Below, in pieces: positions 1 to 64,000 of a DNA stretch of 64,000 nt. The notes beneath the pieces were generated by a model, which was given only the letters and a program-made list of their open reading frames with translations, ran no database searches and had not been told where the DNA came from. The stretch spans positions 1,573,001-1,637,000 of the forward strand of contig NC_015573.1 of assembly GCF_000214705.1 (NCBI RefSeq), read 5' to 3'. Position 1 is the stretch's first letter, and every line of letters starts with the position of its first letter. The position numbers and the translations under genes are program-made. Source of the DNA: Desulfofundulus kuznetsovii DSM 6115. Lineage in GTDB: Bacteria > Bacillota > Desulfotomaculia > Desulfotomaculales > Desulfovirgulaceae.

Positions 1-564
1 CAACGAGCGTTCAGCGTTGCTTTGCAGGTGTTTAGCCAGTTCGGAAATGTCCCTTTGCAGGTGCTTGGTTTCCACCAAGTAGGCATTAAGATAACTGGGA
101 TTTCCGGTGAGCATGTAGCCCCGTAAATCCAGGGCCGTTTTCTCATACCGGATAAGGATACCCTGGACTTTGCTCATGTTTGCTGCTTTATGTTCCATTA
201 AATCGGTATAGGATTCATTGATGGCATTTAGTTGGGCCAGGGACAAAAGGCCCAGGGCCAGGGTAAGCAGCAATACCAGTCCGAAACCCATTAGTAATTT
301 GCCGCGGATTTGTATGCCCTGGCGGTTTGCTCGGCGGTAAAAATCACAGCGGCGGCAAAGGCTTATCTTTTCCGCCGCGGAACTTTGACCTTCTGTGTCA
401 CACAGGGTGTAATCCACCAGCCAACAGTCCCGGCCCCTCTTTTCAATATAAGCCGGGCAAGCTCTTTTCTTTTCCTCGGGGCATCTTTTGTAATCCCAGC
501 AGTTCTGTAAAAATTCTTTGGTTGTTTCTTTTCTTTCCTTTTTCCCTTTCCTTGTTCTTTTCAC
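1..564 (-). CDS. Methyl-accepting chemotaxis protein, N-terminal part, two-CW type (runs off left edge)
   Basis: The visible 188 codons start with a basic stretch, then a cysteine-rich module (CWDYKRC, CPAY, DCW, then C..CRRCDFYRR) like the two-CW domain found before sensory modules in anaerobes. A membrane segment of about 22 residues (LLMGFGLVLLLTLALGLL) and the start of an extracytoplasmic four-helix sensor region follow. A GTG start at 564 is preferred because GGGAGAAGGG precedes it; an in-frame ATG at 582 has no clear ribosome site. The cysteine module lies on the cytoplasmic side of the membrane segment and could bind metal or sense redox, which is inference. The signalling domain is outside the window. 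Confidence 0.8.
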   Translation of the reverse strand, partial: MKRTRKGKKERKETTKEFLQNCWDYKRCPEEKKRACPAYIEKRGRDCWLVDYTLCDTEGQSSAAEKISLCRRCDFYRRANRQGIQIRGKLLMGFGLVLLLTLALGLLSLAQLNAINESYTDLMEHKAANMSKVQGILIRYEKTALDLRGYMLTGNPSYLNAYLVETKHLQRDISELAKHLQSNAERSL

Positions 565-620
565 TTTTTTCCCTTCTCCCATGGTAATATGAGCGGCTCT
601 TAAGGCAAACTCACAATCAC

Positions 621-1574
621 CTAAACGACCAGTTCATCGGCCAGTTTTTTCAGTTGCCCGGCTACTGCAGCCAGTTCGTTTACAGAAGCGTTAATTTCCT
701 GAGACGAGGCAGCCTGCTGTTGGGCTGCAGCAGACATCTGTTCAATTGAGTTAGTCAGGTTTATAATGGATTGCTGTACGTCATGCAAGGTCTGCATGAT
801 TTCTTTAACTGAACGTTGGGTATCCTGGGATAGTTTGCGTATTTCCCCGGCTACCACATTGAAACCCCGTCCGGCGTCACCCACCCGGGCCGCCTCAATG
901 GCCGCGTTCAAACCCAACAAGTGAGTCTGTTCGGCGATTTCCTCGATGAGGGCGACAATGCCGTCGGTTTTCTTAATTTCATTCCTGATCTTCTGGGCGT
1001 TGTTGTTCAGGTTTTCCGTGGTTGCCGCCAGTTCTTCAGAGGTGGCGGAAAGGTTGGAGGTGGCCATGGCAATGGTGTTGATCTGGTTATCCATTTCCTC
1101 CGACAATGCGATTAGATTTTCCTGGCGGGTAATGGGGGTGGTCATGCCCAGAGTACCGACTATTTTACCCGTCTTAGTGTCGGTAATGGGATAAGAAATA
1201 CCGATATATGGTATGCCGTAGACCTCTTTTCCCACCCGTCTGGCTTGTCTTTGGCCGGTGCGCAGGGCCAGGGCCGTCACGCTGCCTTCTTTGACAATGT
1301 CCCCCGCTTTTAGGGAAAGACCTACACGTCCCGGGTCGCAATAAATGTACCGTTCCAGGTCCGAAAGGTATATACCCGCTTCTTCACCCAGCAGCCCCTT
1401 GATAAAAGGAGCCAGCTCTAGGGCACAGTTCAGGAGGTCACATTCTGCTTGTTCTGGCTGGTCAACAGCCTTTGTCTCTTGGGGGTCCGGAGGTGATTCT
1501 TCCGGTAGTACAGCAGGAGCTGATGCTATTTTTTTCTGGCATGCTATTTTACTTTTGAATCGAGGCAGGATCAC
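621..1574 (-). CDS. Soluble methyl-accepting chemotaxis protein
   Basis: Cytoplasmic chemoreceptor without membrane segments. The N-terminal 150 residues form a PAS/GAF-like sensor region (around [11 protein letters not shown] and [12 protein letters not shown]). The C-terminal coiled coil carries the receptor hairpin tip ([20 protein letters not shown], then [15 protein letters not shown]) that contacts CheA and CheW. The coil is short, so few methylation heptads are present. I chose GTG at 1574 because GGGGAG sits 8 bases upstream; the longer ATG at 1604 lacks a ribosome site. It lies directly upstream of the truncated two-CW receptor on the same strand, probably as one transcript. Ligand unknown. 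Confidence 0.85.
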
Positions 1575-1749
1575 AAATGGCACTCCCCTTCCTTTTCCCT
1601 GCATTTTTTTGTCAGCACAATTAGAAGACCTCAGGGGTTATTTCGGCAAGTTTTAGAGAAAAATTGAGGGTAAGGTGGCGAACACAGATAACTAACGCAG
1701 ATAGCTTATGTAGAAAAAAGGCGTATGTTTATGGATATGTGGTATGCAG

Positions 1750-1789
1750 AAAAAAGCCGCAAGGGAGCAGTATCCAACTTCCCTGCGGC
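1750..1789 (-). terminator. Intrinsic terminator
   Basis: On the minus strand a 10-bp stem (GCCGCAGGGA with TCCCTTGCGGC) is followed by six T. It lies outside the element, downstream of attL in the minus direction, and may be a back-up terminator for the original tRNA-Pro transcript. Confidence 0.65.
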
Positions 1790-1824
1790 GATCAATCCAT
1801 TCGGACCTCCGCCCGGCCCTACTG

Positions 1825-1872
1825 AAAATTAAAAGCCCACAAAGCCTCCCTTATGCGGCCTTGCGGGCTTTC
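1825..1872 (-). terminator. Original tRNA-Pro terminator, now separated from its gene
   Basis: A stem of about 15 pairs (AAAGCCCGCAAGGCC with GGCTTTGTGGGCTTT, counting G-U pairs) ends in TTTTAATTTT on the minus strand. It begins within a few bases of the left att repeat. In the uninterrupted chromosome it would directly follow the tRNA-Pro gene. Confidence 0.7.
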
Positions 1873-1873
1873 C

Positions 1874-1898
1874 TCTGGTCGGAGCGACACGACTCGAA
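1874..1898. repeat. attL: 25-bp direct repeat, copy of the tRNA-Pro 3' end
   Basis: The 25 bases starting TCTGGTCGGAGCGACACG are identical to 46540-46564, which form the 3' end of the intact tRNA-Pro gene. The flanking bases differ on both sides. The integrase gene begins 29 bp away. This is the usual signature of site-specific integration into a tRNA gene, so the element spans 1874 to about 46540. Confidence 0.93.
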
Positions 1899-1927
1899 TC
1901 AATAAACCCACCCTGAAAACCTTAATT

Positions 1928-3040
1928 TTACCGGTTTTTTTGGTTTTGGTCTGCCGATTGGTCTGCCTCTGCTAAAAGGTCGGCCACGCTGCCGCCCTTG
2001 CGCACCGCATGGGCGTATACCGCCGCCGTGGTCGCCGGGCTGCTGTGCCCCAAAAAAGCTGCCACCACCGGGAAAGAATATCCAGCGTCCAGCAGGAGAG
2101 AACCGGCTGTGTGTCGAAGATCATGGATGCGGATGTGCGGCAGGTGTGCCTTTTCTAAAGCCCTGTTTAAGGTTTTCCTTATCGCGCCCTCCTTGACCGG
2201 CCTGCCGTCCGGCGAAGCGAACACCAGGTCACTTCGCTTTCCCGCCAGCGACCGGACTTTGCCGCTGTTTTTCTTGTGCATCTTCAATAGCGCAATTGTT
2301 TCCGCGTCCAGCTTTAGCGTGCGCTCGCTGCTGCTGGTTTTTGTTTCTTTCAGCGTCCTGTAGCGGACATCTGCCGCCCTCTTTACGGTCAGCGTCCCTT
2401 TTTCAAAGTCGATGTCCTGCCACTTCAGCCCCAGGACTTCTCCTAACCTCATCCCGGTCAGGGCCAGCAGCCGTATCACCAGGTAATACTTATAGCCTTT
2501 GGCGGCATCCAGAACAGCCTGCAATTCCTGGCGCGTCAAAACCCTTCTCTCCTGTCTCGGAGATCTCGGCACGCGGAGTCCGGCTGTCGGGTCTGAAGCG
2601 AGCAGGCCCCATGCCACCGCCTGCCGCATGGCTGTTCGCAGCGTGTTGTAGAGGTCCTTCAACGTCCTGGGCTTCAGCGCACCGTGCAGGCCAGCAAGCG
2701 CTTCCTGTAAATCGAATGCTGTCAGGTTATACATGGGCAGTCTGTCCAGGACTTCCCGGAGCCGACGGATTCGCCAGGAGTATGTTTCATACGTCCGTTC
2801 AGAAACCGTGTTTTTGATCCGTGCCAGCCAGGTGTCGAGATACTGCCCAACGGTCATGGACAGTTTCGCCGGGCCTGTGCGCTTTTTTAATTCGGCCTCC
2901 AGCTCGGCGGCCCGCTGCCGCGCCTGCGCCGGTGTGCCGTTGAAGGATTCCCGGTGGTAAATCCTCTTACCTTTCGCGTCCCTCCCCAGGTAAATTGAGA
3001 TGAGATATTTGTTCGGGCCTTTTCTTCTCAGCTGCGCCAT
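1928..3040 (-). CDS. int: Tyrosine recombinase, integrase of the element
   Basis: Integrase of 370 residues. An N-terminal AP2-like arm-binding domain (residues 1-40) is followed by a SAM-like core-binding domain (about 62-155) and the catalytic domain. The active-site set is visible: R198 (TGMRLGE), K234, H306 and R309 (HDLRH), H332 (LGHSS) and nucleophile Y342. It should join the attP and attB forms of the tRNA-Pro 3' end and, with the excisionase upstream, excise the element. The start is supported by GGGAGGCGATTTT. A terminator-like hairpin lies just before this ribosome site, between the excisionase and integrase genes. Its last 40 bp contain two GGTCTGCC repeats that may be arm sites. 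Confidence 0.95.
   Translation of the reverse strand: MAQLRRKGPNKYLISIYLGRDAKGKRIYHRESFNGTPAQARQRAAELEAELKKRTGPAKLSMTVGQYLDTWLARIKNTVSERTYETYSWRIRRLREVLDRLPMYNLTAFDLQEALAGLHGALKPRTLKDLYNTLRTAMRQAVAWGLLASDPTAGLRVPRSPRQERRVLTRQELQAVLDAAKGYKYYLVIRLLALTGMRLGEVLGLKWQDIDFEKGTLTVKRAADVRYRTLKETKTSSSERTLKLDAETIALLKMHKKNSGKVRSLAGKRSDLVFASPDGRPVKEGAIRKTLNRALEKAHLPHIRIHDLRHTAGSLLLDAGYSFPVVAAFLGHSSPATTAAVYAHAVRKGGSVADLLAEADQSADQNQKNR
1948..1967 (+). repeat. Left putative integrase arm sites (GGTCTGCC x2)
   Basis: GGTCTGCC occurs at 1948-1955 and 1960-1967, 12 bp apart, inside the 3' end of int and about 50 bp from the att core. The same octamer, one base varied in some copies, recurs at the right end of the element with 11-12 bp spacing. 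Confidence 0.5.
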
Positions 3041-3078
3041 AAAATCGCCTCCCTAAAAAGAAAAGGCCGGGCAAAGGC

Positions 3079-3270
3079 TTATTTCGCCTCTGTCCGGCTG
3101 AAATCCTTCAGGGATTCGAGATAAGCGGCCACTGCCTCTTCACTGATCCGTATCCGGCGTTCCGACAGCTTCAACGCCTCCAGCCTGCCGGTGTAGATCA
3201 GTTCGTACACGAAACCTTTTTTCACCCGCAGGATTTTTGCTACTTCGGGCACGGTGTAGAGCTGCCGCAT
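3079..3270 (-). CDS. xis: Excisionase-family DNA-binding protein
   Basis: A 63-residue protein made almost entirely of a MerR/excisionase-type winged helix (LYTVPEVAKILRVKKGFVYELI, then GRLEALKLSERRIRISEEAVAAYL). Such proteins bend attachment-site DNA and bias the integrase toward excision. The ATG at 3270 has GGGAGGAGGTGATT about 8 bases upstream. It is the first gene before int and shares its direction; a hairpin with a T tract separates them. A perfect inverted repeat at 3337-3360 lies upstream and may be the operator controlling excision. Confidence 0.9.
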   Translation of the reverse strand: MRQLYTVPEVAKILRVKKGFVYELIYTGRLEALKLSERRIRISEEAVAAYLESLKDFSRTEAK

Positions 3271-3336
3271 GGACCAAATCACCTCCTCCCACAAAATAAA
3301 AAGCCGGGCGTTTATAGCCCGGTCCCAATCAGCCAA

Positions 3337-3379
3337 AATGTATTCCCTGGGGAATACATTCCGTCAAAGCCTGTATTCC
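3337..3379. promoter_or_regulatory. Operator-like inverted repeat upstream of xis-int
   Basis: 3337-3360 is a perfect palindrome with 10-bp arms (AATGTATTCC, loop CTGG, GGAATACATT). A further half site TGTATTCC starts at 3372, 33 bp from the first, so on the same face of the helix. Position and spacing suggest a repressor site for the excision operon. The repressor is not identified. Confidence 0.55.
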
Positions 3380-3401
3380 TGCCGGTATCTGTTTACCGAA
3401 G

Positions 3402-3415
3402 TGCAAAATTTTGCA
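3402..3415. promoter_or_regulatory. 14-bp palindrome TGCAAAATTTTGCA, copy 1
   Basis: Perfect palindrome in the region upstream of xis. An identical 14-mer is at 9769-9782, upstream of the second recombinase. It may be a shared regulatory site; alternatively it is chance in AT-rich DNA. Confidence 0.35.
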
Positions 3416-3481
3416 GCTCGGGCATTTTACAGCCCGACCCCGGCAATAATAGGTCCCGGAAAATTTTCCGGGACCTGCTGC

Positions 3482-3778
3482 TTACTCCACCCTCCCCAGG
3501 ACCACCGTGCCCCACCGCCCGCAGTCGGCAAGTTTTCCGCCACACCAGGGGCACCTGGTCGGAGGAGCGGCAGTCTGCCACACGTCCACCCAGATGGCCC
3601 TGCCGCATTCCCGGCACCTGTATTCACTGCACTCAGCCGCCTTCCGCTTCGGCATGTCGAAATTCCGGATCAGCCCAACCACGAAAGCGTTCATGCTCTT
3701 GCCTTCCCGCCCGGCCAGCTCCTTCAGCCGCCGGTACTCGAATTCTTCCAGGTACAGCATCACTTTCCTGTCCCGCAT
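3482..3778 (-). CDS. Ribbon-helix-helix-like protein with C-terminal zinc ribbon
   Basis: A 98-residue protein. Residues 7-40 (VMLYLEEFEYRRLKELAGRE and following) look like a ribbon-helix-helix DNA-binding unit. Residues 55-84 contain CRECGR and CPWCGG, a four-cysteine zinc ribbon. An internal ATG at 3760 has a better ribosome site (AGGAAAGTG) and is an alternative start. Directly upstream is a TACTAGT dyad that recurs at two other places in the element, so autoregulation by this protein is plausible. I do not recognise a named family. Confidence 0.7.
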   Translation of the reverse strand: MRDRKVMLYLEEFEYRRLKELAGREGKSMNAFVVGLIRNFDMPKRKAAECSEYRCRECGRAIWVDVWQTAAPPTRCPWCGGKLADCGRWGTVVLGRVE

Positions 3779-3796
3779 ACTCCAGAGACACCCCTG

Positions 3797-3818
3797 TACT
3801 AGTACATTACACTAGTAT
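3797..3818. promoter_or_regulatory. CTAG dyad operator, copy 1
   Basis: Two CTAG centres (3799 and 3812) exactly 13 bp apart within TACTAGT-N8-CTAGTA. The same arrangement occurs at 9555-9576 and 25001-25022. Each copy lies upstream of an element gene. Confidence 0.5.
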
Positions 3819-4053
3819 TATACCGGGGTGCGGGCAGGGCAAACTGCCGGTGTCGGCAGGTGTGAAAAAGTGTCATCCGGTGGTCAGCTTTACGCGCGCG
3901 GTCACGTCACCTCCCTGAAAAAAAGCGAGAGGCACGGGGGTGAAACCGTGCCTTTTGGGAGGACGTGTTATGCTTCGCTGCCAGGTGCGCCGGGGCTAAA
4001 GCCCTGTGCTCAAGGAGATTTGGGCGCATGCTTTAGCCCCAGCACAATCTGAG
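3819..4053. other. Non-coding stretch with a long inverted repeat
   Basis: No convincing gene. GGGGCTAAAGC (3993-4003) and GCTTTAGCCCC (4030-4040) are inverted copies about 27 bp apart. A second hairpin, GGCACGG with CCGTGCC, lies at 3932-3953. Confidence 0.5.
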
Positions 4054-4221
4054 CTATCCCTTCTTTCTTGTCAGCAAGTACATTATTACGGAGCTAAAAA
4101 TCCATACCCCCGCGGATGACAGGGCACCCAGGGGGTCTTTCTTAAACAGTAGCCAGCTTATCCCGATGCCAAAGGCTCCACCAAAAGCAAAACCTAAAAA
4201 CCACTTCTTGCCCAGAATAAT
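4054..4221 (-). CDS. Possible small membrane protein with non-standard start
   Basis: This frame encodes about 55 residues with two hydrophobic stretches (WFLGFAFGGAFGIGISWLLF and SSAGVWIFSSVIMYLL) and a basic tail (TRKKG). No ATG, GTG or TTG is in frame before the upstream stop; an ATT at 4221 follows GGGGGAAGGGG. It could be a real small membrane protein with a rare start, or a remnant that lost its start. Confidence 0.3.
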   Translation of the reverse strand: MILGKKWFLGFAFGGAFGIGISWLLFKKDPLGALSSAGVWIFSSVIMYLLTRKKG

Positions 4222-4254
4222 CCGTCCCCTTCCCCCAGGTTCAACAGGTGTTTG

Positions 4255-4522
4255 TTACACTTCGTCTCTTTCCAGCACCTTCTCTATGTCGGCCATCTTC
4301 GGCCTAGTGTAGACCATCACCGTGTCCAGCCGGGAGTGCCCCAGGACGGCGGCCACCGTCACCAGGTCTGCCTCGGCCCGGCGTACTGCACGGCCAGGAG
4401 CTTCCCGTCTTTGCGTAGTCGGCCATGTGGGAGAGACTGGCTTGCCGGGCGGCGTTTTCCACGTGGGGGTTGTCGGTGAGAAGAGTGTAGCGGGATTCGG
4501 ATAGGCGCCAGGTATGGACCAT
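4255..4522 (-). pseudogene. Tyrosine recombinase remnant
   Basis: The last 35 or so residues are a recombinase C-terminus (VTVAAVLGHSRLDTVMVYTR) with the GH box and catalytic tyrosine. The frame shifts around 4385, and the preceding frame (starting MVHTWRLSESRYTLL) does not continue into it. The arginine and HxxR boxes are absent, so this is a decayed fragment. It marks the left side of the AT-rich VWA/PP2C/kinase cassette, which has an intact recombinase on its other side. Confidence 0.65.
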
Positions 4523-5017
4523 TGAAGACCAGCTCCTTTCGGGAAAAATTTTTGCTCCTGAAAAAAGAAAAACCTGGCGGTTTTTTGCCCGGTAAAAAAT
4601 CCAGGTTTTTTAAAGCGGGGAAAAGCTCAATTTCAGCTTCAAAAACCGCCGTTTTTTACCAGCCCGTTTTCCGGTTTCCCAACAAAAGCCCGGTCCCCAG
4701 GCCCACCCAGCTCCCGGCAAACGGAAGCACCCAGGCCCACGCCAGGCGGGTTCTAAGCCCGCGAACCAAGCGGCTACAAGGGCTAGGTAGTAAGAAACAC
4801 TAGATATTTTGGGGTTATTCCCCTGCGTGCGCAATCTTTATCCCTATTTTTTATTTGCTTTCCGCAGCGTAATGTTGTAGGATGAGTATACACAGCTGTT
4901 CCCCCCCCTATGGTAGATTTGGCCATCATCATTATAAGGGGAGTAGTGTGTGTACTCATCCACCTGGGGCAAACCTAGGTGGTTGTTTCATTTCCCAGTT
5001 AATCCCAATGTGTCAAC
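4523..5017. other. Intergenic region without a supported gene
   Basis: Nearly 500 bp. It holds a hairpin of the AAAAACCTGG...CCAGGTTTTT type near 4565-4610 and a widely spaced inverted repeat (GGATGAGTATACAC near 4880, GTGTGTACTCATCC near 4948). I see no coding frame that looks real. Confidence 0.5.
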
Positions 5018-6943
5018 CTATATCCAACTTAACATAGCTTGAGCCTGGGCTAATTCTTGTTGACATTTTTCGACTTCAACTAATAACGCTTGTCTTTTTG
5101 CATGAATCTGCTGGGCAATTCGTTCGAGTTCAGTAGCGCCGTTCAAGAGTAGCTGTTCTAAACGGTGTTTTTCCATCTCTATTTCTCTATCTATTTCTGC
5201 TAAGTCTGTTGGATCTAGAGCACGCGTAGGATCGAAAACAAATCTTTTCTCTATTTCCTGCCGCCATTTTACAAGATTGTGGATTAAAACTGGACCGAAA
5301 CCGGGAATGTTTTTGAGAGCTCTGTAATCAATATCAGCTGCGGTTTCGATTCCGTATGACCGTAAGACCGCCTTACGTGTCGGACCTATTTTATCAATTT
5401 TAGCGTCAACCAATCTATGCAAGTCAAGAAATCTTTTTAATTGACGTTCCATTTTTTTACCTTCCAGTTCTTTTATTTTTTTGTGACGTAGGTTTGGCAT
5501 ATCTTTATATTTTTGCTTTGCTTCAAAAAGAAGAGTCAATTTATTTTTAAACTCTTCTTCACCAACTTCCCGATGCCATCGTTCTTGTAATTGTGACATT
5601 CGTTCTTTAGCTTGTTGATATGCTTTCTTTGCCTCCTGGTAAGCGGACTTCGTTCCAAACCTGGCAATAAAAGTGGCAACAAGAATTGTGATTACAACTA
5701 CCCATAAACTACCACTACCCCTTAATGCTAAGAAACATTGACTGAGAATGCCTATTATAGCCACAACAGCAGCTATACGCTTGCGCTTCTTAAGTATACT
5801 TCCTTGCTGAAAAACATGAGAATTTGGTGGGATCTTTATGTTTGATTTCGGAAATGGGGGCGCTGGACCAGGACTAGGTACTCTTTCAATAGCTGCCCAC
5901 ACCGCTTCTAGATTAAAACTACTGGTGCCAATACTTGTAATTACAAAATTATAAAGCCTAACCTTTGTCTCTCTTTCTATGATACACCATGGGCATTGTG
6001 TCAGTGCTTTAAAATAATGATGACCGTTATGTAATGAACAAACTTTAACTTGTTGTAATAAATCATTCAGGTTTTTAACCCATTCTCGTGCTGATGGGCG
6101 TCCACCTTCCCTGGTTCCTGAGGGGGAAAAAGCACGCTCAAATAATTCTGCCACTCCTGGCGAAACTGCGGATAAAGAAAGTGTACCCGGAGGTTGCCTG
6201 ATTTGTTTATCTTTTAAGCTACTATAGGCAAATCGAAAATTTTGAATATTTTGTTCTAAAGTTGGTGCATCTCCTCGTCCTAAATACTGACCAGAGAAAG
6301 GATGCCGACCCATGAATAACAACTGAAAGATTAAAACGGCTAGGCCAAAATTATCATGATTAATTGTGCGTACCACTGAATTTAACGAAACTCCGTGCAA
6401 TTCAGGCGGCAAATAGGTAGAAACAGCTACCCGGCATAAATAATAGCGACCGTTAGCTTTAACCTGAAAACTATCACAGTCAATTAATTTTACTATAGCT
6501 TGTTCCGTAACCCGAATATTAAGGTCATTAACATCGCCGATAACGTAACCATTTTCATGAATAAGGGCAAAAGCACGCGCGAGATTAGTGGCGGTATGAA
6601 TCAAGAAGGGCCATGTTGCCTTAGGAAACTCAACCAAACGTGACTTAGGGCCAAAAAGCAGATGGATAGACTTACCATCTGCTTTAGGCATTAAAAAGCC
6701 TACTGTTTGCCCATTGGGTGAATTGTGTAATGTGTCAACTGGCCAAGCTGTCCATCGGAGCAATTTATTATTGCTATTTTTTACCATAAAAGAAATTTTT
6801 TCTATTTTTTCTTTTTCTACTGTATGATAAATTTTGGCTACCAAATCAGGTCGCTCTGGTAGAGAAAAAACGCTACCTTCTCCACCACGGCCTATAATAG
6901 CGCCTAACTTGACTGGTTGTCCACGGCTATCGTAAACTAACAT
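5018..6943 (-). CDS. yegI: Membrane protein kinase with helix-hairpin-helix domain (YegI / TerY-P triad kinase)
   Basis: A 641-residue protein. The kinase domain spans about 10-300: glycine loop (GRGGEGSVF, 19-27), lysine K37, catalytic loop GDVNDLN (D137, N142) and metal motif DCD (155-157) in place of DFG. A short Cys/His cluster (CSLHNGHHYF...CPWC) follows, then two hydrophobic segments around 395-435, a charged coiled coil and a C-terminal helix-hairpin-helix (KNIPGFGPVLIHNLVKW). This order matches E. coli YegI and the kinase of TerY-phosphatase-kinase triads. The start overlaps the phosphatase stop (ATGTTAG). The operon is clearly AT-richer than its surroundings, which suggests separate acquisition. 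Confidence 0.88.
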   Translation of the reverse strand: MLVYDSRGQPVKLGAIIGRGGEGSVFSLPERPDLVAKIYHTVEKEKIEKISFMVKNSNNKLLRWTAWPVDTLHNSPNGQTVGFLMPKADGKSIHLLFGPKSRLVEFPKATWPFLIHTATNLARAFALIHENGYVIGDVNDLNIRVTEQAIVKLIDCDSFQVKANGRYYLCRVAVSTYLPPELHGVSLNSVVRTINHDNFGLAVLIFQLLFMGRHPFSGQYLGRGDAPTLEQNIQNFRFAYSSLKDKQIRQPPGTLSLSAVSPGVAELFERAFSPSGTREGGRPSAREWVKNLNDLLQQVKVCSLHNGHHYFKALTQCPWCIIERETKVRLYNFVITSIGTSSFNLEAVWAAIERVPSPGPAPPFPKSNIKIPPNSHVFQQGSILKKRKRIAAVVAIIGILSQCFLALRGSGSLWVVVITILVATFIARFGTKSAYQEAKKAYQQAKERMSQLQERWHREVGEEEFKNKLTLLFEAKQKYKDMPNLRHKKIKELEGKKMERQLKRFLDLHRLVDAKIDKIGPTRKAVLRSYGIETAADIDYRALKNIPGFGPVLIHNLVKWRQEIEKRFVFDPTRALDPTDLAEIDREIEMEKHRLEQLLLNGATELERIAQQIHAKRQALLVEVEKCQQELAQAQAMLSWI

Positions 6944-7728
6944 TTGGTTAATCGCCTCGTTGCCAATATTAGTGTTTTATCATCGTCTGTTCGTTCATTT
7001 ACCCGAGGTGAATTAAGAAAATTAATTAGAGAAACAGTAAGTTTTTCTAATGATTCATTAGATGCAGTCCTTAATGGAGAAAAAAGGGTACGAAAAAATG
7101 GGTTATGTACCGTCCTACTTTGATAATGGAGAGCTAAATTTTCTAATCCGTCAGTTAATATTGCAACTTCATCAATATAAAAAGTTGCGACATCAAACTG
7201 GAGAATCTTTTCTGCATCCAAGTCGGTAGCAAAATACGTACAATTAACATATTCCCCTCTTTGTGGCCAAAATACCCAGCCGTATTCATCGGGATCTTGT
7301 GGTCGGGAAGTTACAATAGTTCCGTCTCCAATTTGAAAAAATATACTCCTACTGTTACCTATAATTGCTCCTAACAAAGTACAAGCAAAATCTCGTAACA
7401 TAAGACCCATCTCTTGAGCTAAATATTCTATTTCTTTCTGAAAGCTTTGCAACCAATGTATTACTGTTTTTCTTTCGATGTCTTCTATCCGACCTCCTTG
7501 CTCAAAATAGGTAGTAATTTCATTTAAGAAAATGGAACAGAGTCGTGTCGCTCCTGTAGCAGCTTCCCGGGCACTACCTGCTCCATCAGAAGCAATAACC
7601 ACTAATAAAGATTCATCATCATGCGGAATTATTTTGTAAACGCTGGCATCTTGACAACCAACTCCGGTACGGATATGTGCCGTTCCAGCTACCGAAGCAT
7701 GAATACACCGCCATTGGCTACCGATCAT
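6937..7728 (-). CDS. yegK: PP2C-family protein phosphatase (YegK-like)
   Basis: A 263-residue metal-dependent Ser/Thr phosphatase. PP2C motifs are visible: CQDAS near the N-terminus, [14 protein letters not shown] (first metal aspartate), GDGTIVTS and AILTDGLE in the second half. It is expected to reverse phosphorylation by the adjacent kinase. ATG at 7728 overlaps the VWA gene stop (ATGA) and is preferred to the longer frame. It is the middle gene of the VWA-phosphatase-kinase operon. Confidence 0.88.
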
Positions 7729-8414
7729 TCTATGACAGCCCACCCGTCTGGACCAGTTGGATTTTGAAGTGGAACACGATCTCCCGGTTGTGAGCGAGAT
7801 ACAGTACTTAGAGAGTTGGACAACCAGGAAAACAAATCCCGGAAACGGAGTCCAATTAACTTAAGCGGTTCGCGGACAGCAATTTGTCGTAAGATTTCCA
7901 TATTAGCCCCTTCTACACCGACAGCAAAAAACATAAACGCCTTTGATGTTTCGCCCTCCCTTACTAGACTGGCTGCTCTCTGCCAGGAATCGGTGGGGGC
8001 ACCATCTGTAATCATAAATATCCACGGACGGTAATAAGAAATACCATTTTGTTTATAGATGTTTTTCCGTTGGTTAATAAGTTCAATACCCCTTTCAATA
8101 GCTGCTCCCATTGGCGTATCTCCGTATGCTTGAAGTTTTGGGGGATTAAATTTATCGCAGGTTTGGAAGTCAGCTTCTATTCGCACTGGACCAAAGCTAA
8201 TTATTGCTACTTCTACAGTTTTAACTGCTTTTTCATCGGCCATTAACTCATCTTTAAACGTAATTATTCCGTTGTTCAGCTCTTCAATGGGTCGGCCAGC
8301 CATAGAGCCAGATGTGTCAAGCAATAATAAACAAGGGCAACGTGGTGCTGGGTTCTCTGCAAATTCAACAGCTGAAAAGGGTATCTGATTCATTTCATCA
8401 AAGTACTCTCTCAT
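7725..8414 (-). CDS. yegL: VWA-domain protein, TerY/YegL-like
   Basis: A 229-residue protein that is essentially one von Willebrand A domain. The metal site is intact: DTSGSM at 33-38, the threonine in GDTPMGAA and aspartate in ITDGAPTD. TerY-type VWA proteins pair with a PP2C phosphatase and a kinase in a phosphorylation-signalling triad linked to stress and tellurite-resistance systems. ATG at 8414 has GGAAGGGGAAGAACC upstream. First gene of the three-gene operon; no other ter genes are nearby. Confidence 0.88.
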
Positions 8415-8534
8415 GGTTCTTCCCCTTCCTGCTTGATTTATTAAATAAGTTGTCAAAGATGGCTCTGGTATCGGCTTCACTTAATTGCTTCATAGCTAAT
8501 CACTGGAATAAAGATATATATTTCCGTTCTGATT

Positions 8535-9389
8535 TTACTCCCACGCAATCTTCTCCACAGCCGCCTCCAGGTCGGCCCTGCCGGGCCTGGTGTACCTGGC
8601 CGTGGTGTTCATGTTTTCGTGGCCCGCGAGCACCGCCACCCTGTCCAGCGATTCCCCCGCGTCCACCAGCATCTTGCAGAAGGTGTGCCTCAGCCGGTGC
8701 GGGGTCGCCTCCACCCCGGCCAGCCGGGCGTACTTCGCCAGGGTTTTCTCCGCCGTCCGCCTGGTCATGGGGCCGCCGCTCCTGCCGGGGAAGAGCCACT
8801 CGCCCGAAAGTGTTGCCAGGTACTCACCCAGGGTACGCCTTGCCGTAGCGTTCAGGGGCACCTCCCGGTACTTGCCGCCCTTGCCCTGCCGCACCGCCAC
8901 ATGGCCGGAACGCTCCCGGATAACCACGTCCTGCACCCGCAGGGAAACCGCTTCGGAAACCCGCAGCCCGGTGTGCAAAAGGAGCGTGACCAGGGCCTGG
9001 TCTCTCCTGCTCCCGTACTTCTGGACCGCCCGCACCAGGGCGCCCAGCTCTCTCCTGGAAAGCCACTTCGGGGCCGGTTTCTGTTCCGGCAGCCGCTTCA
9101 CGCCCTCCGTGGGGTCACTTTGGACGATCCCGGCTTCCTTCGCCCAGGCGAAGAAGCTGCCGATGGCGTCCAGGGCGTTGTTCACCGTGGCCGGTTTCCT
9201 GTTCCGGTTCTGCAGGAAGCGCCTGTAGTCGGCCACGTCCAGGGGGGTGACCGCCGCCGGGTCGGGTTCGCCGTAGGTCCCTTCCACCCAGGCGAAGAAC
9301 CGGCGCAGGTGCCCGGCGTATATTTCCGCCGTGCCGGGGGAAAGCCCCCTGGCCAGCAGGCTGTTCTTGAAACTGGTCAATATATCCAT
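8535..9389 (-). CDS. XerC/D-like tyrosine recombinase
   Basis: A 284-residue recombinase with a SAM-like N-terminal core-binding domain (1-85) and complete catalytic domain: arginine in HTGLRVSEA, lysine in GKGGKYREV, HRLRH, LAGHENMNTT and tyrosine in ARYTRPG. It lacks an arm-binding domain, unlike the element integrase, and resembles Xer recombinases. Likely roles are dimer resolution of the excised circle or mobility of the adjacent AT-rich cassette. The start has GGAGGGAAACGTCGA upstream. A CTAG dyad operator lies about 170 bp upstream. Confidence 0.9.
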   Translation of the reverse strand: MDILTSFKNSLLARGLSPGTAEIYAGHLRRFFAWVEGTYGEPDPAAVTPLDVADYRRFLQNRNRKPATVNNALDAIGSFFAWAKEAGIVQSDPTEGVKRLPEQKPAPKWLSRRELGALVRAVQKYGSRRDQALVTLLLHTGLRVSEAVSLRVQDVVIRERSGHVAVRQGKGGKYREVPLNATARRTLGEYLATLSGEWLFPGRSGGPMTRRTAEKTLAKYARLAGVEATPHRLRHTFCKMLVDAGESLDRVAVLAGHENMNTTARYTRPGRADLEAAVEKIAWE

Positions 9390-9554
9390 TCGACGTTTCC
9401 CTCCATTTTCCTTTTGCGAATTGAAATTCCGGCCTTAAAACTGTTCTACGTCCCGCCTTTTGCGTCCTTTTCGGGGCAATTAATTCACAAAAGGAACGTT
9501 TTGTGTACTATAGCCACTTAAAATTATAACATTGCGGGGTATGTTTGAAGGGGA

Positions 9555-9576
9555 TACTAGTATCAAATACTAGTAC
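9555..9576. promoter_or_regulatory. CTAG dyad operator, copy 2
   Basis: CTAG centres at 9557 and 9570, again 13 bp apart, in TACTAGT-N8-CTAGTA. A minus-strand TATAAT (9523-9528) lies about 27 bp nearer the recombinase gene, so a bound repressor would sit in or next to the promoter. Confidence 0.5.
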
Positions 9577-10004
9577 AGTAAACCGTCGTCAAACTCCGGT
9601 ACCGGCCGCCGGCGGAAAAGTTTTATCCGGATAAAGGTTTTTGGGGAACAGCGCGCACGCCCGACCGGCGGCACCGGTGAGCCGGGGTACCCCATGCTTT
9701 ATGAACCGGTGCCCTGTTAATTACGACATTTTGTCGTGTTTTTCTGTCCCATTTTCAGGTAACGCTCCTGCAAAATTTTGCAGAAGCATTTTCCTAATAT
9801 TTTCCGTAACCATGGTTACGCTTCTGTGTAACCAACTGACTGTCCGCCTTTGCAACCAAATTGCAAATCCCGGTTACACATCACGGGTGAAGCGTTCCGG
9901 CAGTGTGCCGACCGTCACCTCGGTCGTGACGGACTGTCTTTAGCCGTTTGCGGCAGGGGCCGCGGTGTCCGTCACGTAGCCAGGGTGCGGGCAGTGTGGT
10001 AAAG
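9577..10004. other. Intergenic region with palindromes, no supported gene
   Basis: Holds two perfect 16-bp palindromes, CTGCAAAATTTTGCAG (9768-9783) and CGTAACCATGGTTACG (9805-9820), and the hairpin ACGACATTTTGTCGT (9723-9737). GTAACCA/GGTTAC half sites recur nearby. A plus-strand frame exists here but lacks gene-like composition. Confidence 0.5.
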
Positions 10005-10036
10005 CTATAAACACTGCCAGCTATAAACACTGCCAG
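10005..10036. repeat. 16-bp tandem duplication
   Basis: CTATAAACACTGCCAG occurs twice back to back, directly before the terminator hairpin. Confidence 0.8.
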
Positions 10037-10066
10037 ATAAAAAGGCCCGGCTTTCTTGCCGGGCCT
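10037..10066 (-). terminator. Terminator of the darTG operon
   Basis: AGGCCCGGC/GCCGGGCCT stem with a six-base loop, followed on the minus strand by TTTTTATC. Confidence 0.8.
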
Positions 10067-10130
10067 GCGGGTTGTGTTACCGGCGCAGGGGAGTGAAAGT
10101 GAAATTATAGAACTCAGCAGTTGCTAGCCC

Positions 10131-11171
10131 TTATATCCAACCTTCCGAACGTAACCGATCTGTAGCAATCTCTATTTGCGCGGGGGTAAACCGGCGTTTC
10201 CTTGGTGCCCAAGCATATACGGCCTCAATTAAAGCTTCAGGGTCCTGTAATTGCTCCTTCGTTATCAGCCAGTGTACCGTTGAAAGCAACTCAAGGCCAA
10301 AAGGAGTCTCGAAACCTTCGACCAAGCGGACCACACGCTCAAAGCGTGCCCGTGTTTCGATGTTTTTTTCGAGGAAGGCCTCAGCATCTCGCACTGCACC
10401 TGGTACTATAGTCAATTGCTTACCTGGTACATCGCCGCCATCTTTATAACCCACAATTAGATACCCTTCGATGGCGTGCAATACATGGCGCAGGTTCTCT
10501 GCGTATGGCCCATAAGGCGCTTTTACAAAGCGCAGGCGCAGTGGTTCTCCAGAAGCTTGCAGGAAATACATCAGCTTATGGACTTCCAGTAAAGTAATAA
10601 CTGGGTCCAGCAAAGCAGCCCGGTAACGATTTATCAATCCTACCAATGCGGCACGGCCAGGTGTCATTTTTGGTATCTCACGTGAATTATTAACTCTAAT
10701 ATCTGCTGGGGTATCTCCAGGCTCAAACACCTGCACATCAACGTTCGGTAAAGTTGCCAACGCACGCTCAACGAGAGGGCGCACTTCTTTCCAGTCAAGC
10801 CCACCCAGCCCGCTACCCAAAGGTGGTATAGCAACAGAGCGAATGTTGCGTTCACGTAATTCCTTTACCAAAGCGGTAAGTCCAGCTTCGATGTCCTCGA
10901 TACGGCTCTTGTTGCGCCAATGGCGCTTGGTCGGAAAATTGATGATGTAACGCGGCCAGGTCAGTCTCCCCGTATCAAAAACAAACATGCGGCCAGGCTG
11001 TACCTCTCCACGCCGACAAGCCGCAACATACGCCTTGAAATTTTCAGGGAAAGCGTTCTTAAACTGAAGCGCAATACCTCGTCCCATCACGCCTACACAG
11101 TTAACAGTGTTGACCAGGGCTTCAGCTTCAGCTTGCAGGATGTCACCTCTCACATATCTAATCATTGCCAT
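10131..11171 (-). CDS. darG: DarG-like antitoxin: macro-domain DNA ADP-ribosylglycohydrolase
   Basis: A 346-residue two-domain protein. Residues 1-155 are a macro domain with the ligand motifs VNTVNCVGVMGRGIA (20-34) and PPLGSGLGGLDW (116-127). Residues 165-346 match the DarG C-terminal domain, which binds and blocks the toxin. The macro domain removes ADP-ribose from thymidine in DNA. ATG at 11171 follows GGAGGGTACA. It lies 14 bp downstream of darT in one operon that ends at the terminator near 10050. Confidence 0.93.
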   Translation of the reverse strand: MAMIRYVRGDILQAEAEALVNTVNCVGVMGRGIALQFKNAFPENFKAYVAACRRGEVQPGRMFVFDTGRLTWPRYIINFPTKRHWRNKSRIEDIEAGLTALVKELRERNIRSVAIPPLGSGLGGLDWKEVRPLVERALATLPNVDVQVFEPGDTPADIRVNNSREIPKMTPGRAALVGLINRYRAALLDPVITLLEVHKLMYFLQASGEPLRLRFVKAPYGPYAENLRHVLHAIEGYLIVGYKDGGDVPGKQLTIVPGAVRDAEAFLEKNIETRARFERVVRLVEGFETPFGLELLSTVHWLITKEQLQDPEALIEAVYAWAPRKRRFTPAQIEIATDRLRSEGWI

Positions 11172-11185
11172 TGTACCCTCCTGTC

Positions 11186-11833
11186 TTAAAAATACCAGTC
11201 TGGACGGATCTCCACAAATGGCTGGTATTCGCTTCCGGTCAATACCTGTAACACTCGCTTTTTGATACGTAAAGATTTTACTCCAATGCGCCGGACAAGA
11301 TGCCAGGGGAAGAAACTATATACCAGAAACTCGGCCTGTTTCCCCTCTTTGATCTGCTCGTCATGAAAATTTTTAGCCGCCACCGCCGTCCAGTCTATTT
11401 CCCCAAGTTGGTCTAGCCGGTTGCGAAACTCAGTGTAAACGGCCCCCGCATTGGACAGGGTGAACGCCCAGCGTTGGCCTTGACTTTCAACCCACCTTAC
11501 CGTTTCATACAGATCAGCTTCCAGATGGATGATCGGCTCTTGACCACCATGATAATTCAATTCTGGATGATTACCACGGTGGAGTAAGTACAACATGATT
11601 GAACGAGGACAGAAATAAAACGGTACATATTCACCTACACAATCTTGCGGGTAGCATTTAACCGGCAAACTAAGCCGCCGTTGCTTGATAGTGCTCATGC
11701 CAATAGACGCTACCGGTCCGCCCCGCGCAATCATTTTTGCGTCTGACCATAAGCCGCCGTCTTTGATTATAGAAGGCAGGTTATTTATATGCGTAATATG
11801 ATAGATATGTATCTGGGTGGGTATAACTTTCAT
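11186..11833 (-). CDS. darT: DarT toxin: DNA ADP-ribosyltransferase
   Basis: A 215-residue protein of the DarT (formerly DUF4433) family. Visible family features are the N-terminal NAD-pocket region IYHITHINNL (10-19), the loop IARGGPVASIGM and the catalytic glutamate E168 in KQAEFLVYSFFPW. DarT transfers ADP-ribose onto thymidine in single-stranded DNA and blocks replication; DarTG systems act in toxin-antitoxin stability and phage defence. Start supported by AAAGGGAAGAAGAC. Confidence 0.93.
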   Translation of the reverse strand: MKVIPTQIHIYHITHINNLPSIIKDGGLWSDAKMIARGGPVASIGMSTIKQRRLSLPVKCYPQDCVGEYVPFYFCPRSIMLYLLHRGNHPELNYHGGQEPIIHLEADLYETVRWVESQGQRWAFTLSNAGAVYTEFRNRLDQLGEIDWTAVAAKNFHDEQIKEGKQAEFLVYSFFPWHLVRRIGVKSLRIKKRVLQVLTGSEYQPFVEIRPDWYF

Positions 11834-12378
11834 GTCTTCTTCCCTTTAGAGTTTGTTAAGTATCTGCTTTTTTATGTGGTATTATTCGTTTTTTTTAAGA
11901 GAAATCCTGCTAACCTACCAGAAGAGGTAAAGAATTACTGTTAGTAACCAGCCTGCCTACACCGTTGTGACCTCCTCCCCCGAATGAATTGAGGGGGATT
12001 ACTGCCCCCTCACACTCCCCCGGTTTTTCTAAAAAAAGAAAAGGCGGGGCGCTATAACGCCCCACCTCAAGAAACTCGTCGGACCAGACCAGTACCCTTC
12101 GGCACCCCTGTTCTGGTGACGGTTTAAGGAGGTTTAAGACCGGCAGGTAGGGTAATACCTGCCGGTAAATTATCGTGTCTCCGGCAGGCCGTTTTTAAAA
12201 ATTTTAATGTTAACACCTTATGGATTTTTGGAGAAAATGAAAGCTAGCGCGAAAGTTAAGGACTTGTAGTCAAGATAAAAACCTGTCAGCGTGGAAAATA
12301 AACCGAATTGCCCTAATTTGGACTTTCGACACTCTAAAAAATGGCCGTTTTTAAAGGGGTCAACCCCCACGGTCTGTC
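11834..12378. other. Intergenic region with strong hairpins
   Basis: A GGGGCG/CGCCCC hairpin with CTTTTCTTTTTTT on the minus strand (12012-12066) is a terminator for the gene at 12379-12828. A near-perfect hairpin ACCGGCAGGTA...TACCTGCCGGT lies at 12140-12168. No convincing gene. Confidence 0.6.
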
Positions 12379-12828
12379 TTAGCTGTTCACGGTAACCTGT
12401 TTCGTGTCTCTTCTGATTTTTGCCATGCCCGCCTTGCTGCGTTCGGCCTTCCTCTGCCCGGCGCACAGGTCGCAGTAAATTTGCCTCTTATTTTCCGGGA
12501 CAAACTCCCTCCCGCATGGGCACTTTTCCCCCGCAGGCTGTTTGGGAACTGCTTCCGGCGCTCCGTCAGCTCTCTCCGTGTGTTTTTCTATCCCCTGCCT
12601 TTCTTCGGTTTTCCCTCCGGCGATGCGGACCGTCCGGTTGCCCACTTTGAGACGGACTGCCCCACGCAGGACTTTAAAGTACAGGCCGGGACCTTCCTTC
12701 CGGTAGGGCGTCAGGCCCAGCTTTTTCAGCCGGGCGGCCACCAGCGGGGAAGCGGTGTAGATTTCAGCCTGCGCCTCTCCTTCGTTCCAAATGATGATGG
12801 TCTCCTGCTCGTGCCTGGTCAGGCCCAT
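12379..12828 (-). CDS. Unrecognised protein with C-terminal zinc-finger motif
   Basis: 149 residues from ATG at 12828 (MGLTRHEQ), preceded by GGGGTGGGAAAGGA; the frame also opens at an upstream TTG. The N-terminal half is a small mixed fold (GEAQAEIYTASPLVAARLKK). The linker is polar. The C-terminus has CPCGREF and CDLCAGQ followed by a basic stretch, likely a zinc-bound nucleic-acid-binding tail. I do not recognise a family. It is followed by terminator hairpins and preceded by the topoisomerase gene. Confidence 0.65.
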   Translation of the reverse strand: MGLTRHEQETIIIWNEGEAQAEIYTASPLVAARLKKLGLTPYRKEGPGLYFKVLRGAVRLKVGNRTVRIAGGKTEERQGIEKHTERADGAPEAVPKQPAGEKCPCGREFVPENKRQIYCDLCAGQRKAERSKAGMAKIRRDTKQVTVNS

Positions 12829-13031
12829 TCCTTTCCCACCCCTTTTTTTTGAAAGCAAGAAAGGCCGCCCGGCTTTCCCGCCGGAACCGGCCCTTAAAAA
12901 GCAAAGGCGCCCGGTCAGGGCTTTATCCCCTAACCGGGCGTCTCACAAAAGGCCCACTGCCCTATTGGAGCAACAGGCCTTCCAGCTTAACTCGCACTTT
13001 TTTAAAAATCCACCTGCTTCAGTCAGCTTGC

Positions 13032-15473
13032 TTACTGCCTGTGGCCAATTTTTAAAAATCTGCTCAGGTCAACCCCCTCCAGCACGGCCCTGGCAAAGTC
13101 CCGCGCCTCTTCTTCCACCATGTCGCGCCAGGAGACCGGCGGGTTGTCCTCCAGCGCGCGGGCGATGTCCCCCGGCAGGCCGCCGAAGTCGGGCACTTTT
13201 ACGGACCGCGCTATCTTTTCCACGACGGCCGGGATTTCCAGTATCTCCAGGATACGCCTTTCGGCCATAGCCCTGAGTACCGCGTCGAAACGTTTCCGGG
13301 CTTCGTCCAGGACCACCTCTTCCGGCGGCACTACCTTTTTGGCCAGCCCGTGCTCGGCCAGTTTCCTCTCGATCAGCCCGATCAACTGCTCCGGCGTCAG
13401 CGCGTTCAGCTCAACCCGGTTCCCCCGTTTACCGTCCCCCGTGAGGAATTCGAGTTCGTCATGGGGCAGGGTCTCAAGCACCGGCTTGTGCCACCCTTTC
13501 TTCAACGGCACGCCTTCCGGGTCTTTTTCCAAGCCCATCTCCACCGCGTCTTTGTACCGCAGCCCCAGGTCTATCACCGTGACCGCGTTCCGGGACGTCC
13601 TGGTTTCTTCCCGAAGCGTCCTGGCGATTTCCAGGCCGTTGATGTCCAGATCGTGCAGGCACAGCACCACGATGTCCTGCTTTTCGGCCATAGCCAGGAA
13701 GTCTTTGGCGGCCCGGCTGGCGTAGCCTTCACCGGCACAGATGCAGAGGTCGTATTTTTTGTCCAGCCCAGCAGCCTTCAACACCGGCAGAATGCCTTTC
13801 TTCTCGACATACAGCACCTTGTTATACAAGTAGTCCGGTGCCGTATAGTCAGCGACCTCCCTTGTGCCCAGGGGGATTTCCTGGCCGGTATGTGGTTCCA
13901 CCGCTATGCCCCGCGGGTCATAGTACAACCCTTCAAGGGGACCGTATATTTCCTGGTATTCTGTCAGGAGGCCGGGCGTGAAATAATTATAGTCCAGTTC
14001 CCTGCTCGTGTACTGCTGGATAAGTGCCCGCACCTGGTAGTACAGGCTCCTGGCGCTGTAGGGGTACCTGCCGCCCCCGCTGGCTTTTTCCACGGCTTCC
14101 GGCAGGACGGCGAACACCGCTTCCTTCAGCGTTGTCGCCTCTTCCGGCCCGCCGCAGCTTCCTGCCTGGACCGCCCTCCTGACGCTGTTGACCGCCCTGG
14201 CTACTGCCTCTCCAGCGGCCTGCACGACGTCCACCGGCAGGTAGGGCTTCTTGTCCCGGCTGGTGTATTCCACGCCCGGCATGATGACGTGAACGGCCAG
14301 GAAGAAACCGGACTCATACCGGGACTTCAGCAGTTCTTTCAGGTAGCCGTGTAGCCCCCAGCTATCCGATTTGCCCAGGAAGTTGCTGTTGAACAGCGGG
14401 TTGTACGTCCCGGTGAAATTTAAGCCGGTCACGATGTGCTTTCTCTCCGCCGGGGCGTAGTAGACCTCCAGCACGTACGGCCTGTCGTCCCAGGTATAGC
14501 CTTCCTTCCTCACGTACCGGCCCTCAGCCTCAACCCCGAAGAGCTGCCGCGCCCTTTTCGCCATGTTTTCCCTGCCCACCCCGCCCAGTTTGGCCGGGGG
14601 CACCGGGCGGGAAAGTATTTTCATGGTCCGCAGGAGGCCGGTGCAGGCATCCAGGGCGGCCTTTCGTCCCTGGCTCTCTTCCAGAAAAACCAGGTCCCGG
14701 ATGCGCTTGACCGGACAGCTTTTAGCCGCCTGGCCTGCTTTTGCCCCGGAAAGGCCGACGAAGTACCGGGAGATAAACTCCCTCACGGTCAGATCCTCCT
14801 GCCCGGCCACCATAACCGCCAGGTTGAACAGGGATTCAGCGTCGAACCAGTGAGGCGAAACGGGGGCTTCCGCCGGGTATTTCTCTACATCTCCCACCCT
14901 CTGGACACACCTTCCCGACAGCTCAAAGGTGGCGTGGGGGTTAAATAAGACGGCTGCCGCAAAAGTGCTGCAGTTCAGGCTCACGGGTACCGGTACGGTT
15001 ACTGAGAACCCCGGCTTTATGGGTACCGTTTCCAGCACCGGGTTTACTCTTATCTCCCCCGTGGACAGGGGCCGTACCGTGACCGTTGCTCGCTGGCCCC
15101 CGCTCTCCAGGACAACCGGCTTTTCCGGGGCAAGCACGTGAGCCATGCCGAAAACGGTCTTCAGGGCGTTTCCTAAGTAGCCCCGCGTGGGCCGCTTCCA
15201 GGCCAGCTTACTGCTTGCCCGCACGCTGAAGTCCAGGATTTTGTTCAGCAGATCCTGAATGTCCGCACCGGGACCGTTGTCTCTGATGGAAAGGAAAGGC
15301 TCGGCAGCGATTTCAATCACCGGCGCTTTGTTTGCCTTTTCCGCCTCGTCCAGGGCGTTGTCAACAAGCTCCTTTAATATCGCTTCCCCGAACCTTTCTT
15401 TGTTTACACCGGTCGCCAGGACCAGTTCAGCAGGCTCAAAAAACTCTTTTGTGCGCGGAAATGTGTAAATCAT
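13032..15473 (-). CDS. Fused type IIB DNA topoisomerase (Topo VI/Topo VIII-like, B and A parts in one chain)
   Basis: An 813-residue protein. The N-terminus is a GHKL ATPase: N-box KELVDNALDE (34-43), G1 RDNGPG (64-69), G2 RGYLGNALKT (97-106). Residues 325-415 resemble a TopoVIB transducer. The C-terminal third resembles TopoVIA/Spo11: winged helix with catalytic tyrosine in SARSLYYQVR (Y478 or Y479) and a TOPRIM domain (E557 in VEKKG, D608 and D610 in LHDLDINGL). Single-chain B-A fusions define Topo VIII of bacterial mobile elements. It could relax or decatenate element DNA, which is inference. It overlaps the upstream small gene by ATGA. Confidence 0.85.
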   Translation of the reverse strand: MIYTFPRTKEFFEPAELVLATGVNKERFGEAILKELVDNALDEAEKANKAPVIEIAAEPFLSIRDNGPGADIQDLLNKILDFSVRASSKLAWKRPTRGYLGNALKTVFGMAHVLAPEKPVVLESGGQRATVTVRPLSTGEIRVNPVLETVPIKPGFSVTVPVPVSLNCSTFAAAVLFNPHATFELSGRCVQRVGDVEKYPAEAPVSPHWFDAESLFNLAVMVAGQEDLTVREFISRYFVGLSGAKAGQAAKSCPVKRIRDLVFLEESQGRKAALDACTGLLRTMKILSRPVPPAKLGGVGRENMAKRARQLFGVEAEGRYVRKEGYTWDDRPYVLEVYYAPAERKHIVTGLNFTGTYNPLFNSNFLGKSDSWGLHGYLKELLKSRYESGFFLAVHVIMPGVEYTSRDKKPYLPVDVVQAAGEAVARAVNSVRRAVQAGSCGGPEEATTLKEAVFAVLPEAVEKASGGGRYPYSARSLYYQVRALIQQYTSRELDYNYFTPGLLTEYQEIYGPLEGLYYDPRGIAVEPHTGQEIPLGTREVADYTAPDYLYNKVLYVEKKGILPVLKAAGLDKKYDLCICAGEGYASRAAKDFLAMAEKQDIVVLCLHDLDINGLEIARTLREETRTSRNAVTVIDLGLRYKDAVEMGLEKDPEGVPLKKGWHKPVLETLPHDELEFLTGDGKRGNRVELNALTPEQLIGLIERKLAEHGLAKKVVPPEEVVLDEARKRFDAVLRAMAERRILEILEIPAVVEKIARSVKVPDFGGLPGDIARALEDNPPVSWRDMVEEEARDFARAVLEGVDLSRFLKIGHRQ

Positions 15474-15697
15474 AAAACATCCCTCCCTATAAAATTAAAA
15501 AAGCCGGAAGGTTTTCTACCGGCCCAACTCTCCTTCGTTTCAGCTTTCTCCCGGAGCAACCTGTAAAACAGCTCCGGGGCGCAGTGAGCGACCACCATCA
15601 TGGCCCCGTCCCACACCCCACGGCAGTACGGGTCGTCCCGGTAGTGGGGCAGGCGGGACATGAGTTCAGCGACAATCTCTTCCAGGTCTCTCCCCAT
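15470..15697 (-). CDS. Small unrecognised protein coupled to the topoisomerase
   Basis: 75 residues, no known domain. The GTG or ATG start region follows GGGAGGTGACGTAGCG. Its stop overlaps the topoisomerase start (ATGA), so translation is probably coupled. The last codons (SGFFNFIG) lie within a hairpin plus T tract (GCCGG...CCGGCTTTTTT), so a terminator-like structure sits inside the gene end. Confidence 0.6.
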   Translation of the reverse strand: MGRDLEEIVAELMSRLPHYRDDPYCRGVWDGAMMVVAHCAPELFYRLLREKAETKESWAGRKPSGFFNFIGRDVL

Positions 15698-15703
15698 CCG
15701 CTA

Positions 15704-15795
15704 CGTCACCTCCCAAAAAAGAAAGGCCGGGGTTTTGTAAACTCCCGGCATCTCTTCACAGAGAGATAAGGCCGGGTAAAAACACCCGGCCAGTG
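15704..15795 (-). promoter_or_regulatory. Two tandem terminator-like hairpins before a ribosome site
   Basis: Minus strand: GGCCGGGTGTTTTTACCCGGCC, then GCCGGG...CCCCGGC followed by CTTTCTTTTTT and GGGAGG of the next gene. This is a clear example of the element-wide arrangement of hairpin, T tract and Shine-Dalgarno. Confidence 0.6.
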
Positions 15796-15820
15796 GTCTC
15801 CCTCTGGTTTTTGATTTATG

Positions 15821-16144
15821 TTATGCCCCGCTGCCCTGCTCCCGGCGTATGGCTTCCGCGATCCACGACCGGATCAGGGTCTGGTAGGGGATGTCCTTCC
15901 TCCTGGCTATCTCTTTTACCGCCTCTATCTGGGACACCCGCAGGCGCAGGGTCACCTGTTTGGTCCGTGCCCGCTCGCGGATTTTTGCGGCCAGTTCGGG
16001 GTCTAATTCAACCTCTTCAGGTTCAAACAACCCTTTCTCCATAGCTTCCGCGAAACTGTAGCTGGCAAAGAATTCAGCGGCCTCTTCCTCAGTAGCAAAC
16101 TCAGGTATCTCGTCACCCTTGAATTCAGGTAGCTTCTTAGGCAT
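15821..16144 (-). CDS. CopG/BrnA-like antitoxin
   Basis: About 107 residues from ATG at 16144. The acidic N-terminal half (FATEEEAAEFFASYSF) is the toxin-binding part in BrnA-type antitoxins. The C-terminal part (VTLRLRVSQIEAVKEIARRK, then IPYQTLIRSWIAEAI) is a ribbon-helix-helix DNA-binding unit. It follows and overlaps the BrnT-like toxin gene, as expected for a toxin-first pair that represses its own promoter. Confidence 0.8.
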   Translation of the reverse strand: MPKKLPEFKGDEIPEFATEEEAAEFFASYSFAEAMEKGLFEPEEVELDPELAAKIRERARTKQVTLRLRVSQIEAVKEIARRKDIPYQTLIRSWIAEAIRREQGSGA

Positions 16145-16148
16145 TGAC

Positions 16149-16430
16149 TCACTCACCCCTTTGTCGGCGGTAGTATCGTCTTTCGCTTGGGGTCATATCC
16201 CGGGCCGTGATAATTCGGGCTGTGCCACCGGCCTTCCGCACATACACCACGAACAGATAACGCCCTTCCTCGGTGCGGCCGTACACGATATGAAACCCGC
16301 TGCGTCCCTTACGAAAAACCGGTTCGTTTTGGAACGCACCTTCTGCTTCGTCAGGTTTAACTCCGTGCCTGGCTATATTCCCGATGTTCCGGGCATCCCA
16401 CTCAAACCGGCTTATTTTCACCGACAACAC
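16149..16430 (-). CDS. brnT: BrnT-like ribonuclease toxin
   Basis: 93 residues of the BrnT (DUF497) family: FEWDARNIGNIARHGVKPDE at the N-terminus and IITARDMTPSERRYYRRQ at the C-terminus, the usual end motifs. BrnT is a RelE-fold mRNA interferase held by BrnA. A similar pair lies at 43.2 kb on the opposite strand. Confidence 0.85.
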   Translation of the reverse strand: MLSVKISRFEWDARNIGNIARHGVKPDEAEGAFQNEPVFRKGRSGFHIVYGRTEEGRYLFVVYVRKAGGTARIITARDMTPSERRYYRRQRGE

Positions 16431-16504
16431 CCACTTCCATTTTAAGTCTGCATATTGCTATTGTCAATACAATAGCCCTAAAGACCGGGTTTTTCGTTCG
16501 AGTT

Positions 16505-16544
16505 TAATAAAAAGGCCGGGCTGCAAGTCCTCCCGGCCCAAATC
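16505..16544 (-). terminator. Terminator after the ardC-RNase H operon
   Basis: GGGCCGGGAGGACTTGCAGCCCGGCC stem-loop followed on the minus strand by TTTTTATTA. Confidence 0.8.
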
Positions 16545-16958
16545 TCAAGCGTACTTCCTTGCCGCCCGGCAGAGCATGTCGGCCTGCCGGTTTCTTTCTC
16601 TCGGTACCCACTGAAACCAAACGCTGCCGATCAGTTTTGCCAGCGCTGCCACCCGCCGGATAAACCGGGCATATTTCCCGCCCGGTCGGGCACCAGCGCG
16701 GACCATCCTGACCAGCGCCATGCAGTCGGTAAAGACCACCACGTGCTGGTACCCCTTCTTGACTGCCCACCTCAAGGCCCTTATGACCGCCTGAAACTCC
16801 GCTTCCAGGGAATCGGCGGCCTTTACCCGGCCCTTCCACCGGCGGGTAAGCTGGCCGTCAACCCTGGCCTCGTAGCCCCCATAGGCGGCACCGTTCCGGG
16901 GCAGGTGGGAACCGTCGCAGTGGATTTCTACATAACAGGCGTTACAGGCGTTTCTCAT
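16545..16958 (-). CDS. RNase H-fold protein
   Basis: 137 residues from ATG at 16958, which overlaps the ArdC stop (ATGA). RNase HI-type residues are visible in order: aspartate in EIHCDGSHL, glutamate in EAEFQAVIRAL, aspartate in VVVFTDCMALV and aspartate in RNRQADMLC. It should cut the RNA strand of RNA-DNA hybrids, perhaps replication primers of the element. Coupled to ardC and ended by a strong terminator. Confidence 0.85.
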   Translation of the reverse strand: MRNACNACYVEIHCDGSHLPRNGAAYGGYEARVDGQLTRRWKGRVKAADSLEAEFQAVIRALRWAVKKGYQHVVVFTDCMALVRMVRAGARPGGKYARFIRRVAALAKLIGSVWFQWVPRERNRQADMLCRAARKYA

Positions 16959-17803
16959 GCCGCCCGCACCGCCTCTTCTCCCGCCGCGCCCAGGATAACG
17001 TCCAGCACCTTTTCCACGTCGGCCAGGACGCCCATCACGGCCTTCAGGGCCTTCCGGTCGTCCTGCCCGGCGTAGTGCCGGATGTATTCCCACCCGTGCC
17101 AGATGTAGCCGGAAAAGCCGTACATCTCACACAGGACAGCGGCCACCACTTCGGCCACAATTTCCTGGTCCGCGTGCTGGCCCGGCTTTAACCCGCCCGG
17201 CTTCACCTGGTGGTGGACGGCGTGGGCCAGCTCGTGGAAGAAGGTGTGCGCGTCATGGGTGGTCAATACAATTTCCCCTCTGGTGGGGCTGAAGTAGCCG
17301 TAATACCCTCCCACGAAAGGTTTGTATTTCACGTCACCCACGAATTTCCGGGCCACATCGAACAGGGGCGGCGGCTCCGGGGGAGTATAATCCGCTTCCG
17401 GCAGGGGTTCACCCTCCGTGTCCTCATACCGGAACACCGGCACACACCGGAAGCCGGTGATGACTACCCGCTCACGCTCCACTTCCCGCTCTTCGCCGGT
17501 CTCCGGGTCCACTTTCCGCTCCTTGACAGTCTTCTTTTTGGTCATGGGTGCCAGGATGTAGAACGCCTTAGCCCCCTTTTTAACGTGCCGCCCGGCTTCT
17601 TCCCACTGCCTGTAGCCCCTGGCGTCCTCCGTCCCGGCCAGGTACATCAGCAGCCGGTTGCCCAGGCTCCACCTGTCGGACGGCCTCTCGTACCCGGCCT
17701 TCGCCCGGATGACCGTCCGGGCTACGGCGGCGGGCAGGTCTCCGGTGCGGAACATTTCTAAAAGACGGTTCAAGGCTTCTCTCGCTTTGTCGGTAAGTGT
17801 CAT
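16955..17803 (-). CDS. ardC: ArdC-like antirestriction protein with metallopeptidase domain
   Basis: 282 residues. The N-terminal part (about 1-130, with SLGNRLLMYLAG and ARGYRQWEEAGRHVKKGAKA) matches the ArdC single-strand-DNA-binding domain. The second part is a zincin-like peptidase with HELAHAVHH and downstream glutamate in AEVVAA. ArdC proteins coat incoming single-stranded DNA and protect it from host restriction after transfer. The start codon overlaps the stop of a 12-codon leader (MGRAGIGLPRVR) that begins in the hairpin element at 17.85 kb. Confidence 0.9.
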   Translation of the reverse strand: MTLTDKAREALNRLLEMFRTGDLPAAVARTVIRAKAGYERPSDRWSLGNRLLMYLAGTEDARGYRQWEEAGRHVKKGAKAFYILAPMTKKKTVKERKVDPETGEEREVERERVVITGFRCVPVFRYEDTEGEPLPEADYTPPEPPPLFDVARKFVGDVKYKPFVGGYYGYFSPTRGEIVLTTHDAHTFFHELAHAVHHQVKPGGLKPGQHADQEIVAEVVAAVLCEMYGFSGYIWHGWEYIRHYAGQDDRKALKAVMGVLADVEKVLDVILGAAGEEAVRAA

Positions 17804-17805
17804 CG

Positions 17806-17878
17806 TACACGGGGCAGGCCTATCCCGGCCCGCCCCATTCCCTCCTTTCCGTGGAAATGGTTTGGGCCGGTCGGCCCT
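17806..17878 (-). promoter_or_regulatory. Hairpin leader element, copy 1 (before ardC)
   Basis: On the minus strand CCGGCCC-AAA-CCATTTCC pairs with GGGAATGG-GGC-GGGCCGG, with AAAGGA in the loop and the leader ATG in the 3' arm. A second hairpin, GGGGCGGGCC with GGCCTGCCCC, competes for the same bases. The 12-codon leader ends in a TGA that overlaps the ardC ATG, so ardC is probably translated by coupling. Confidence 0.7.
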
Positions 17879-17885
17879 GAAAATG

Positions 17886-17917
17886 ACAAGGACGGTCTCT
17901 TTACAGGACCGTCCTTA
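17886..17917 (-). terminator. Hairpin downstream of the rpn gene
   Basis: Perfect 10-bp stem AAGGACGGTC/GACCGTCCTT; the following T tract is weak. Confidence 0.5.
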
Positions 17918-17951
17918 ACTTACAAATTTTTATTTTGCCTGTAAGGGAGTG

Positions 17952-18938
17952 TTACTGCGGCAGCACACGGGCTATAATCTCGCCAGCTTCTTCCGGCGTC
18001 CCGGCGTCAAGCAGGCTGTCGAAGAGCTCATCAAGGGTCCCGACGTCCTTGACCTGCCGTATCTTATCTTCATAGTCGATCCCAAACTTCTTCTTCAGGT
18101 ACCGGATAACGGCGCCCTGTTTTGCTTCTGCCATACCTTCCGCTTTCGCGCCCGCCACCATGGAGATCTCGTCCCGGATGGCCTTCTCCCGCAACTCATA
18201 CAGGCGGCGCTCCAGCTCGCTCTTTCTAAAAACTTCTTCGACGGTCAGGGCTTTCTTGATTGCCGGGTTCTTTTCCGCAATCACCCTCAACCCCTCCCCT
18301 TCCAGATTGTTCAGGTACATCAGCCACGCTTCCAGCGGGTCGTCCGGGTTCCACTCGCGTCTCCGCACCTTGTTCAGTTCCAAAAAATGAATTTCCAGGT
18401 GGTCGTTCATCGGTTCCCCGGTCTCGATGTCCCGGATACGGAAGACGTGGTGGTACCGCTCGTCGGTAAACCAGTCGAATCCCAGGATGTTGACGGTAAT
18501 TGTCCTGCGCAGTTCCGAGAATTGCTGGCCGGATTTCAGCTGGCCGCCGTACAGCCGTGCCCAGTAAAACAGCGTCCGCTTGTCGATATCGAACCTGTTG
18601 GCAATCTGTATTTCGACATTGATCAGCGACCCATCAGCCGCCTTCGCCAGCACGTCCAGCCGGGCGGCCCTGTCGAGAAGGTATTCCGGGTCGATTTCCC
18701 TGTCCAGCAACTCCAGGTCGGTCAGTTCTCTGCCGGGCGGTAATTTGAACACCGCATTGAGGAATCCCAGCAGGGCTTCCTTACCTTCTTCGGAGCCAAA
18801 GATGCGTTTAAAAGCATAATCGTTTGTGCGATTAATGCCGTTCATCCGCCCTGCACTCCCCTTTCTTGAATTATAACTGCTTTCTTTTTTCTTTGCAATT
18901 TCCATGTTTGCGGGGCGGACCCATCCGGCCCGCCCCAT
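17952..18938 (-). CDS. Rpn-type PD-(D/E)XK nuclease family protein
   Basis: From MNGINRTNDYAFKRIFGSEE (codon 32) onward this is a recombination-promoting nuclease / transposase-like protein: nuclease core with DRAARLDVLA and NVEIQIANRFD, long helical middle, basic C-terminus. Such proteins cut DNA and promote RecA-independent recombination; many are mobile. The 31-codon N-terminal extension begins at the ATG inside hairpin element copy 2 with AGAAAGGAGG upstream and is in frame. ATG at 18845 (GGGGAG upstream) is the alternative start. Confidence 0.85.
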   Translation of the reverse strand: MGRAGWVRPANMEIAKKKESSYNSRKGSAGRMNGINRTNDYAFKRIFGSEEGKEALLGFLNAVFKLPPGRELTDLELLDREIDPEYLLDRAARLDVLAKAADGSLINVEIQIANRFDIDKRTLFYWARLYGGQLKSGQQFSELRRTITVNILGFDWFTDERYHHVFRIRDIETGEPMNDHLEIHFLELNKVRRREWNPDDPLEAWLMYLNNLEGEGLRVIAEKNPAIKKALTVEEVFRKSELERRLYELREKAIRDEISMVAGAKAEGMAEAKQGAVIRYLKKKFGIDYEDKIRQVKDVGTLDELFDSLLDAGTPEEAGEIIARVLPQ

Positions 18939-18976
18939 TCCTCCTTTCTGGAATGGTTTGCGGGCCGGTCGGCCCT
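18908..18976 (-). promoter_or_regulatory. Hairpin leader element, copy 2 (before rpn)
   Basis: Stem CCATTCC/GGAATGG with loop AGAAAGGA; outer arms CCGGCCC-type; second hairpin GGGGCGGGCC/GGTCCGCCCC. The leader MGRAGWVRPAN is in frame with the nuclease gene. Confidence 0.7.
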
Positions 18977-18978
18977 GG

Positions 18979-19323
18979 TCAACCGCAAAACCGCTTCATG
19001 TATTCCTTTACCGACGGCACACTCTCATACAGGCCGGGGTTCTCCCGGAGTTCGGCCTTGAAGGTGCGCCGGTTGGCCGGGGCAACCCCGAATTTCCGCA
19101 GGCACTCGGCTCTGACCAGACAAAACAGCCTGGTCTCTTCCACCCTGGCCTGCTCCCTGAACGATTCTAACGTATTCCGCAGGGCAATTAGGGCTTTCTC
19201 TTCCCCGTGCCTGCGGATATAATCTTGAAACCGGTCCCGCACGTCGGCTTCGGTAATGTCCTTACCGGCTTTTTGTGCGTACCGGGCGGTCTCGCTAATT
19301 AGCCGGTTGATTGATTTAGTCAT
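18979..19323 (-). CDS. Unrecognised 114-residue protein
   Basis: Charged, mostly helical protein (ISETARYAQKAGKDITEADV, IRRHGEEKALIALRNTLE). No known domain. The ATG overlaps the stop of a 12-codon leader (MGRAGKRPVPET) from hairpin element copy 3, exactly as for ardC. Confidence 0.7.
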   Translation of the reverse strand: MTKSINRLISETARYAQKAGKDITEADVRDRFQDYIRRHGEEKALIALRNTLESFREQARVEETRLFCLVRAECLRKFGVAPANRRTFKAELRENPGLYESVPSVKEYMKRFCG

Positions 19324-19327
19324 GTTT

Positions 19328-19398
19328 CTGGGACGGGCCTTTTTCCAGCCCGCCCCATTCCCTCCTTTCCGTGGAAATGGTCGGGCCGGTTGGCCCGA
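19328..19398 (-). promoter_or_regulatory. Hairpin leader element, copy 3
   Basis: Stem CCATTTCC/GGGAATGG, loop with AAAGGA, second hairpin GGGGCGGGCT/AGGCCCGTCCC. The leader stops on a TGA that overlaps the downstream ATG. Confidence 0.7.
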
Positions 19399-19406
19399 TT
19401 ATCCGG

Positions 19407-19607
19407 TTAACTCGCTCCCGCGCACTGCGGGCAAAGGAAGCCTGTCAGGTTGCCCCGGCTGTCAAAGTCGCCGTGGACTTCGTAATTGCCAAAGCGGTCC
19501 GGTCCGGCCCATTCGCTTGCCGGGCGCAGGCAGGCTTCGCAGTAGCCGCTCTTCTTAAACTCCCGTGCATCGTCCCCTTGTAGATAAACCGTATCGGTCA
19601 TTGTCAT
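19407..19607 (-). CDS. Small zinc-ribbon protein
   Basis: 66 residues with CEAC and CPQC pairs (YCEACLRP, FLCPQCAG), a likely single zinc ribbon. No named family recognised. It follows hairpin element copy 4, whose leader reads past this start in another frame. Confidence 0.65.
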   Translation of the reverse strand: MTMTDTVYLQGDDAREFKKSGYCEACLRPASEWAGPDRFGNYEVHGDFDSRGNLTGFLCPQCAGAS

Positions 19608-19611
19608 TCTC

Positions 19612-19676
19612 CCCGGGACGGACCCTACTGGCCCGCCCCATTTCCTCCTTTCCGAGTGAAATGGTCGGGCCGGTAA
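19612..19676 (-). promoter_or_regulatory. Hairpin leader element, copy 4
   Basis: Stem CCATTTC/GAAATGG shows a compensating pair change relative to copy 2. Second hairpin GGGGCGGGCC/GGTCCGTCCC. Leader MGRASRVRPG overlaps the downstream gene out of frame. Confidence 0.65.
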
Positions 19677-19681
19677 CCCGT

Positions 19682-19936
19682 TTACTGGCCTACTTTCACC
19701 GGAATGACTTCCTCATCCCGGCAAAAGTGTACCAGGTGGTCTCCATCCACGGCCCGCGCGTTCCATACGGCAATGGTGCCGCAGGCGCTGCAGGGACCGA
19801 GTTCCGGCCACGGCTGGGGGTCCGGGACTTTAAAAAACAGGCGGTCCTTATGCCACGGGGTGCGGAACAGCACCCCCGGCTTGATCCTCTCAAATTTCAT
19901 TCTTTCCGGGACGGACCTCCATCCGGCCCGCCCCAT
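19682..19936 (-). CDS. Small protein with CSAC zinc motif
   Basis: 84 residues if read from the leader ATG (MGRAGWRSVPERMKFERIK); 72 from the internal ATG at 19900. Contains PCSAC and, later, HFCRDEE, a possible zinc site. Function unknown. The leader is in frame with the gene, as for rpn. Confidence 0.6.
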   Translation of the reverse strand: MGRAGWRSVPERMKFERIKPGVLFRTPWHKDRLFFKVPDPQPWPELGPCSACGTIAVWNARAVDGDHLVHFCRDEEVIPVKVGQ

Positions 19937-19970
19937 TCCTCCTTTCTTGAGAATGGTTTGAGCCGGAAAA
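19904..19970 (-). promoter_or_regulatory. Hairpin leader element, copy 5
   Basis: Stem CCATTC/GAATGG extended by T-G and C-G pairs, loop AAGAAA; outer CCGGC/GCCGG arms; second hairpin GGGGCGGGCC/AGGTCCGTCCC. Confidence 0.65.
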
Positions 19971-19979
19971 GACCCGATA

Positions 19980-20222
19980 TTAATTTTCACGCACCCACTC
20001 GCGCTGGCGGATTACCTTCACTTGCCCGTCCAGACTTCTTATGACGCGGTAATCGCCGTGGCCGTACACCAAAACGTATGGGGATTTTGTGTACCCATAC
20101 GCCTTCAGGACGGCCTCTTCTGCCGTAGGTGCTTCTATTAGCATTTTTTCATAGCTATCCGTGTAACAGCTTATTTCGTACATAGTTCTAGGGCGGGACT
20201 CCCGGCAGCCCGTCCCTATCAC
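19980..20222 (-). CDS. Small unrecognised protein
   Basis: The core from ATG at 20183 (MYEISCYTDSYEKMLIEAPT) encodes 67 residues resembling small element-encoded proteins that read host input (VLVYGHGDYRVIRS). An in-frame GTG in hairpin copy 6 adds 13 residues. Its stop region overlaps the next gene's upstream part. Function unknown. Confidence 0.55.
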   Translation of the reverse strand: MIGTGCRESRPRTMYEISCYTDSYEKMLIEAPTAEEAVLKAYGYTKSPYVLVYGHGDYRVIRSLDGQVKVIRQREWVREN

Positions 20223-20263
20223 CCCCTCGAAAAGATTTTTGGGTGAAGGCGGGCCGGGCCGCC
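20190..20263 (-). promoter_or_regulatory. Hairpin leader element, copy 6 (divergent)
   Basis: Here the stem is TCACCC/GGGTGA and the leader start is GTG (MIGTGCRESRPRT), in frame with the gene. Sequence differs from the other copies but the fold is kept. Confidence 0.6.
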
Positions 20264-20270
20264 GGAAGTC

Positions 20271-20840
20271 CTATGCCCCCTGGATCAATTTCCACTCTCT
20301 CTCCCGCAAAGTCGAACGGCGCAGTTTAAACCTCATGCCGCCGCTTTCAAAGACCAACCGGCGCGGGTCAATCACGCGGAAAGTCCTTTCCTGCCGCCCG
20401 CTCCTGAAAGTGATAGGCTCAGTAAATTCGATTACCGCGCCCTTTACCAGCCTGGGGCGGGCCTTGCGGGTACGTATGTTCTCCCAGCACTTCTCCCGCC
20501 ACCGGAGGGCGCTTTCGTTGTCCGTGGGCGTCAGCAGCTTTAAAATGCGCTCCGGGCAGTCGTAGTAGTACGGGTGCATGTCCTCGGTCATGTCCTTGTA
20601 GCCGAAGTTGCAACCGTCCGGGGCGTTCGGGACGAACCTGAGAAGGCATACAATAGCGCTCACTTCCCGCTTTCCCGCGCCGTCTCCCATTTCGTAGGCA
20701 ATATAGGCGGTGCTCAAGTTGACCACGGCGCAGTCGATGACCCTACCATACCTGCCGTCATCCCGCCGGTAGTCAAACTCCTTTTTGAAAAACTCTTTAA
20801 TGCTTTCCCCGTGGTACTTCTGCGTAAATGTCCATCCCAT
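20271..20840 (-). CDS. DUF6927-like protein
   Basis: 189 residues starting MGWTFTQKYHG, a start typical of DUF6927 proteins found on mobile elements; the assignment is from memory of that N-terminus and is tentative. It has a compact mixed alpha/beta composition and a basic C-terminus (KLRRSTLREREWKLI). No function known. First gene of the hairpin-leader cluster, preceded by copy 7. Confidence 0.65.
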   Translation of the reverse strand: MGWTFTQKYHGESIKEFFKKEFDYRRDDGRYGRVIDCAVVNLSTAYIAYEMGDGAGKREVSAIVCLLRFVPNAPDGCNFGYKDMTEDMHPYYYDCPERILKLLTPTDNESALRWREKCWENIRTRKARPRLVKGAVIEFTEPITFRSGRQERTFRVIDPRRLVFESGGMRFKLRRSTLREREWKLIQGA

Positions 20841-20847
20841 AATCTCA

Positions 20848-20922
20848 AGGGCAGGCCCCCGGCGGCCCGCCCCATCTCACCTCCTTGAGTGAAGTGAGTT
20901 TGAGGCGGGCCGGGCCGCCTGA
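20848..20922 (-). promoter_or_regulatory. Hairpin leader element, copy 7
   Basis: Stem CTCAC/GTGAG with AAGGAG in the loop; outer arms GGCGGCCCGCC/GGCGGGCCGCC pair perfectly over 11 bp. The inner stem sequence is completely different from copies 1-5 but still pairs. Leader MGRAAGGLPLRL overlaps the gene out of frame. Confidence 0.7.
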
Positions 20923-20929
20923 GAAACAT

Positions 20930-20963
20930 AAAAGGCAACCCCTCAAAAAAGGGAGTTGCCTTT
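20930..20963 (-). terminator. Terminator upstream of the hairpin-leader cluster
   Basis: AGGCAACTCCCTTTTTTGAGGGGTTGCCT-type hairpin followed by TTTT on the minus strand. Confidence 0.7.
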
Positions 20964-20969
20964 AAATGC

Positions 20970-21056
20970 TCACGGTTTTTGTTTCTGCCGCTTGCCCAGC
21001 AGCAGTCTCATCACCAGGATCAAGACGCCGGTTTGACCCGCAAGGAAGACCAGCAT
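20970..21056 (-). CDS. Small single-span membrane protein
   Basis: 28 residues with one hydrophobic span (MLVFLAGQTGVLILVMRLLL) and a basic tail (GKRQKQKP). It follows DUF2442 closely and ends just before a terminator. An upstream in-frame CTG with GGGAGA could extend it by nine residues. Too short to classify. Confidence 0.45.
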   Translation of the reverse strand: MLVFLAGQTGVLILVMRLLLGKRQKQKP

Positions 21057-21091
21057 TTTTATCCGGTATATCGACCTCTCCAGTCTCCCGC

Positions 21092-21394
21092 TTAAGCAAA
21101 AGCCTCTTCGGGAAGCACCAGCGGTACGCTCTTCGCGTAAAGCACGTCCGGGTCGAGGTCGGCCTCATTCGGCCAGGTTACGGTCCCCGTTTCGGCATCG
21201 ACCTTCACCTGCCGGAAGAAAGCCCTGTCTTTTAAAGGCTCAAAGACCGGCCCCACCATAAACGGCCTTACATCGACCACCCTGTACTCCCCGTCGTCGA
21301 ACTCCAGGATAAGATACCGGTCCCCCACCGGGTAGGCGCTCCGGACCGCGTGGAGGACGCTTTTCACTCCCTGACCAAACACGTTACTTATCAC
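21092..21394 (-). CDS. DUF2442 protein
   Basis: 100 residues of the DUF2442 type: YLILEFDDGEYRVVDVRPFM followed by VKVDAETGTVTWPNEADLDP with the conserved tail. DUF2442 genes commonly follow DUF4160 genes, an arrangement suspected to be a toxin-antitoxin pair. The GTG start overlaps the TGA of the frame-restored DUF4160 gene (GTGA). Confidence 0.85.
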   Translation of the reverse strand: MISNVFGQGVKSVLHAVRSAYPVGDRYLILEFDDGEYRVVDVRPFMVGPVFEPLKDRAFFRQVKVDAETGTVTWPNEADLDPDVLYAKSVPLVLPEEAFA

Positions 21395-21671
21395 CTCTCC
21401 TGGGGCGGCCGCATCTTCACGATGGGTTCGCCCTTCTGCGCCCTATACCAGTTTTCCGTCAGCTCCCTGCCGTTTCCCCGCACCCAGTCGATAACCCGGT
21501 CCTTTATTTTTCCAGGCAGCTTCCCGCCAGGACCTCGCCGCCGGGTATGGAAACCAGCGCCTGGAAACCGGGAGCCAGGACGTGGACGTGGGGCGGCAGA
21601 TGGTCGTGATAGTACATGCAGATCTTGATCCCTGCAAACTCACAGATTACAGGCAATTTCGTCACTCCCAT
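21391..21671 (-). pseudogene. DUF4160 gene with a one-base deletion
   Basis: The first frame (KICMYYHDHLPPHVHVLAPG) is the DUF4160 core and ends early at TAA after SCLEK. One extra A in the run GGAAAAATAAAGG would restore KIKDRVIDWVRGNGRELTEN and then the normal C-terminus, ending exactly at the GTGA overlap with DUF2442. So the gene has lost one base in an A run, either in the cell or in the sequence. Confidence 0.8.
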
Positions 21672-21687
21672 TCTACCACAGACCGGT

Positions 21688-22305
21688 CTAACCGGCAAGG
21701 CGGACGCCCAGGGCGATCAGTCCCCTGTCGCCCTGCCGGTACTTGATCTCCACCATTTTACCCACCGCTCCGGCTAAAGCCTGGCCTGCGCCGTTTTTGG
21801 CGAACACGGCCACCTTCCGCCCGTCGGCACCCTCGCACCAGGCGCGGACCACACCCTGGTTCTTGCCCTGGCGCAGTTCCAGCACCTTGAACGTGCCGGT
21901 CTCGGTGCCGTCCACGGCGGTTTGGCCGTCCGGCTGTGCCTTTTGGTCCGGTTGCGCCTGCTCCCCGCCCAGCGCCTTTTCTACGACCGCTTCCAGCGCC
22001 TGGGTGTCCTTCCCGGCCTGTACCATCGCGGCCAGCAAGTTTGCCAGCGCAACGGCCCCGGTATGGCGGGCCTTCAGCGCCTCCAGTTTGGCCTCCGAAG
22101 CGGCGTACTCGGCCCGCGCCTGGTTGAGCTCTTCCCGGAGCTTTGCCAGCTCGGGGGAGCTGGTACGCTGGTTCGGGGGGATGGCCGCTTCCAGGGCCTT
22201 GATTTTTGCGTCCAGGTCGTAGATGCGGCACCTGGACGCATAGGCACGGTGGGCGGCGGTCTCTATCTCGGCGGTATTAATCAACACTCCCATAAGCTTT
22301 TGCAT
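21688..22305 (-). CDS. Coiled-coil protein of unknown function
   Basis: 205 residues. Residues 20-85 form a long coiled coil (ASRCRIYDLDAKIKALEAAI, SPELAKLREELNQARAEYAA). A Q/P/D-rich linker (QAQPDQKAQPDGQT) separates it from a beta-rich C-terminal domain (TFKVLELRQGKNQGVVRAWC). Ribosome site GGAAAGGAGAACCCCT. No family recognised. Confidence 0.7.
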   Translation of the reverse strand: MQKLMGVLINTAEIETAAHRAYASRCRIYDLDAKIKALEAAIPPNQRTSSPELAKLREELNQARAEYAASEAKLEALKARHTGAVALANLLAAMVQAGKDTQALEAVVEKALGGEQAQPDQKAQPDGQTAVDGTETGTFKVLELRQGKNQGVVRAWCEGADGRKVAVFAKNGAGQALAGAVGKMVEIKYRQGDRGLIALGVRLAG

Positions 22306-22404
22306 AGGGGTTCTCCTTTCCGGTATTGGAATTTAAAGGCCGCCGGGCGGCTTATCTGCCAGCGGCGGCCCCTCTCTTTAATCAGCTTACGGTCTGCCAT
22401 CGTA

Positions 22405-22668
22405 TTAAAACTCCCTGGTAACAATTAATTCCGGATACAAGCTCTCAATCTCTTTCGCAACTTTTTCAGCCACTTCTTTATTATCAAAAATAGCTATCCA
22501 GTCTTCGTTTTCCCCATAATCAACAGCGTGATATTTTTCCATCATTTCGTAAAATTTCTCATTAAACTCGTTGATAAGGTCTGTATCTGTATCCTCGTCA
22601 GTGCTAATAATCAAGAGATATTCCCCTTCAAGCGGATCGATTTCTTCAATTTTTATAAACTCGGACAT
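22405..22668 (-). CDS. Acidic 87-residue protein
   Basis: Strongly acidic small protein (IISTDEDTDTDLINEFNEKF, IFDNKEVAEKVAKEIESL). No family recognised; the charge pattern resembles DNA mimics or antitoxins, which is a guess. The start region is tandemly duplicated, so an upstream copy of the start encodes a separate 12-codon frame (MSEFIKLKCPSL). Confidence 0.6.
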   Translation of the reverse strand: MSEFIKIEEIDPLEGEYLLIISTDEDTDTDLINEFNEKFYEMMEKYHAVDYGENEDWIAIFDNKEVAEKVAKEIESLYPELIVTREF

Positions 22669-22696
22669 TTTAGTTTTATAAACTCGGACATTTTAG
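22651..22696. repeat. 23-bp perfect tandem duplication over a start codon
   Basis: TTTTATAAACTCGGACATTT plus three further bases occurs twice without a gap. Each copy carries the ATG TCC GAG start of the acidic protein. Confidence 0.9.
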
Positions 22697-22879
22697 CTGC
22701 GCCTCATTTCCGCGTGGCCGCGCCGGGTAAATAAGGCGCTGTTCACCCTCCCCATATTTTTTTGCTTTAAGCGGCCAATCCGGACCTTGCGGCCCAAACC
22801 TACCCTCCTTTCACCTAAATATCAAAGGCGGCCACGAAAGCAGCCGCCAAAACTCACAAAACCACTTATTTCCCGGCCT

Positions 22880-22995
22880 GGACCCCGCTGCCGGACGGTG
22901 CCCCGTCAATGCGGTGTCGCCCGGTCGGGCGGAGGTACTGCTGCGTGGCCCGGCGGTGCCCCGGTCCTAGCCGGTGTCGCCGGGCGGTGCGATTG
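22880..22995. repeat. GC-rich imperfect direct repeats
   Basis: Two imperfect copies of a block of about 30 bp (GGCGACACCG, then GGGGCACCG on the minus strand), about 50 bp apart. An Arg/Gly-rich frame crosses them but is not convincing as a gene. Confidence 0.4.
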
Positions 22996-23029
22996 CTGGC
23001 ACGTCTGTTGTGGCCGGGTCTCATTCAGT

Positions 23030-23524
23030 TTAATACACCAACCCGAATTTCCGGGTCAGCACTCCCTTTGCAGCCCTGCCCACCAGAAAAGATACCAGCC
23101 CGAGCAGGAACAGTCCCGCTACCACAGCCACGTATGCTGCCATTATAAGAAAGGCGACCGTACTGCATAAAAGAATTTCACCAGTCCCCTTTGCACCGTG
23201 CGTGATTCCGCGCTCTATACTGTTCAAGTACCAGTCGTGAGGCAAACTGACAACCTTTGTCATACCCCAACGACCGAAGTCACCCAGGGCGACCAGCGAC
23301 GCCAGAAGGGCCATCGCCCAAATCCCGGCCACAGCCTTCGCGGTTGCGCCCGCTTCCTTAACCGCAGGGACAACCCGCGCCTCTAAAAACCGCCGCGCAC
23401 GGTAGCGCAGGGGAGCGTGACGCTCGCTGACGTAAACTCCCCTCCTATAGTCCCAAACAAGATCCAACAATGCTTCCATGACACACCGGGGCACGCCTTC
23501 CGGCTGGCGAACCCCTTGAATCAC
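23030..23524 (-). CDS. Membrane protein, unrecognised
   Basis: Up to 164 residues. Amphipathic N-terminal part, then hydrophobic segments GIWAMALLASLVALGDFG (about 67-84) and LLCSTVAFLIMAAYVAVVAG (about 118-142). Start uncertain: GTG at 23524 lies inside AAGGGAGGTG, ATG at 23479 lacks a close ribosome site. It may belong to the transfer apparatus, but nothing in the sequence proves it. Confidence 0.6.
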   Translation of the reverse strand: MIQGVRQPEGVPRCVMEALLDLVWDYRRGVYVSERHAPLRYRARRFLEARVVPAVKEAGATAKAVAGIWAMALLASLVALGDFGRWGMTKVVSLPHDWYLNSIERGITHGAKGTGEILLCSTVAFLIMAAYVAVVAGLFLLGLVSFLVGRAAKGVLTRKFGLVY

Positions 23525-23575
23525 CTCCCTTAAAAGAAGTGATTTTTTGGGGCCGCCGCCCCGGTGTATATAAAC

Positions 23576-23649
23576 GCAAAAACGGCCCAGGACAGGGGAG
23601 GCCGGAACTCTCTACCGCGCCCGTAGAGAACTCTCCTGTCTGGGCCGTT
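23576..23649 (-). terminator. Very long terminator hairpin
   Basis: About 19 paired bases (AACGGCCCA with TGGGCCGTT, GACAGG with CCTGTC, then GGAG with CTCT) enclose an inner stem TCTCTAC/GTAGAGA. On the minus strand it ends in TTTTTGCG. Confidence 0.75.
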
Positions 23650-23668
23650 ATTGCCTTCATCATTGGGC

Positions 23669-23824
23669 TTACGCCCCGGCAATCTTCCCTGCGGCTCTCC
23701 TGATCATTGCCAGCCACAGCGCCATACGGGCGTGCCAGCTTGCCAGGACCAGGGCCGCGGTCTGAAACAGCGTCTTTTCCACCGCTTCCGGCGCAGGCCC
23801 CACCTCATCCTGCGCCCTTACCAC
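23669..23824 (-). CDS. Small protein, about 50 residues
   Basis: Short frame with AAAGGAGG directly before a GTG (23824). Product: acidic start (AQDEVGPAPEAVEKT), then an amphipathic or membrane helix (LFQTAALVLASWHARMALWL) and basic end (IRRAAGKIAGA). Followed by the long terminator at 23.6 kb. Unrecognised. Confidence 0.5.
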   Translation of the reverse strand: MVRAQDEVGPAPEAVEKTLFQTAALVLASWHARMALWLAMIRRAAGKIAGA

Positions 23825-24484
23825 CTCCTTTGTTGGGAGATTAAAGGCGCGCAGGCCAGATGGGGAGCCTGCTTGTATGTTTACCGGCCTTGCTGGCCGG
23901 AAATGCCGCCGGACAAAAGCAAAAAGACGCCTCTGCTGGCGTCCTTTTAACTCACTGGTTTAACCTCGTTCAACCGTACAGCCGCCGGAGAACGCTTGCC
24001 GCAGGTGGGTTATTCCGGCTGCCTTCACCTGCAACAGGCGGGTATTGTTACGATAGCCGCCACTACCGGGCCGAAGCCTCGCCAGGGAAAACCCCAGCGC
24101 ATTGACCGCTGTAAGCGGTAAACGGAAAGCCCTACTAGGGGCATACGCCGCACTCGGGCGTAAAAGGGATTGGATTGCTCTGGCAGGAATTATTATAGCA
24201 CCGCTCACCAAAGCCGTCAACAGGGTTGCTCTCTTAAAAATAATAATGCCCGCTGCAGCGTGCGCGGGCGTTATTCCGGTAGTGGTCATAATTGTAACAT
24301 CTTTTTTACCCCTGAAAGGCAATAAAAACCCCTCCCCTCCATCTCTGGAGGGCCAGTATACCTCAATTATAAAACCCTTTAGCTTAAAAATCAAATACAA
24401 AAAACTCGAAAAACCGCAATTTTACTCGATTTTTATGTCACACCAGCCCCCATGCTTTTATCACCACTTCCACCGCCCGACGCC
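23825..24484. other. Region of uncertain coding status
   Basis: Both strands have open frames with hydrophobic stretches (minus: ATLLTALVSGAIIIPARA; plus: WIALAGIIIAPLTKAVNR) but neither has a convincing ribosome site or family. One may be a small membrane protein. A CCTCCCCTCCATCTCTGGAGG hairpin lies near 24332-24352. Confidence 0.4.
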
Positions 24485-24994
24485 TCACTGAACTTTTTTC
24501 AGACATTCCCTTAACCCCCTCTCCTTCAGGCATTCGTATTCCGCCCACAGGTCTCCGGATTCCGGCTTCTCCCCGGTCATTGACACCACCAGCACCGGAC
24601 CATCCGGTATCCTTCCCGGCCAGACGCATGCCCTGTACGTCCTGCCGGTCGGGAGCACCGCCTGCCTCCCTTCCAGCCTCCCGCCCGCTTCCACCAGCCT
24701 TGCCGCCAGCCAGCCCAGGGCGCACCGGACGACGTACTCTTCCCCTGTCCTGGGCGCAGGGAACGTCACCGGGCACCAGAAGGGGTCCTGCCCCGGCGTC
24801 CAGCACCGCCGGGTGTAGCCGGAACCCCTTAAAATCCGCAGGGACTTCCGGCAGTGGCGCGGGAACAGCAGGGCCACGGCGGGTTCCGGGGCACCCCCAC
24901 AGCTTTCCAAAAACTCCAGCACGGCCAGGGCCTTGCCGGAACAGATTACCCCCGGCTCAATTTTCTTCGGGTCGCACAGCACCAACCTCCCCAC
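24485..24994 (-). CDS. Unrecognised protein with winged-helix-like N-terminus
   Basis: Up to 169 residues. The N-terminal third (KALAVLEFLESCGGAPEPAV, RHCRKSLRILRGSGYTRR) looks like a winged helix of the kind seen in plasmid replication-relaxation proteins; the rest is beta-rich. That comparison is weak. Several starts are possible because GGAGGTGGGGAGG overlaps GTG and TTG codons. A CTAG dyad operator lies immediately upstream, so it belongs to the same putative regulon as the zinc-ribbon gene and the Xer-like recombinase. Confidence 0.55.
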   Translation of the reverse strand: MGRLVLCDPKKIEPGVICSGKALAVLEFLESCGGAPEPAVALLFPRHCRKSLRILRGSGYTRRCWTPGQDPFWCPVTFPAPRTGEEYVVRCALGWLAARLVEAGGRLEGRQAVLPTGRTYRACVWPGRIPDGPVLVVSMTGEKPESGDLWAEYECLKERGLRECLKKVQ

Positions 24995-25000
24995 CTCCGA

Positions 25001-25022
25001 TACTAGTGTTTTATGCTAGCAT
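25001..25022. promoter_or_regulatory. CTAG dyad operator, copy 3
   Basis: CTAG centres at 25003 and 25016, 13 bp apart (TACTAGT-N8-CTAGCA), overlapping the end of the hicA-like pseudogene and just upstream of the gene starting at 24994. Confidence 0.5.
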
Positions 25023-25254
25023 ACTTCTTCCCCCTGTACCACCGAAGAAACTCTTCCGGCGTTACACCCAGCCGCTTGAGCATGACCGACACTTCCCGCC
25101 GGTCCAATCTTCGCCCCGGGTGGTAGTGGATAGTGAAGGTTTTACCTTCCCGGTTCCTGCCCACCACCACGGGGGACCCCAGGCCCCGCAGGCTGGAGCC
25201 GAAGGCTTTCACCAGGGCCTGTCATTCCTTGAACGTCAGGGAGGGCAGCTTCAT
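25003..25254 (-). pseudogene. HicA-like toxin gene with in-frame TGA
   Basis: From ATG at 25254 the frame reads MKLPSLTFKE, then TGA, then QALVKAFGSSLRG and the HicA-type end (TFTIHYHPGRRLDRREVSVM, LKRLGVTPEEFLRWYRG). The N-terminal motif is typical of HicA, so the TGA interrupts an otherwise complete double-stranded-RNA-binding-fold toxin. A shorter protein could start downstream of the stop. The ATG overlaps the preceding gene's stop (ATGA). Confidence 0.7.
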
Positions 25255-25454
25255 TCAGCACGACCCGCCTTCCTGACCAGGCCGTAGTCCGTCACGTGGA
25301 CGGTCGTCCTGTAGCCGGACAGGACCCGGACGGCGGCAAATTTCGGGTACATCTTCTCCACCACGCCGGTAAAGGCTTTGGGGTACAAGCCAGTATCCCG
25401 GTAGGAAACCGTTACCACGGAGCCGGGTTTAACGAGATCGGCCACTGTTACCAT
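25251..25454 (-). CDS. Small beta-rich protein of unknown function
   Basis: 67 residues (VADLVKPGSVVTVSYRDTGL, KMYPKFAAVRVLSGYRTTVH), SH3-like in pattern. ATG at 25454 sits in AAAGGAGATG; a GTG three codons later has better spacing. Translationally coupled to the broken hicA-like frame. It may be unrelated to toxin-antitoxin function. Confidence 0.6.
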   Translation of the reverse strand: MVTVADLVKPGSVVTVSYRDTGLYPKAFTGVVEKMYPKFAAVRVLSGYRTTVHVTDYGLVRKAGRAE

Positions 25455-25570
25455 CTCCTTTCTGTCGTTCTCAGCTCTCAAAAAAAAGAAAAACCGGTCA
25501 AACAGGACCGGCATATTGCCAACTTATAATATACCAATAAGTTGCCGGCGGGATATAACTTCTTTTAAAA

Positions 25571-25786
25571 GTAAGGAGCGGTAGGGTGCCCTCCAGGGGC
25601 GGGACCCTACCGCTCCTTACTTTAAAGTCTTTAAGGACTTTAAAGTATTTCGCCGGTCCCCGGAAGCCTTGCGGCACAAGGGCTCCCGGGATCGAAATGT
25701 CCTATTGATTACTAGTTTACGTCCTATTGATTACTAATCCGCGTCCTATTGATTACTAGTCTGCGTCCTATTGGTTACTAAGGAAC
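25571..25786. repeat. Origin-like module A: hairpins plus four 22-bp iterons
   Basis: In order: a hairpin with perfect 17-bp arms (25571-25587 and 25604-25620), a 28-bp near-palindrome built from ACTTTAAAGTC (25619-25646), the stem-loop motif AAGCCTTGCGGCACAAGGG (25664-25682), then four iterons GTCCTATTGATTACTA starting at 25699, 25721, 25743 and 25765, each exactly 22 bp apart. The last iteron reaches the 3' end of the Rep-like gene. Module B at 41.8 kb has the same plan. Confidence 0.75.
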
Positions 25787-26224
25787 ACTAGTTTGGTTAC
25801 CCTGGGCACCGCCTGAAACAAGCGCCTTCTTCCTCTTCCTTTCCAGGATTTCCTGATCCCGTCTTTTCATGATGAGGCAGTGTTCTCCGTCAAATTTCCA
25901 CCAGGCGATAACACCGGTTTTTTGCAGTCCGTTTAAAATGCGGCTAAGACGCTGGATATTTTTGTCTCTACGGTTGTCTTCCGCCCTCATCACATCGTCA
26001 ATCAGAGTGTCGATCTTAGGGTGCAGCGGCTGTCCTGGTCTTTCCGGGGTTACAGCCGACAGCCAGAAAAGCACGTTCTGCATCATCCTGGTCGCCCTCG
26101 TGTTGCCGTAAGTCGCCCGCAGGGCGGCCACCGGCACCCTGGCTTTCGGCACGTCCATCGACAGGGCATGAATGAGGGACGGACAAAGGTGAACCTCAAC
26201 TGTAGTATCCCGGCGTTCCTCCAT
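25778..26224 (-). CDS. Putative small replication-initiator-like protein next to iterons
   Basis: 148 residues. The C-terminal half (NIQRLSRILNGLQKTGVIAW, WKFDGEHCLIMKRRD) looks like a winged helix with its wing, followed by a basic tail. Its layout is similar to the C-terminus of the larger protein beside the other iteron array. Start supported by AAAGGAGGCGCTTGA. The gene end overlaps the last iteron region. Initiator function is inferred from the iterons; it could instead be a regulator that binds them. Confidence 0.55.
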   Translation of the reverse strand: MEERRDTTVEVHLCPSLIHALSMDVPKARVPVAALRATYGNTRATRMMQNVLFWLSAVTPERPGQPLHPKIDTLIDDVMRAEDNRRDKNIQRLSRILNGLQKTGVIAWWKFDGEHCLIMKRRDQEILERKRKKALVSGGAQGNQTSVP

Positions 26225-26306
26225 TCAAGCGCCTCCTTTTTTCGCCCGGCGAACGCCGGGCCAAATTCAGCGCCCGTCCAGGATAAACAAGTCTTTTTTA
26301 CCACCT

Positions 26307-26648
26307 TTACAGGCCCAGCAATATCCTTATCCTGTCCTCCACCAGCGCCATGACGTCACGGGAAACTCTGCCCAACCGGGCAGTCAGCCTCTCGGTCGAA
26401 ACGGACCGGATGTCCTCGCACTTGACGAAACTCGTCTCCTTCACCCCACCTTCCGGTGGGTCAATCCTCACGTGAAGCGGGATCCCTTTGTCTTTCGTGG
26501 TAATGGGCAGGACGACCACCAGTTCCGCAGGCCCTGAGTTGAACATGTCCACCGAAACCACCAGGGCGGGGCGCCTGCCCGCCTGTTCGTGACCGCGAAC
26601 AGGATTGAGGTCAACAAGCCAGACTTCGCCGCGCAAGGGGGTTGCCAT
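26307..26648 (-). CDS. mazF: MazF/PemK-family endoribonuclease toxin
   Basis: 113 residues with the full family pattern: LRGEVWLVDLNPVRGHEQAG at the N-terminus, RPALVVSVDMFN, VVVLPITT and SFVKCEDIRSVSTERL. MazF-type toxins cut single-stranded mRNA. The ATG overlaps the antitoxin stop (ATGA). Confidence 0.93.
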   Translation of the reverse strand: MATPLRGEVWLVDLNPVRGHEQAGRRPALVVSVDMFNSGPAELVVVLPITTKDKGIPLHVRIDPPEGGVKETSFVKCEDIRSVSTERLTARLGRVSRDVMALVEDRIRILLGL

Positions 26649-26896
26649 CAGTCGTCCCCCTCCAGGCCGTCACTTAAAACGACATCCCATTCCCTGCGTT
26701 CGGCGGTCTCGTCTCTCCACCCCTCCGGGTCGCCCTTCAAGGCGGCGTAGGCCTTGTTGGTCTCCAGCAGCAGCCACTGGCGGCGGTACGCCTCAACTGC
26801 CCGGTCAAGAACGGCATACATCGTCTCGCCCGTTTGTTCTGCTATTTCCTTTAACGTTTTCCACGCTCTGGTACTGATCCTCACGCTGGCTGGCAT
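26648..26896 (-). CDS. Ribbon-helix-helix antitoxin of the MazF pair
   Basis: 82 residues. RHH N-terminus (ASVRISTRAWKTLKEIAEQT) with an acidic C-terminus (AERREWDVVLSDGLEGDD) that would bind the toxin. Start at 26896 fits GGAGGGATGGAA; an ATG two codons upstream is possible. Antitoxin-first operon with mazF. Confidence 0.85.
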   Translation of the reverse strand: MPASVRISTRAWKTLKEIAEQTGETMYAVLDRAVEAYRRQWLLLETNKAYAALKGDPEGWRDETAERREWDVVLSDGLEGDD

Positions 26897-26902
26897 TTCC
26901 AT

Positions 26903-27125
26903 CCCTCCAGTACCTTGTTGTGGTTTTAATATACAATTCTGTATCTCATTCTGTCAACTTTTTTGATATCAGCGTCATGCTTATGGTCTAAGCCAATCGA
27001 CCACGCATTACGACATTTTTTCTGCCGCGGGCCAATCTCCGCCTTTACAGACGGAAATTTCCCGGCAACTTTTGTTTAAAAAAAGAGAAATCCCGCACGG
27101 AAACCGCTCCGTACGGGCCTCACCG
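26903..27125. other. Intergenic, hairpin-bearing
   Basis: A terminator-like hairpin with a minus-strand T tract (GGCCCGTACGG...CCGTGCGGGATTTCTCTTTTTTT, about 27075-27117) separates the stalk-domain pseudogene from the region before mazEF. No gene seen. Confidence 0.5.
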
Positions 27126-27524
27126 CTATATCCGCGTGGCCAAAAGCGCGAACTGCACCGGCACGAAGAGCCTGCCGTCCCTGATCTCAGCGGGCGCAGT
27201 CATGGGTATTTCTACGCCCCTCACCCACGCTTTAGCCTAGCCGACCCGGAAAACAGTCGCCCGCTCCAGCGTCCTGCCCGGCTTGACCGGCAGGTAAAAC
27301 TCGTCCAGCACGGGCGGTTCCACCTTCCGGGCGGTCACCATCACGCTGCCGTCGGTACCCGCCAGCAGGTCCGCGCCGTTGGCTTCAGCCAGCCACCGGA
27401 GGGGCACCATGAAAACGCCCCCGGTTGTGGTGTACGGCGCGGGGCCTTCGTAGGCGAAGGCGGGAACGGCAACAGCCAGGACGGTTAAGGCCAGCAGCAG
27501 CGCAAAAACAGCTTTACCGCGCAT
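27126..27524 (-). pseudogene. Secreted stalk-domain (copper amine oxidase N-terminal-like) protein with in-frame TAG
   Basis: Signal peptide (LLLALTVLAVAVPAFA) followed by a stalk-type repeat (GGVFMVPLRWLAEANGADLL). The frame stops at TAG after TVFRVG, yet continues in the same frame with KAWVRGVEIPMTAPAEIRDG and RLFVPVQFALL, the expected second half of the domain, before a second TAG. The lesion is therefore one amber codon inside a recognisable domain. Readthrough cannot be excluded. Confidence 0.7.
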
Positions 27525-27619
27525 GGCGCATTCACCCCCTTATCTTCCGAAAACTTTTCCGGAGCCACTCGGCTTGATTACACCCCTCCCTCCCGGCGGA
27601 AAAACTGGCCCCTGTAAAA

Positions 27620-27651
27620 TAAAAAGTCCGGCCTTTTCAGCCGGACATTCT
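27620..27651 (-). terminator. Terminator after the S1-domain gene
   Basis: GTCCGGC/GCCGGAC stem with TTTTTATTTTA on the minus strand. Confidence 0.8.
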
Positions 27652-28488
27652 CTACGCCAGCCTGCCGCCGCGCAGCCGCAGGTGCAGCTTTTTCTTCTCC
27701 CGGTCGAAGGCGGTGACCACAGCCGCCACCCTGTCCCCCCGGCGGAGCACGCCTCTCAGTGGCGGGGGAGCTATGCCTACCACGCCGGGCTTGATCTCCA
27801 GGAACACCATTTTCTCAGCCTGCCCCACTACGGCACCGGCCACCACGTCCCCCCGCTTGTAGACCAGGCCCTCCCACGGGTCGGGTTCAGCGTCCACCAA
27901 GGACAGCTTCAGCGTCCCGGTCTGCGGGTCCACATGGACCACCTTCGCCTTCACCGCCTGGCCGGGGCGGAACAATTCCGCCAGACGGTGCGCCCTGCTC
28001 CGGGTGGCCAGCTTCCGGGGCACCTCCACTAAGACGCCCCCGCCCGCGTCCATCACCAGGGAGGCGGGCTTATTGGTCGCCGGGTCCGGCGGCAGGACGG
28101 CCTTCACCACGGCGTCGATAACCATGTCGGGCTTCAGCGCCTGGAACAGCCTCTCCTGGGCGTCCGCTATTGCCTCCCTCCTGGAGCAGGCCGCCACGCC
28201 GTTCCCCCTGTCCAGCCCCCTGATTTTGACCAGGACTTTTTGGCCCACGAAGCGGGGCATAAGGGAAACGTCAGCCAGGCCGGTCTCAGAGGCGGGCACC
28301 ACGCCCTTAATACCGTCCCCCAGGTCCAGCTCCCAAACTGCCGTGTCCAGGTTCTCCGGCCAGGTAACTTTCTCTACCGCCGCTTCAACCGGGACGCCGC
28401 GCTCCTTAGCGAAGAAGAGATATTCCCATCTGTCGGCCGCGGCCTCGAAACCTTCGGGTTTCGGAATGTTCGGAATGAATGCACTCAC
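27652..28488 (-). CDS. S1 RNA-binding-domain protein
   Basis: 278 residues with three S1-type OB repeats, clearest at residues about 115-205 (PDMVIDAVVKAVLPPDP, GQAVKAKVVHVDPQTGTLKL) and 210-278 (KRGDVVAGAVVGQAEKMVFL, RRGDRVAAVVTAFDREKKKL). It resembles ribosomal protein S1 without the ribosome-binding repeats. GTG start with GAAAGGGGAGAACTATT. On an element full of structured leaders an S1-like RNA chaperone is suggestive, but the link is inference. Confidence 0.75.
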   Translation of the reverse strand: MSAFIPNIPKPEGFEAAADRWEYLFFAKERGVPVEAAVEKVTWPENLDTAVWELDLGDGIKGVVPASETGLADVSLMPRFVGQKVLVKIRGLDRGNGVAACSRREAIADAQERLFQALKPDMVIDAVVKAVLPPDPATNKPASLVMDAGGGVLVEVPRKLATRSRAHRLAELFRPGQAVKAKVVHVDPQTGTLKLSLVDAEPDPWEGLVYKRGDVVAGAVVGQAEKMVFLEIKPGVVGIAPPPLRGVLRRGDRVAAVVTAFDREKKKLHLRLRGGRLA

Positions 28489-28521
28489 AATAGTTCTCCC
28501 CTTTCTAATTGCTGGTAGTTA

Positions 28522-29097
28522 TTATTTACTGATACTCATCATCAGCGCCACAACCATCCAGCTTACCGCCGCAATAATGTGCTCCCTGCAGTCCTGCCCG
28601 GTCACCACCTCCCCTCTGTAGTGTCGTTTCCCAGTTCGTCCCTCCACCTCAGCGGCCCAGGTGTTCCACCGCTCCAGCTTCCCCTTCACCCGTCCCGGCA
28701 GGAAGTCAGGCAGGGGAAGTTTCGGCAGCCACACCCGGAACGGCCTCACCCCGGATTTCGTCATGGCGTCCAATACCAGGTGGCTCACCGCCCCCAGAAT
28801 GCCGGACAGCACCAGCAGTGGAGCACCCAGAAAAACGCCCGCCAGCAGGCCCAGGAACAGACCGGCAGGCAGGCAGAACATCACCGTGTGGGTGGGGCTG
28901 TCCCGGTGGCCCCATCTTTCCTCCAGCACAACCGCCAGCGGGCGGATTTTCCGGCCCAGTTTCGAGCCGGGGTGGTCTATGTCGGCCAGCAGACCGGCCA
29001 CGCCGCCCAGCACGGCCCCGGCAGCGGGCTGTCCGGTTAAAGCGCCCACCGTCGCGCCCAGGGCGGCCCCGGCCGCGAAGTGCGTCGAACCGGTCAC
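28522..29097 (-). CDS. YdjM-family membrane metal-dependent hydrolase
   Basis: 191 residues: HFAAGAALGATVGALTG at the N-terminus, LLADIDHPGSKLGRKI, HRDSPTHTVMF and several hydrophobic segments (LPAGLFLGLLAGVFLGAPLL). These histidines and aspartates match the YdjM/LexA-regulated membrane hydrolase family. GTG start after AAGGGGTGATTTATAC. Substrate unknown. Confidence 0.85.
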   Translation of the reverse strand: MTGSTHFAAGAALGATVGALTGQPAAGAVLGGVAGLLADIDHPGSKLGRKIRPLAVVLEERWGHRDSPTHTVMFCLPAGLFLGLLAGVFLGAPLLVLSGILGAVSHLVLDAMTKSGVRPFRVWLPKLPLPDFLPGRVKGKLERWNTWAAEVEGRTGKRHYRGEVVTGQDCREHIIAAVSWMVVALMMSISK

Positions 29098-29187
29098 GTA
29101 TAAATCACCCCTTTTATAAAAATTCCAGTAACCAGTCAGCTAGCTGACTGGCCCCGCCAGTTTTTTAAAAAAAGAACGCCCGACCCT

Positions 29188-31200
29188 TCACTGGGCCGGG
29201 CCAAACAGGTCGTCGAGCCAGTCCCTGTCCTCGTCGCCGCCGGTGTCAGCAGTATCAGTCCTGCTTCCTTTCTTCTCGCCCCCGCGCTTCCTGTCCCTGT
29301 CCGGCTTCGGAGCCTCTTCTATCTCCGGCATCTCCGGCAGCTCAAGCCGGAAGTCTTTTTTCGGGGCCACGTCCGCCAGCGTGGAGGCCGCCAGCTCCTT
29401 TATCTCCTTCGCTTGCGGCAGTTCCTCCCAGCCCAATTTGGTCAGGTACAGGGGCAGGCACCAGCGCATCAGGCACACCGCCGCCATGGAGTCCATCCCC
29501 GCCAGCTCTTCAGGCTCCATCAAAGCCCGGCGGACCACCGTCTCCCGGCGCTTCGCAACGTCCAGCCGGTCCCAGGGCATGGTCACGTCTTTCGATTCGC
29601 TGACGCTGTAGACTGCCGCTTCCCCTAACTGCTGGGAGAAGTACGTGGTAGTCGTCCGGTCGTCGCCGCCTAGAAACAGCCTTACCGGGCAGTTGCCCGT
29701 GATGACTTCCAGTTCGTTCGCCCCGTATACGTCCGCTAGCTGCTTTACGCTCTGGAGAATGAACTGCACATATATCCCCAGAGACCGGGCAGTAGAGATG
29801 ATCTCCGTGAAGCCGGGCACCTGACCGATGTTGGCGAACTCGTCCAGCAAAAATCTGGTCGGGTTGGGCAGCTTCCCGCCGTACTCGGCGGCCAAGCCGT
29901 ACAAGCGCCGGAAGAAGAAATAGTAGAACGTCGCCAGCACCGGCTTCAGGTGACCGCTGTTCACCGGCAGCACGCAGAACAGTGCCGCTTTCTTGCGCCC
30001 TAAAACCGACAGGTCTATCATCTGCCCCGGCACCCCGGCCAGGAGCTTCGCCACCGGCTCCGCCCGGATCACGCCCAGTTTGGCCGTCAGGCCGGATACG
30101 GCGTTGTCGATGTTGCTGGATACCGCCCCGCGCCATTCTTCCAGCCCCTCCCTGGGCAGCCGCCCGGCCCGGTATGCGTTCTGGAAGCGTTCGTCAAGTG
30201 CTTCAATCGGCCACGCCAGCAGGGAGAGCACACTCCTTAAATGCGCCTGTTCCGGCGGGAAGTCGGCCCGGAGCAGGTAGACCAGGGCTTTCAAGAGCTG
30301 GATCTCTTTCATCACAAAGTACCCGCTGCTGTCCTTGGCCGCGTTGTGCACTATGGCCATCGCAAACGCTGTAATTTCCTCGTCGTCACGACACTCCAGG
30401 ACCGGGTTCCACCGGTCGCCCCATTCGGGATACTGGAGATTAAATACATACACGTCATAGCCCTGCGATTTCAACCACGGGGCCAGCAGGCACGTCAGCT
30501 CCCCCTTGGGGTCGGTCAGCACTATACTTTCTCCCGCGCAGGCCGCCGCAATAGCGTTTGGGACGACAAAGCTGTACGTCTTGCCCGCACCCGTCCCGGC
30601 GGCCACCATTACGTGTCCCGGCAAAGGCGGCTTCCCTTTGAGCGCGGGCTGTGCCCGCACGATTCTCCCCTTCAAACGGCCCAAAACGATTCCTCCACCA
30701 AACTTGTCGTCCTTTTTCGGCGGGCCAAACTCGCAGATGTGGGCTATGTCCCGGTCACCCGCCCACCGCCTGGTGCCCTTGGCCGCGCTGTCGGCCACCC
30801 GCAGGCCGTGGACGTGCCGCTCGTCGTGTAATTCTCCACCCCGCCCACGGGCCAGGGCCAGCACCACCCCGCCCAGTGTGCCCAAAATTAACCCGACCCT
30901 GGCCATCCGGTTAGCCGGGTCCAACCGATCCATCGTCATCCAGCCAGCTATGTCCAGGGGTACGGCGGGCTTCGTTCCTCCTAAATGCTTTAAAGTGTTT
31001 ATCAAGTCAGCCGCGTACCAGAAAGCCAGCGCCAGCCCCACCCCCAGGGCCAGGGGGAACAGGGCGGCAGCGGTCCGGCGGGAGTACCGGTACGCCCCGA
31101 AAGCCGCCGCACCCACCAGTACACCAACCGGGAGCGCTGCGACCAGGGCCAGCCCTGCAAGCCCTATGACTGCGAAGGTCGCAATTTTCACCTTGTTCAT
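29188..31200 (-). CDS. virD4: VirD4/TraG-family type IV coupling protein
   Basis: 670 residues. N-terminal membrane anchors (ATFAVIGLAGLALVAALPVG and a second pair near residues 45-75) precede the ATPase: Walker A AAGTGAGKTYSFVVPN around 206-221, Walker B FLLDEFANIGQVPGFTEI, and VQFILQSVKQLADVYG. Coupling proteins feed the relaxase-DNA complex to a type IV channel. It is the strongest transfer gene in the element; no relaxase or VirB4 is recognised near it. The charged C-terminus (RDRKRGGEKKGSRTDT) may recruit substrate. Confidence 0.95.
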   Translation of the reverse strand: MNKVKIATFAVIGLAGLALVAALPVGVLVGAAAFGAYRYSRRTAAALFPLALGVGLALAFWYAADLINTLKHLGGTKPAVPLDIAGWMTMDRLDPANRMARVGLILGTLGGVVLALARGRGGELHDERHVHGLRVADSAAKGTRRWAGDRDIAHICEFGPPKKDDKFGGGIVLGRLKGRIVRAQPALKGKPPLPGHVMVAAGTGAGKTYSFVVPNAIAAACAGESIVLTDPKGELTCLLAPWLKSQGYDVYVFNLQYPEWGDRWNPVLECRDDEEITAFAMAIVHNAAKDSSGYFVMKEIQLLKALVYLLRADFPPEQAHLRSVLSLLAWPIEALDERFQNAYRAGRLPREGLEEWRGAVSSNIDNAVSGLTAKLGVIRAEPVAKLLAGVPGQMIDLSVLGRKKAALFCVLPVNSGHLKPVLATFYYFFFRRLYGLAAEYGGKLPNPTRFLLDEFANIGQVPGFTEIISTARSLGIYVQFILQSVKQLADVYGANELEVITGNCPVRLFLGGDDRTTTTYFSQQLGEAAVYSVSESKDVTMPWDRLDVAKRRETVVRRALMEPEELAGMDSMAAVCLMRWCLPLYLTKLGWEELPQAKEIKELAASTLADVAPKKDFRLELPEMPEIEEAPKPDRDRKRGGEKKGSRTDTADTGGDEDRDWLDDLFGPAQ

Positions 31201-31218
31201 AGTCCATCCCTCCTGTTC

Positions 31219-31449
31219 TCAGTTAGCTCCCCGGCGTATGGCTTCCACCACTTCCCGGTAGTGTGCCTCCACTTCCGGGTCCGCCGGGTTGCGCTCCACC
31301 ATCACCAGCAGGGACACCGGGTCGGTACCCCAGTGGTTAACGATCACCTTGCCGGCCAGGGCCACCGATTTATCCGCTAAAAACTCGTTGGCCCGGCGCT
31401 CCACATCTTCCGGCGGGCCGACGAAAATTTTTACCGCTCTCTCGCGCAC
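31219..31449 (-). CDS. Small unrecognised protein
   Basis: 76 residues (VKIFVGPPEDVERRANEFLA, KVIVNHWGTDPVSLLVMVER). Alpha/beta pattern; no family recognised. GTG start with AAAGGAGGTGACGCGGTA. Lies between an unknown gene and the coupling protein gene in one transcript. Confidence 0.6.
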   Translation of the reverse strand: MRERAVKIFVGPPEDVERRANEFLADKSVALAGKVIVNHWGTDPVSLLVMVERNPADPEVEAHYREVVEAIRRGAN

Positions 31450-31456
31450 TACCGCG

Positions 31457-31921
31457 TCACCTCCTTTCCCTTTCCCGTCCCCTCAACTCCCGCTCTCTCC
31501 CCCGGGGCTTTCCCGGTACCAGATCCACCAGCTCCCCCAGAGTCTTTCTGCCCAACCTGAATAACACGTTCCTCCCGGTCTCCCTATCCTTCGCCAGCGT
31601 CTTGACCACCAGGTACACCCTGCCCCCGCGTTCGCCCCAGGCCCAGTCCAGGGTTTTGCCCGAGTTTTCCGCCAGGACCCCCGCCGCCCTGAATACCAGC
31701 CTTTCAAGGTTTACCGGCTTCCCCGGTTTGAGCACCAGGACGACCACTTTCGGCCTGGCCGGGTGGGTGAAGTGCCCCCTGGCCCACCACTGCGCCGGGG
31801 AAATTTCACCCCGAACGTCGCGAAGCGGCTTAATCCTGCTCAAAAGCCACAGCACTTTCCTTTTGCTGTAAAGCGGGAAGGCCACCACCTTCCAGTTCTT
31901 GCTCTCTTCACGGGAAGGCAT
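31457..31921 (-). CDS. Unrecognised basic protein
   Basis: About 154 residues. Alpha/beta core (PKVVVLVLKPGKPVNLERLV, GGRVYLVVKTLAKDRETG) and a very basic C-terminal tail (RGRERELRGRERERR) suited to nucleic-acid binding. Its start overlaps the end of the upstream RHH gene. It might belong to the DNA-processing set, but no motif proves it. Confidence 0.6.
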   Translation of the reverse strand: MPSREESKNWKVVAFPLYSKRKVLWLLSRIKPLRDVRGEISPAQWWARGHFTHPARPKVVVLVLKPGKPVNLERLVFRAAGVLAENSGKTLDWAWGERGGRVYLVVKTLAKDRETGRNVLFRLGRKTLGELVDLVPGKPRGRERELRGRERERR

Positions 31922-31923
31922 TT

Positions 31924-32217
31924 TCACTCACCCGGCCCCCTGCCCAGCACCTGCCGGGAAATTTCGGCCAGAAAGTCGTCTATGCCCTGCTCTTTCGGCT
32001 TCTTCGGCCAGGCAACCAGGGCGGCGGCCAGGTAAGCGTAGTCCTTCGCGGCCCTGGCTTCGGCCAGAACCCCCTCCCGGCCGCCCACAGCCAGGTACAG
32101 CTCTATGGCGTCGGCCAGTACCTGCGTTATCGTCCGCCCTTCCTCCCTGGCGCGCTGGCGCAGCCGGGCCGGTAAACCGGCTGGCAGCCGGTAGGAAACC
32201 ACTTCGGTCTTTTTCAC
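31924..32217 (-). CDS. Ribbon-helix-helix DNA-binding protein
   Basis: 97 residues. N-terminal RHH (EVVSYRLPAGLPARLRQRAR, EEGRTITQVLADAIELYLAV) and an alpha-helical C-terminus. GTG start after GGGGGGTGATACCTT. Such proteins serve as auxiliary relaxosome factors or local repressors on mobile elements. Repeated TGTAAGAC motifs upstream could be its sites. Confidence 0.75.
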   Translation of the reverse strand: MKKTEVVSYRLPAGLPARLRQRAREEGRTITQVLADAIELYLAVGGREGVLAEARAAKDYAYLAAALVAWPKKPKEQGIDDFLAEISRQVLGRGPGE

Positions 32218-32285
32218 AAGGTATCACCCCCCGGATTTTTCCTGGACCTGCCTGGCTCCCGGCACGCGCCCGGCCCCAGGGCCTG

Positions 32286-32438
32286 GTGTAAGACGCACCA
32301 TTACAGGCGCGGCGCAGGCCCCCACAGCACCGATTTTGTAAAAATAAGGCGTGTAAGACACCCCAGATAGCTAAACGGCTGGGCCGGACAGGTGTATTAC
32401 ATCTGTTCTACCTTATGGGGATATTTTGTAAGACGCCG
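32286..32438. repeat. Three TGTAAGAC repeats upstream of the RHH gene
   Basis: GGTGTAAGACGCACC (32285-32299), GTGTAAGACAC (32351-32361) and TGTAAGACGCC (32428-32438). The first two are small dyads (GGTG...CACC, GTGT...ACAC). They may be operators of the RHH protein or part of an origin of transfer. Confidence 0.45.
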
Positions 32439-32462
32439 GAGCGGAGCGGAGAGGACGTCCTG

Positions 32463-32505
32463 TATAAAAAAAGAAAACCGGCAACCTGGAAATGGCTGCC
32501 GGTAC
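32463..32505 (-). terminator. Terminator after the HU gene
   Basis: ACCGGCA/TTGCCGGT stem followed by TTTCTTTTTTTATA on the minus strand. Confidence 0.8.
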
Positions 32506-32510
32506 GTCTG

Positions 32511-32783
32511 TTAATTCACCGCTTCCCGTAGTTCCTTCCCGGCGCGGAAAGCTACCACTTTCCGGGCGGGGATGGTGATGACTTCCCCGGTCCTCAAGTC
32601 CCGGCCCTGGCGCTCGGCCCGCTCCTTCACTACGAAGGCCCCGAAGCCGGGGATGCGCACATCTTCGCCTTTGCCCACCGCCTCCTGCACGGCTTCAATA
32701 AAAGCGTCTACCGCGCGGGCGGCGGCTTTCTGGGTCAGGTCGGCCTTTTCGGCTACGGCTTTAATCAGGTCCGCTTTGGTCAT
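32511..32783 (-). CDS. hup: HU-family DNA-binding protein
   Basis: 90 residues with the HU pattern throughout: TKADLIKAVAEKADLTQKAA, DVRIPGFGAFVVKERAERQG, ITIPARKVVAFRAGKELRE. HU bends DNA and may assist origin, integrase or transfer complexes of the element. Start at 32783 follows AAGGGGGTGAAAACAGCC. A divergent HU-like gene lies at 35.9 kb. Confidence 0.93.
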   Translation of the reverse strand: MTKADLIKAVAEKADLTQKAAARAVDAFIEAVQEAVGKGEDVRIPGFGAFVVKERAERQGRDLRTGEVITIPARKVVAFRAGKELREAVN

Positions 32784-32802
32784 GGCTGTTTTCACCCCCT
32801 TA

Positions 32803-33162
32803 TCAAGATATCAGGGCAGCAGTACCCCCGTAAACCTGGTTCAACACATCCTGCACTGCCCGGTCCACGCCGTCCAGGCCCGGCAGGCCGCCCGTCCCGA
32901 TAAACTGCGACGCCACGGCGTAAGAGTAATCTATCGCCGCCATCCCCAGGTCCGGCCTGGCGAAGAACAGGGCAGCGAACGCGAACATGCACATGTTCGC
33001 CACCATACCGGCAAACCTCCCGAATACCGGAGTTAACAGCGCCCACAGAATCATCCGGGCCAGGGTAACGAAAATAAGCAGGACGGGCAAACCAATGGTA
33101 ATTTTCTGAAACTGAAACGCCATCTGCTGAATAGAATCAAACAGCACCATGTCGAAGTACAT
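32803..33162 (-). CDS. Membrane protein of the putative transfer cluster
   Basis: 119 residues from ATG at 33162 (AAAGGTGGTGAATTGGGA upstream). Hydrophobic segments at about 22-48 (ITIGLPVLLIFVTLARMILW) and 58-78 (MVANMCMFAFAALFFA). It lies with another small membrane protein and a VirB2-like pilin gene, an arrangement typical of type IV secretion gene sets, but no VirB family motif is certain. Confidence 0.6.
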   Translation of the reverse strand: MYFDMVLFDSIQQMAFQFQKITIGLPVLLIFVTLARMILWALLTPVFGRFAGMVANMCMFAFAALFFARPDLGMAAIDYSYAVASQFIGTGGLPGLDGVDRAVQDVLNQVYGGTAALIS

Positions 33163-33169
33163 TCCCAAT

Positions 33170-33442
33170 TCACCACCTTTCCAGGAATTTCTGTCCGATA
33201 CCACAAACTAAGAGGCTCACCGCTGCCCCCGTCAGCATCACCACCGGCCAGGCCAGCCAGGTGAACCAGGCCGACCGGGACGGCTTCAAGTCGCGCAGCC
33301 AGTGTGCCGTAGAAAATATGCCTCCGCCCAGGACCACGGCGTACCAGATCAGGAACCGCTCCGGTCCGGCCAGTATGTAGCACGGCCCGGCAAGCAGGCC
33401 CAGTACGGAGGCTAAGACGATTTCGCGCTTCTCGGGCTTCAA
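33170..33442 (-). CDS. Small membrane protein of the putative transfer cluster
   Basis: 90 residues with three hydrophobic segments (IVLASVLGLLAGPCYILAG, FLIWYAVVLGGGIFSTA, AWPVVMLTGAAVSLLVCGIG). TTG start after GGGAGGTGGTGGC. It may be a VirB3-like component by position next to the pilin gene; sequence alone does not settle it. Confidence 0.6.
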   Translation of the reverse strand: MKPEKREIVLASVLGLLAGPCYILAGPERFLIWYAVVLGGGIFSTAHWLRDLKPSRSAWFTWLAWPVVMLTGAAVSLLVCGIGQKFLERW

Positions 33443-33457
33443 GCCACCACCTCCCGG

Positions 33458-33799
33458 TCACTGCTTCACCACCCAGGCGATAAACCCCACGACCGTCACC
33501 GCCAGACCAATTACGCCCAGGCCAATTAATACCCAGATAAACTGCTCTTTCGCCTCGGCGCGCTTTGATTCGTTCACGGCAGTGGCCATTTTTAGGCCCA
33601 GGAATACCAGCGCCAGCACTGCTATCGCCCCAGCCGTACCGCCTACGGCTTCCCCGATTTTGAGGATTCGGGCCGCCAGCGCCGCTTTGTCCACCTGGGT
33701 TATCCCCGCCCCTATGTCCACATCCCCGGCAGCCCACGCTGCGGCAGGAATGAGCAGGGACAGGGCAATGCTTGCTAATGCTCCTGCTATCTTCCTCAT
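33458..33799 (-). CDS. VirB2/TrbC-like pilin candidate
   Basis: 113 residues from ATG at 33799. Signal peptide (KIAGALASIALSLLIPAAAWA), a short linker, then two hydrophobic segments (AIAVLALVFLGLKMATAV and WVLIGLGVIGLAVTVVGFIA) separated by a charged loop. This is the architecture of VirB2/TrbC pilins and of related two-span transfer proteins. Function inferred from architecture and neighbours. Confidence 0.7.
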   Translation of the reverse strand: MRKIAGALASIALSLLIPAAAWAAGDVDIGAGITQVDKAALAARILKIGEAVGGTAGAIAVLALVFLGLKMATAVNESKRAEAKEQFIWVLIGLGVIGLAVTVVGFIAWVVKQ

Positions 33800-33858
33800 A
33801 TTCACCACTCCCTATGTTTGGTTTTTAATATAACACAGACCCATCAATAGTTTTATTC

Positions 33859-34149
33859 CTACTCAAAGGCCGATAAAAAATCGTCCGGGTCGGGTATGGT
33901 GGTAGTCTCTTCTTCCTGCGGGCCAGTATTGGCCGGACCAGCACGCACCGCTTCCTCCAGCCGGGTTAAGGCTTCCTCTATGGCGGCCAGGCGGGTGTCC
34001 AGGGCGGCAAACACCTGCCCTGCGGCCTTACGACCAAATGCCGCCTCCAGCACGGCCCTGGCTACCTTCGCCCGCTGGCCCTCCGGGAGCTTCCATAAGG
34101 GGTGGTCTGCCGGGAGCCATATCTCAAGCCGTTTCCGCTTCTCCGCCAT
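33859..34149 (-). CDS. parR: ParR-like partition adaptor
   Basis: 96 residues. The N-terminus (KRLEIWLPADHPLWKLPEGQ, AKVARAVLEAAFG) resembles a ribbon-helix-helix DNA-binding unit; a short coiled coil follows and the acidic end (IPDPDDFLSAFE) is what ParR uses to contact ParM filaments. It lies 400 bp downstream of the actin-like gene with a repeat-bearing gap between. Assignment is by architecture and context. Confidence 0.6.
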   Translation of the reverse strand: MAEKRKRLEIWLPADHPLWKLPEGQRAKVARAVLEAAFGRKAAGQVFAALDTRLAAIEEALTRLEEAVRAGPANTGPQEEETTTIPDPDDFLSAFE

Positions 34150-34159
34150 CTTTACTCAC

Positions 34160-34411
34160 ACCCCTTTTTTACCGGTAAAAGAAAAACCCTTTAAAAACCG
34201 CCTCCATCGGACATAGATGGCCCTCTAATCTGAAACTTTACCGGCAAGTCCGGTCACGTGTGGAGAATACCGGTCAGGGTACAAGGTATTTGCCCGGTAA
34301 ATTTAACTTGACAACCCTTCCTCGGCCCTTGTGCCTCAGGGGCTACTCCCACCCCGTTTTTACCGGTGGAACCCGGCAGGGTACCCGTAAACCCGCCGGA
34401 GAGGAAAGGGG
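34160..34411. repeat. Possible partition centromere (repeated ACCGG half sites)
   Basis: TACCGG/CCGGTA motifs recur: ACCGGTAAA (34171), TACCGGCAA (34239), ACCGGTCA (34269), CCCGGTAAA (34293), TTACCGGTGG (34360). They fill the gap between the parR-like and parM-like genes. Spacing is irregular, so the call is tentative. Confidence 0.35.
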
Positions 34412-34555
34412 TTAGCCCTTCCTCACGGCACGGGCGGCCCGGCGGAATACGGAAAAACGGAAGTTTTGGGCGTACAGGCGCTCGGCGATACTGGTAACGA
34501 ACGGCTTCGGCAGTCTGCGGTCCTTTTTCTTTTTTCGCACCCGCTTATCGGTCAT
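34412..34555 (-). CDS. Very basic 47-residue protein behind parM
   Basis: A short frame, MTDKRVRKKKKDRRLPKPF then a helical end (RFSVFRRAARAVRKG). The ATG lies one base after the parM stop (TGAAATG), so it is probably translated with parM. The charge suggests DNA or RNA binding. Unrecognised. Confidence 0.55.
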   Translation of the reverse strand: MTDKRVRKKKKDRRLPKPFVTSIAERLYAQNFRFSVFRRAARAVRKG

Positions 34556-34556
34556 T

Positions 34557-35558
34557 TCAATCCCCCTTTCCTTTTCCCCCGGACAGCATCAGCAGGTAGC
34601 CCAGGGCGTTCGCATAAACCGGGTCCTCCACCAGCACCGGGTTTGGGAAGGCTTTCACCAGTCGCTCACTCAAGAGCAGGGCGCCGCCCCCGGCCAGGTA
34701 GGTCACTGCCACAGAATCCGCGAAGTCCCGCCATGCTGAAAGCACCTGCCGGGCCACTACCTTCGCAACGTCCTCTACCGCCTCCCCATACTCCCGCGAT
34801 AAGTCCAGCTCCCCGCCTCGGAAGATTACCTTCCCGCCCTCTGCCAGGTCCTCCAGCACCCGGCACTCCATCCGGGGCGGCAGGGGCCTGCCGGTTCTGG
34901 CAAGGTAAGCCTGAGCCACCCGCTGGGCCACTAAATGACAGCCCGCTTCCACACTGCCGGAAGCCTCCACCACCGGCCTGCCGGTGCGCAGGTCCACTAG
35001 GAGAAAGTCCACAGTGTACTGGCCCACGTCCACCACCGCCGCGTAGCCCCGGCCCTTCGGCAAACCCTGCGCGAACACCACCCCAGCCCCCTGGGGGACT
35101 ACCAGCACCCGCCGGAAGGAAATGTACCGCTCTCCCCCGCCGTCCACGCTCACCCACGCTGCCAGGATCTTCAGCCGGGCCTTGAGGGCGTTCTTCTGGC
35201 TTTTATAGAAGGCCAGCGGTAAACCTACGGCTAAGTCTACTTGTGCCGGGGGGAAACCTGTGGAACCGGCCCCCACCAGGTAGGCCGCCGTCAGGAGGAG
35301 TAAATCGTGCAATTCAATGGGCTTCTCACTCCCCAGGAAGCCGGACGTCAGAAAGCTATCCCGCGCCGCCTCCCCGACCAGGTACTCCTGCACCTGGCCG
35401 TCTATTCTGCGTACCGTCACCCTATGGCCGGGCGCGGGACCGCCGAAGTCTACGCCCAAGTCGGCCCCCGCAGGGGCGACCAATGAAGGAAAACAGGCCC
35501 GGAGGCCGGTGGAGGATACGGCTTTGGTGAAACCGTAGCCAACATCAGTCCCTATCAT
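34557..35558 (-). CDS. parM: ParM/Alp-like plasmid actin
   Basis: 333 residues of the actin-like ATPase fold: phosphate-1 loop IGTDVGYGFTKAVSS (2-16), phosphate-2 loop AVVDVGQYTVDFLLVDL, adenosine motif VTYLAGGGALLLSERL. Such actins push replicated plasmid copies apart. Start supported by AGGAGGTACGGGTA. It overlaps the upstream gene by 14 bp. Together with the parR-like gene it points to a replicating form of the element. Confidence 0.85.
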   Translation of the reverse strand: MIGTDVGYGFTKAVSSTGLRACFPSLVAPAGADLGVDFGGPAPGHRVTVRRIDGQVQEYLVGEAARDSFLTSGFLGSEKPIELHDLLLLTAAYLVGAGSTGFPPAQVDLAVGLPLAFYKSQKNALKARLKILAAWVSVDGGGERYISFRRVLVVPQGAGVVFAQGLPKGRGYAAVVDVGQYTVDFLLVDLRTGRPVVEASGSVEAGCHLVAQRVAQAYLARTGRPLPPRMECRVLEDLAEGGKVIFRGGELDLSREYGEAVEDVAKVVARQVLSAWRDFADSVAVTYLAGGGALLLSERLVKAFPNPVLVEDPVYANALGYLLMLSGGKGKGD

Positions 35559-35841
35559 TACCCGTACCTCCTAAAAGAAAAAGATTCAATCTGGACGATA
35601 TATCCCGCATCAGTGGTTCAACCTCGCCTGCAAACTCGTCTATGGCTTTAGCTATATCTGGCGGGATATCGTTTTTCTCCTGAAAAAATACCAGTAAGCC
35701 AGACAACTCCGCCAGACGTGCGGCATTTATTAAAGCGTCTACCGGCACAGCCAATTCCGGATAAGCATGTTTTATCCGGCTGGAAAGTTCCGTAATGGTC
35801 TTTTCCGCGACTTCCCTGTATGCACCGAAATTTGCATCCAT
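35545..35841 (-). CDS. Unrecognised helical protein before parM
   Basis: 98 residues, predicted mostly helical (EVAEKTITELSSRIKHAYPE, LINAARLAELSGLLVFFQEK). Overlaps parM, so co-translated. No family recognised; might be a partition accessory. Confidence 0.6.
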   Translation of the reverse strand: MDANFGAYREVAEKTITELSSRIKHAYPELAVPVDALINAARLAELSGLLVFFQEKNDIPPDIAKAIDEFAGEVEPLMRDISSRLNLFLLGGTGNDRD

Positions 35842-35867
35842 GGGAAATCCTCCTGTTCCATTATTTT

Positions 35868-36134
35868 TTATTTATCAGCTTTCTCCCGCACGGCCCGTAT
35901 AAGGCCCCTGGCGGGCCTGAATGCCACCCGCAGGCCCTTGCGCCCTCTCCGCGGGTAAAACGTCCCCAACCCCGCCAGATGGACTTTTTTGCCCTGGGAC
36001 ACCGCCTCTGTTATCACTGTCGGGAAATGCTCCAGCAGGAGCTCCCGGGCGTCCTTGGCGTAGCAGCCCATCCTCCGGGCCACGAGAGCAACTGCCTCTT
36101 TCGTGTTCACCGCTTCACGCTTAATTGCACACAC
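35868..36134 (-). CDS. Divergent HU/IHF-like protein
   Basis: 88 residues with HU-type helices and arm (TKEAVALVARRMGCYAKDAR, VHLAGLGTFYPRRGRKGLRV, FRPARGLIRAVREK). Sequence is far from canonical HU. GTG start after GGAGGTGAAATAAAC. Probably an architectural DNA-binding protein of the element. Confidence 0.75.
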   Translation of the reverse strand: MCAIKREAVNTKEAVALVARRMGCYAKDARELLLEHFPTVITEAVSQGKKVHLAGLGTFYPRRGRKGLRVAFRPARGLIRAVREKADK

Positions 36135-36311
36135 GTTTATTTCACCTCCAGAAAAATTTGAAAAAATTTGCTCCCCCGGTTAGCTGACTGGGGGAGCGAA
36201 TTTTTAAAAAAGTTTTCTCACCGCTCCACCACCGCCATCCTCATTACCTGGTCCCACGTCGAAACGCGGCCCGAAGCCGTTATCCAGGAAAATTTCCACC
36301 CTGGTCACGTC

Positions 36312-37258
36312 TTAACTATTACCGGCGTCCGGGTCATCCGGGTCAGGGGAAGCCTCCATGACGTTGTTGGAACGGTCGCGGTCCCAATAGTCCCGGTCCG
36401 GGTCCACCTCGACCCTGACCGTATGTCTTTCTCCTTTCGCCCAGGGCACTACTACCTGGGCGCTGGCGCCGGCAGAACCGATTGCTGGTATGTCCAAGAC
36501 TATCTCCTGCACCGCCAGCCCGGCGGGCTTTCCGTCCAACCAGAACCGCACCGGGACGTTCTCCGCGAATACCCGGTCAATGCCGGGCGACTGCACCGCC
36601 ACCGCGCAGGCCAACTTTACCTGGGAGTCGTTCACGCGATAGGTGTAAATCTTAACGGGGTACAGGTCCTGGCGGTAATGTTCGGATAGGCTCCCAAGCA
36701 AAGTCATGTGGTAAGACACTATCTTTTCCGGATCAGGCGGGCCTATGGTGACCGTCCTGGTCGCCCCATCCCAAGTCACCTTGCTTCCGAAGGCTTCGGC
36801 CAGCGCCCGCAGCGGCACAAAAACGCGGCCGTTTCGTTTTTCCACCGCCACGTCCGCGCTAGTAACTGTTTTTGGTGCAGAAAGAGAGCCGGTAGCGTAT
36901 ACGCTGCCGCGCGGCTCCAGGCGGCGGGAAATAAAATTAATGTTGCTAGAACCAGGTTTTAAGACGAAGTAACCGAAATCACCGGCCACGCCCTTGAGCT
37001 GGTCGTTGACTCCTTCTAAAACTGGATAGATCTGGACATGATGTTCCGCTTCTTTCACGAAGTTGACGCCATATCCCCATGCCTGAGCTACGAAACGCGC
37101 GGCACCATGACCCGCGCACTTTTAGTGTAAGGTGGCACGTCCGGGAGAATTTGTTTCCCGCCTACATAAATGTTAATTTTTTCTTTTTCGGCAAACGCCG
37201 GAACAGCCAAGGTCAGGACCAACAGCCCGATCAAGACGAAAATGAGTAACTTCTTCAT
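36312..37258 (-). pseudogene. Secreted stalk-domain protein with one-base frameshift
   Basis: Signal peptide (KKLLIFVLIGLLVLTLAVPA) and stalk start (INIYVGGKQILPDVPPYTKS) end early at TAG after RVMVPRVS. One added G in CCGCGCGTTTC restores RFVAQAWGYGVNFVKEAEHH, which continues into the second frame with a second stalk repeat (GRVFVPLRALAEAFGSKVTW) and a CARDB-like end (RVEVDPDRDYWDRDRSNN). The two frames are clearly one gene of about 315 residues with a missing base, real or from sequencing. Confidence 0.75.
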
Positions 37259-37403
37259 GAATACACCCTCCTGAATGTTTTTGATCACCTCCCCCGCGCC
37301 CCGCCCGGCTTAACACTCCACCCTCCTTCCCGCCGGGAGAGATTGGGCACGGAAAAAGGTCCCTAAAAATAAAAAGGCCGGGCCAACGTGCCCGGTGCGG
37401 CTA

Positions 37404-37409
37404 AAATCA
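37404..37409. other. End of Phd-HicA operon
   Basis: The toxin stop is followed by a GCCGGGCCAACGTGCCCGG hairpin (37377-37393) with minus-strand TTTTTATTTTTAG, a terminator. Confidence 0.5.
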
Positions 37410-37649
37410 CTAACATTCCTCTTTCAAAAACCTGTACATTTCTTCAACCGAACTGAACCCCAACTCCCTTGTGGCAATTTTCTGCACCAACCCCGAACCT
37501 ACATTCCCTTTGTGCTTTGCGTGGATTATACACGTACGCTTAACCCCGTCCGGTCCCACGCCCTTCCATACCGAAGTTTTGCCCTGTCTTTTCATCCCCA
37601 GCTTCCGGCAGATTTTCTCGATGTCGTCCCATGTGAAGGTATATCCCAT
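37410..37649 (-). CDS. HicA-like toxin
   Basis: 79 residues from ATG at 37649. HicA-type fold: IEKICRKLGMKRQGKTSVWK, TCIIHAKHKGNVGSGLVQKI, GFSSVEEMYRFLKE. HicA toxins are mRNA-targeting. The start shares a base with the antitoxin stop (TGATG). Partner is the Phd-like protein, not a typical HicB. Confidence 0.75.
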   Translation of the reverse strand: MGYTFTWDDIEKICRKLGMKRQGKTSVWKGVGPDGVKRTCIIHAKHKGNVGSGLVQKIATRELGFSSVEEMYRFLKEEC

Positions 37650-38104
37650 CAGTCCACCAGCGCCTTTTCCAAACCCAGGACGCGGAAAAGTTTCTCCCTG
37701 TCCCCTTCGCACCGGAGGACGCGCCTTAAGTACCAGTAGTGCTCCCGCCTGCCCCCGGACGGGCTTAAATAAAACGGCAAGTCGTCAAAATAAACCCGCG
37801 CGTAATCCAGAATGTTGTCGATAAAGTCTTCAACTGCCTCCTGTTTGGTCGAGCCGACCCCGTAAACGCCCGTCTCCACGTTATACAGCGTGTAATGGTC
37901 GTTCTCCCCTCCAGGACGGTCCAGCCACTCGTAGCTAAACGTCTTTGTCTCGCAAAGCTCGTCAAGCAAACCGGTAGAGATGAGGGATACCGGGCAGTCG
38001 TCCTTCCGCCTGGCGTCGGACAGAAGGAATTCTTTACCGGCAGCGGCTTCGCGGCGCAAAACCGTGAGCCTGTTTTTCGCTTCGTGAACAGATACCTGAA
38101 GCAC
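37649..38104 (-). CDS. Antitoxin with Phd-like N-terminus
   Basis: 151 residues. Residues 1-45 (LQVSVHEAKNRLTVLRREAA) look like a Phd/YefM antitoxin. The C-terminal part (TLYNVETGVYGVGSTKQEAV, EDFIDNILDYARVYF) resembles HicB-type partner domains. GTG start after GGGCGGTGACACC. Likely neutralises the downstream HicA-like toxin. Confidence 0.7.
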   Translation of the reverse strand: MLQVSVHEAKNRLTVLRREAAAGKEFLLSDARRKDDCPVSLISTGLLDELCETKTFSYEWLDRPGGENDHYTLYNVETGVYGVGSTKQEAVEDFIDNILDYARVYFDDLPFYLSPSGGRREHYWYLRRVLRCEGDREKLFRVLGLEKALVD

Positions 38105-38162
38105 GGTGTCACCGCCCTTCTAAAAGTCTCATCCCCATTATATCAGATTATGGCTATAATGG

Positions 38163-38447
38163 CTATAAAACATGGGCGGCGGTCATCGCCAGGGCCATCC
38201 GACTTACCCCGGCCCGTTCGCGCAGGGCCTGAAGCTGGCGGCCTTCTTCGGCCCACTCGGCGGCGTGGTTTGCGACATAAACCGTCGCCTTTACGCGACG
38301 GCGGTCCGGGTCAATGAGGTTCAGAAACTTTTCCTGAAACTCATCGAACACGGCGTCCAGCGCCCGCAGGCCCTCTTCCCTTTCACGGGCACGCCGGGCA
38401 GCTTCCTCCCGGAGATGGAAAATAGAAACTACCTTGTCATTGTCCAT
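38163..38447 (-). CDS. Unrecognised helical protein
   Basis: 94 residues; charged helical region (REEAARRAREREEGLRALDA) and a C-terminal piece resembling the first helices of an XRE domain (LQALRERAGVSRMALAMT). Overlaps the upstream gene by 11 bp. Unknown function. Confidence 0.55.
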   Translation of the reverse strand: MDNDKVVSIFHLREEAARRAREREEGLRALDAVFDEFQEKFLNLIDPDRRRVKATVYVANHAAEWAEEGRQLQALRERAGVSRMALAMTAAHVL

Positions 38448-38706
38448 TGTTTGCCCCTGCCCCCGGCAGGCAGCCCTTGAGCGCACCCCTCAACATCTCC
38501 ACTGCTTCCGCGTATGCAGCCGTGTACCCAGCCATATAGGCCGCGTCCACCGCGCCGGAAAGATTTCCAGCTTTCGCCAGGATAAGGGCCTCTTCCACCA
38601 TCTGCCGAATTTCGGGCATTGTCCGGGAATTTTCCACCGAAAAAGCATGTGGTGGCAGGGTCTTTTTCATTTTTTCCTGGAGCCTCTTTTGAAGGTCAAT
38701 AATCAT
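38437..38706 (-). CDS. Unrecognised small protein
   Basis: 89 residues, mostly helical (MPEIRQMVEEALILAKAGNL, DAAYMAGYTAAYAEAVEML). Start supported by AAGGAGTGAACGGTAT. Coupled to the next gene. Confidence 0.55.
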   Translation of the reverse strand: MIIDLQKRLQEKMKKTLPPHAFSVENSRTMPEIRQMVEEALILAKAGNLSGAVDAAYMAGYTAAYAEAVEMLRGALKGCLPGAGANNGQ

Positions 38707-38805
38707 ATACCGTTCACTCCTTTTTTAGTTTCTGGTCATCCTCTTTTAATAAAAAACCGGACGCGGTGGCCCGGTACTTATGCGCACGCGCATACGCATA
38801 CAACT

Positions 38806-39192
38806 TTACTGTTGCGTCTCGGTTGCCGGACGGTCTCCCAGCCACTCCGCCCATTCTCCTGCAGAGTACCAGCCCCTGCGGGTCCGTACCAGTACCGGGC
38901 CTTTGGTCTGGAAAAGCGTTTCCAGTTTGGCCGCCTGGGTGGGTGTCAGGTCCCAGGCCTGGTCAAACCCCCAAAACATCCGTTCAGCCAGGGCGAAGCC
39001 ACCCGATTCCAGTTCCCCGGCCGGGCGGTCAGGTAAAACGACTTGGATGGGTGGGCTGGGCAAATAAGCAGGTTTTATTGGCGCGGGCGGAGCTATTGCG
39101 CCGCACCCGCTGCCGAATAGACTATTCACCCCCGGCCAGGGAGACCGCACAGGCCGCTTTCCTGCCTGATTTTTTGCCTTTTTTGTCGGCAC
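38806..39192 (-). CDS. Unrecognised protein overlapping the primase-helicase gene
   Basis: 128 residues from GTG at 39192 (GGGGGTGATTTTG upstream). Basic, proline-rich N-terminus, then LAERMFWGFDQAWDLTPTQA and a short C-terminal unit (GPVLVRTRRGWYSAGEWAEW). Its first 70 bp overlap the end of the primase-helicase frame, so it is probably translationally coupled. Confidence 0.5.
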   Translation of the reverse strand: MPTKKAKNQAGKRPVRSPWPGVNSLFGSGCGAIAPPAPIKPAYLPSPPIQVVLPDRPAGELESGGFALAERMFWGFDQAWDLTPTQAAKLETLFQTKGPVLVRTRRGWYSAGEWAEWLGDRPATETQQ

Positions 39193-41515
39193 CAAAATCA
39201 CCCCCTGTTGCACTGCCGCCGGGCACATATAATTTTCCGGGCACGGTGGGTAACGAAACAATCCGGCCTGTATTGCCAAAATACACCAGCGGCACGGCCA
39301 TATTTTCATGGCCGTGATAACGGCTCTTTAACACTGCACATTCCACCAACGTCCCACCATAGCTTTCAGCCATCGCAGCGGCTTGGCGGGTGGCGGTATC
39401 GTCATCCTGCCAGTACCAGCCGTCCGGCGGTGTAACTGGTACATGCCCGTCCCGGAGCGCGTGAATACCGGCGCGTCCGGCATTCCAAAGACCGAGAATT
39501 AATTGGCTGTACTGCTCTATCGCACCAGATTCGCGTGCATCGTCCTGTTGTGGCTTTCGCTGTATGCCACCGGCCCGGTTGATCTGGACTGCGGCCACGA
39601 CCGGGATATTTCGGGCCTGCCCAAGTCCGTGCAACTCTCTAGCCACGGCGGTAACTTCCTGTTCACGGGTGCCGTACTTTACGCTGCCGTCCATTTTCCC
39701 CGGCGGCGCAAGCTGCTGTAGGTAATCCACCATCACAGCCGTGACTGGCTGTCGCCTGGAAATGACGGCAACCGCTGACTCCAAGGCGATCACGTCTGGG
39801 TATTGCAACGGCTCCAGGATATATAGCCGGTCAGAAAACAAACGCAGTTTTTCCCGCGCGGCTAAAACTTCCGGCAGGTGAGCGCCAATTCTAAAACCGT
39901 GCCCAATCTCCGCATAATCCACACCAGACAGGATAGCTAATAATCGCTGGTATACCCGCCGGGCGGCCATTTCGCCTGACCAAATTACCACCGCGCCGTG
40001 CGGGTATTTTTCTAAATAAAACAAGAGTAAATTGTACAAAAAATTTGTCTTGCCGAATCCGCTGGCGGCGTAAACAGTGGTCAGTCCGCCGGGGTCAACC
40101 CGGCACAATCTGTTTAGCTCCGGCCAGGGGTAAAGCAATCCTTCGACGGCGTGTGCTATTTCGTACTCTACCGCCGCCGGGTCCAGCGGTTTCGGTGCAT
40201 CTTGCACCAGTGCCGCCGCCTGCTCCCGCGCTTCGGCCACCTTCCGGGTTGCCTCTCTCCAGTCGTCCGTTGCCGCCGCTTCCCGCAGGGCCGTCCGTAC
40301 CAGGTTTTCCGCTTCTTGCGCCTGCTTTTTTTCGGCCAGCCGTTCCGCTGCCTGGGCCAGGGCCACCGGGTCCAGCCCCAGCCTGGCGGCGGCCATGTCC
40401 AGGACTTCCTTCGCCGCCACCGGGTCGGTGCGGTGGCAGGCTTCGGCCAGGTCAAGTGCCTTCTCCAGGACCGAATCACGTTCCAGATCGTCCGCAGGCG
40501 GTGCGACAGGGAGCAGCCGGTCGGCTTGCCACTTATGTCCGGCCACGGCGTGGCGGCACAACTCCGCAAAAGCCTTCGGGCCGTTGGCCCGCACGTACTC
40601 ATCAGGGTCTTTGTAACCGCCGAAGTCAGGTACGACATATACCTTCGCACCGGCGGCGGCCAGTTTCAGGACTGCCGCTTCCATGGCTTTTCTACCCGCG
40701 TCATCTGCGTCCAGCGCCAGGATGACACGCCGGTGCCTTGCCAGGGCCTGCGCCTGGGCAGGCGAAAGCACAGTGCCGCCCAGGGCCACGACTTCGCGGG
40801 CCGGAATACTTTCGCTGTCCAGTATACCCTCCACCACCACCGGAATATCGGTATCCCGCAAGCGGTAAGCGCCCCATAGAAAGCCATTCCGCGAAAAGCC
40901 GGGCGAATACTGATATTTCGGTTCTGAGCCGTCCAGGCGGCGGCCAGCAAAACCGACGATCCTGCCGCCGCGGGCGCGGGCCGGGATGAGTAGGCGGTAT
41001 CCCGGCGGCGGCAGTTTCAGACCGCCGGGCGACGGACCACTCGGCCTGGCGGCAACGTCCATCGCCCTAATCTGATCGTCTGTGTAGCCACGTCCCCGCA
41101 GGTATTTCAGCACGTCAGCACCTTCGGGCCGCCAGATGCTGGCCCTGGCCACCTGCCACCATGCTTCCACCGCTTCTGCCTCGGCACGTGCTTTGGCCGC
41201 CTTTTCCGGATCACCCCCGGCCAGCGGTGGGACACCGGCCAGGCGAGCCAGCTCCTGAATCACCTGCTGGCCGTTCAGGCCTTTCATTTCCTGATATTTC
41301 CACCAGGAAATTGTTTCTCCGCAGCCGAAACAGTGTCCGAACGGCACGCCGTCCCGCATATAGAATGACGGGTGCCGGTCGTCGTGCTCCGGGTTCGGGC
41401 ACACGGCCACATAGCCACGTCCAACCCGCTTAAAGCCGGGTAGGGCACCGAAAACCTGCTGATGCGAAAGGCGTGGATAGACCTGTTCGTCTAGCCAGCG
41501 CGTCAATTCATCCAT
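39122..41515 (-). CDS. Primase-helicase: CHC2 zinc finger, TOPRIM and DnaB-like ATPase
   Basis: 797 residues from ATG at 41515. N-terminal CHC2 zinc finger (CPNPEHDDRHPSFYM with C39, H44, then CFGC C62, C65), a TOPRIM primase core (IPVVVEGILDSESI and VILALDADDAGRKA) near residues 240-310, a charged helical middle, and a RecA-fold helicase (AASGFGKTNFLYNLLLFY, VVIWSGEMAARRVYQRLL, VMVDYLQQLAPPG). This is the layout of phage and plasmid bifunctional replicases. It lies directly downstream of origin-like module B, which supports autonomous replication of the excised element. Confidence 0.92.
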   Translation of the reverse strand: MDELTRWLDEQVYPRLSHQQVFGALPGFKRVGRGYVAVCPNPEHDDRHPSFYMRDGVPFGHCFGCGETISWWKYQEMKGLNGQQVIQELARLAGVPPLAGGDPEKAAKARAEAEAVEAWWQVARASIWRPEGADVLKYLRGRGYTDDQIRAMDVAARPSGPSPGGLKLPPPGYRLLIPARARGGRIVGFAGRRLDGSEPKYQYSPGFSRNGFLWGAYRLRDTDIPVVVEGILDSESIPAREVVALGGTVLSPAQAQALARHRRVILALDADDAGRKAMEAAVLKLAAAGAKVYVVPDFGGYKDPDEYVRANGPKAFAELCRHAVAGHKWQADRLLPVAPPADDLERDSVLEKALDLAEACHRTDPVAAKEVLDMAAARLGLDPVALAQAAERLAEKKQAQEAENLVRTALREAAATDDWREATRKVAEAREQAAALVQDAPKPLDPAAVEYEIAHAVEGLLYPWPELNRLCRVDPGGLTTVYAASGFGKTNFLYNLLLFYLEKYPHGAVVIWSGEMAARRVYQRLLAILSGVDYAEIGHGFRIGAHLPEVLAAREKLRLFSDRLYILEPLQYPDVIALESAVAVISRRQPVTAVMVDYLQQLAPPGKMDGSVKYGTREQEVTAVARELHGLGQARNIPVVAAVQINRAGGIQRKPQQDDARESGAIEQYSQLILGLWNAGRAGIHALRDGHVPVTPPDGWYWQDDDTATRQAAAMAESYGGTLVECAVLKSRYHGHENMAVPLVYFGNTGRIVSLPTVPGKLYVPGGSATGGDFGADKKGKKSGRKAACAVSLAGGE

Positions 41516-41549
41516 ATCCCAAACACTCCCTACTGCCAGAAAAATTTCT

Positions 41550-41598
41550 CTCTCAAAAAAGAAAAACCGGCCAGCAGGTGACAACCTGCCGACCGGCC
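41550..41598 (-). promoter_or_regulatory. Terminator-like hairpin ahead of the primase-helicase gene
   Basis: Minus strand CTGGCCGGTCGGCAGG paired with CCTGCTGGCCGG, then TTTTTCTTTTTT. It lies between the iterons and the gene and may be an attenuator. Confidence 0.6.
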
Positions 41599-41684
41599 AG
41601 GGAGTGTTTGGCGAGTTTAAGAACTGGCATAATTTGGAAGCCGCCGGAATTAGGTTTGTTTTTTAAGGGAGAGATAGGCGGCGA

Positions 41685-41902
41685 CCGCCCGGCCATCCCT
41701 GAAAGGGTGGCCGGGCGGAGCCGACTCTTCAGAATTCTTCATGATCTCAGAATTCTTCAGACCAAACCCGATCCCTGAAAGCCTTGCCGCTCAAGGGATT
41801 GCGGGTTTGGGTCATTGTATATTACGCACCATTTCGTTGTATATTGCGCACCATTCCTATTGTATATTGCGCACCATTTTTTTGTATATTACGCACCATA
41901 CA
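41685..41902. repeat. Origin-like module B: hairpins plus four iterons
   Basis: Hairpin CCGCCCGGCCA/TGGCCGGGCGG (41685-41718), two direct copies of TCAGAATTCTTCA 18 bp apart (41729, 41747), hairpin CCAAACCCG/CGGGTTTGG (41762-41810) that encloses AAGCCTTGCCGCTCAAGGG (41779-41797), then four iterons TTGTATATTRCGCACCAT starting at 41815, 41837, 41860 and 41882. Order and spacing match module A although the iteron sequence differs. Confidence 0.8.
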
Positions 41903-41927
41903 CACGTTCTCTTTTCCAGGACATTCC

Positions 41928-42815
41928 CTATTTTCCTGGTTTGCCCGATAATTCTATGTCATAACCGTTATTTGTAAAATTGTAATTAGATACCATTACT
42001 GGGTGAAGTACATTTAACACATTTTCAATAGCTCTACGAGCATAAGTAGTATTGGTGTCTGAATAACCCAAAATTTCCTGTATAGTGGGTATAAGCAACC
42101 TAACTTTTTGTGCTGGCACACGTGCCGCCAAATAATATGCCAGGTTTTTCGCTGGCGTGATAAGTTTTCGCGGTGCCCGGTGAGCTGCCTCTAAAGCAGC
42201 TACAGGGAATGGTGCCGCTGGCATTGTTTTCAGTGCTTCAGCATACAGTCGGGAAAGATAAATATTGTACCATTGCTTATTCGGCGGGATTTCTCGGCCA
42301 TCCCAAACTGTTACCCGGCCAACGTCATCCACGAAGCCAAAAGTTCTTTTTTCAACAGTTTTTACAGTCCCATCCTTCCTTAAAATACTGAATGGATAAT
42401 TTTGGATAGTGAAGAACCTGGCAAACGCCAGGCAGTCGTCCAGCATTTCCTTCGTCCGTGTTCCCCACCCCAGCGCAATACCGGTAGCCAGTTGGCGCAA
42501 GTAAATTTTTACTCGCAAGTCTTCCGGATAATGTTGTTCGCGATATGCTTGCCCGATATACGCAACCACGTCTCGCGCCAGCCCGCCCGGAAATTTTTCT
42601 ATGAATTCAGCGGGAATAAGAAACACCCTGTCATCGCCAGGCCAACGCCAGGCAACAACTTCTGTTGTTTGCCCTGTGTGCAAGTACCCATGTTCTGGTA
42701 TGGGATTAGATAGTTTAGGGTTTAAAAAAATATTTCTGTCACGCGCTATGGAAACAGGAGTATACATTATTCTCCCTCCACATTCCCACTGCCAACCTTT
42801 TCCTTTTTCCGCCAT
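41928..42815 (-). CDS. Putative replication initiator (Rep-like winged-helix protein)
   Basis: 295 residues. Middle region (VFLIPAEFIEKFPGGLARDV, IALGWGTRTKEMLDDCLAFA) and a C-terminal winged-helix-like part (LLIPTIQEILGYSDTNTTYA, RRAIENVLNVLHPVM). No exact family is recalled, but the layout and the adjoining four iterons are those of iteron-plasmid initiators. Start supported by AAAGGAGGATAACGAC. The gene is AT-richer than its neighbours. Confidence 0.6.
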   Translation of the reverse strand: MAEKGKGWQWECGGRIMYTPVSIARDRNIFLNPKLSNPIPEHGYLHTGQTTEVVAWRWPGDDRVFLIPAEFIEKFPGGLARDVVAYIGQAYREQHYPEDLRVKIYLRQLATGIALGWGTRTKEMLDDCLAFARFFTIQNYPFSILRKDGTVKTVEKRTFGFVDDVGRVTVWDGREIPPNKQWYNIYLSRLYAEALKTMPAAPFPVAALEAAHRAPRKLITPAKNLAYYLAARVPAQKVRLLIPTIQEILGYSDTNTTYARRAIENVLNVLHPVMVSNYNFTNNGYDIELSGKPGK

Positions 42816-43202
42816 GTCGTTATCCTCCTTTGTCGGCCCGCCGTGAGGCGGGCAGAATACAGTACGCCATTGTCATCACCTGCCTTTTTTAGTGAGATAC
42901 CGTCCCCCACAAAAACACACTTTTTGTAATTTTGGTGCAAAAAGGCCGCTCAACCCAGGAATATCAAGGCTTTGAGGCATTACAAAAACATTACACACAG
43001 ATTCTTCCAACAAACAAAAAGCCGTCCAGCCCTTGAAAATCAAGGGTTCGATGGCCTCACGTACATTACAAAAACATTACACAAAGCGGGGATTAGGGAC
43101 TGTTGATCCTAAAGAAGCAAAAAACACTTCCAACTAGTTAATGCTTTTGTAACACATTGTGGTATAATATAAGTACCAGCTTATTTGCCCAGGTGAAAAA
43201 CA
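42816..43202. promoter_or_regulatory. Divergent control region with duplicated block
   Basis: Two related blocks begin AAAAAGGCCG or AAAAAGCCGT, contain a CAAGG/CCTTG-type hairpin, and end in ATTACAAAAACATTACAC (42979-42996 and 43064-43081). A plus-strand TATAAT at 43163-43168 probably drives the BrnT-like toxin gene. The region also carries the minus-strand start signals of the Rep-like gene. Confidence 0.5.
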
Positions 43203-43505
43203 TTGAAAAAGATAACTCGCTTTATTATCCCGCCCGACCGTGCTAATCATATTGCGGTTAAACACTCTGTAACGCCGGAGGAGGTCAGGCAGGCGGCTTT
43301 TGACGATCCTCACCACATTATCCAGCGGTTAAAAGCTGCCAGTTCCGCTCCACAAGAGAAGGTTTACCGCCTTCTGGGTCGGACAGAGGCAGGGCGATAC
43401 CTGACGGTCATATTCATTTACAAAGGCCGGGGCCGTGCCTACCTTGTCACGGCCCGAAATATGACTCATGCCGAAAGGAGATATTACCATGAAAAAAATC
43501 GTTGA
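43203..43505 (+). CDS. brnT: BrnT-like toxin, second copy
   Basis: 100 residues from TTG at 43203 after CAGGTGAAAAACA. BrnT pattern: NHIAVKHSVTPEEVRQAAFD, then YLTVIFIYKGRGRAYLVTAR and NMTHAERRYYHEK. One of few plus-strand genes in the element. Overlaps its antitoxin gene by 17 bp. The weak TTG start could keep toxin expression low. Confidence 0.8.
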   Translation: MKKITRFIIPPDRANHIAVKHSVTPEEVRQAAFDDPHHIIQRLKAASSAPQEKVYRLLGRTEAGRYLTVIFIYKGRGRAYLVTARNMTHAERRYYHEKNR

Positions 43506-43737
43506 TTTACCGGACTTAACTGACATGGATAGGTTAACTGAATTCTTCGACCGTACCGACACCCAGGAGTTGGAGTGGGAAGACGCTGACGTTGAATTCA
43601 AGAAACCTGAACTTGTTCATGTCTCAATACGCTTGCCGAAAGAAGATTTAGCCGCTATTAAGCGGGCAGCCAGTAAGTTGGGTGTCGGGCATACAACTTA
43701 CATCCGTATGGTGTTGCGGAAGGCGGTCGGAAGGTAA
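43489..43737 (+). CDS. BrnA/CopG-like antitoxin, second copy
   Basis: 82 residues from ATG at 43489 (AAAGGAGATATTACC). Acidic N-terminal half (LTEFFDRTDTQELEWEDADV) for toxin binding and C-terminal RHH (VSIRLPKEDLAAIKRAASKL, GHTTYIRMVLRKAVG). Toxin-first pair. Confidence 0.8.
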   Translation: MKKIVDLPDLTDMDRLTEFFDRTDTQELEWEDADVEFKKPELVHVSIRLPKEDLAAIKRAASKLGVGHTTYIRMVLRKAVGR

Positions 43738-43804
43738 TTGAACAGTATTGGATACCCCGGCTTTCCGGCGGGGCGTGAAGGCAGTGGCTGCCAGGAAGGT
43801 GGGT

Positions 43805-43850
43805 CAGTTCCCAAAAAACAAAAAGCCCAGCAATTGGCCGGGCGGTGAAA
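43805..43850 (-). terminator. Terminator of the gene at 43853
   Basis: GCCCGGCCAATTGCTGGGC hairpin followed by TTTTTGTTTTTT on the minus strand. Confidence 0.75.
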
Positions 43851-43852
43851 TT

Positions 43853-44665
43853 TCAAGCTGACCAGGAGGTTGGGGTTGGGGCTTGGCTTTCCTGGACTAT
43901 AGCTTCCAGGCGCCTCCGGTATTTCCAGTACATGGGGGTACCCCAAAGACGGTCGATCAGGTTTTGGACTACGTCCAACAGGTAGCTGCGCGTAACATAA
44001 CGGTCATGGATCTTTACCCCCCATTTAGGCAAATAGAAGTAGTCGCGCAGTTCTGAATATATTTCAGATATTTCCTTGAACGCCCGCCGCCTGGCTGTTT
44101 TTCTCGCCTGTCCCGTAAGCCCTTTTCCAATGTCTTGATCGCTATACCTCCGAATAGGCGGAAGTGCGCCTTGGATCACCGTCAGGGGACCAGGCTTTTC
44201 TTCTGGACGCCTCTTTAGGCGTTGGCGGGGTGGCGTGGGGTAGCCCACTGTTACCGGTTTTTCGCCTTTCTCGGGGTCCAACTGGAGGATCTGGCACAGT
44301 TCCCCGGCTGTGGCCACTTCCGCCACCGTTCGGCTGTCCGGCCTTTTCAGTTCTTGGCGCAGGACTCTCTGGCACGTTCTTACCGTTTCCTGTGCATACT
44401 TCCCCCTAAGCTTGTCGGCGGCGTCTGCTACTTCGTATTTACCAGAATATTCCACCCAGACCACTTCCGGCCTAGCAGTGTCCGGCATGGGAATACCACG
44501 CTGAAGGAGTTTCTCCATTGGGATAGGACGGCGGTAGATTTTTGAAAACTGGACCACGTTCAGGCCCACCCACTTTGCCCGCCCGGCAGCAACCACCTTT
44601 TCGGCCGTTTTTTTAGACATTATTGCGCCCAAACGTCCGTTCTTATCTATGCCAAAAACATACAT
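43853..44665 (-). CDS. Unrecognised protein with PLMP/RRXRR-like N-terminus
   Basis: 270 residues from ATG at 44665 (GGAGGAGAGATTG upstream). The N-terminus (YVFGIDKNGRLGAIMSKKTA, EKVVAAGRAKWVGLNVVQF) resembles the PLMP/RRXRR module at the start of IscB-type proteins, where an IDKNG core is followed by a lysine/arginine helix. No RuvC or HNH motifs follow; instead there is a basic helical C-terminus. The likeness may be superficial, so the function stays open. Confidence 0.5.
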   Translation of the reverse strand: MYVFGIDKNGRLGAIMSKKTAEKVVAAGRAKWVGLNVVQFSKIYRRPIPMEKLLQRGIPMPDTARPEVVWVEYSGKYEVADAADKLRGKYAQETVRTCQRVLRQELKRPDSRTVAEVATAGELCQILQLDPEKGEKPVTVGYPTPPRQRLKRRPEEKPGPLTVIQGALPPIRRYSDQDIGKGLTGQARKTARRRAFKEISEIYSELRDYFYLPKWGVKIHDRYVTRSYLLDVVQNLIDRLWGTPMYWKYRRRLEAIVQESQAPTPTSWSA

Positions 44666-44777
44666 CAATCTCTCCTCCTTAGGAGTGATATAATATGTAC
44701 AGTCCGGTCCCCGGGGGGCAACCCGGCCGGTATTTAATTTAATCCAGGGTATAGATTCTACCACCTTCCTTTCTTCA

Positions 44778-44812
44778 GTTTTTATTTCCGTTTTATTTCC
44801 GTTTTATTTCCG
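44778..44812. repeat. Three 11-bp tandem repeats
   Basis: GTTTTATTTCC three times (first copy with one extra T), upstream of the gene at 43853-44665. Confidence 0.7.
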
Positions 44813-45072
44813 GAAAAAGGTTACATAAACTCTTTATAAGTCTTACCCTCGGGCCATTCTAGCCGCCAGAACCCGGTCCCAGTGTCCTGTTAGCCTTCCT
44901 GTGCCCAATTCCATGCTCCTACTACTGTTGTTGTATTAGCAATTAAATTATACCATTTTCGTCCCCTCCTGTCTACCTCCTGGCTAATATTTTTATACTA
45001 CAAATGTAGTTGTATTATATCTGCTTTTATGGCATAATAATATCGAAAACTGTACTGGAGAGGGGTGCTCTT

Positions 45073-46032
45073 ATGTTCTGCTCTGTACGCTCCGAGATTG
45101 CTATTGCCCGCCAAGCACTCAGTCTGTCTACGGTTGAATTTAGCAGGATCGTCAAAGCGTCCCAGGCAAGCGTGTCGGCCTGGGAGCGTTACGTGCGTTC
45201 CGTTCCGCGTGATGCTATTGCCCATTACCTGTCGTTTGTTTTTCCCTTTTCTGACAGGGATAAAAACATTAAAACAATAGACACTGATACCTACTATCAC
45301 GCTATGGAAATAGATGATTTACTATCATCTCTTTTTAATTCTCTTTATTTGTTCGATTTACGTTTTGTTCTTGCATGTGCGTTTGAAGTGCAATTTCTGC
45401 TCAACAAATATCCGTTATTTATAAAAGTTCCTTCGGATAACGATATAAACTTGCCACCTAATAAAAAACTTGCTTTGTTGGTGCATTTTAACCACAATAT
45501 TTCAAAACAGTACGAACAGTTTATAGATAAGATGTCGGTTGAAGAGTTAACTTATTTTTCCTGGTTTTTGAATAAAGTCGTCAGTAGGGTCTCTATTGAA
45601 TTTGAAGATCATCGCTTTATACCTGACGGCTTATATGAGTTTTGTTCTAGCGTTTTTAACGCCGTAAAACAATATAAGGTGCCTGCGTACTACAAACTCT
45701 TAAAAAAAGAAGATGAAAATGAAATAGAAGAAATTAACTATGATGATTATAACGATATAATACGCAAGAAAGGCATGATACGGTGTAATGTTACAGCTGA
45801 AGGAATGATTATTGACCTGTTTCATCTGTGTTTTAATCATCTTATTTTTTCAGAGCAGAGTTGCGCTAAAATATCTAATAAAGAACTCTTGCTTTTGCCT
45901 AATGGTCATATGTTATCTTTAGTAGGTATATCTGGAAAAGTTTATTATTTAGGGTATGACATTGAACCATTTCCATCGTTTCTTACCAACAAAGAAGGTG
46001 AGGAAAATAATAAAAAAAGCGGAAGAGATTAA
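45073..46032 (+). CDS. XRE-like regulator with large AT-rich C-terminal domain
   Basis: 319 residues from ATG at 45073 (GGAGAGGGGTGCTCTT). N-terminal helix-turn-helix (EIAIARQALSLSTVEFSRIV, KASQASVSAWERYVRSVP). The remaining 260 residues are a helical domain of unknown type (LVHFNHNISKQYEQFIDKMS). Codon use is much AT-richer than the rest of the element, so it was probably acquired separately. Placed near the right end on the plus strand, it could be the element's regulator, but that is a guess. Its stop overlaps the convergent RHH gene. Confidence 0.7.
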   Translation: MFCSVRSEIAIARQALSLSTVEFSRIVKASQASVSAWERYVRSVPRDAIAHYLSFVFPFSDRDKNIKTIDTDTYYHAMEIDDLLSSLFNSLYLFDLRFVLACAFEVQFLLNKYPLFIKVPSDNDINLPPNKKLALLVHFNHNISKQYEQFIDKMSVEELTYFSWFLNKVVSRVSIEFEDHRFIPDGLYEFCSSVFNAVKQYKVPAYYKLLKKEDENEIEEINYDDYNDIIRKKGMIRCNVTAEGMIIDLFHLCFNHLIFSEQSCAKISNKELLLLPNGHMLSLVGISGKVYYLGYDIEPFPSFLTNKEGEENNKKSGRD

Positions 46033-46193
46033 GTCCCTTCCGCTTTTTTCTTTACTTTTTCCCACAGCCATTGCCGTATCATCTTTTGGTACGCCACCCC
46101 TTCCCTGTCCGCCACCCTTCTCAGTGCGGTTATCAGGCTCGGTTCAAGCCGCAGGTTGACGCGCTTTTTGTTTTCGTGCTTCAGCTTCCGCAT
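46029..46193 (-). CDS. Orphan ribbon-helix-helix protein
   Basis: 54 residues: basic N-terminus (MRKLKHENKKRVNLRLEPSL) and helices (ITALRRVADREGVAYQKMIR). It resembles the DNA-binding half of BrnA/CopG antitoxins without a toxin-binding part. CTCCTTTC upstream on the plus strand gives a GAAAGGAG ribosome site. Convergent with the XRE gene; the two stops share the bases TTAA. Confidence 0.7.
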   Translation of the reverse strand: MRKLKHENKKRVNLRLEPSLITALRRVADREGVAYQKMIRQWLWEKVKKKAEGT

Positions 46194-46318
46194 ACTCAAT
46201 CACTCTCCTTTCTCAGTATTATTGTGGTTAGGGTCGCCCCTCCAAAAACAAAACCCCCGCCAGCCACCCCTTTACGGGGTACGGCCAGCGGGATCCTTCC
46301 CCCGGCGGGGCGGTCCCT

Positions 46319-46429
46319 GGTCTGCTTCCGCGAAAAACCGAACAGGCCAAACCTTTGCCGTTCCTGGCTTGAGCGCCCGCCTGTTCGGTCTGCCTATTGG
46401 TCTGCCTGCGGTCTGCCTTTTGGTCTGCA
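46319..46429 (+). repeat. Right putative integrase arm sites (GGTCTGC x5)
   Basis: GGTCTGC(C) at 46387, 46399, 46410 and 46422, spaced 12, 11 and 12 bp, plus an outlying GGTCTGCT at 46319. The same octamer pair lies at 1948-1967 beside attL. No gene is evident between 46194 and 46502. Confidence 0.55.
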
Positions 46430-46502
46430 TAGTCGCGGAAATCCGCATGAAATAAGGGTTCCTTACGGAACCCTATGCCCGGCCTTTTCTCTATTAAAAA
46501 AA

Positions 46503-46533
46503 TTAGAAAGCCTTGATTTTCAAGGCTTTCAGG
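46503..46533 (-). terminator. Element-borne terminator that follows tRNA-Pro
   Basis: Perfect stem GAAAGCCTTGA/TCAAGGCTTTC with a TTTT or AAAA loop, then TAATTTTTTT on the minus strand. It lies just inside the right end and replaces the native tRNA terminator left at 1.83 kb. Confidence 0.85.
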
Positions 46534-46539
46534 GGTTTT

Positions 46540-46564
46540 TCTGGTCGGAGCGACACGACTCGAA
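46540..46564. repeat. attR: 25-bp direct repeat within tRNA-Pro
   Basis: Identical to 1874-1898. It covers the CCA end and T-arm side of the tRNA, so the tRNA stays intact after integration. Confidence 0.93.
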
Positions 46565-46619
46565 CGTGCGACCTCTACCACCCCAAGGTAGCGCTCTAGC
46601 CAAACTGAGCTACGCCCCG
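46542..46619 (-). tRNA. trnP-GGG: tRNA-Pro (anticodon GGG)
   Basis: 78 bases with encoded CCA. Acceptor stem CGGGGCG/CGCTCCG with the C1-G72 pair typical of proline tRNAs; anticodon stem CTACC/GGTAG with loop TTGGGGT gives anticodon GGG (46582-46584). T-loop TTCGAGT is normal. Element integration point at the 3' end. Confidence 0.95.
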
Positions 46620-46642
46620 ACATTATCTTGCTAGCAATATTA

Positions 46643-46671
46643 ATTTTACTGTACCCTCAAACCAATGTCAA
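46643..46671 (-). promoter_or_regulatory. tRNA-Pro promoter
   Basis: Minus-strand TTGACA (46666-46671) and TAAAAT (46643-46648) with a 17-bp spacer, about 24 bp upstream of the tRNA. Confidence 0.85.
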
Positions 46672-46814
46672 GGGGTTAGATATTGCTGGGCCGGAGTGGA
46701 TGCGTTCTCTTAAGAAAAACAAGAAGTCATTGAAACGGCAAAAAGCAATAGATAAAATATTTTGTGTTTGTAATGCCACCATGCTATTTTTGTTAATTTT
46801 AAGGAGGCTTTTTC

Positions 46815-47102
46815 ATGGCTACCGGTCCCTGTGGGCTGGCTTGCGATGCCTGTGGTCTGTACAACCGGGGCAAATGTGCGTCCTGCGGTCCTGGCAGCAG
46901 CATTGAAGCCCGGGCAAAAATCAACTTTCAGGAACAGTTGGGTTTTCGCTGCCCCGTGCTGGCCTGCGCCGTTGCCCGGAACATCGATTACTGTTCCCGG
47001 GATTGTTCCGAGTTTCCCTGTTCCCGTTATGAGCGTGGTCCCTATCCGTTGAGCCTGAGTTTTTTGCAAATGTACAGGCGCCGATCCGGTCTCCAGCATT
47101 AA
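46815..47102 (+). CDS. DUF3795-like cysteine-rich protein
   Basis: 95 residues with the family start CGLACDACGLYNRGKCASCG and further cysteines (FRCPVLACAVARNIDYCSRD, CSEFPCSRY). Ten or more cysteines suggest iron-sulfur or zinc binding. Common in anaerobes; function unknown. AAGGAGGC precedes the ATG. A CCCCTTGCC/GGCAAGGGG hairpin follows the stop. Confidence 0.8.
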   Translation: MATGPCGLACDACGLYNRGKCASCGPGSSIEARAKINFQEQLGFRCPVLACAVARNIDYCSRDCSEFPCSRYERGPYPLSLSFLQMYRRRSGLQH

Positions 47103-47256
47103 GGATCCCCTTGCCACGGGACATGGCAAGGGGGCTGACTTAGTCCAGGCGCACTTTTTCGTTCCTGCGTTCGTATTTGGTCGCATGGAAGTGGGTTGTC
47201 GGCGAATGATGCTTTCCTAAAAGATTTTGATTGAACCTTTTCCGCTCAGCTAATGC

Positions 47257-49168
47257 TTAAATTCCCAGGGCGGCACGTTTTTTGTTGATGTGTTCCTCAA
47301 TACCATTGGCTGCTTGCACCGGATCGTCTCCCAGGGCAACCTTCCCACCGGTAATGCCTTCCAGATCTTCGGTCAGCAGCTTGACCAGATCGGGGCCCCC
47401 GGTTACCGGAGGAGTGGGTGAAAGATGGGTGTAAAGCCCAAAGGCCAGGGCAAAAAGCCCGTCAATGGTGGCCTTTTGCTCCAGGTACTGCGGCGCGGTT
47501 ACGGCCACGGGCAAAGCACTGGTGTCCACCCCCAGGTGGTTGGCCACGGCGGTGACCAGCATGGAAATGCGCCCCGTGTCGGTGCAGGTACCGAAGCTGA
47601 GCACCGGAGGGATATTTAAAGACCGGCAGATCTCCCGCAGGCCTTCCCCCGCCTGCTCTGCCGCTTCCAGGCTGGCCAAGCCGGACACTTCGAGGGCGTG
47701 GTTGCCGCAACCGCCGCTGACTATCAGTATGTTGCGCCGGATCAGTTCTCTCGCCAACCCCAACGGTCATGTAGTCGTGGGGACCGGTGGAAATGGTGGT
47801 GCAGTTAACCAGGGCCACCACACCTTTAATTTTTCCGGCCTTAAGCACATCCACCAGGGGGTCCAGCCTGCCCCCCAGTGCTTTGAGTACCGCTTCGGTG
47901 GAAAATCCGGCAATGGCCTTTTGCACTTTCCGGGGCACCCTGGGTGTAATGCGGCCGTGACGTTTCTTAAAATTTTCAATGCCCAGGCGGATCAGTTCCC
48001 GGGCCTGACCGGCCACTTCCGTAGGCTTATAGTCCAGGTGTTTTTCCACCCCGGGTATGCGCACCAGGTCGGAGACGCATACCAGAGTGACCCCGTATTT
48101 TTCGGCATAAGGGGCCAGCCAGGGGGGTGAGCAGTTTTCGTCCATGGCAAAAACGTCTACCGTGCCGGTGGCCAACAGGGGTTCAATGGTCAGCCAGTTT
48201 CCCGTCAATCCCCGGAAGACTTCATCGATGGCAAACCGCTGGAGTACCTCCTGGCCGCTTTCGATGGAACCGATCACCCTCACGCCCCTGGCGCCTGCTT
48301 CCCGGGCCTGGGCCTGGACCTGGGGGTCCCGGGCGGCCAGGATGGTGGCCACGCCAATCCAGGGTTCATGTCCGTTGAACACGATGTTCACGTACTCCGG
48401 GTCCATGATGCCCAGGTCCACTTCCACCTCATGGGGCATGGGGGTGCCAAAAAGGATGTCCTGCACCATTTCCAGGCCGATCTGAGCGCCGTATATACAG
48501 GCTATGCCCAGGCGCAGGCCCTTTTTGGCCAAAGAAACAAAGTGCCCGTCCACATTGGTCAGGCAACTGGCAGTAGCGTCTTTAATTTCATGCATCACTC
48601 CGGCAGGGTAAATGGCCAGTTCCCGCCATAGTTTTTTCCGTGGTTCGGGAGCGAAAACTTCTACCATAGTACCTGGCTCGTCATAATCACGGTATAGTTC
48701 GCCGATCAAAAAATCGGCCAGGCGAATGGCTACCTGCTCGGGAGAACCGCTGGTGTCCACCTTTACCTGCCCGGCAAAGGTGTACAATTTATTCTTATCG
48801 GTGATGGTAAAAGGCGTTTTTCCCTGCGCCGTAGCCTTGAGGGTGCGAAAGGCTTCGTAAGCGTGGTGGGTGTAGGTGGCCGTACCCATCACGTTGCGCA
48901 AAAGCATGTCCCGCATGGCCATGGCGTTGCGGTCGATGCCGCATACACCCAGAATGGCTCCCACGTTATCCGAAATGCGGCAGGGACCATTGGTACAAAG
49001 CTGGCAGCTAACCCCCGCCAGGCAGAAGTTACACCGGATTTTCTCCTGGGGTTCAAAGCGATCCCATACATTGGTTAAACCGTCCCGGTGGATATGCTCG
49101 TACATTTCCTGGACCGAGTCGTGCACACTGACCCGGCCGCCCAGCTTCAACCTTTCCCTTTTGGCCAT
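47257..49168 (-). pseudogene. cooS: CooS-like carbon monoxide dehydrogenase with frameshift and altered C-cluster motif
   Basis: From ATG at 49168 (GGGAGGAAGACAG) the first frame has the D/B-cluster motif CNFCLAGVSCQLCTNGPC (46-63), the C-cluster histidine in FNGHEPW, cysteines in DENCSPPW and LVNCTT, then leaves frame. Removing one G from the CCCC/GGGG run at 47758-47761 joins it to the second frame (GLARELIRRNILIVSGGCGN, SFGTCTDTGRIS), giving about 636 residues, the normal length. The usual GiCCTGNE motif, which supplies a C-cluster cysteine, reads GSIESGQE here, so even the repaired enzyme may not be a classical CO dehydrogenase. Confidence 0.85.
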
Positions 49169-49252
49169 CTGTCTTCCTCCCGGAAACATTTTTTTTAGTA
49201 ATGCCTGGAGAAGGAAGGTGTATACATGGTGGAGGTGCTTTTGATTAAGCAA

Positions 49253-49424
49253 AAACAGAATCTCGGGAAAAATAAAAGTAGCATATACCCGTAGTTCCTG
49301 TACTGAAGTTGAACCTTAAAGATAGAATTATGAAAACGGCTGCTCCGGGTAGCGTAATAGTCAAGCACCAGAACAGCCGTTTTTCCCTAATTTAGAAGAG
49401 TTTTGAGTTAATGTGCAATAGGAC
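49253..49424 (-). terminator. Terminator of the kdgK operon
   Basis: AACGGCTG/CAGCCGTT stem with a loop of about 35 bases (49334-49384), followed by TTTTCAT on the minus strand. It lies between kdgK and cooS; no gene is seen in the gap. Confidence 0.6.
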
Positions 49425-50450
49425 CTACCTTTGTACCCGGCCCGAGCCGTCACCTTTGACTAGGTTTTCTACCTCGTCTATCGAAACCATATTAAAGTCG
49501 CCGGGAATGGTGTGTTTTAGACAGGAAGCTGCCACCGCAAAGTTAATTGCTTCCTCGGGTCCCTTGCCGGCCAGCAAAGCATAGATAAGACCACCGCCAA
49601 AGGAGTCCCCGCCGCCTACCCGGTCCACTATACGGATATCGTATTTACGGGATTTATAAAACTCCTTGCCGTCGTAAAGCAGTGCCGACCAGCCGTTGTC
49701 CGATGCCGAATAGCTTTCCCTTAAGGTAATGGCCACATACTTAAATCCAAAGCGCTCGACCAGCTGCCGGGCCACGTCCTGATAACCGGCATCACTTAAA
49801 GCGCCTTTAATGATATCGGAACCGGCTGCTTTGATCCCAAAGACCTTTTCGGCATCCTCTTCGTTGGCGATGCACACGTCCACATATTCCATGAGACGGG
49901 ACATAACCTGGTTGGCCTTCTCTGGTGTCCAAAGATTCTTGCGGTAATTGAGGTCACAGCTTACGGTAAGGCCCAATTCTTTGGCAGTCCTTGCGGCAAC
50001 CAGGGTAATTTCGGCCACATTGTCGCTTAAAGCTGGGGTAATGCCGGTGAAGTGAAACCACCTGGCACCGGCCAGGATTTCCGGCCAGTTGAAATCTTCG
50101 GTCCGGGCTTCGGCAATGGCGGAATGGGCCCGGTCATAAACCACCTTGGAAGGACGCTGGGAAGCTCCGGTTTCCAGGAAATAGATGCCCAACCGGTTTC
50201 CGCCCCGGGCAATGTAGCTGGTGTTAACCCCAAACCGGCGTAAATGGTTTACCGCGCTCTGGCCGATGGGATTATTGGGTACCTTGGTTACAAAACAGGC
50301 GTCCAGGCCAAAATTGGCCAGGGAAACAGCTACGTTGGCTTCTCCCCCACCGTAAGTGACATCAAAGGATTGGGCCTGCACAAACCTTTGGTAACCGGGA
50401 GTGGACAGGCGCAGCATAATTTCTCCAAAACAAACTACCTTGGCAGCCAT
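49425..50450 (-). CDS. kdgK: 2-keto-3-deoxygluconate kinase
   Basis: 341 residues of the PfkB/ribokinase family: CFGEIMLRLSTPG at the N-terminus, YGGGEANVAVSLANFG, and the C-terminal nucleotide motif VDRVGGGDSFGGGLIYALLA with the catalytic aspartate. Phosphorylates KDG to KDPG. Start at 50450 after TAAGGAGGGTTTAT. Last gene of the inositol operon. Confidence 0.92.
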   Translation of the reverse strand: MAAKVVCFGEIMLRLSTPGYQRFVQAQSFDVTYGGGEANVAVSLANFGLDACFVTKVPNNPIGQSAVNHLRRFGVNTSYIARGGNRLGIYFLETGASQRPSKVVYDRAHSAIAEARTEDFNWPEILAGARWFHFTGITPALSDNVAEITLVAARTAKELGLTVSCDLNYRKNLWTPEKANQVMSRLMEYVDVCIANEEDAEKVFGIKAAGSDIIKGALSDAGYQDVARQLVERFGFKYVAITLRESYSASDNGWSALLYDGKEFYKSRKYDIRIVDRVGGGDSFGGGLIYALLAGKGPEEAINFAVAASCLKHTIPGDFNMVSIDEVENLVKGDGSGRVQR

Positions 50451-50583
50451 ATAAACCCTCCTTAATAAACGCAAGTGTAGCTGTGATGCCGTTTTCTCGC
50501 ACTGGACATAAGAGTTTGGAGTTTTATTTCAGTACTCATACCTTTTTCCTATGACCGCAAAAAGTGCTCCGGATCGTCTCGTT

Positions 50584-51234
50584 TTACTGCTGGCGGGCGG
50601 CCCGGATCTTTTCTACAAAGGCCCGGGCGGTTTCGGTGATCAGGTCATAGTCGTTGTTCTGCAAGCCCTTTTTGGTAATCTCGCTGCCAACCCCTACCGC
50701 TACCGCTCCTGCCTTGATCCAGCGGTCCACGTTGTCCAGGCTGACTCCGCCGGTGGGCATCAAGGGAACCTGGGGCAGGGGCCCTCTGATGGCCTTGATA
50801 ATTTCCGGTCCAAAGATGCTGCCCGGGAAAATCTTAACCACGTCCGCGCCCAGCTCCATAGCCTGCACCACTTCCGTTACGGACATGGCGCCGGGCATGC
50901 AGATTTTTTGATAACGATTGGAAATGCGCACCACTTCTGGATTTAAGTTGGGTCCGACGATAAATTCCGCCCCGGCCAGCATGGCGAGGCGCGCGGTTTC
51001 CGCATCCAGCACGGTACCTGCCCCTACCAGCATCTCCTCGGGGCGGAAATTGCTGACCAGTTCCCTGATCACGTCGATTGCTCCAGGCACCGTCATGGTG
51101 ATTTCAATAGCTGTGATGCCGCCCTTGCGTACGGCTTCCGCTACCTTCAGAGCTTGTCCGGGCGTTTCAGCCCGCACTACGGCGACAATGCCGCAATCAA
51201 GTATTTGTTTTAAGTGAACATATTTTTTTAGCAC
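50584..51234 (-). CDS. eda: KDPG aldolase
   Basis: 216 residues, TIM-barrel class I aldolase: CGIVAVVRAETPGQALKVAE, GITAIEITMTVPGAIDVI, VGAGTVLDAETARLAMLAGA with downstream FIVGPNLNPEV, and the Schiff-base lysine in GADVVKIFPGSIFG, then MPTGGVSLDNV. Splits KDPG to pyruvate and glyceraldehyde 3-phosphate. GTG start after GGGGGGGCTCCC. Confidence 0.93.
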   Translation of the reverse strand: MLKKYVHLKQILDCGIVAVVRAETPGQALKVAEAVRKGGITAIEITMTVPGAIDVIRELVSNFRPEEMLVGAGTVLDAETARLAMLAGAEFIVGPNLNPEVVRISNRYQKICMPGAMSVTEVVQAMELGADVVKIFPGSIFGPEIIKAIRGPLPQVPLMPTGGVSLDNVDRWIKAGAVAVGVGSEITKKGLQNNDYDLITETARAFVEKIRAARQQ

Positions 51235-51290
51235 GGGAGCCCCCCCTTTTTTTATCTGTGAAGCATTACGGCTGATGGAAGGCAAAAAAG

Positions 51291-52097
51291 CTATAAACCC
51301 AGCCTGACTAAATAGTTAATGGTAGCCCCGGCACAGGTTTCGGGATCGGGTTTGGGAAGAATCTCTGCGGAAACGGCTCCTTGATAATTGATCTCTTTTA
51401 AGGTACTGATGATGGATGGAAAATCTAAATGCCCGTAACCCGGCGCCCAGCGGTTACTGTCGGCAATGTGAAAATGGGTTAGATAGGGGCCGGCGGTTTT
51501 GATACTTTCCACGATTGAGGGTTCCTCAATGTTCATGTGGAAGGTATCGGCCAGTATTTTCAGATTGTCAGAACCGACCAGGCGGATTAATTCGATGGCT
51601 TCGGCAATGGTATTGATTAGATCCGTTTCATACCGGTTTATGGGTTCCAGAACCAGATTTACCCCCTGTTGTTCGGCCAGGGCGCAACATTCCTGCAGCG
51701 CCGCCACCAGCCAGGACTGGGCCAGTTCCCTGGGCGTACCGGCTGTTACTTTTCCCCGGATCAGACCGATGATCACCTGGGTTTGCCAGCGGGCGGCCAG
51801 GGCGATGTGATCTTTAACGCGTTGAATGGCCCTTTGCCGTACCCTTTCTTCGGGGTCGGTGAAGCTTAGACCTTCATCCCCGTAAGCCTGACCCGTACCA
51901 ATGGCCGCTACGGGTAAGTTCAAGCTGGCCAGGAGGTTTTCTATGTCTTCCACATTAATGGCGCGGGGATCCCGGATGGCCAGTTCCACCGCATCGTATC
52001 CCAGTTGGGCCACTTTGCGAATGCTCGCGGTAAAGTCGTCTTTAAAAGCCAGGGCGGCAAAACGGGTGGGTCCGGAAACCACAATGCATTTCTTCAT
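51291..52097 (-). CDS. iolO: 5-keto-L-gluconate epimerase-like (IolO)
   Basis: 268 residues, sugar-phosphate isomerase/epimerase TIM barrel. Metal ligands are visible: glutamate in NLVLEPINRYE, aspartate in ILADTFHMNIEE, histidine in FHIADSNRWAPGYGH and glutamate in SAEILPKPD. It resembles Thermotoga TM0416 (IolO), which turns 5-keto-L-gluconate into D-tagaturonate. Position between eda and the IolN-like hydrolase supports that role. Confidence 0.8.
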   Translation of the reverse strand: MKKCIVVSGPTRFAALAFKDDFTASIRKVAQLGYDAVELAIRDPRAINVEDIENLLASLNLPVAAIGTGQAYGDEGLSFTDPEERVRQRAIQRVKDHIALAARWQTQVIIGLIRGKVTAGTPRELAQSWLVAALQECCALAEQQGVNLVLEPINRYETDLINTIAEAIELIRLVGSDNLKILADTFHMNIEEPSIVESIKTAGPYLTHFHIADSNRWAPGYGHLDFPSIISTLKEINYQGAVSAEILPKPDPETCAGATINYLVRLGL

Positions 52098-52165
52098 TAA
52101 CCTACCCTCCTTTCCGCTAAAGCGGGGTAAGGACCGCCGGTTGCCGGCGGTCCCTTAAATGAGAT

Positions 52166-53146
52166 TTAAGCGGGAGGGTAGCGCAGCTCGTAAATGCTCC
52201 GGCCGCCGTTAAGGGGCCCTTTGAGATAGGCTTCCACTTCTTCCCTGGGCCGCTGGGTGAACTCTTCAATGGGCGGCAGCACTCCGGGCGGGAAGCGCTT
52301 GAGAATGTCATCGTGCAGTTTAACCATGTAGTCCAGGAAAGCTTCGATGCCTGGAATGGCCTTTTGGGCGTCGGCTAGAGTGGCTTTGCCAACCACGCCT
52401 TCCGGATAAGCGGAGACTTCAATGGGCCCCAAGCCTACATGACCGTACCAGGCGATGGGGCGGTGCAGCAGGTTGCCCGCTTTGTCCACGTGTCCTTCAG
52501 GCATGTACCCTTTAACCTGGGTATCTACGGCGTCTTCCATGCGGATCATTTCCGGGAAGAGGGCCAGCGACCAGGAGGTTTCTACTTCGTCAGCATGGAT
52601 GAAGTTGGTTTCATAGGGTCCGCCTTCGGACTTCAGTTTAAACTGATCCTGAATGGCGTGGTACCAGTTAACGTTGACTACGATCATAGGCAGCTGGTAG
52701 GTCTTGGCAAACTGGTGAATGGCAGTGGGAATGACGTATTCCTGGCCATGGCCGTTAAGCAGGATCATTTTGCGGAAGCCCATGTTCCAGTACCCGGCCA
52801 TGATGGATTTGAGCATGCCAATGAATATTTCTTCCGGTACCACCACGGTGCCCGGCATCCCCACGTGGTGATAGGGGTGGGAGCCCCACCACAGGGGTTG
52901 GGATACGGTGCAACCGGTCTTTTGGGCAACCAGTTCAGCCATGCGAGTGACCAGGAAGGTGTCTTCGCCAATGCATGCGTGAGGGCCGTGGGCCTCGGTG
53001 GCTCCCACGGGGATGATGATGATGTCGTTCTTTTTCAGCCTCTCTTCGATTTGCTTCCAGGTCATGTTCTGAAGATAAATGCCGTCGGCCTTGTCCATGT
53101 GACCGCCGTTTTTTAAAGGCAAACCCCATTTGCTCATCTCAAACAC
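52166..53146 (-). CDS. iolN: Creatininase-fold diketo-inositol hydrolase (IolN-like)
   Basis: 326 residues of the creatininase family: IIIPVGATEAHGPHACIGED (metal ligands E, H, D), WWGSHPYHHVGMPGTV, LLNGHGQE and HADEVETS. In Thermotoga the homologue TM0413 opens the ring of 3-dehydro-scyllo-inosose to give 5-keto-L-gluconate. Internal ATG at the MDKADGIY position is an alternative start. Placed directly after the zinc dehydrogenase gene. Confidence 0.82.
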   Translation of the reverse strand: MFEMSKWGLPLKNGGHMDKADGIYLQNMTWKQIEERLKKNDIIIIPVGATEAHGPHACIGEDTFLVTRMAELVAQKTGCTVSQPLWWGSHPYHHVGMPGTVVVPEEIFIGMLKSIMAGYWNMGFRKMILLNGHGQEYVIPTAIHQFAKTYQLPMIVVNVNWYHAIQDQFKLKSEGGPYETNFIHADEVETSWSLALFPEMIRMEDAVDTQVKGYMPEGHVDKAGNLLHRPIAWYGHVGLGPIEVSAYPEGVVGKATLADAQKAIPGIEAFLDYMVKLHDDILKRFPPGVLPPIEEFTQRPREEVEAYLKGPLNGGRSIYELRYPPA

Positions 53147-53173
53147 TCCTTTGACTTATTTGAATTTAACACC

Positions 53174-54196
53174 TTACGGTGTAATTACCACTTCAATAGC
53201 TTCGCCTTTTCGCATGGCGGCAAAACCCTTTTCGATTTCCTGCAGGCTTAAGCGATGGGTAATTAATTTGTCCAGCGGTAAAATGCCGCTTTCCAGGATC
53301 TTGATGGTGGCCGGGAAGGTGTATTTGGCAATGAAGCTACCCATGACCGTAAGCTCGTAGCGGGTGATGGTGTTTTGTACGATTTCTGCGCGAGCATTTT
53401 GATTCTGGCCAAACAGCAGGATCCTTCCGCCCCGGCGGGCCAGATTGAGAGTGTCCTTAAAGAGGCACCCTACCGCATCCACCACCACATCGGCGCCAAT
53501 GCCCGTTTCATCCATTACCACTGCTACCAGGTCTTCTCTGGCCGGATCCACTACCCGGGTGGCTCCGCAGGTTAAGGCATATTGCTTGCGGAAATCCGAC
53601 ACCTCGGAAACAATGATTTTGCCGGCGCCGGCGGCCTTTAAAAGCATGGTGAAATACAGGCCAATGGGACCTGCTCCCAGCACAACCACCGTTTCTCCGG
53701 GATGCAAGGCGATCTTTTGCGTGGCATTGACTACACAGGAAAGGGGTTCGGCAAATACGGCGATTTCCGGGGGGATTTTCTTGCTGATTTTGTGCAGCGC
53801 CCTGGCCGGGGCAACGTTGTATTCCGCAAAGCCGCCGTCAATGAAAATACCCAGAGTCGTCATGTTTTCGCACATGTTGGGCTGGCCCATTTTGCAGTAG
53901 CGGCAATTGCCACAGGTAACGTTGGGATCTACCACTACCCGGTCACCGGGTGCTATCCCCTTAACTTCATCGCCTACGGCCAGGACTTCTCCTACATATT
54001 CATGGCCCAATATGGCGCCGATGGTGCCGGGGTGCCCCGGTGGAACATGGAGAATATGCAGGTCGGTACCGCAGATACTGGCCGCCTCCACTTTCAGGAG
54101 CACTTCATCAGCCTTTTTAATGGTGGGTACGGGTACTTCCTTTAAGGTCAGTTCGCCAGGAGCGGAAAAAATTGCTGCCAGCATGGTTTCCGGCAT
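53174..54196 (-). CDS. Zinc-dependent sugar/polyol dehydrogenase
   Basis: 340 residues of the MDR zinc dehydrogenase family. Catalytic zinc motif ASICGTDLHIL and GHEYVGEVLAVGDEVKG; structural zinc CGNCRYCKMGQPNMC; NAD site VVLGAGPIGLY. Start at 54196 after GAGGAGTGCAACAAG. It may oxidise another inositol stereoisomer or a ring intermediate; substrate not shown by sequence. Lies between iolM and iolN. Confidence 0.85.
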   Translation of the reverse strand: MPETMLAAIFSAPGELTLKEVPVPTIKKADEVLLKVEAASICGTDLHILHVPPGHPGTIGAILGHEYVGEVLAVGDEVKGIAPGDRVVVDPNVTCGNCRYCKMGQPNMCENMTTLGIFIDGGFAEYNVAPARALHKISKKIPPEIAVFAEPLSCVVNATQKIALHPGETVVVLGAGPIGLYFTMLLKAAGAGKIIVSEVSDFRKQYALTCGATRVVDPAREDLVAVVMDETGIGADVVVDAVGCLFKDTLNLARRGGRILLFGQNQNARAEIVQNTITRYELTVMGSFIAKYTFPATIKILESGILPLDKLITHRLSLQEIEKGFAAMRKGEAIEVVITP

Positions 54197-54265
54197 CTTG
54201 TTGCACTCCTCACCTTGTTTTATGCAAGGTGGCCGTAATTCACGGCCACCTGCCTGTTTCACTTG

Positions 54266-55468
54266 TTACTCTTTATCCAGGCGTACGGTAATCTTGCATT
54301 CCTTGCGGTCGGTACGCAAAGTGACCAGGTTTTCCGGCACCTCGTCCAGTGTGATTTGTTTGGTAATCAGGGGGAGCATGTTCATCCCCGTGGCCATGCT
54401 CTGAATAACCCGCGGGAAGGTGCCTTCACCGGAATGACCCTGGGCACCCACGATTTGTGCCCGCCGTACCTGAAGCACTTCACCGGTAACAGGCATTTTG
54501 GCGTCCGCCCGGGCCACCACAACCACGGTGGCATTTAAGCCCCTTGCTTCCCAGATAACCTGTTCAATTTGGGGGTAAACCACGGTGGGCAAACCTGTAG
54601 CTTCCAGGTATAGCTTGGCCCCATAACCGTCGGTGATTTCCAGCACCCGGTGGACAAAATCTTCCTTCAGCGGATTAATTACATAGTCGGCACCCATCTT
54701 GAGGCCCAGTTCCGCCCGGGCCGGTTCCGGTTCGGAAAGGATCACCCGTGCCGCGCCCTGGCGTTTGAGGATGGCGCAGGCTGCGAGACCTACCGGACCG
54801 CCGCCGCAAATAACCACGTTATCACCGGGTTTAATTCCGCCGCCCCGCTGGATTACAGCGTTGTAGGCCACGCTGGTGGGTTCTACCAGGCTGCCGGCCA
54901 GGAATAACTCCATGCCCTGATACCTTTCCTTCAAAGGTTCCAGGCTCCATACAACCCGGTCGGGAACCACAATATACTTGGCAAAAGCACCGTCAACGTT
55001 GAAACCGATTTCGTCCAGGCGCTCGCAGTGGTTCGGGTAACCGTCGGCGCAGGGCTGGCAACGGCCGCACCAGAGCATTTCCTCGGCGCACACTTCTTCG
55101 CCGCCTTTAAAAGGCCGGTTGGTAGCCTTGTTAATGGCCCCCGGGCCTGCTTCCACAACTACTCCGGAAAATTCATGGCCCAGGACGGCGGGAAAACCGG
55201 TGAGCCCCGGGTACCAGATATAGCCCTGTTCGTCGGGTTGAGCCATGTGCACGTCACTACCGCAAATGCCGCAGGCTTTGACCTCAATCAACACTTCTCC
55301 CGGGCCCGGTTTAGGGATATCCCTTTCCTCAATGACTACCCGGGGATTGCGCCAGACTTTACTGCCAAGGTAAGTTTGCCTTCCTTCGATATCCTTGGCT
55401 CCTAACTTGAAATCCGGTTTAGGGTCCCAGTCTGCATACAATACTGCTGCCCGCATTTTCTGCGACAT
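54266..55468 (-). CDS. iolM: Scyllo-inosose dehydrogenase (IolM-like zinc dehydrogenase)
   Basis: 400 residues, longer than usual zinc dehydrogenases and very similar in memory to Thermotoga TM0412: DWDPKPDFKLGAKDIEGRQT at the N-terminus, ACGICGSDVHMAQ, CAEEMLWCGRCQPCADGYPN, GSLVEPTSVAYNAVIQRGGG, VVARADAKMPVTGEV, QGHSGEGTFPRV. It should oxidise scyllo-inosose at a second ring carbon. Start after AAGGAGGAGAAACAG. Two LacI-type operator sites lie about 40-70 bp upstream. Confidence 0.88.
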   Translation of the reverse strand: MSQKMRAAVLYADWDPKPDFKLGAKDIEGRQTYLGSKVWRNPRVVIEERDIPKPGPGEVLIEVKACGICGSDVHMAQPDEQGYIWYPGLTGFPAVLGHEFSGVVVEAGPGAINKATNRPFKGGEEVCAEEMLWCGRCQPCADGYPNHCERLDEIGFNVDGAFAKYIVVPDRVVWSLEPLKERYQGMELFLAGSLVEPTSVAYNAVIQRGGGIKPGDNVVICGGGPVGLAACAILKRQGAARVILSEPEPARAELGLKMGADYVINPLKEDFVHRVLEITDGYGAKLYLEATGLPTVVYPQIEQVIWEARGLNATVVVVARADAKMPVTGEVLQVRRAQIVGAQGHSGEGTFPRVIQSMATGMNMLPLITKQITLDEVPENLVTLRTDRKECKITVRLDKE

Positions 55469-55506
55469 CTGTTTCTCCTCCTTGATTTAATTTATTTTAT
55501 GAAAAC

Positions 55507-55540
55507 CTGAAAACGTTTGAAGAAAGCTGAAAACGTTTAC
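55507..55540. promoter_or_regulatory. Paired LacI-family operators before iolM
   Basis: CTGAAAACGTTTGA (55507-55520) and CTGAAAACGTTTAC (55527-55540), 20 bp apart. The core AAACGTTT is the same as in the site over the promoter of the first lacI-type gene. Confidence 0.7.
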
Positions 55541-55664
55541 GGATAAGGGCAAAAATAAAGCAAAAATAAATTAAATTACAAAGGAGGGACACTTTCTGAG
55601 ATATTTTTTGGTTAGCTTATTTATAAACCAAGCAATTGTCCTCTTTTGGGAAAGTTGCAGTTTT

Positions 55665-56696
55665 TTAATGTTTTGAGTTTTTGGGGCCTTCCCGCCTTCC
55701 CCCGCTGCTGGCCCGGATAACCAGCGTGGGCGGCAAAACAATATGTTTTTTCTCCGGCGAGGGGCCCTTGCGGATTTCATCAATTAAAATTTTGGCCGCC
55801 ATTTCCCCCATGGTGTATTTGGGCTGGGCAACGGTGGTCAGATTTACTTCGGCGTAAGCAGCAAAGGGAATGTCGTCAAAACCCACTACGGCCACATTTT
55901 CCGGTACCTTCAGTCCCCTTTCTTTAATGGCCTGGATCACACCCAGGGCTAAAATGTCGTTGGCGGCAAAGATGGCCGTTGGTGGTTCCGGCAGGGAAAG
56001 CAGGGAGAGGGCGTTCTCATAACCGCTTTCCTTTTTAAAACTGCCATAGCGCACCAGCTCTTCCTCAAAGGGGATATTGTTAATGGCCAGGGCCAGGCGA
56101 TATCCATGCAGGCGCTCCGTGGTGGACTCCACATGTTCCAAACCGCCCACATAGGCAATGCGACGGTGTCCCAGGGATATCAGGTGTTCAACTGCCTGCT
56201 GCGCCCCTTTAACGTTGTCAATGGCCACATAATTGGTATCCACCTGATCCAGAATCCGGTTGATAAGCACCACGGGCGTTTTGCGGGAGAGCAACTCTGC
56301 CAGGTACCCCTCGTCCTCGGTTACGGAAGCCAGGATCAGGCCGTCTACCCGTTTTTCCTCAAGCAGTTCAATGTAGGTTCGTTCTTTGTCGACATCCCAG
56401 TTGGTATTGCACAAGAATACACTGTAGCCGGCTTCACTGGCTGCCTCTTCAACACCCCGGGCTACTTCGGGAAAGAAAGGATTGGTAATGTCGGGAATAA
56501 CCAGTCCCAGGGTGAGCGTCTCCCTTGTTACCAAGCCCCGGGCGATGGCATTGGGTTTGTAACCCATTTCAGCAGCAAGGCGCTGAATTTCCCGGCGGGT
56601 TTTTTCGCTTACCTCCGGCCGGTTGTTTAACGCTCGCGATACCGTGGCGTAGGAAACTCCGGCTTTTCTGGCAATATCTTTAATGGTTACCGTCAT
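55665..56696 (-). CDS. LacI-family regulator 1
   Basis: 343 residues. Helix-turn-helix and hinge helix at the N-terminus ([40 protein letters not shown]), then a periplasmic-binding-protein-like effector domain ([40 protein letters not shown]). Likely represses the iolM operon and itself through AAACGTTT sites and responds to inositol or a pathway intermediate. That ligand is inferred. Confidence 0.9.
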
Positions 56697-56710
56697 GGCA
56701 TATCACGCCT

Positions 56711-56763
56711 TGTAAACGTTTTCGCTTCGTAAACATTATATAATCGCTTGTGTTTAAAGTCAA
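56711..56763 (-). promoter_or_regulatory. Promoter and operator of LacI-type gene 1
   Basis: Minus-strand TTGACT (56758-56763), 17-bp spacer, TATAAT (56735-56740); operator TGTAAACGTTTTCG (56711-56724) covers the start of transcription, with a partial second site at 56728. Fits autorepression. Confidence 0.8.
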
Positions 56764-56904
56764 GTAAACTTTGACTAGAATCTCTATTAGTTTTTGTCAT
56801 ATTGTCTCAAATTTTGTCATATTGTCTCAAACGATTACGGATCCATCGCTTGCTGGCGGGAACTCTGGTAGGCAAGGCCGCAAATTATTGTACTGTAATA
56901 AAAG

Positions 56905-56942
56905 AGGGCGCCTGCACGGGAAGTACCTGGCAGGCGTCCTTG
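56905..56942 (-). terminator. Terminator after the binding-protein gene
   Basis: GACGCCTGC/GCAGGCGCC stem followed on the minus strand by CTCTTTTATT. Confidence 0.75.
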
Positions 56943-56954
56943 GCATAAAGGGGG

Positions 56955-57962
56955 TTAACGGGACAGTGTCTTGTTCAGCCAGTCAAGTTTGGCCTGGGCA
57001 TTTTCCTTGGTGATTAGTTCAGTGCCGCTGTTGATGTACTTGGGCAGGGTTTCCCCTTTGGCCAGTTTGACGGCTGCTTCCACGGCCAGGTAGCCCATGT
57101 CGTAAGGTTTCTGGGCCACACTGGCGGCCATTGAACCGTCAATAATAGCTTTCACAGCATCTGGAATGGCATCGGTACCCACCACGGGGATGTTCTTTTT
57201 GTTTTGCTGGAGCGCCCGGATGGCTCCCAGGGCCATTTCGTCGTTGGCCGAGTAAACACCCTTAATATCAGGGTGGGACTGGAGGATGTTTTGCATGACG
57301 TTCATGCCCAGTGCCCGGTCGCTGTTGGCCGGTTGTTTGGCCACCACCTGGATGCCGGCGGCCGCCAGGGCCTCCTCGGCCCCTTTGATGCGGTCGTCCA
57401 TGGCGGTATTGCCGCGGGCGCCTTCAAGGAGGGCAACCTTGTCGCCTTTTTGCAGAAGCGAGGCCAGGTATTCCCCACCTTGTTTGCCGGCATCTTTGTT
57501 GGCCGTGCCAATATAGGTTGCCTTGTCATCCCAGGGTGCGTCAGTGTCTACCAGAATGACCGGAATATTTTTCTGTTTGGCTTTCTGGAAAACCGGAATG
57601 GCAGTAGGTGGCTGGGAAGGTGCCACTGCCAGCACATCGGGGTTCTGGGTCAGGGCATCTTCCATCATGTTGACCTGCTGCACCACTTCCGATTCAGCGT
57701 TCGGGCCGAGCAGGGTGAGCTTTACGTTGTACTTCTTAGCTGCATCCTGGGCCCCGGCAGCTACCAGTTTCCAGTACTGGCTGCTCAGGGTTTTTAGTAC
57801 CATGGCTACATGTACCTGCTTCTCATTACTCCCCTGATTGCTGTCTGCGGCCGGTTGGTTTTTCTTTTCGGAAGAACCGCAGCCGCTCAGAAGCAGGGCC
57901 AGGCTTACCACACCTGTAATCAGGGCAACTTTGAAACGGTTCAACTTTCTCATGCTGGTCAC
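56955..57962 (-). CDS. Sugar ABC transporter substrate-binding lipoprotein (RbsB-type)
   Basis: 335 residues. Signal peptide with lipobox (VVSLALLLSGCGSSEKKNQ), then the two-lobed binding domain of the ribose/galactose class (HVAMVLKTLSSQYWKLVAAG, VPVILVDTDAPWDDKATYIG, GVYSANDEMALGAIRALQQN). Anchored outside the membrane; ligand probably myo-inositol or a relative, from its operon. Start may be the ATG three codons in. Confidence 0.9.
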   Translation of the reverse strand: MTSMRKLNRFKVALITGVVSLALLLSGCGSSEKKNQPAADSNQGSNEKQVHVAMVLKTLSSQYWKLVAAGAQDAAKKYNVKLTLLGPNAESEVVQQVNMMEDALTQNPDVLAVAPSQPPTAIPVFQKAKQKNIPVILVDTDAPWDDKATYIGTANKDAGKQGGEYLASLLQKGDKVALLEGARGNTAMDDRIKGAEEALAAAGIQVVAKQPANSDRALGMNVMQNILQSHPDIKGVYSANDEMALGAIRALQQNKKNIPVVGTDAIPDAVKAIIDGSMAASVAQKPYDMGYLAVEAAVKLAKGETLPKYINSGTELITKENAQAKLDWLNKTLSR

Positions 57963-58079
57963 TCCTTTTTTTAATTAAAGTAGCCACTGAATTGCGGACA
58001 CTGTCCCTTCTGCATACCCGCTGATCATAGCAACACTTCTCCCATAGCCCACCTCCTTTAATCTTGTTGAGATAAAACT

Positions 58080-59078
58080 TTAGCTTAGTGCTTTCTTTTT
58101 GGCTGCCCGCTGGCGCAGGATATCTACATATACGGCGGCAATGATCACCGCGCCGATAACGAAAGTTTGCCAGTCAGCCGAAACGTTGAGCAGGTTTAAC
58201 CCGTTCCTTAGCACGGCAATCAGGATGGCGCCAATTAAAGTGCCGCCAATGGTGCCGATGCCGCCAAAGAAACTTGCACCGCCAATAATTACCGCGGCAA
58301 TGGCGTCCAGCTCATATCCGAGACCGGCGAGCGGGTATGCCGAGTTAACCCGCCCCACCAGGACCAAACCGGCCAGGGCGGCGGTAAAGCCGCTGATGGT
58401 ATAAACCAGGTTGAGGATTTTTTTTACATCTATACCGCTTAAACGGCTGGCTTCAGGGTTGCCGCCCACGGCGTAAATGTAGCGTCCGATGGTGGTCCGG
58501 TTGAGGAAGAAATACATGCCGGTATAAAGCACAGCCACTAAAATGAAGCTTACGGGTATGGGACCGGCAAAAGCAGCGCCCAAAAACTGAATGGAGTCGG
58601 GGAAACCGCTGACCGGTGCGGCGCCCGTAATGACCAGGGCCAGGCCCCGGGCCATGTTCATGGTGCCCAGGGTGGAAATAAAGGGGTGAGGAAGATTCAA
58701 CCTGGTTAAAAGTATTCCGTTGGTTAACCCAAGAAGAGCTCCCAGGATAAGACAGGCCAGGATGGAAAGTATGGGGTTTAAACCGAGATTGACATTAAGC
58801 ACGCCCATAACCATGGTGGAGAGGGCCAAAATGGAGCCGACGGAAAGGTCAATGCCGGCCGTTAGAATTGCCAAAAACATACCTACAGCAATAATCGCGT
58901 TAATTGAAGCTTGTCCGGCAATATTCATCAAGTTGTCTAAAGTAAGAAACTTAGGAGAAAGGATGGAAAGTACTATGCAGAGCAATACCAGGCCAAGCAA
59001 GGCTCCAAGGTTGTAAAGTGTCTCCTTCGAAAAAAGGGACTTATTTTTTGCCGGTACGGTTTCCGTTGCACAGTTCAT
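58080..59078 (-). CDS. Sugar ABC transporter permease (RbsC-type)
   Basis: 332 residues with about ten hydrophobic segments and the class motif ILTAGIDLSVGSILALSTM. C-terminal GGTLIGAILIAVLRNGLNLL and basic end. Forms the membrane channel with the binding protein and ATPase encoded on either side. One copy, so it would act as a homodimer. Confidence 0.92.
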   Translation of the reverse strand: MNCATETVPAKNKSLFSKETLYNLGALLGLVLLCIVLSILSPKFLTLDNLMNIAGQASINAIIAVGMFLAILTAGIDLSVGSILALSTMVMGVLNVNLGLNPILSILACLILGALLGLTNGILLTRLNLPHPFISTLGTMNMARGLALVITGAAPVSGFPDSIQFLGAAFAGPIPVSFILVAVLYTGMYFFLNRTTIGRYIYAVGGNPEASRLSGIDVKKILNLVYTISGFTAALAGLVLVGRVNSAYPLAGLGYELDAIAAVIIGGASFFGGIGTIGGTLIGAILIAVLRNGLNLLNVSADWQTFVIGAVIIAAVYVDILRQRAAKKKALS

Positions 59079-59102
59079 CTTTGCTTGTCCTCCCCTACTG
59101 TT

Positions 59103-60110
59103 TTAGACCTGATCAAGTGTTACAGCCTGCCCGGACATAAAGGATTTTTGTGCCGCCACGGCAATTTTCACTGCCATTAAACCGTCCTGAACCGTAATGG
59201 AAGGTTCCCGGTTTTCCAGCACATTTTGCACAAAGTTGGAAAGCTCGTCGAGATAAGCCTGGTCGAAGCGCTGGGCAAACCAGGGCACCACATCGTGGGT
59301 GACGCCGGCTTTGTTTAAAATCAGGCATGGTGTATGTTGCAACTGCCCGACAAACAGTGCTCCTCTGGTACAGATTATTTCCGTGCGCACATCATATCCG
59401 TAGCGGGCATTGCGGCTGCCTTCCAGGCTTCCCAGGGTGCCATTGGCAAAAGTAACCAGGATGTTGGCGTGATCAATGTCGCCAATTTCCTTTAGTTCCG
59501 GATACATCAATATACCACCCTGGGCGTAGACCCGGGTGACTTCGCTGTCCATGAGCCACCGGGCCAGATCAATGTCGTGGATACACATGTCCAGGAAAAG
59601 CCCGCCGCTATCCCTGGCAAATTCCAGGGGCGGCGCACAGGGATCGCGGCCGATACAGTGAATGAAAACGGGCTGTCCCATTTCACCGGACAATAACTTT
59701 TCCTTGGCTGCGGCATAACCCCGGTCAAAGCGCCTCATAAAGCCCACCTGGACAAAAGCGCCGCGTTTTTCCGTTTCCTGGACCACCCAGTTTGCTTCAT
59801 CTATATCCAGTGAGAGAGGTTTTTCGCAAAAGACCGCCTTTCCCGCTTCCATTGCTTCGACAACAATTCTGGCGTGGGTGCTGGTGGGAGTGGCGATGAT
59901 AACGGCATCGACATCCCCGTCATTAAGCAGGTCCTGGTAATCGGCATAGGCCTTTACCTGGTTAAACCGGTCCAGGAATCTTTCCCGGTTGTCCTTTAAG
60001 GGATCCGCTACGGCTACCAGTTTAGCATTGGCAAGCCGTCCGGCTATCGTTTCTGCATGTTTGAAACCCAAGCGTCCCAACCCTATTACTCCGCAGGCCA
60101 GCTTGCTCAA
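59103..60110 (-). CDS. iolG: Inositol 2-dehydrogenase-like oxidoreductase (Gfo/Idh/MocA family)
   Basis: 335 residues. Rossmann start CGVIGLGRLGFKHAETIAG, catalytic lysine in CEKPLSLDIDEA, and GGLFLDMCIHDIDLARWL with the catalytic aspartate and histidine. Close to myo-inositol dehydrogenases, the first step (myo-inositol to scyllo-inosose). It lies between the permease and ATPase genes, so transport and first oxidation are co-expressed. Confidence 0.88.
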   Translation of the reverse strand: MSKLACGVIGLGRLGFKHAETIAGRLANAKLVAVADPLKDNRERFLDRFNQVKAYADYQDLLNDGDVDAVIIATPTSTHARIVVEAMEAGKAVFCEKPLSLDIDEANWVVQETEKRGAFVQVGFMRRFDRGYAAAKEKLLSGEMGQPVFIHCIGRDPCAPPLEFARDSGGLFLDMCIHDIDLARWLMDSEVTRVYAQGGILMYPELKEIGDIDHANILVTFANGTLGSLEGSRNARYGYDVRTEIICTRGALFVGQLQHTPCLILNKAGVTHDVVPWFAQRFDQAYLDELSNFVQNVLENREPSITVQDGLMAVKIAVAAQKSFMSGQAVTLDQV

Positions 60111-60131
60111 GGTTAACCCTCCTTTAACTTT

Positions 60132-61646
60132 TTAGCACCCGCCGGTAGCGGCATGCATGATTTTCTCCTGGTTTGCTTCGCTACGGTCAAATTCCGCTGT
60201 AATACGTCCTTCGTGCATGACCAGGATGCGGTCACTCATTCCCAGCACTTCGGGCAGTTCGGAGGAAACCATAATCACCGCCGCCCCTGAAGAAACCAGC
60301 TGGTTGATTAAGTTATACACCTCCACTTTTGCACCCACGTCGATTCCCCTGGTGGGTTCGTCAAAGATAAAGATCCTGGCTCGGGAACAAAGCCACTTGC
60401 CGATAACCACTTTCTGCTGGTTGCCGCCGCTCAATTGCCCCACTACCTGGTTGATGTGCGGCGGTCGTACCTTAAGCTCCCTGACCAGTTTCCCTGTCGC
60501 TTCCCTGGCTGCTCGGACATTGAGGATTCCTCCCCGGGCAAAACGGCCCAGGCTAACCAGGGTGGTATTGAAAGTAATGTCTTGAATGAGGATCAGGCCC
60601 TGCCCCTTGCGGTCCTCGGTTAGCAGGGCAATTCCCGCATTGATGGCGTCCCGGGGTGAGCGAATCGTTACCGGTTTTCCGAATACCCTGATTGTGCCTG
60701 CATCCACGGGATCGGCGCCAAAAATGGCCCGCACCAGCTCGGTGCGTCCGGAACCAACCAAACCGGCAATGCCCAGTACTTCACCCTGGTATGCCTTAAA
60801 AGAAATGTTGTGCAACACCCCCCGGCGGGTTAAATTTTCCACGGCCAGGGCCTCTTTTCCCCGGGCAACCCGTATTTTGGGAAATTGTTCACTTAAATCA
60901 CGCCCCACCATCAGGCGGATTATTTCTTCAATGCTAACGTCTGCCGCCTCGCGGGTGGCCACTTTCTGGCCGTCCCGCAGTACGGTGATCCGGTCGCAGA
61001 TACGTTTAATTTCCTCGAGGCGGTGGGAGATATAGATGACCGCTACGCCACGGGATTTCAGTTGCAGGACGATATTTAACAGTTCTTCCACTTCCCGTTC
61101 ACTTAAGCTGGAAGTGGGTTCGTCCATGATAATAAGTTTCGCGTTCACGGATAAGGCCCGGGCAATTTCCACCATTTGTTGTTTGCCAATACCCAGGTTT
61201 CCCACTTTGGTACCGGGGTCGATATCCAGCCCCAGTTCCTGTAGCAATTGCCTTGAACGCTGGTGCATGTATGTTCGATCAATAAGGCCCAGCTTTTTGT
61301 TAACACATGGCTCCCGGCCTAAAAAGATATTTTCAGCCACACTCAAGTGGGGTACTAAATTAAGCTCCTGGTAGATACAGGCGATCCCCATGTCCCTTGC
61401 CTTTTTGGGAGTAAGGTGTTCCACCTTTTGGCCCAGGAAATACATTTCCCCTTCGTCGGCGGGATGGGCACCGGTAAGAATCTTAATTAACGTTGACTTA
61501 CCTGCACCGTTTTCCCCCAGCAGGCCGTGGACCTCCCCGGTATGTACTTCTAAGTCCACGTTGTCAAGGGCCTGCACTCCAGGGAATCGTTTGCAAATCC
61601 CTTTTAATTTTAATAACGGATTTAATAGCGGGCCTTTTTCCGACAC
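60132..61646 (-). CDS. Sugar ABC transporter ATPase (RbsA-type, two ABC domains)
   Basis: 504 residues from GTG at 61646 (GGAGGTATGGGTA upstream). First ABC domain with Walker A GLLGENGAGKSTLIK, signature and Walker B near LIIMDEPTSSLSE. Second domain has the altered Walker A IAGLVGSGRTELVR usual for RbsA, signature QLSGGNQQKV and FIFDEPTRGIDVG. Energises uptake of the inositol-type substrate. Confidence 0.92.
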   Translation of the reverse strand: MSEKGPLLNPLLKLKGICKRFPGVQALDNVDLEVHTGEVHGLLGENGAGKSTLIKILTGAHPADEGEMYFLGQKVEHLTPKKARDMGIACIYQELNLVPHLSVAENIFLGREPCVNKKLGLIDRTYMHQRSRQLLQELGLDIDPGTKVGNLGIGKQQMVEIARALSVNAKLIIMDEPTSSLSEREVEELLNIVLQLKSRGVAVIYISHRLEEIKRICDRITVLRDGQKVATREAADVSIEEIIRLMVGRDLSEQFPKIRVARGKEALAVENLTRRGVLHNISFKAYQGEVLGIAGLVGSGRTELVRAIFGADPVDAGTIRVFGKPVTIRSPRDAINAGIALLTEDRKGQGLILIQDITFNTTLVSLGRFARGGILNVRAAREATGKLVRELKVRPPHINQVVGQLSGGNQQKVVIGKWLCSRARIFIFDEPTRGIDVGAKVEVYNLINQLVSSGAAVIMVSSELPEVLGMSDRILVMHEGRITAEFDRSEANQEKIMHAATGGC

Positions 61647-61677
61647 TACCCATACCTCCTTCTCGCTAAAACAATGC

Positions 61678-62697
61678 TTAAGGATAATTGTTGCACTTCG
61701 GGGGCTGCGTTGATTTTCTGACAACCAGCTCAGCCTGCAGTATCGTGCGCTCAACCCGGGAGCTGGTCTTACTTTGCAGGCGGTTGATTAGCTTTCTGGT
61801 AGCCAGAATCCCCATTTCATAAATGGGCTGTGCCACCGTGGTCAGTGGCGGGTCACTTACTTCCGCCAGGATGGTGTTATCAAAGCCCACCACCGAAACA
61901 TCTTCGGGTACCTTCCCCCCTTTTTCCCGGATACCTTTGATTACCCCTATAGCCAGCACGTCATTGCCGGCAAAGACTGCCGTGGGCGGGGGGGATAATT
62001 CCATCAACCGGTGGCCTGCTTCTATTCCCCAGGCCAGGGTGGATGGCGTCTGAAAAAGGAGTTTCTCCTGTACAGCTAGGCCGGCTTCTTCCAGTGCCTG
62101 CTGGTAACCTTCCAGCCGTTCTATACTGGAAGTAATGGTAAGAGGTTCGCTTACCATAGCAATGTACCGGTGTCCCAGGTCCAGGAGGTGTCTGGTGGCC
62201 AGGTAGGCTCCTTTCCGGTTGTCTACTAATACGGCGTCCAGTACCAGGTCCCTCATTTCCCGGGCAATGAGCACCAGAGGAAGATTTTTGGCGTGTACCT
62301 CGCGTATGACCTGGTGGTCTGTTTCGGCAGTGGCAAAGATTAAACCGTCTACCTGTTTCTGTAACAGTAAACTCACGTAGTTTTTTTCTTTTTCTAACTG
62401 ATTATCCGTGTTGCAAATGATAACATTAAAACCGTGCCGGTTTCCCTCATCCTCCGCTCCCCGCGCAATTTCAGCGAAAAATGGGTTAGTAATATCAGGA
62501 AGTAACAGGCCAATGCTATAAGTGCGTTTACTTGATAAAGCTGCAGCCACAATGTTAGGGGAGTAATTTAGCTCTTTCATAACTGCTTCTACGCGGCGGC
62601 GGGTTTTTTCGGAAACCATGTTGGGGTTATTGAGTACCCGGGAAACGGTGGCAATGGAAACCCCCGCTGCTCTGGCTATATCGTAGATGGTGGTCAG
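61678..62697 (-). CDS. LacI-family regulator 2
   Basis: 339 residues if read from CTG at 62697, which has GGGAGGTG 7 bases upstream and yields the full helix-turn-helix (TTIYDIARAAGVSIATVSRV, LNNPNMVSEKTRRRVEAVMK). The first ATG or GTG would delete part of that domain. Effector domain ([40 protein letters not shown]). It probably acts on the two AAGCGCTT palindromes between itself and uxaB. Confidence 0.87.
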   Translation of the reverse strand: MTTIYDIARAAGVSIATVSRVLNNPNMVSEKTRRRVEAVMKELNYSPNIVAAALSSKRTYSIGLLLPDITNPFFAEIARGAEDEGNRHGFNVIICNTDNQLEKEKNYVSLLLQKQVDGLIFATAETDHQVIREVHAKNLPLVLIAREMRDLVLDAVLVDNRKGAYLATRHLLDLGHRYIAMVSEPLTITSSIERLEGYQQALEEAGLAVQEKLLFQTPSTLAWGIEAGHRLMELSPPPTAVFAGNDVLAIGVIKGIREKGGKVPEDVSVVGFDNTILAEVSDPPLTTVAQPIYEMGILATRKLINRLQSKTSSRVERTILQAELVVRKSTQPPKCNNYP

Positions 62698-62725
62698 GAG
62701 TAATCACCTCCCGGTGTCCCACATT

Positions 62726-62781
62726 TGTAAGCGCTTACATAACTGACCGTTAATAAACGCTTTCGGATGAAAGCGCTTACA
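62726..62781. promoter_or_regulatory. Two LacI-family operators in the divergent lacI/uxaB region
   Basis: Perfect palindrome TGTAAGCGCTTACA (62726-62739) and TGAAAGCGCTTACA (62768-62781), 42 bp apart (four helical turns). The core AAGCGCTT differs from the AAACGTTT sites near lacI 1, so two repressors with separate sites are likely. Confidence 0.8.
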
Positions 62782-62899
62782 GGAATCTGATAATTGTTAA
62801 TTCGACCTTTTTTCCCCCTTTCCTGCTTGTTGCGACAAAAAAATTTTTAAATTAAAATGAAGCAAACCTGGAGATTAAAACAGGCAGGGGGTTGGAGAT

Positions 62900-64000
62900 T
62901 TGAAATTAAACAGGAAGCTCCTGGAATCAGATTTTGCTTTTCCGACGGACGTACAGGTTACACGGTTACCAATTCTTCCCGAGCGGATCATCCAGTTTGG
63001 GGAAGGGAACTTTTTACGGGCTTTTGTGGACTGGATGGTGCATCAAGCAAACAAGCAGGGTCTTTTTAACGGCCGGGTGGTGGTGGTGCAGCCCCTACCT
63101 TCCGGTTTGGTACCCCAGTTGAACCAGCAGGACGGCCTTTATACCCTGTTTCTGCGGGGAATCCAAGATGGCCAGGTGGTAGAAAAAAAGGAGGTAATCT
63201 CTTCCATCAGCCGGGGTATTAACCCTTACGAAGATTGGGAGAGCTTTCTGGCCTGTGCGGAAAAGCCGGAAATCCGCTATGTAATTTCCAATACCACCGA
63301 GGCGGGTATAACCTATGTGCCGGAAGAATACCGGGAGGGTGTTCCCCTTACCTCCTATCCCGGCAAGCTGACGGCCTATCTTTACCGCCGTTTCCGGAAG
63401 TTTGGTCCGGACCCCGCCATGGGCATGGTGATTATTCCCTGCGAGCTTATTGACCGGAACGGGGATAACCTGAAGAGTATTGTCCTGCAATTAGCCCGGG
63501 AGTGGAATTTACCCGCCGGGTTCATCGAGTGGGTGGAAAAACATAATTACTTCCTTAATTCTCTGGTCGACCGCATTGTCACCGGCTATCCCCGGGACCA
63601 GATAGATGAAATCACTGCTTACCTGGGCTACGAGGACGCCCTTCTTGATACTGGTGAAATCTTCCATTTATGGGTAATTGAAGGTGATGCCCGGTTCAGC
63701 GAAGAGCTGCCTTTCCATAAAGTTGGTTTGAACGTCAAGTGGGTGTCGGACATGACCCCCTACCGCACCCGCAAGGTGCGTGTTTTAAACGGTGCCCACA
63801 CCATGACCGTACCCGTGGCCTATTTACACGGTTTCGATACGGTCAGGGAAGCAGTGGAAGATGAACTCGTCGGCACCTATGTGCGCCGGGGTATTTTCGA
63901 AGAAATTCTCCCTACATTGAATATGGACGCCCGGGAAATCAGCGATTTTGCCCAAAGTGTGCTGGAGCGTTTCCAGAACCCCTTCATCAAACATTACTGG
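62900..64000 (+). CDS. uxaB: Tagaturonate reductase, partial (runs off right edge)
   Basis: 367 codons of a mannitol-dehydrogenase-family enzyme very like E. coli UxaB: PERIIQFGEGNFLRAFVDWM at the N-terminus, VISNTTEAGITY, IIPCELIDRNGD, NSLVDRIVTGYPRDQ, KVRVLNGAHTMTVPVAYLHG with the catalytic lysine/asparagine/histidine region. Reduces D-tagaturonate to D-altronate with NADH. TTG start at 62900 with AGGGGG 8 bases upstream; no ATG is in frame before the conserved region. Divergent from lacI 2, sharing its operators. Confidence 0.92.
   Translation, partial: MKLNRKLLESDFAFPTDVQVTRLPILPERIIQFGEGNFLRAFVDWMVHQANKQGLFNGRVVVVQPLPSGLVPQLNQQDGLYTLFLRGIQDGQVVEKKEVISSISRGINPYEDWESFLACAEKPEIRYVISNTTEAGITYVPEEYREGVPLTSYPGKLTAYLYRRFRKFGPDPAMGMVIIPCELIDRNGDNLKSIVLQLAREWNLPAGFIEWVEKHNYFLNSLVDRIVTGYPRDQIDEITAYLGYEDALLDTGEIFHLWVIEGDARFSEELPFHKVGLNVKWVSDMTPYRTRKVRVLNGAHTMTVPVAYLHGFDTVREAVEDELVGTYVRRGIFEEILPTLNMDAREISDFAQSVLERFQNPFIKHYW

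Follow-up and report, generated by a model that had tools for sequence, protein, structure and literature searches.

The seven repeated elements in the window (the whole stretch of 64,000 nucleotides analysed here) are real, and they are members of a large structured-RNA family. Each of them is probably a structured, switchable ribosome-binding site (RBS). In the proposed model, a hairpin called P3 would bridge the Shine-Dalgarno sequence (SD) to the start codon, and a rod composed of the helices P2 and P1 would compete with it. P3-bridged sites appear to be switchable and to be shared by genes with which an integrative conjugative element establishes itself. The coupling protein at 29188-31200 marks the region as such an element. 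The copies, the genes behind them, and two further genes of the element are as follows.

17801-17878, minus strand: copy 1, preceding ardC (SD core 17841-17845; P1 arms 17853-17860 and 17835-17842; P3 17809-17838; gene ATG 17801-17803)
16955-17803, minus strand: ArdC N-terminal domain protein after copy 1, 282 aa (Pfam ArdcN, E 4.4e-7)
18903-18976, minus strand: copy 2 (SD core 18940-18944; P1 arms 18950-18956 and 18935-18941; P3 18912-18936; gene ATG 18903-18905)
17952-18905, minus strand: Rpn / PDDEXK_2 transposase-like nuclease after copy 2, 317 aa counted from the post-hairpin ATG (Pfam PDDEXK_2; NCBIfam TIGR01784)
19321-19397, minus strand: copy 3 (SD core 19361-19365; P1 arms 19373-19380 and 19355-19362; P3 19329-19357; gene ATG 19321-19323)
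18979-19323, minus strand: gene after copy 3, 114 aa, without match in family searches
19605-19681, minus strand: copy 4 (SD core 19644-19648; P1 arms 19658-19664 and 19638-19644; P3 19615-19639; gene ATG 19605-19607)
19407-19607, minus strand: gene after copy 4, 66 aa, without match in family searches
19898-19976, minus strand: copy 5 (SD core 19938-19942; P3 19908-19934; gene ATG 19898-19900)
19682-19900, minus strand: gene after copy 5, 72 aa from the post-hairpin ATG, 84 aa with the fused leader
20181-20265, minus strand: copy 6, a variant with the SD GGGGG and no ATG leader (SD core 20222-20226; P3 20189-20218; gene ATG 20181-20183)
19980-20183, minus strand: gene after copy 6, 67 aa, with its stop codon 3 nt ahead of copy 5
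20838-20921, minus strand: copy 7 (SD core 20880-20884; P1 arms 20891-20898 and 20876-20883; P3 20848-20873; gene ATG 20838-20840)
20271-20840, minus strand: DUF6927 protein after copy 7, 189 aa (Pfam E 1.9e-15)
27652-28488, minus strand: protein with S1 RNA-binding domains, a bS1 homologue and candidate trans-acting partner (Pfam S1; PDB bS1 chains, E 5.2e-11)
29188-31200, minus strand: type IV secretion coupling protein (Pfam T4SS-DNA_transf, E 8e-51)

The protein scan of the window covered 30 of 84 ORFs (at least 150 aa). All seven elements are found on the minus strand where the initial annotation had placed them, and stems quoted there, such as CCATTTCC/GGGAATGG and CCATTCC/GGAATGG, are present in the window copies. 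Each copy scores 60.9-82.9 bits against a covariance model built partly from these seven. Against dinucleotide shuffles, their P3 segments reach z-scores from -2.0 (copy 6) to -5.3.

The covariance model was derived from 16 copies, all from the same genome as the window. That genome contains 20 matches at E<=0.01, spread over three regions; the initial annotation had counted seven copies. A covariance search of related genomes had been proposed there as a check. Of 113 genomes searched in the order, 33 contain the family, and it also occurs in other classes of the same phylum. The class-level search corresponds to the same 113 genomes and gave no extra copies. Full-length matches are 68-94 nt long, SD and start included. 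The best 150 of 178 matches were aligned. Removal of one duplicate locus and three antisense matches leaves 146 copies, and 124 distinct copies remain after duplicate segments, copies whose model end lacks a start codon, and ORFs shorter than 40 aa are excluded.

The distance from the end of the SD to the gene start is 31-46 nt in the 124 distinct copies, with a mean of 36.1. In every one of them, a hairpin folds within this gap. Once P3 is looped out, the unpaired remainder is 9-11 nt in 71 copies and 8-12 nt in 90, and the gap on the 3' side is 4-8 nt in 108. That the second hairpin exactly fills the SD-to-start gap had been overlooked in the initial annotation.

No other feature of the elements covaries as strongly as P3. 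Its sequence varies widely and its pairing is kept: all nine modelled pairs show changes on both sides. In the alignment, which was fitted to a P3-holding model and leans towards P3, 95.7% of cells are paired against 87.3% after shuffling, and 138 G-U against 9 A-C cells favour the sense RNA as the folding strand. Among 99 nonredundant copies, own arms of P3 pair better than arms taken from other copies (z -18.2; reversed control -6.0), which bears out the earlier proposal that the hairpins at the ribosome site form a covarying family; such arm swaps model kinship incompletely, and the reversed controls for P3 (and for P2 in the scan sites below) are shifted too. RNAalifold returned P3 only, on either 16 or 150 copies. 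A terminator or attenuator is rejected, as a run of at least 4 T between P3 and the start occurs in just 1 of 124 copies.

The proteins encoded behind the sites include ArdC, RadC, and SSB, whose genes are typical of the early set on transferred DNA. Of 124 proteins encoded there, at least 60 match no Pfam family; these 124 were taken from the 132 listed downstream proteins, 8 near-duplicates being omitted. Such genes could also suit a single-stranded DNA promoter or transfer signal of the F-plasmid Frpo type for leading-region genes, since the hairpins are foldable in single-stranded DNA as well. The fixed register to SD and ATG and the excess of G-U over A-C cells argue for RNA instead, and this explanation is extremely improbable. 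A post-transcriptional role for ArdC-type element genes, as proposed in the initial annotation, is supported as likely.

By analogy, P3 most likely acts like the split ribosome sites of phage T4 genes 38 and 25. There, as described in PMC3014915, a hairpin between a remote SD and the AUG restores a working distance, shortening the spacing from 22 to 5 nt in gene 38 and, in gene 25, from 27 to 11 nt. The corresponding change here would be from ~36 to ~10 nt; both the distant SD and the spacing-restoring hairpin of this type are found. The T4 cases are two single genes, the gene 25 case is limited to close T-even phages, and the hairpin is described as enhancing. Unlike in T4, the elements here are repeated and widespread members of one family in conjugative elements, and the same arm also serves an alternative fold.

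In this alternative, the helix P2 arises when the 5' arm of P3 pairs with an arm further upstream, and it lengthens the P1 stem at the SD. P2 covaries in the 99 nonredundant copies (z -9.5, control -1.5), and also within subtypes (-8.7, control -2.7). The values for P1 are -5.2 and -0.2. The 124 strict sites of a model-free scan were reduced to 100 by leaving out those that lay too close to a contig end or were more than 80% alike; these 100 give z -13.1 (control -4.3) for P2 and -3.7 (control -0.7) for P1. P1 alone is not significant in the 18 most diverged sites (79 of 2000 permutations). The outermost pairing, a:a', is weak (z -2.1 in the 99 copies; z -3.5, control -1.9, in the 100 scan sites). 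A base-by-base table of triple covariation suffered from register problems in the most common class and gives no count. An upstream self-hairpin, P0, showed no unusual stability in the 100 scan sites (z -0.45), and fold stability gives no support to it as a free-standing hairpin. As P3, P2, and P1 all covary and the 5' arm of P3 is common to P3 and P2, two folds compete, in agreement with the initial annotation.

The following switch can be envisaged. The SD, ~36 nt ahead of the true start codon, would be too distant for use. In the ON state P3 would form and be looped out, leaving ~10 nt unpaired, and the ribosome could use the SD for the downstream start. Alternatively, the 5' arm of P3 would pair upstream as P2 and stack on P1, whose loop would contain or adjoin the SD. 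This rod would prevent P3 and represent the OFF state, in which the SD stays remote from the start and partly hidden. We infer that initiation is permitted by the looping-out and that the family co-ordinates establishment genes.

By computed energies, the rod lies below the P3 fold in 83 of 99 copies (mean -4.5 kcal/mol). The full-length RNA is predicted as the rod in 82 of 99, and the nascent RNA already contains P2 in 98 of 99, the nascent-folding and barrier estimates being rough and serving as caution only. On these predictions, most copies would need a helper to leave the OFF state.

The rod could have a simpler role. It might just hide the SD as a plain repression hairpin or protein operator, with an element protein bound to P1/P2, and P3 would be a by-product of arms that are GC-rich and palindromic. 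A stem of at least 4 bp is found around the SD in 99 of 99 copies (a count without chance control), P1 covaries, the rod is the predicted ground state of most copies, and a gene for an S1-type RNA-binding protein is nearby. However, of the helices P3 covaries most strongly, and the SD-start gap is determined by where P3 lies; if P3 is taken away, the SD is 31-46 nt from the start. Simple repression is unlikely. An RNA thermometer of thermophiles could be considered as well, as the six named records of one pattern scan are from Bacillota groups in which thermophiles are common. It is highly improbable, because in the energy model the rod is still lower at 60 C in 81 of 99 copies (mean -3.9 kcal/mol) and no melting switch is predicted in that range.

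The switch between P3 and the rod might be thrown by translation of the preceding gene. A ribosome finishing that gene could disturb the upstream arms, so that P3 forms and the next gene is translated. Copies 2-6 start 0-9 nt past a stop codon. Of the 146 copies, 124 have an upstream ORF (60 aa or longer) that ends nearby, and in 83 it ends no more than 30 nt away. On the other hand, 63 of the 146, including copies 1 and 7, have no such stop within 30 nt, the distance is variable, and the upstream ORFs are mechanical calls. Translational coupling, compatible with the bridging model, is a realistic possibility though not the expected one.

The initial annotation regarded a leader start codon and peptide as a defining part of the element. 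The leaders of copies 1 and 3 end 4 nt inside the gene (ATGA overlap), those of copies 2 and 5 are fused to it in frame, and those of copies 4 and 7 overlap it out of frame, all as described there. Copy 6, which the strict model-free scan did not recover, differs from that description. Its sole candidate start is a GTG overlapping the SD, which makes a leader start doubtful.

Over the whole family the leader does not hold as a core feature, and it is rejected as such. No ATG, GTG, or TTG lies 1-13 nt past the SD in 42 of the 124 distinct copies. ATG leaders are seen in 53, with random frames (16, 21, and 16 in frames 0, 1, and 2). Counting any start type, 23 leaders are fused, 16 of 82 end 1-4 nt into the gene, and 36 of 82 end more than 4 nt past its start without fusion. 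In all 16 ArdC copies, the conserved N-terminus starts downstream of the hairpin; 6 of them have a fused leader, 7 have one that is out of frame, and 3 lack it. Gene callers may choose a spurious fused leader start. Three related copies (L090:6795, L092:6293, and L010:9405), whose model end is without a start codon and whose leader ATG opens a 9-codon frame, may be an exception to the absence of a conserved leader frame.

These facts bear on leader-peptide coupling, in which ribosomes would begin at the leader ATG, within the 3' arm of P1, make a short MGRA... peptide, open the hairpins, and re-initiate at the gene or run on into it. The ATG in six of seven window copies, the 53 ATG leaders, and the 16 leaders ending just inside the gene favour it. 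The missing starts, random frames, and unfused ends more than 4 nt past the gene start do not, nor does the unconserved frame in ArdC, and P3 is kept where the leader is absent. Leader coupling is very unlikely.

The statement in the initial annotation that no such family had been described agrees with our searches. At the gathering threshold, Rfam matched only group II introns in 8 loci, and not the element family; two weak matches at E up to 1 are both far under the gathering scores. No description of such an RNA family was found in searches of open-access literature, and a paper on candidate structured RNAs (PMC2864571) contains neither "Shine-Dalgarno" nor the organism and element names looked for. 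Viral contigs gave 0 matches to two exact patterns, and blastn found no match of one element in plasmids or of the 3.1-kb cluster in phages. With respect to Rfam and open-access literature, this would be the first family in which the SD-start distance is set, and maybe switched, by a conserved RNA fold.

Translational riboswitches and alternative-fold leaders in Rfam likewise have two mutually exclusive folds at the ribosome site. Unlike them, the elements occur in several copies per conjugative element before unrelated genes. In metastable plasmid mRNAs such as hok of R1, too, competing folds govern whether a mobile-element mRNA can be translated. The fold proposed here would, in addition, set the SD-start distance, and it is common to many genes.

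EGeRS1 of the pLS20-family conjugative plasmids resembles the elements in being a repeated GC-rich inverted-repeat region ahead of ardC and other establishment genes of a Gram-positive conjugative element (PMC8708921). As described there, EGeRS1 measures 420-750 bp and is found before operons, ahead of the RBS. The elements here span 68-94 nt with the RBS inside, precede single genes, and are often directly behind the preceding gene. By that description the elements do not qualify as EGeRS1, which would call for a shared branched fold over several hundred bp ahead of the RBS.

A model-free scan, which picks P3 by design and retrieves 90 of 139 model copies, found 105 bridged sites in 502 kb around family copies. 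Related element loci with no model match at E<=0.001 gave 19 in 209 kb, and 300 kb of chromosome taken from four genomes gave none. The family offers a sequence handle on conjugative-element regulons in anaerobic Bacillota, and a compact part for studying ribosome initiation across a hairpin. It connects unknown small proteins with ArdC, RadC, and SSB in what is likely a single establishment regulon.

The S1 homologue encoded by the element is a candidate trigger. It can be speculated that the element has its own translation-initiation system, a default-OFF regulon in which the S1 paralogue unfolds the rod, P3 forms, and a co-ordinated burst of establishment proteins follows, although this full scheme is quite unlikely. 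Among 28 S1 homologues that have a same-strand copy on their contig (out of 65 S1 rows, the 18 weakest, at most 61.9 bits, were omitted and two S1 fragments merged), the nearest copy is downstream within 12 kb in 26 and upstream in 0. The distance is 2.1-2.4 kb in 11 of those 26. Coupling-protein genes, by contrast, occur on both sides, 14 downstream and 6 upstream (n=28; the 22 weakest of 74 coupling-protein rows omitted). The linkage of S1 with the elements may reflect only a shared backbone. Three of the omitted S1 rows (G000, G026, and G090) are 19-27 kb upstream of same-strand copies. Stretches around distant S1 homologues on two Brevibacillus plasmids have no bridged site, and a plain SD precedes ssb. 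Around further S1 genes without a model match at E<=0.001 (14 loci in 12 genomes), diverged bridged sites are present in 10 of the 14 loci.

The seven elements lie on the minus strand of the window where the initial annotation placed them (17801–20921), each immediately 5' of a gene. In the mRNA, a GC-rich upstream arm comes first, followed by a stem (P1) whose loop contains or adjoins the Shine-Dalgarno sequence (SD); next is a hairpin (P3), which a few nucleotides separate from the gene start. The upstream arm can also pair with the 5' arm of P3 (P2). A covariance model built from 16 copies from this genome, with only the P3 pairs modelled, was searched against related genomes, and the family extends well beyond the seven copies first noticed. 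This genome contains 20 matches at E ≤ 0.01. Matches are seen in all nine genomes of the taxonomic family, in 33 of 113 genomes of the order (E ≤ 0.001), and in 20 of 398 genomes of a phylum sample (E ≤ 1e-4), of which 15 carry no closer label than "same phylum" (families f31, f46, f85, and f145). Tandem clusters are a frequent arrangement. When named genomes were scanned once with an exact pattern, six records matched, from Ammonifex, Desulfofundulus (two records), Desulfoscipio, Desulfovirgula, and a Thermoanaerobacterales MAG. Viral contigs had no match to two exact patterns, plasmids no blastn match to one element, and phages no blastn match to the cluster. Rfam models gave nothing over the elements: with E up to 1, window 16500–22500 had just two weak matches, far under gathering scores, and a search of eight loci returned group II introns alone. 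No description of this family was found in the open-access literature searched. The family is real and strongly conserved, and is undescribed as a family in the literature and Rfam searched.

The best 150 of 178 covariance-model matches were aligned; 146 remained after one duplicate and three antisense matches were dropped, and filtering left 124 distinct SD-to-start segments. A hairpin folds in all 124. The distance from the SD end to the start is 31–46 nt (mean 36.1). Once the hairpin is looped out, 9–11 nt are left in 71 segments and 8–12 nt in 90; in many copies with smaller values, RNAfold added outer pairs. In 108, the hairpin is separated from the start by 4–8 nt. Against dinucleotide shuffles, the mean z of P3 is −3.57, with z below −2 in 88 of 99 copies; the seven window copies range from −2.0 (copy 6) to −5.3.

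In the alignment, which is fitted to P3, changes on both sides occur at all nine P3 pairs, 95.7% of cells are paired (87.3% when shuffled), and 77 double changes are seen against 11.3 in shuffles. Shifting the partner by one column reduces pairing to 61–74%. Examples of arm pairs are GGTACCGGC/GCCGGTACC (copy L116:5949), GGAATCGGGC/GCCCGATTCC (L129:15664), and GATACGGGC/GCTCGTATC (L118:5302). In the arm-swap test, the own arms of 99 copies less than 85% alike were compared with the arms of other copies, with a reversed arm as the control. The z values are −18.2 for P3 (control −6.0), −9.5 for P2 (−1.5; within subtypes −8.7 against −2.7), and −5.2 for P1 (−0.2). Two further candidate pairings, a:a' and P0, gave −2.1 (0.9) and −5.2 (−3.6). 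Based on these values against their controls, P3, P2, and P1 are supported, and a:a' and P0 weakly. The P3 cells of the same fitted alignment contain 138 G-U against 9 A-C, an asymmetry that favours folding of the sense RNA.

A scan independent of the model was also performed. It required, in order, an SD core, 2–7 nt, a hairpin with 8 or more pairs and no more than one unpaired base outside its loop, 4–8 nt, and an ATG opening an ORF of 50 codons or longer; sites with a nearer SD were filtered out. Loci around model matches contain 105 sites in 502,286 bases (42 of 47 loci), and loci around S1 genes (see below) with no model match at E ≤ 0.001 contain 19 sites in 208,543 bases (10 of 14 loci). 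No site was found in 300,000 bases of chromosome (15 stretches of four genomes). In the window, the scan recovers six of the seven copies and no other site. Model matches coincide with 90 of the 105 sites, and 14 of the remaining 15 resemble further copies by eye; of the 139 model copies in these loci, 90 are recovered. Among 100 scan sites less than 80% alike, where P3 is selected by design, z is −13.1 for P2 (control −4.3), −3.7 for P1 (−0.7), and −3.5 for a:a' (−1.9), and the P0 region shows no unusual stability (−0.45). The 18 most diverged sites alone give −4.7 for P2 (−2.5) and just −1.8 for P1.

It was proposed initially that a short leader frame starting just after the SD is a defining part of the element. 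This is not supported: 42 of the 124 copies have no ATG, GTG, or TTG 1–13 nt past the SD. An ATG leader is present in 53, in frames 0, 1, and 2 relative to the gene in 16, 21, and 16 copies. Among 82 leaders, 23 are fused and 16 end 1–4 nt inside the gene. The N-termini of the 16 ArdC proteins in which a motif is recognisable are alike from the ATG behind the hairpin, and the SLGN motif lies 42–51 residues from it; the leader is fused in six, out of frame in seven, and absent in three. The leader is not the point of the element. The exception is three related copies (L090:6795, L092:6293, and L010:9405), where the model does not end on a start codon and a 9-codon frame begins at the leader ATG; they are possibly a variant truly using a leader.

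The P1+P2 fold (the rod) competes with the P3 state. Computed with P3 forbidden, the rod has the lower energy in 83 of 99 copies at 37 °C; the energy difference from the P3 state averages −4.5 kcal/mol. At 60 °C, the corresponding figures are 81 copies and −3.9 kcal/mol. Minimum-energy folds of the full-length RNA contain the rod in 82 copies and P3 in the other 17. In 98 of 99, P2 is predicted to be present already once the nascent RNA extends to the P3 loop, and leaving the P3 state is estimated to cost 18.9 kcal/mol on average, an upper bound. If these energies hold, most sites would be OFF until something acts. Candidate triggers are a protein, ribosome standby, or a ribosome that terminates on the gene before the element; for 83 of the 146 copies, an upstream ORF stops no more than 30 nt away. 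That P3 bridges the SD to the start is the firmest part of this reading and likely; that P2 and P1 form the OFF state is less firm, though still favoured. According to PMC3014915, hairpins of T4 genes 38 and 25 move a distant SD to the AUG, from 22 to 5 nt and from 27 to 11 nt, with mutational support and, for gene 25, probing; this is the closest mechanism. The closest biological setting is EGeRS1 of pLS20 plasmids (PMC8708921), which unlike the window elements is longer and located upstream of the RBS. The principle itself has a precedent in T4; the form found here, an apparently switchable family spread over conjugative elements, is a new variant.

The window holds an integrative conjugative element, as indicated by two integrases, a T4SS coupling protein, an actin-like ParM-type protein, and a primase-helicase, followed by metabolic genes from about 47 kb. 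Further features, assigned by domain matches, are as follows.
5018–9389 (−), protein-kinase-like, PP2C phosphatase, and VWA-domain genes in a row beside an integrase
10131–11833 (−), macro-domain protein adjoining a DarT homologue (ssDNA thymidine ADP-ribosyltransferase), which looks like a DarTG-type toxin-antitoxin pair of the element
13032–15473 (−), TopoVI B-like region and TopoVI A/Spo11 Toprim domain in one 813-aa chain, resembling fused Topo VIII of mobile elements
27652–28488, S1-domain protein, 278 aa

Pfam matches of the 124 downstream proteins include ArdcN (20), RadC (11), PDDEXK_2 (5), MPTase-PolyVal (3), and DUF6927 (3), with single matches to SSB, RNase H, and others; memberships total 64, so at least 60 proteins match nothing. 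Val-Calvo et al. (PMC8708921) place ardC among the establishment genes, for which they describe a requirement for rapid but transient expression.

The S1-like protein matches ribosomal protein bS1 chains (E 5.2e-11, residues 125–304), and NCBIfam S1 models far under their cut-offs. Homologues (E ≤ 1e-10) occur in 47 of 113 order genomes, in 27 of 33 with elements against 20 of 80 without; the coupling protein occurs in 28 of the 33. Some weak homologues in open frames of 660–730 codons are probably the host's own S1. For 28 of 46 tabulated homologues, a same-strand element copy is on the contig, the nearest lying downstream within 12 kb for 26 and upstream for none; for the coupling protein, it is downstream in 14 and upstream in 6 of 28. 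Two observations speak against a tight link: a tabulated S1 gene is absent from 19 of the 45 contigs that carry elements (9 of these 19 are under 16 kb), and 31-kb stretches of two Brevibacillus plasmids contain distant S1 homologues with no bridged site and an ordinary SD before ssb. Two Alicyclobacillus plasmids also have ArdC genes that lack the hairpin: in one the SD is plain and close by, in the other there is just a weak purine stretch.

Besides the window (bases 1573001–1637000 of the genome, a single contig of 3,601,386 bases), a genome search found related stretches in two further regions, with an ArdC gene behind them in both and an Rpn-type gene in one. In the second region (L009, 10105–12065), the Rpn and ArdC frames behind the elements are shortened and interrupted, and this element thus seems to be decaying. 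By eye, terminator-like inverted repeats lie upstream of copies 1 and 7 (window 17885–17918 and 20931–20964) with scant promoter space in between, which suggests that these copies are reached by read-through or antitermination.
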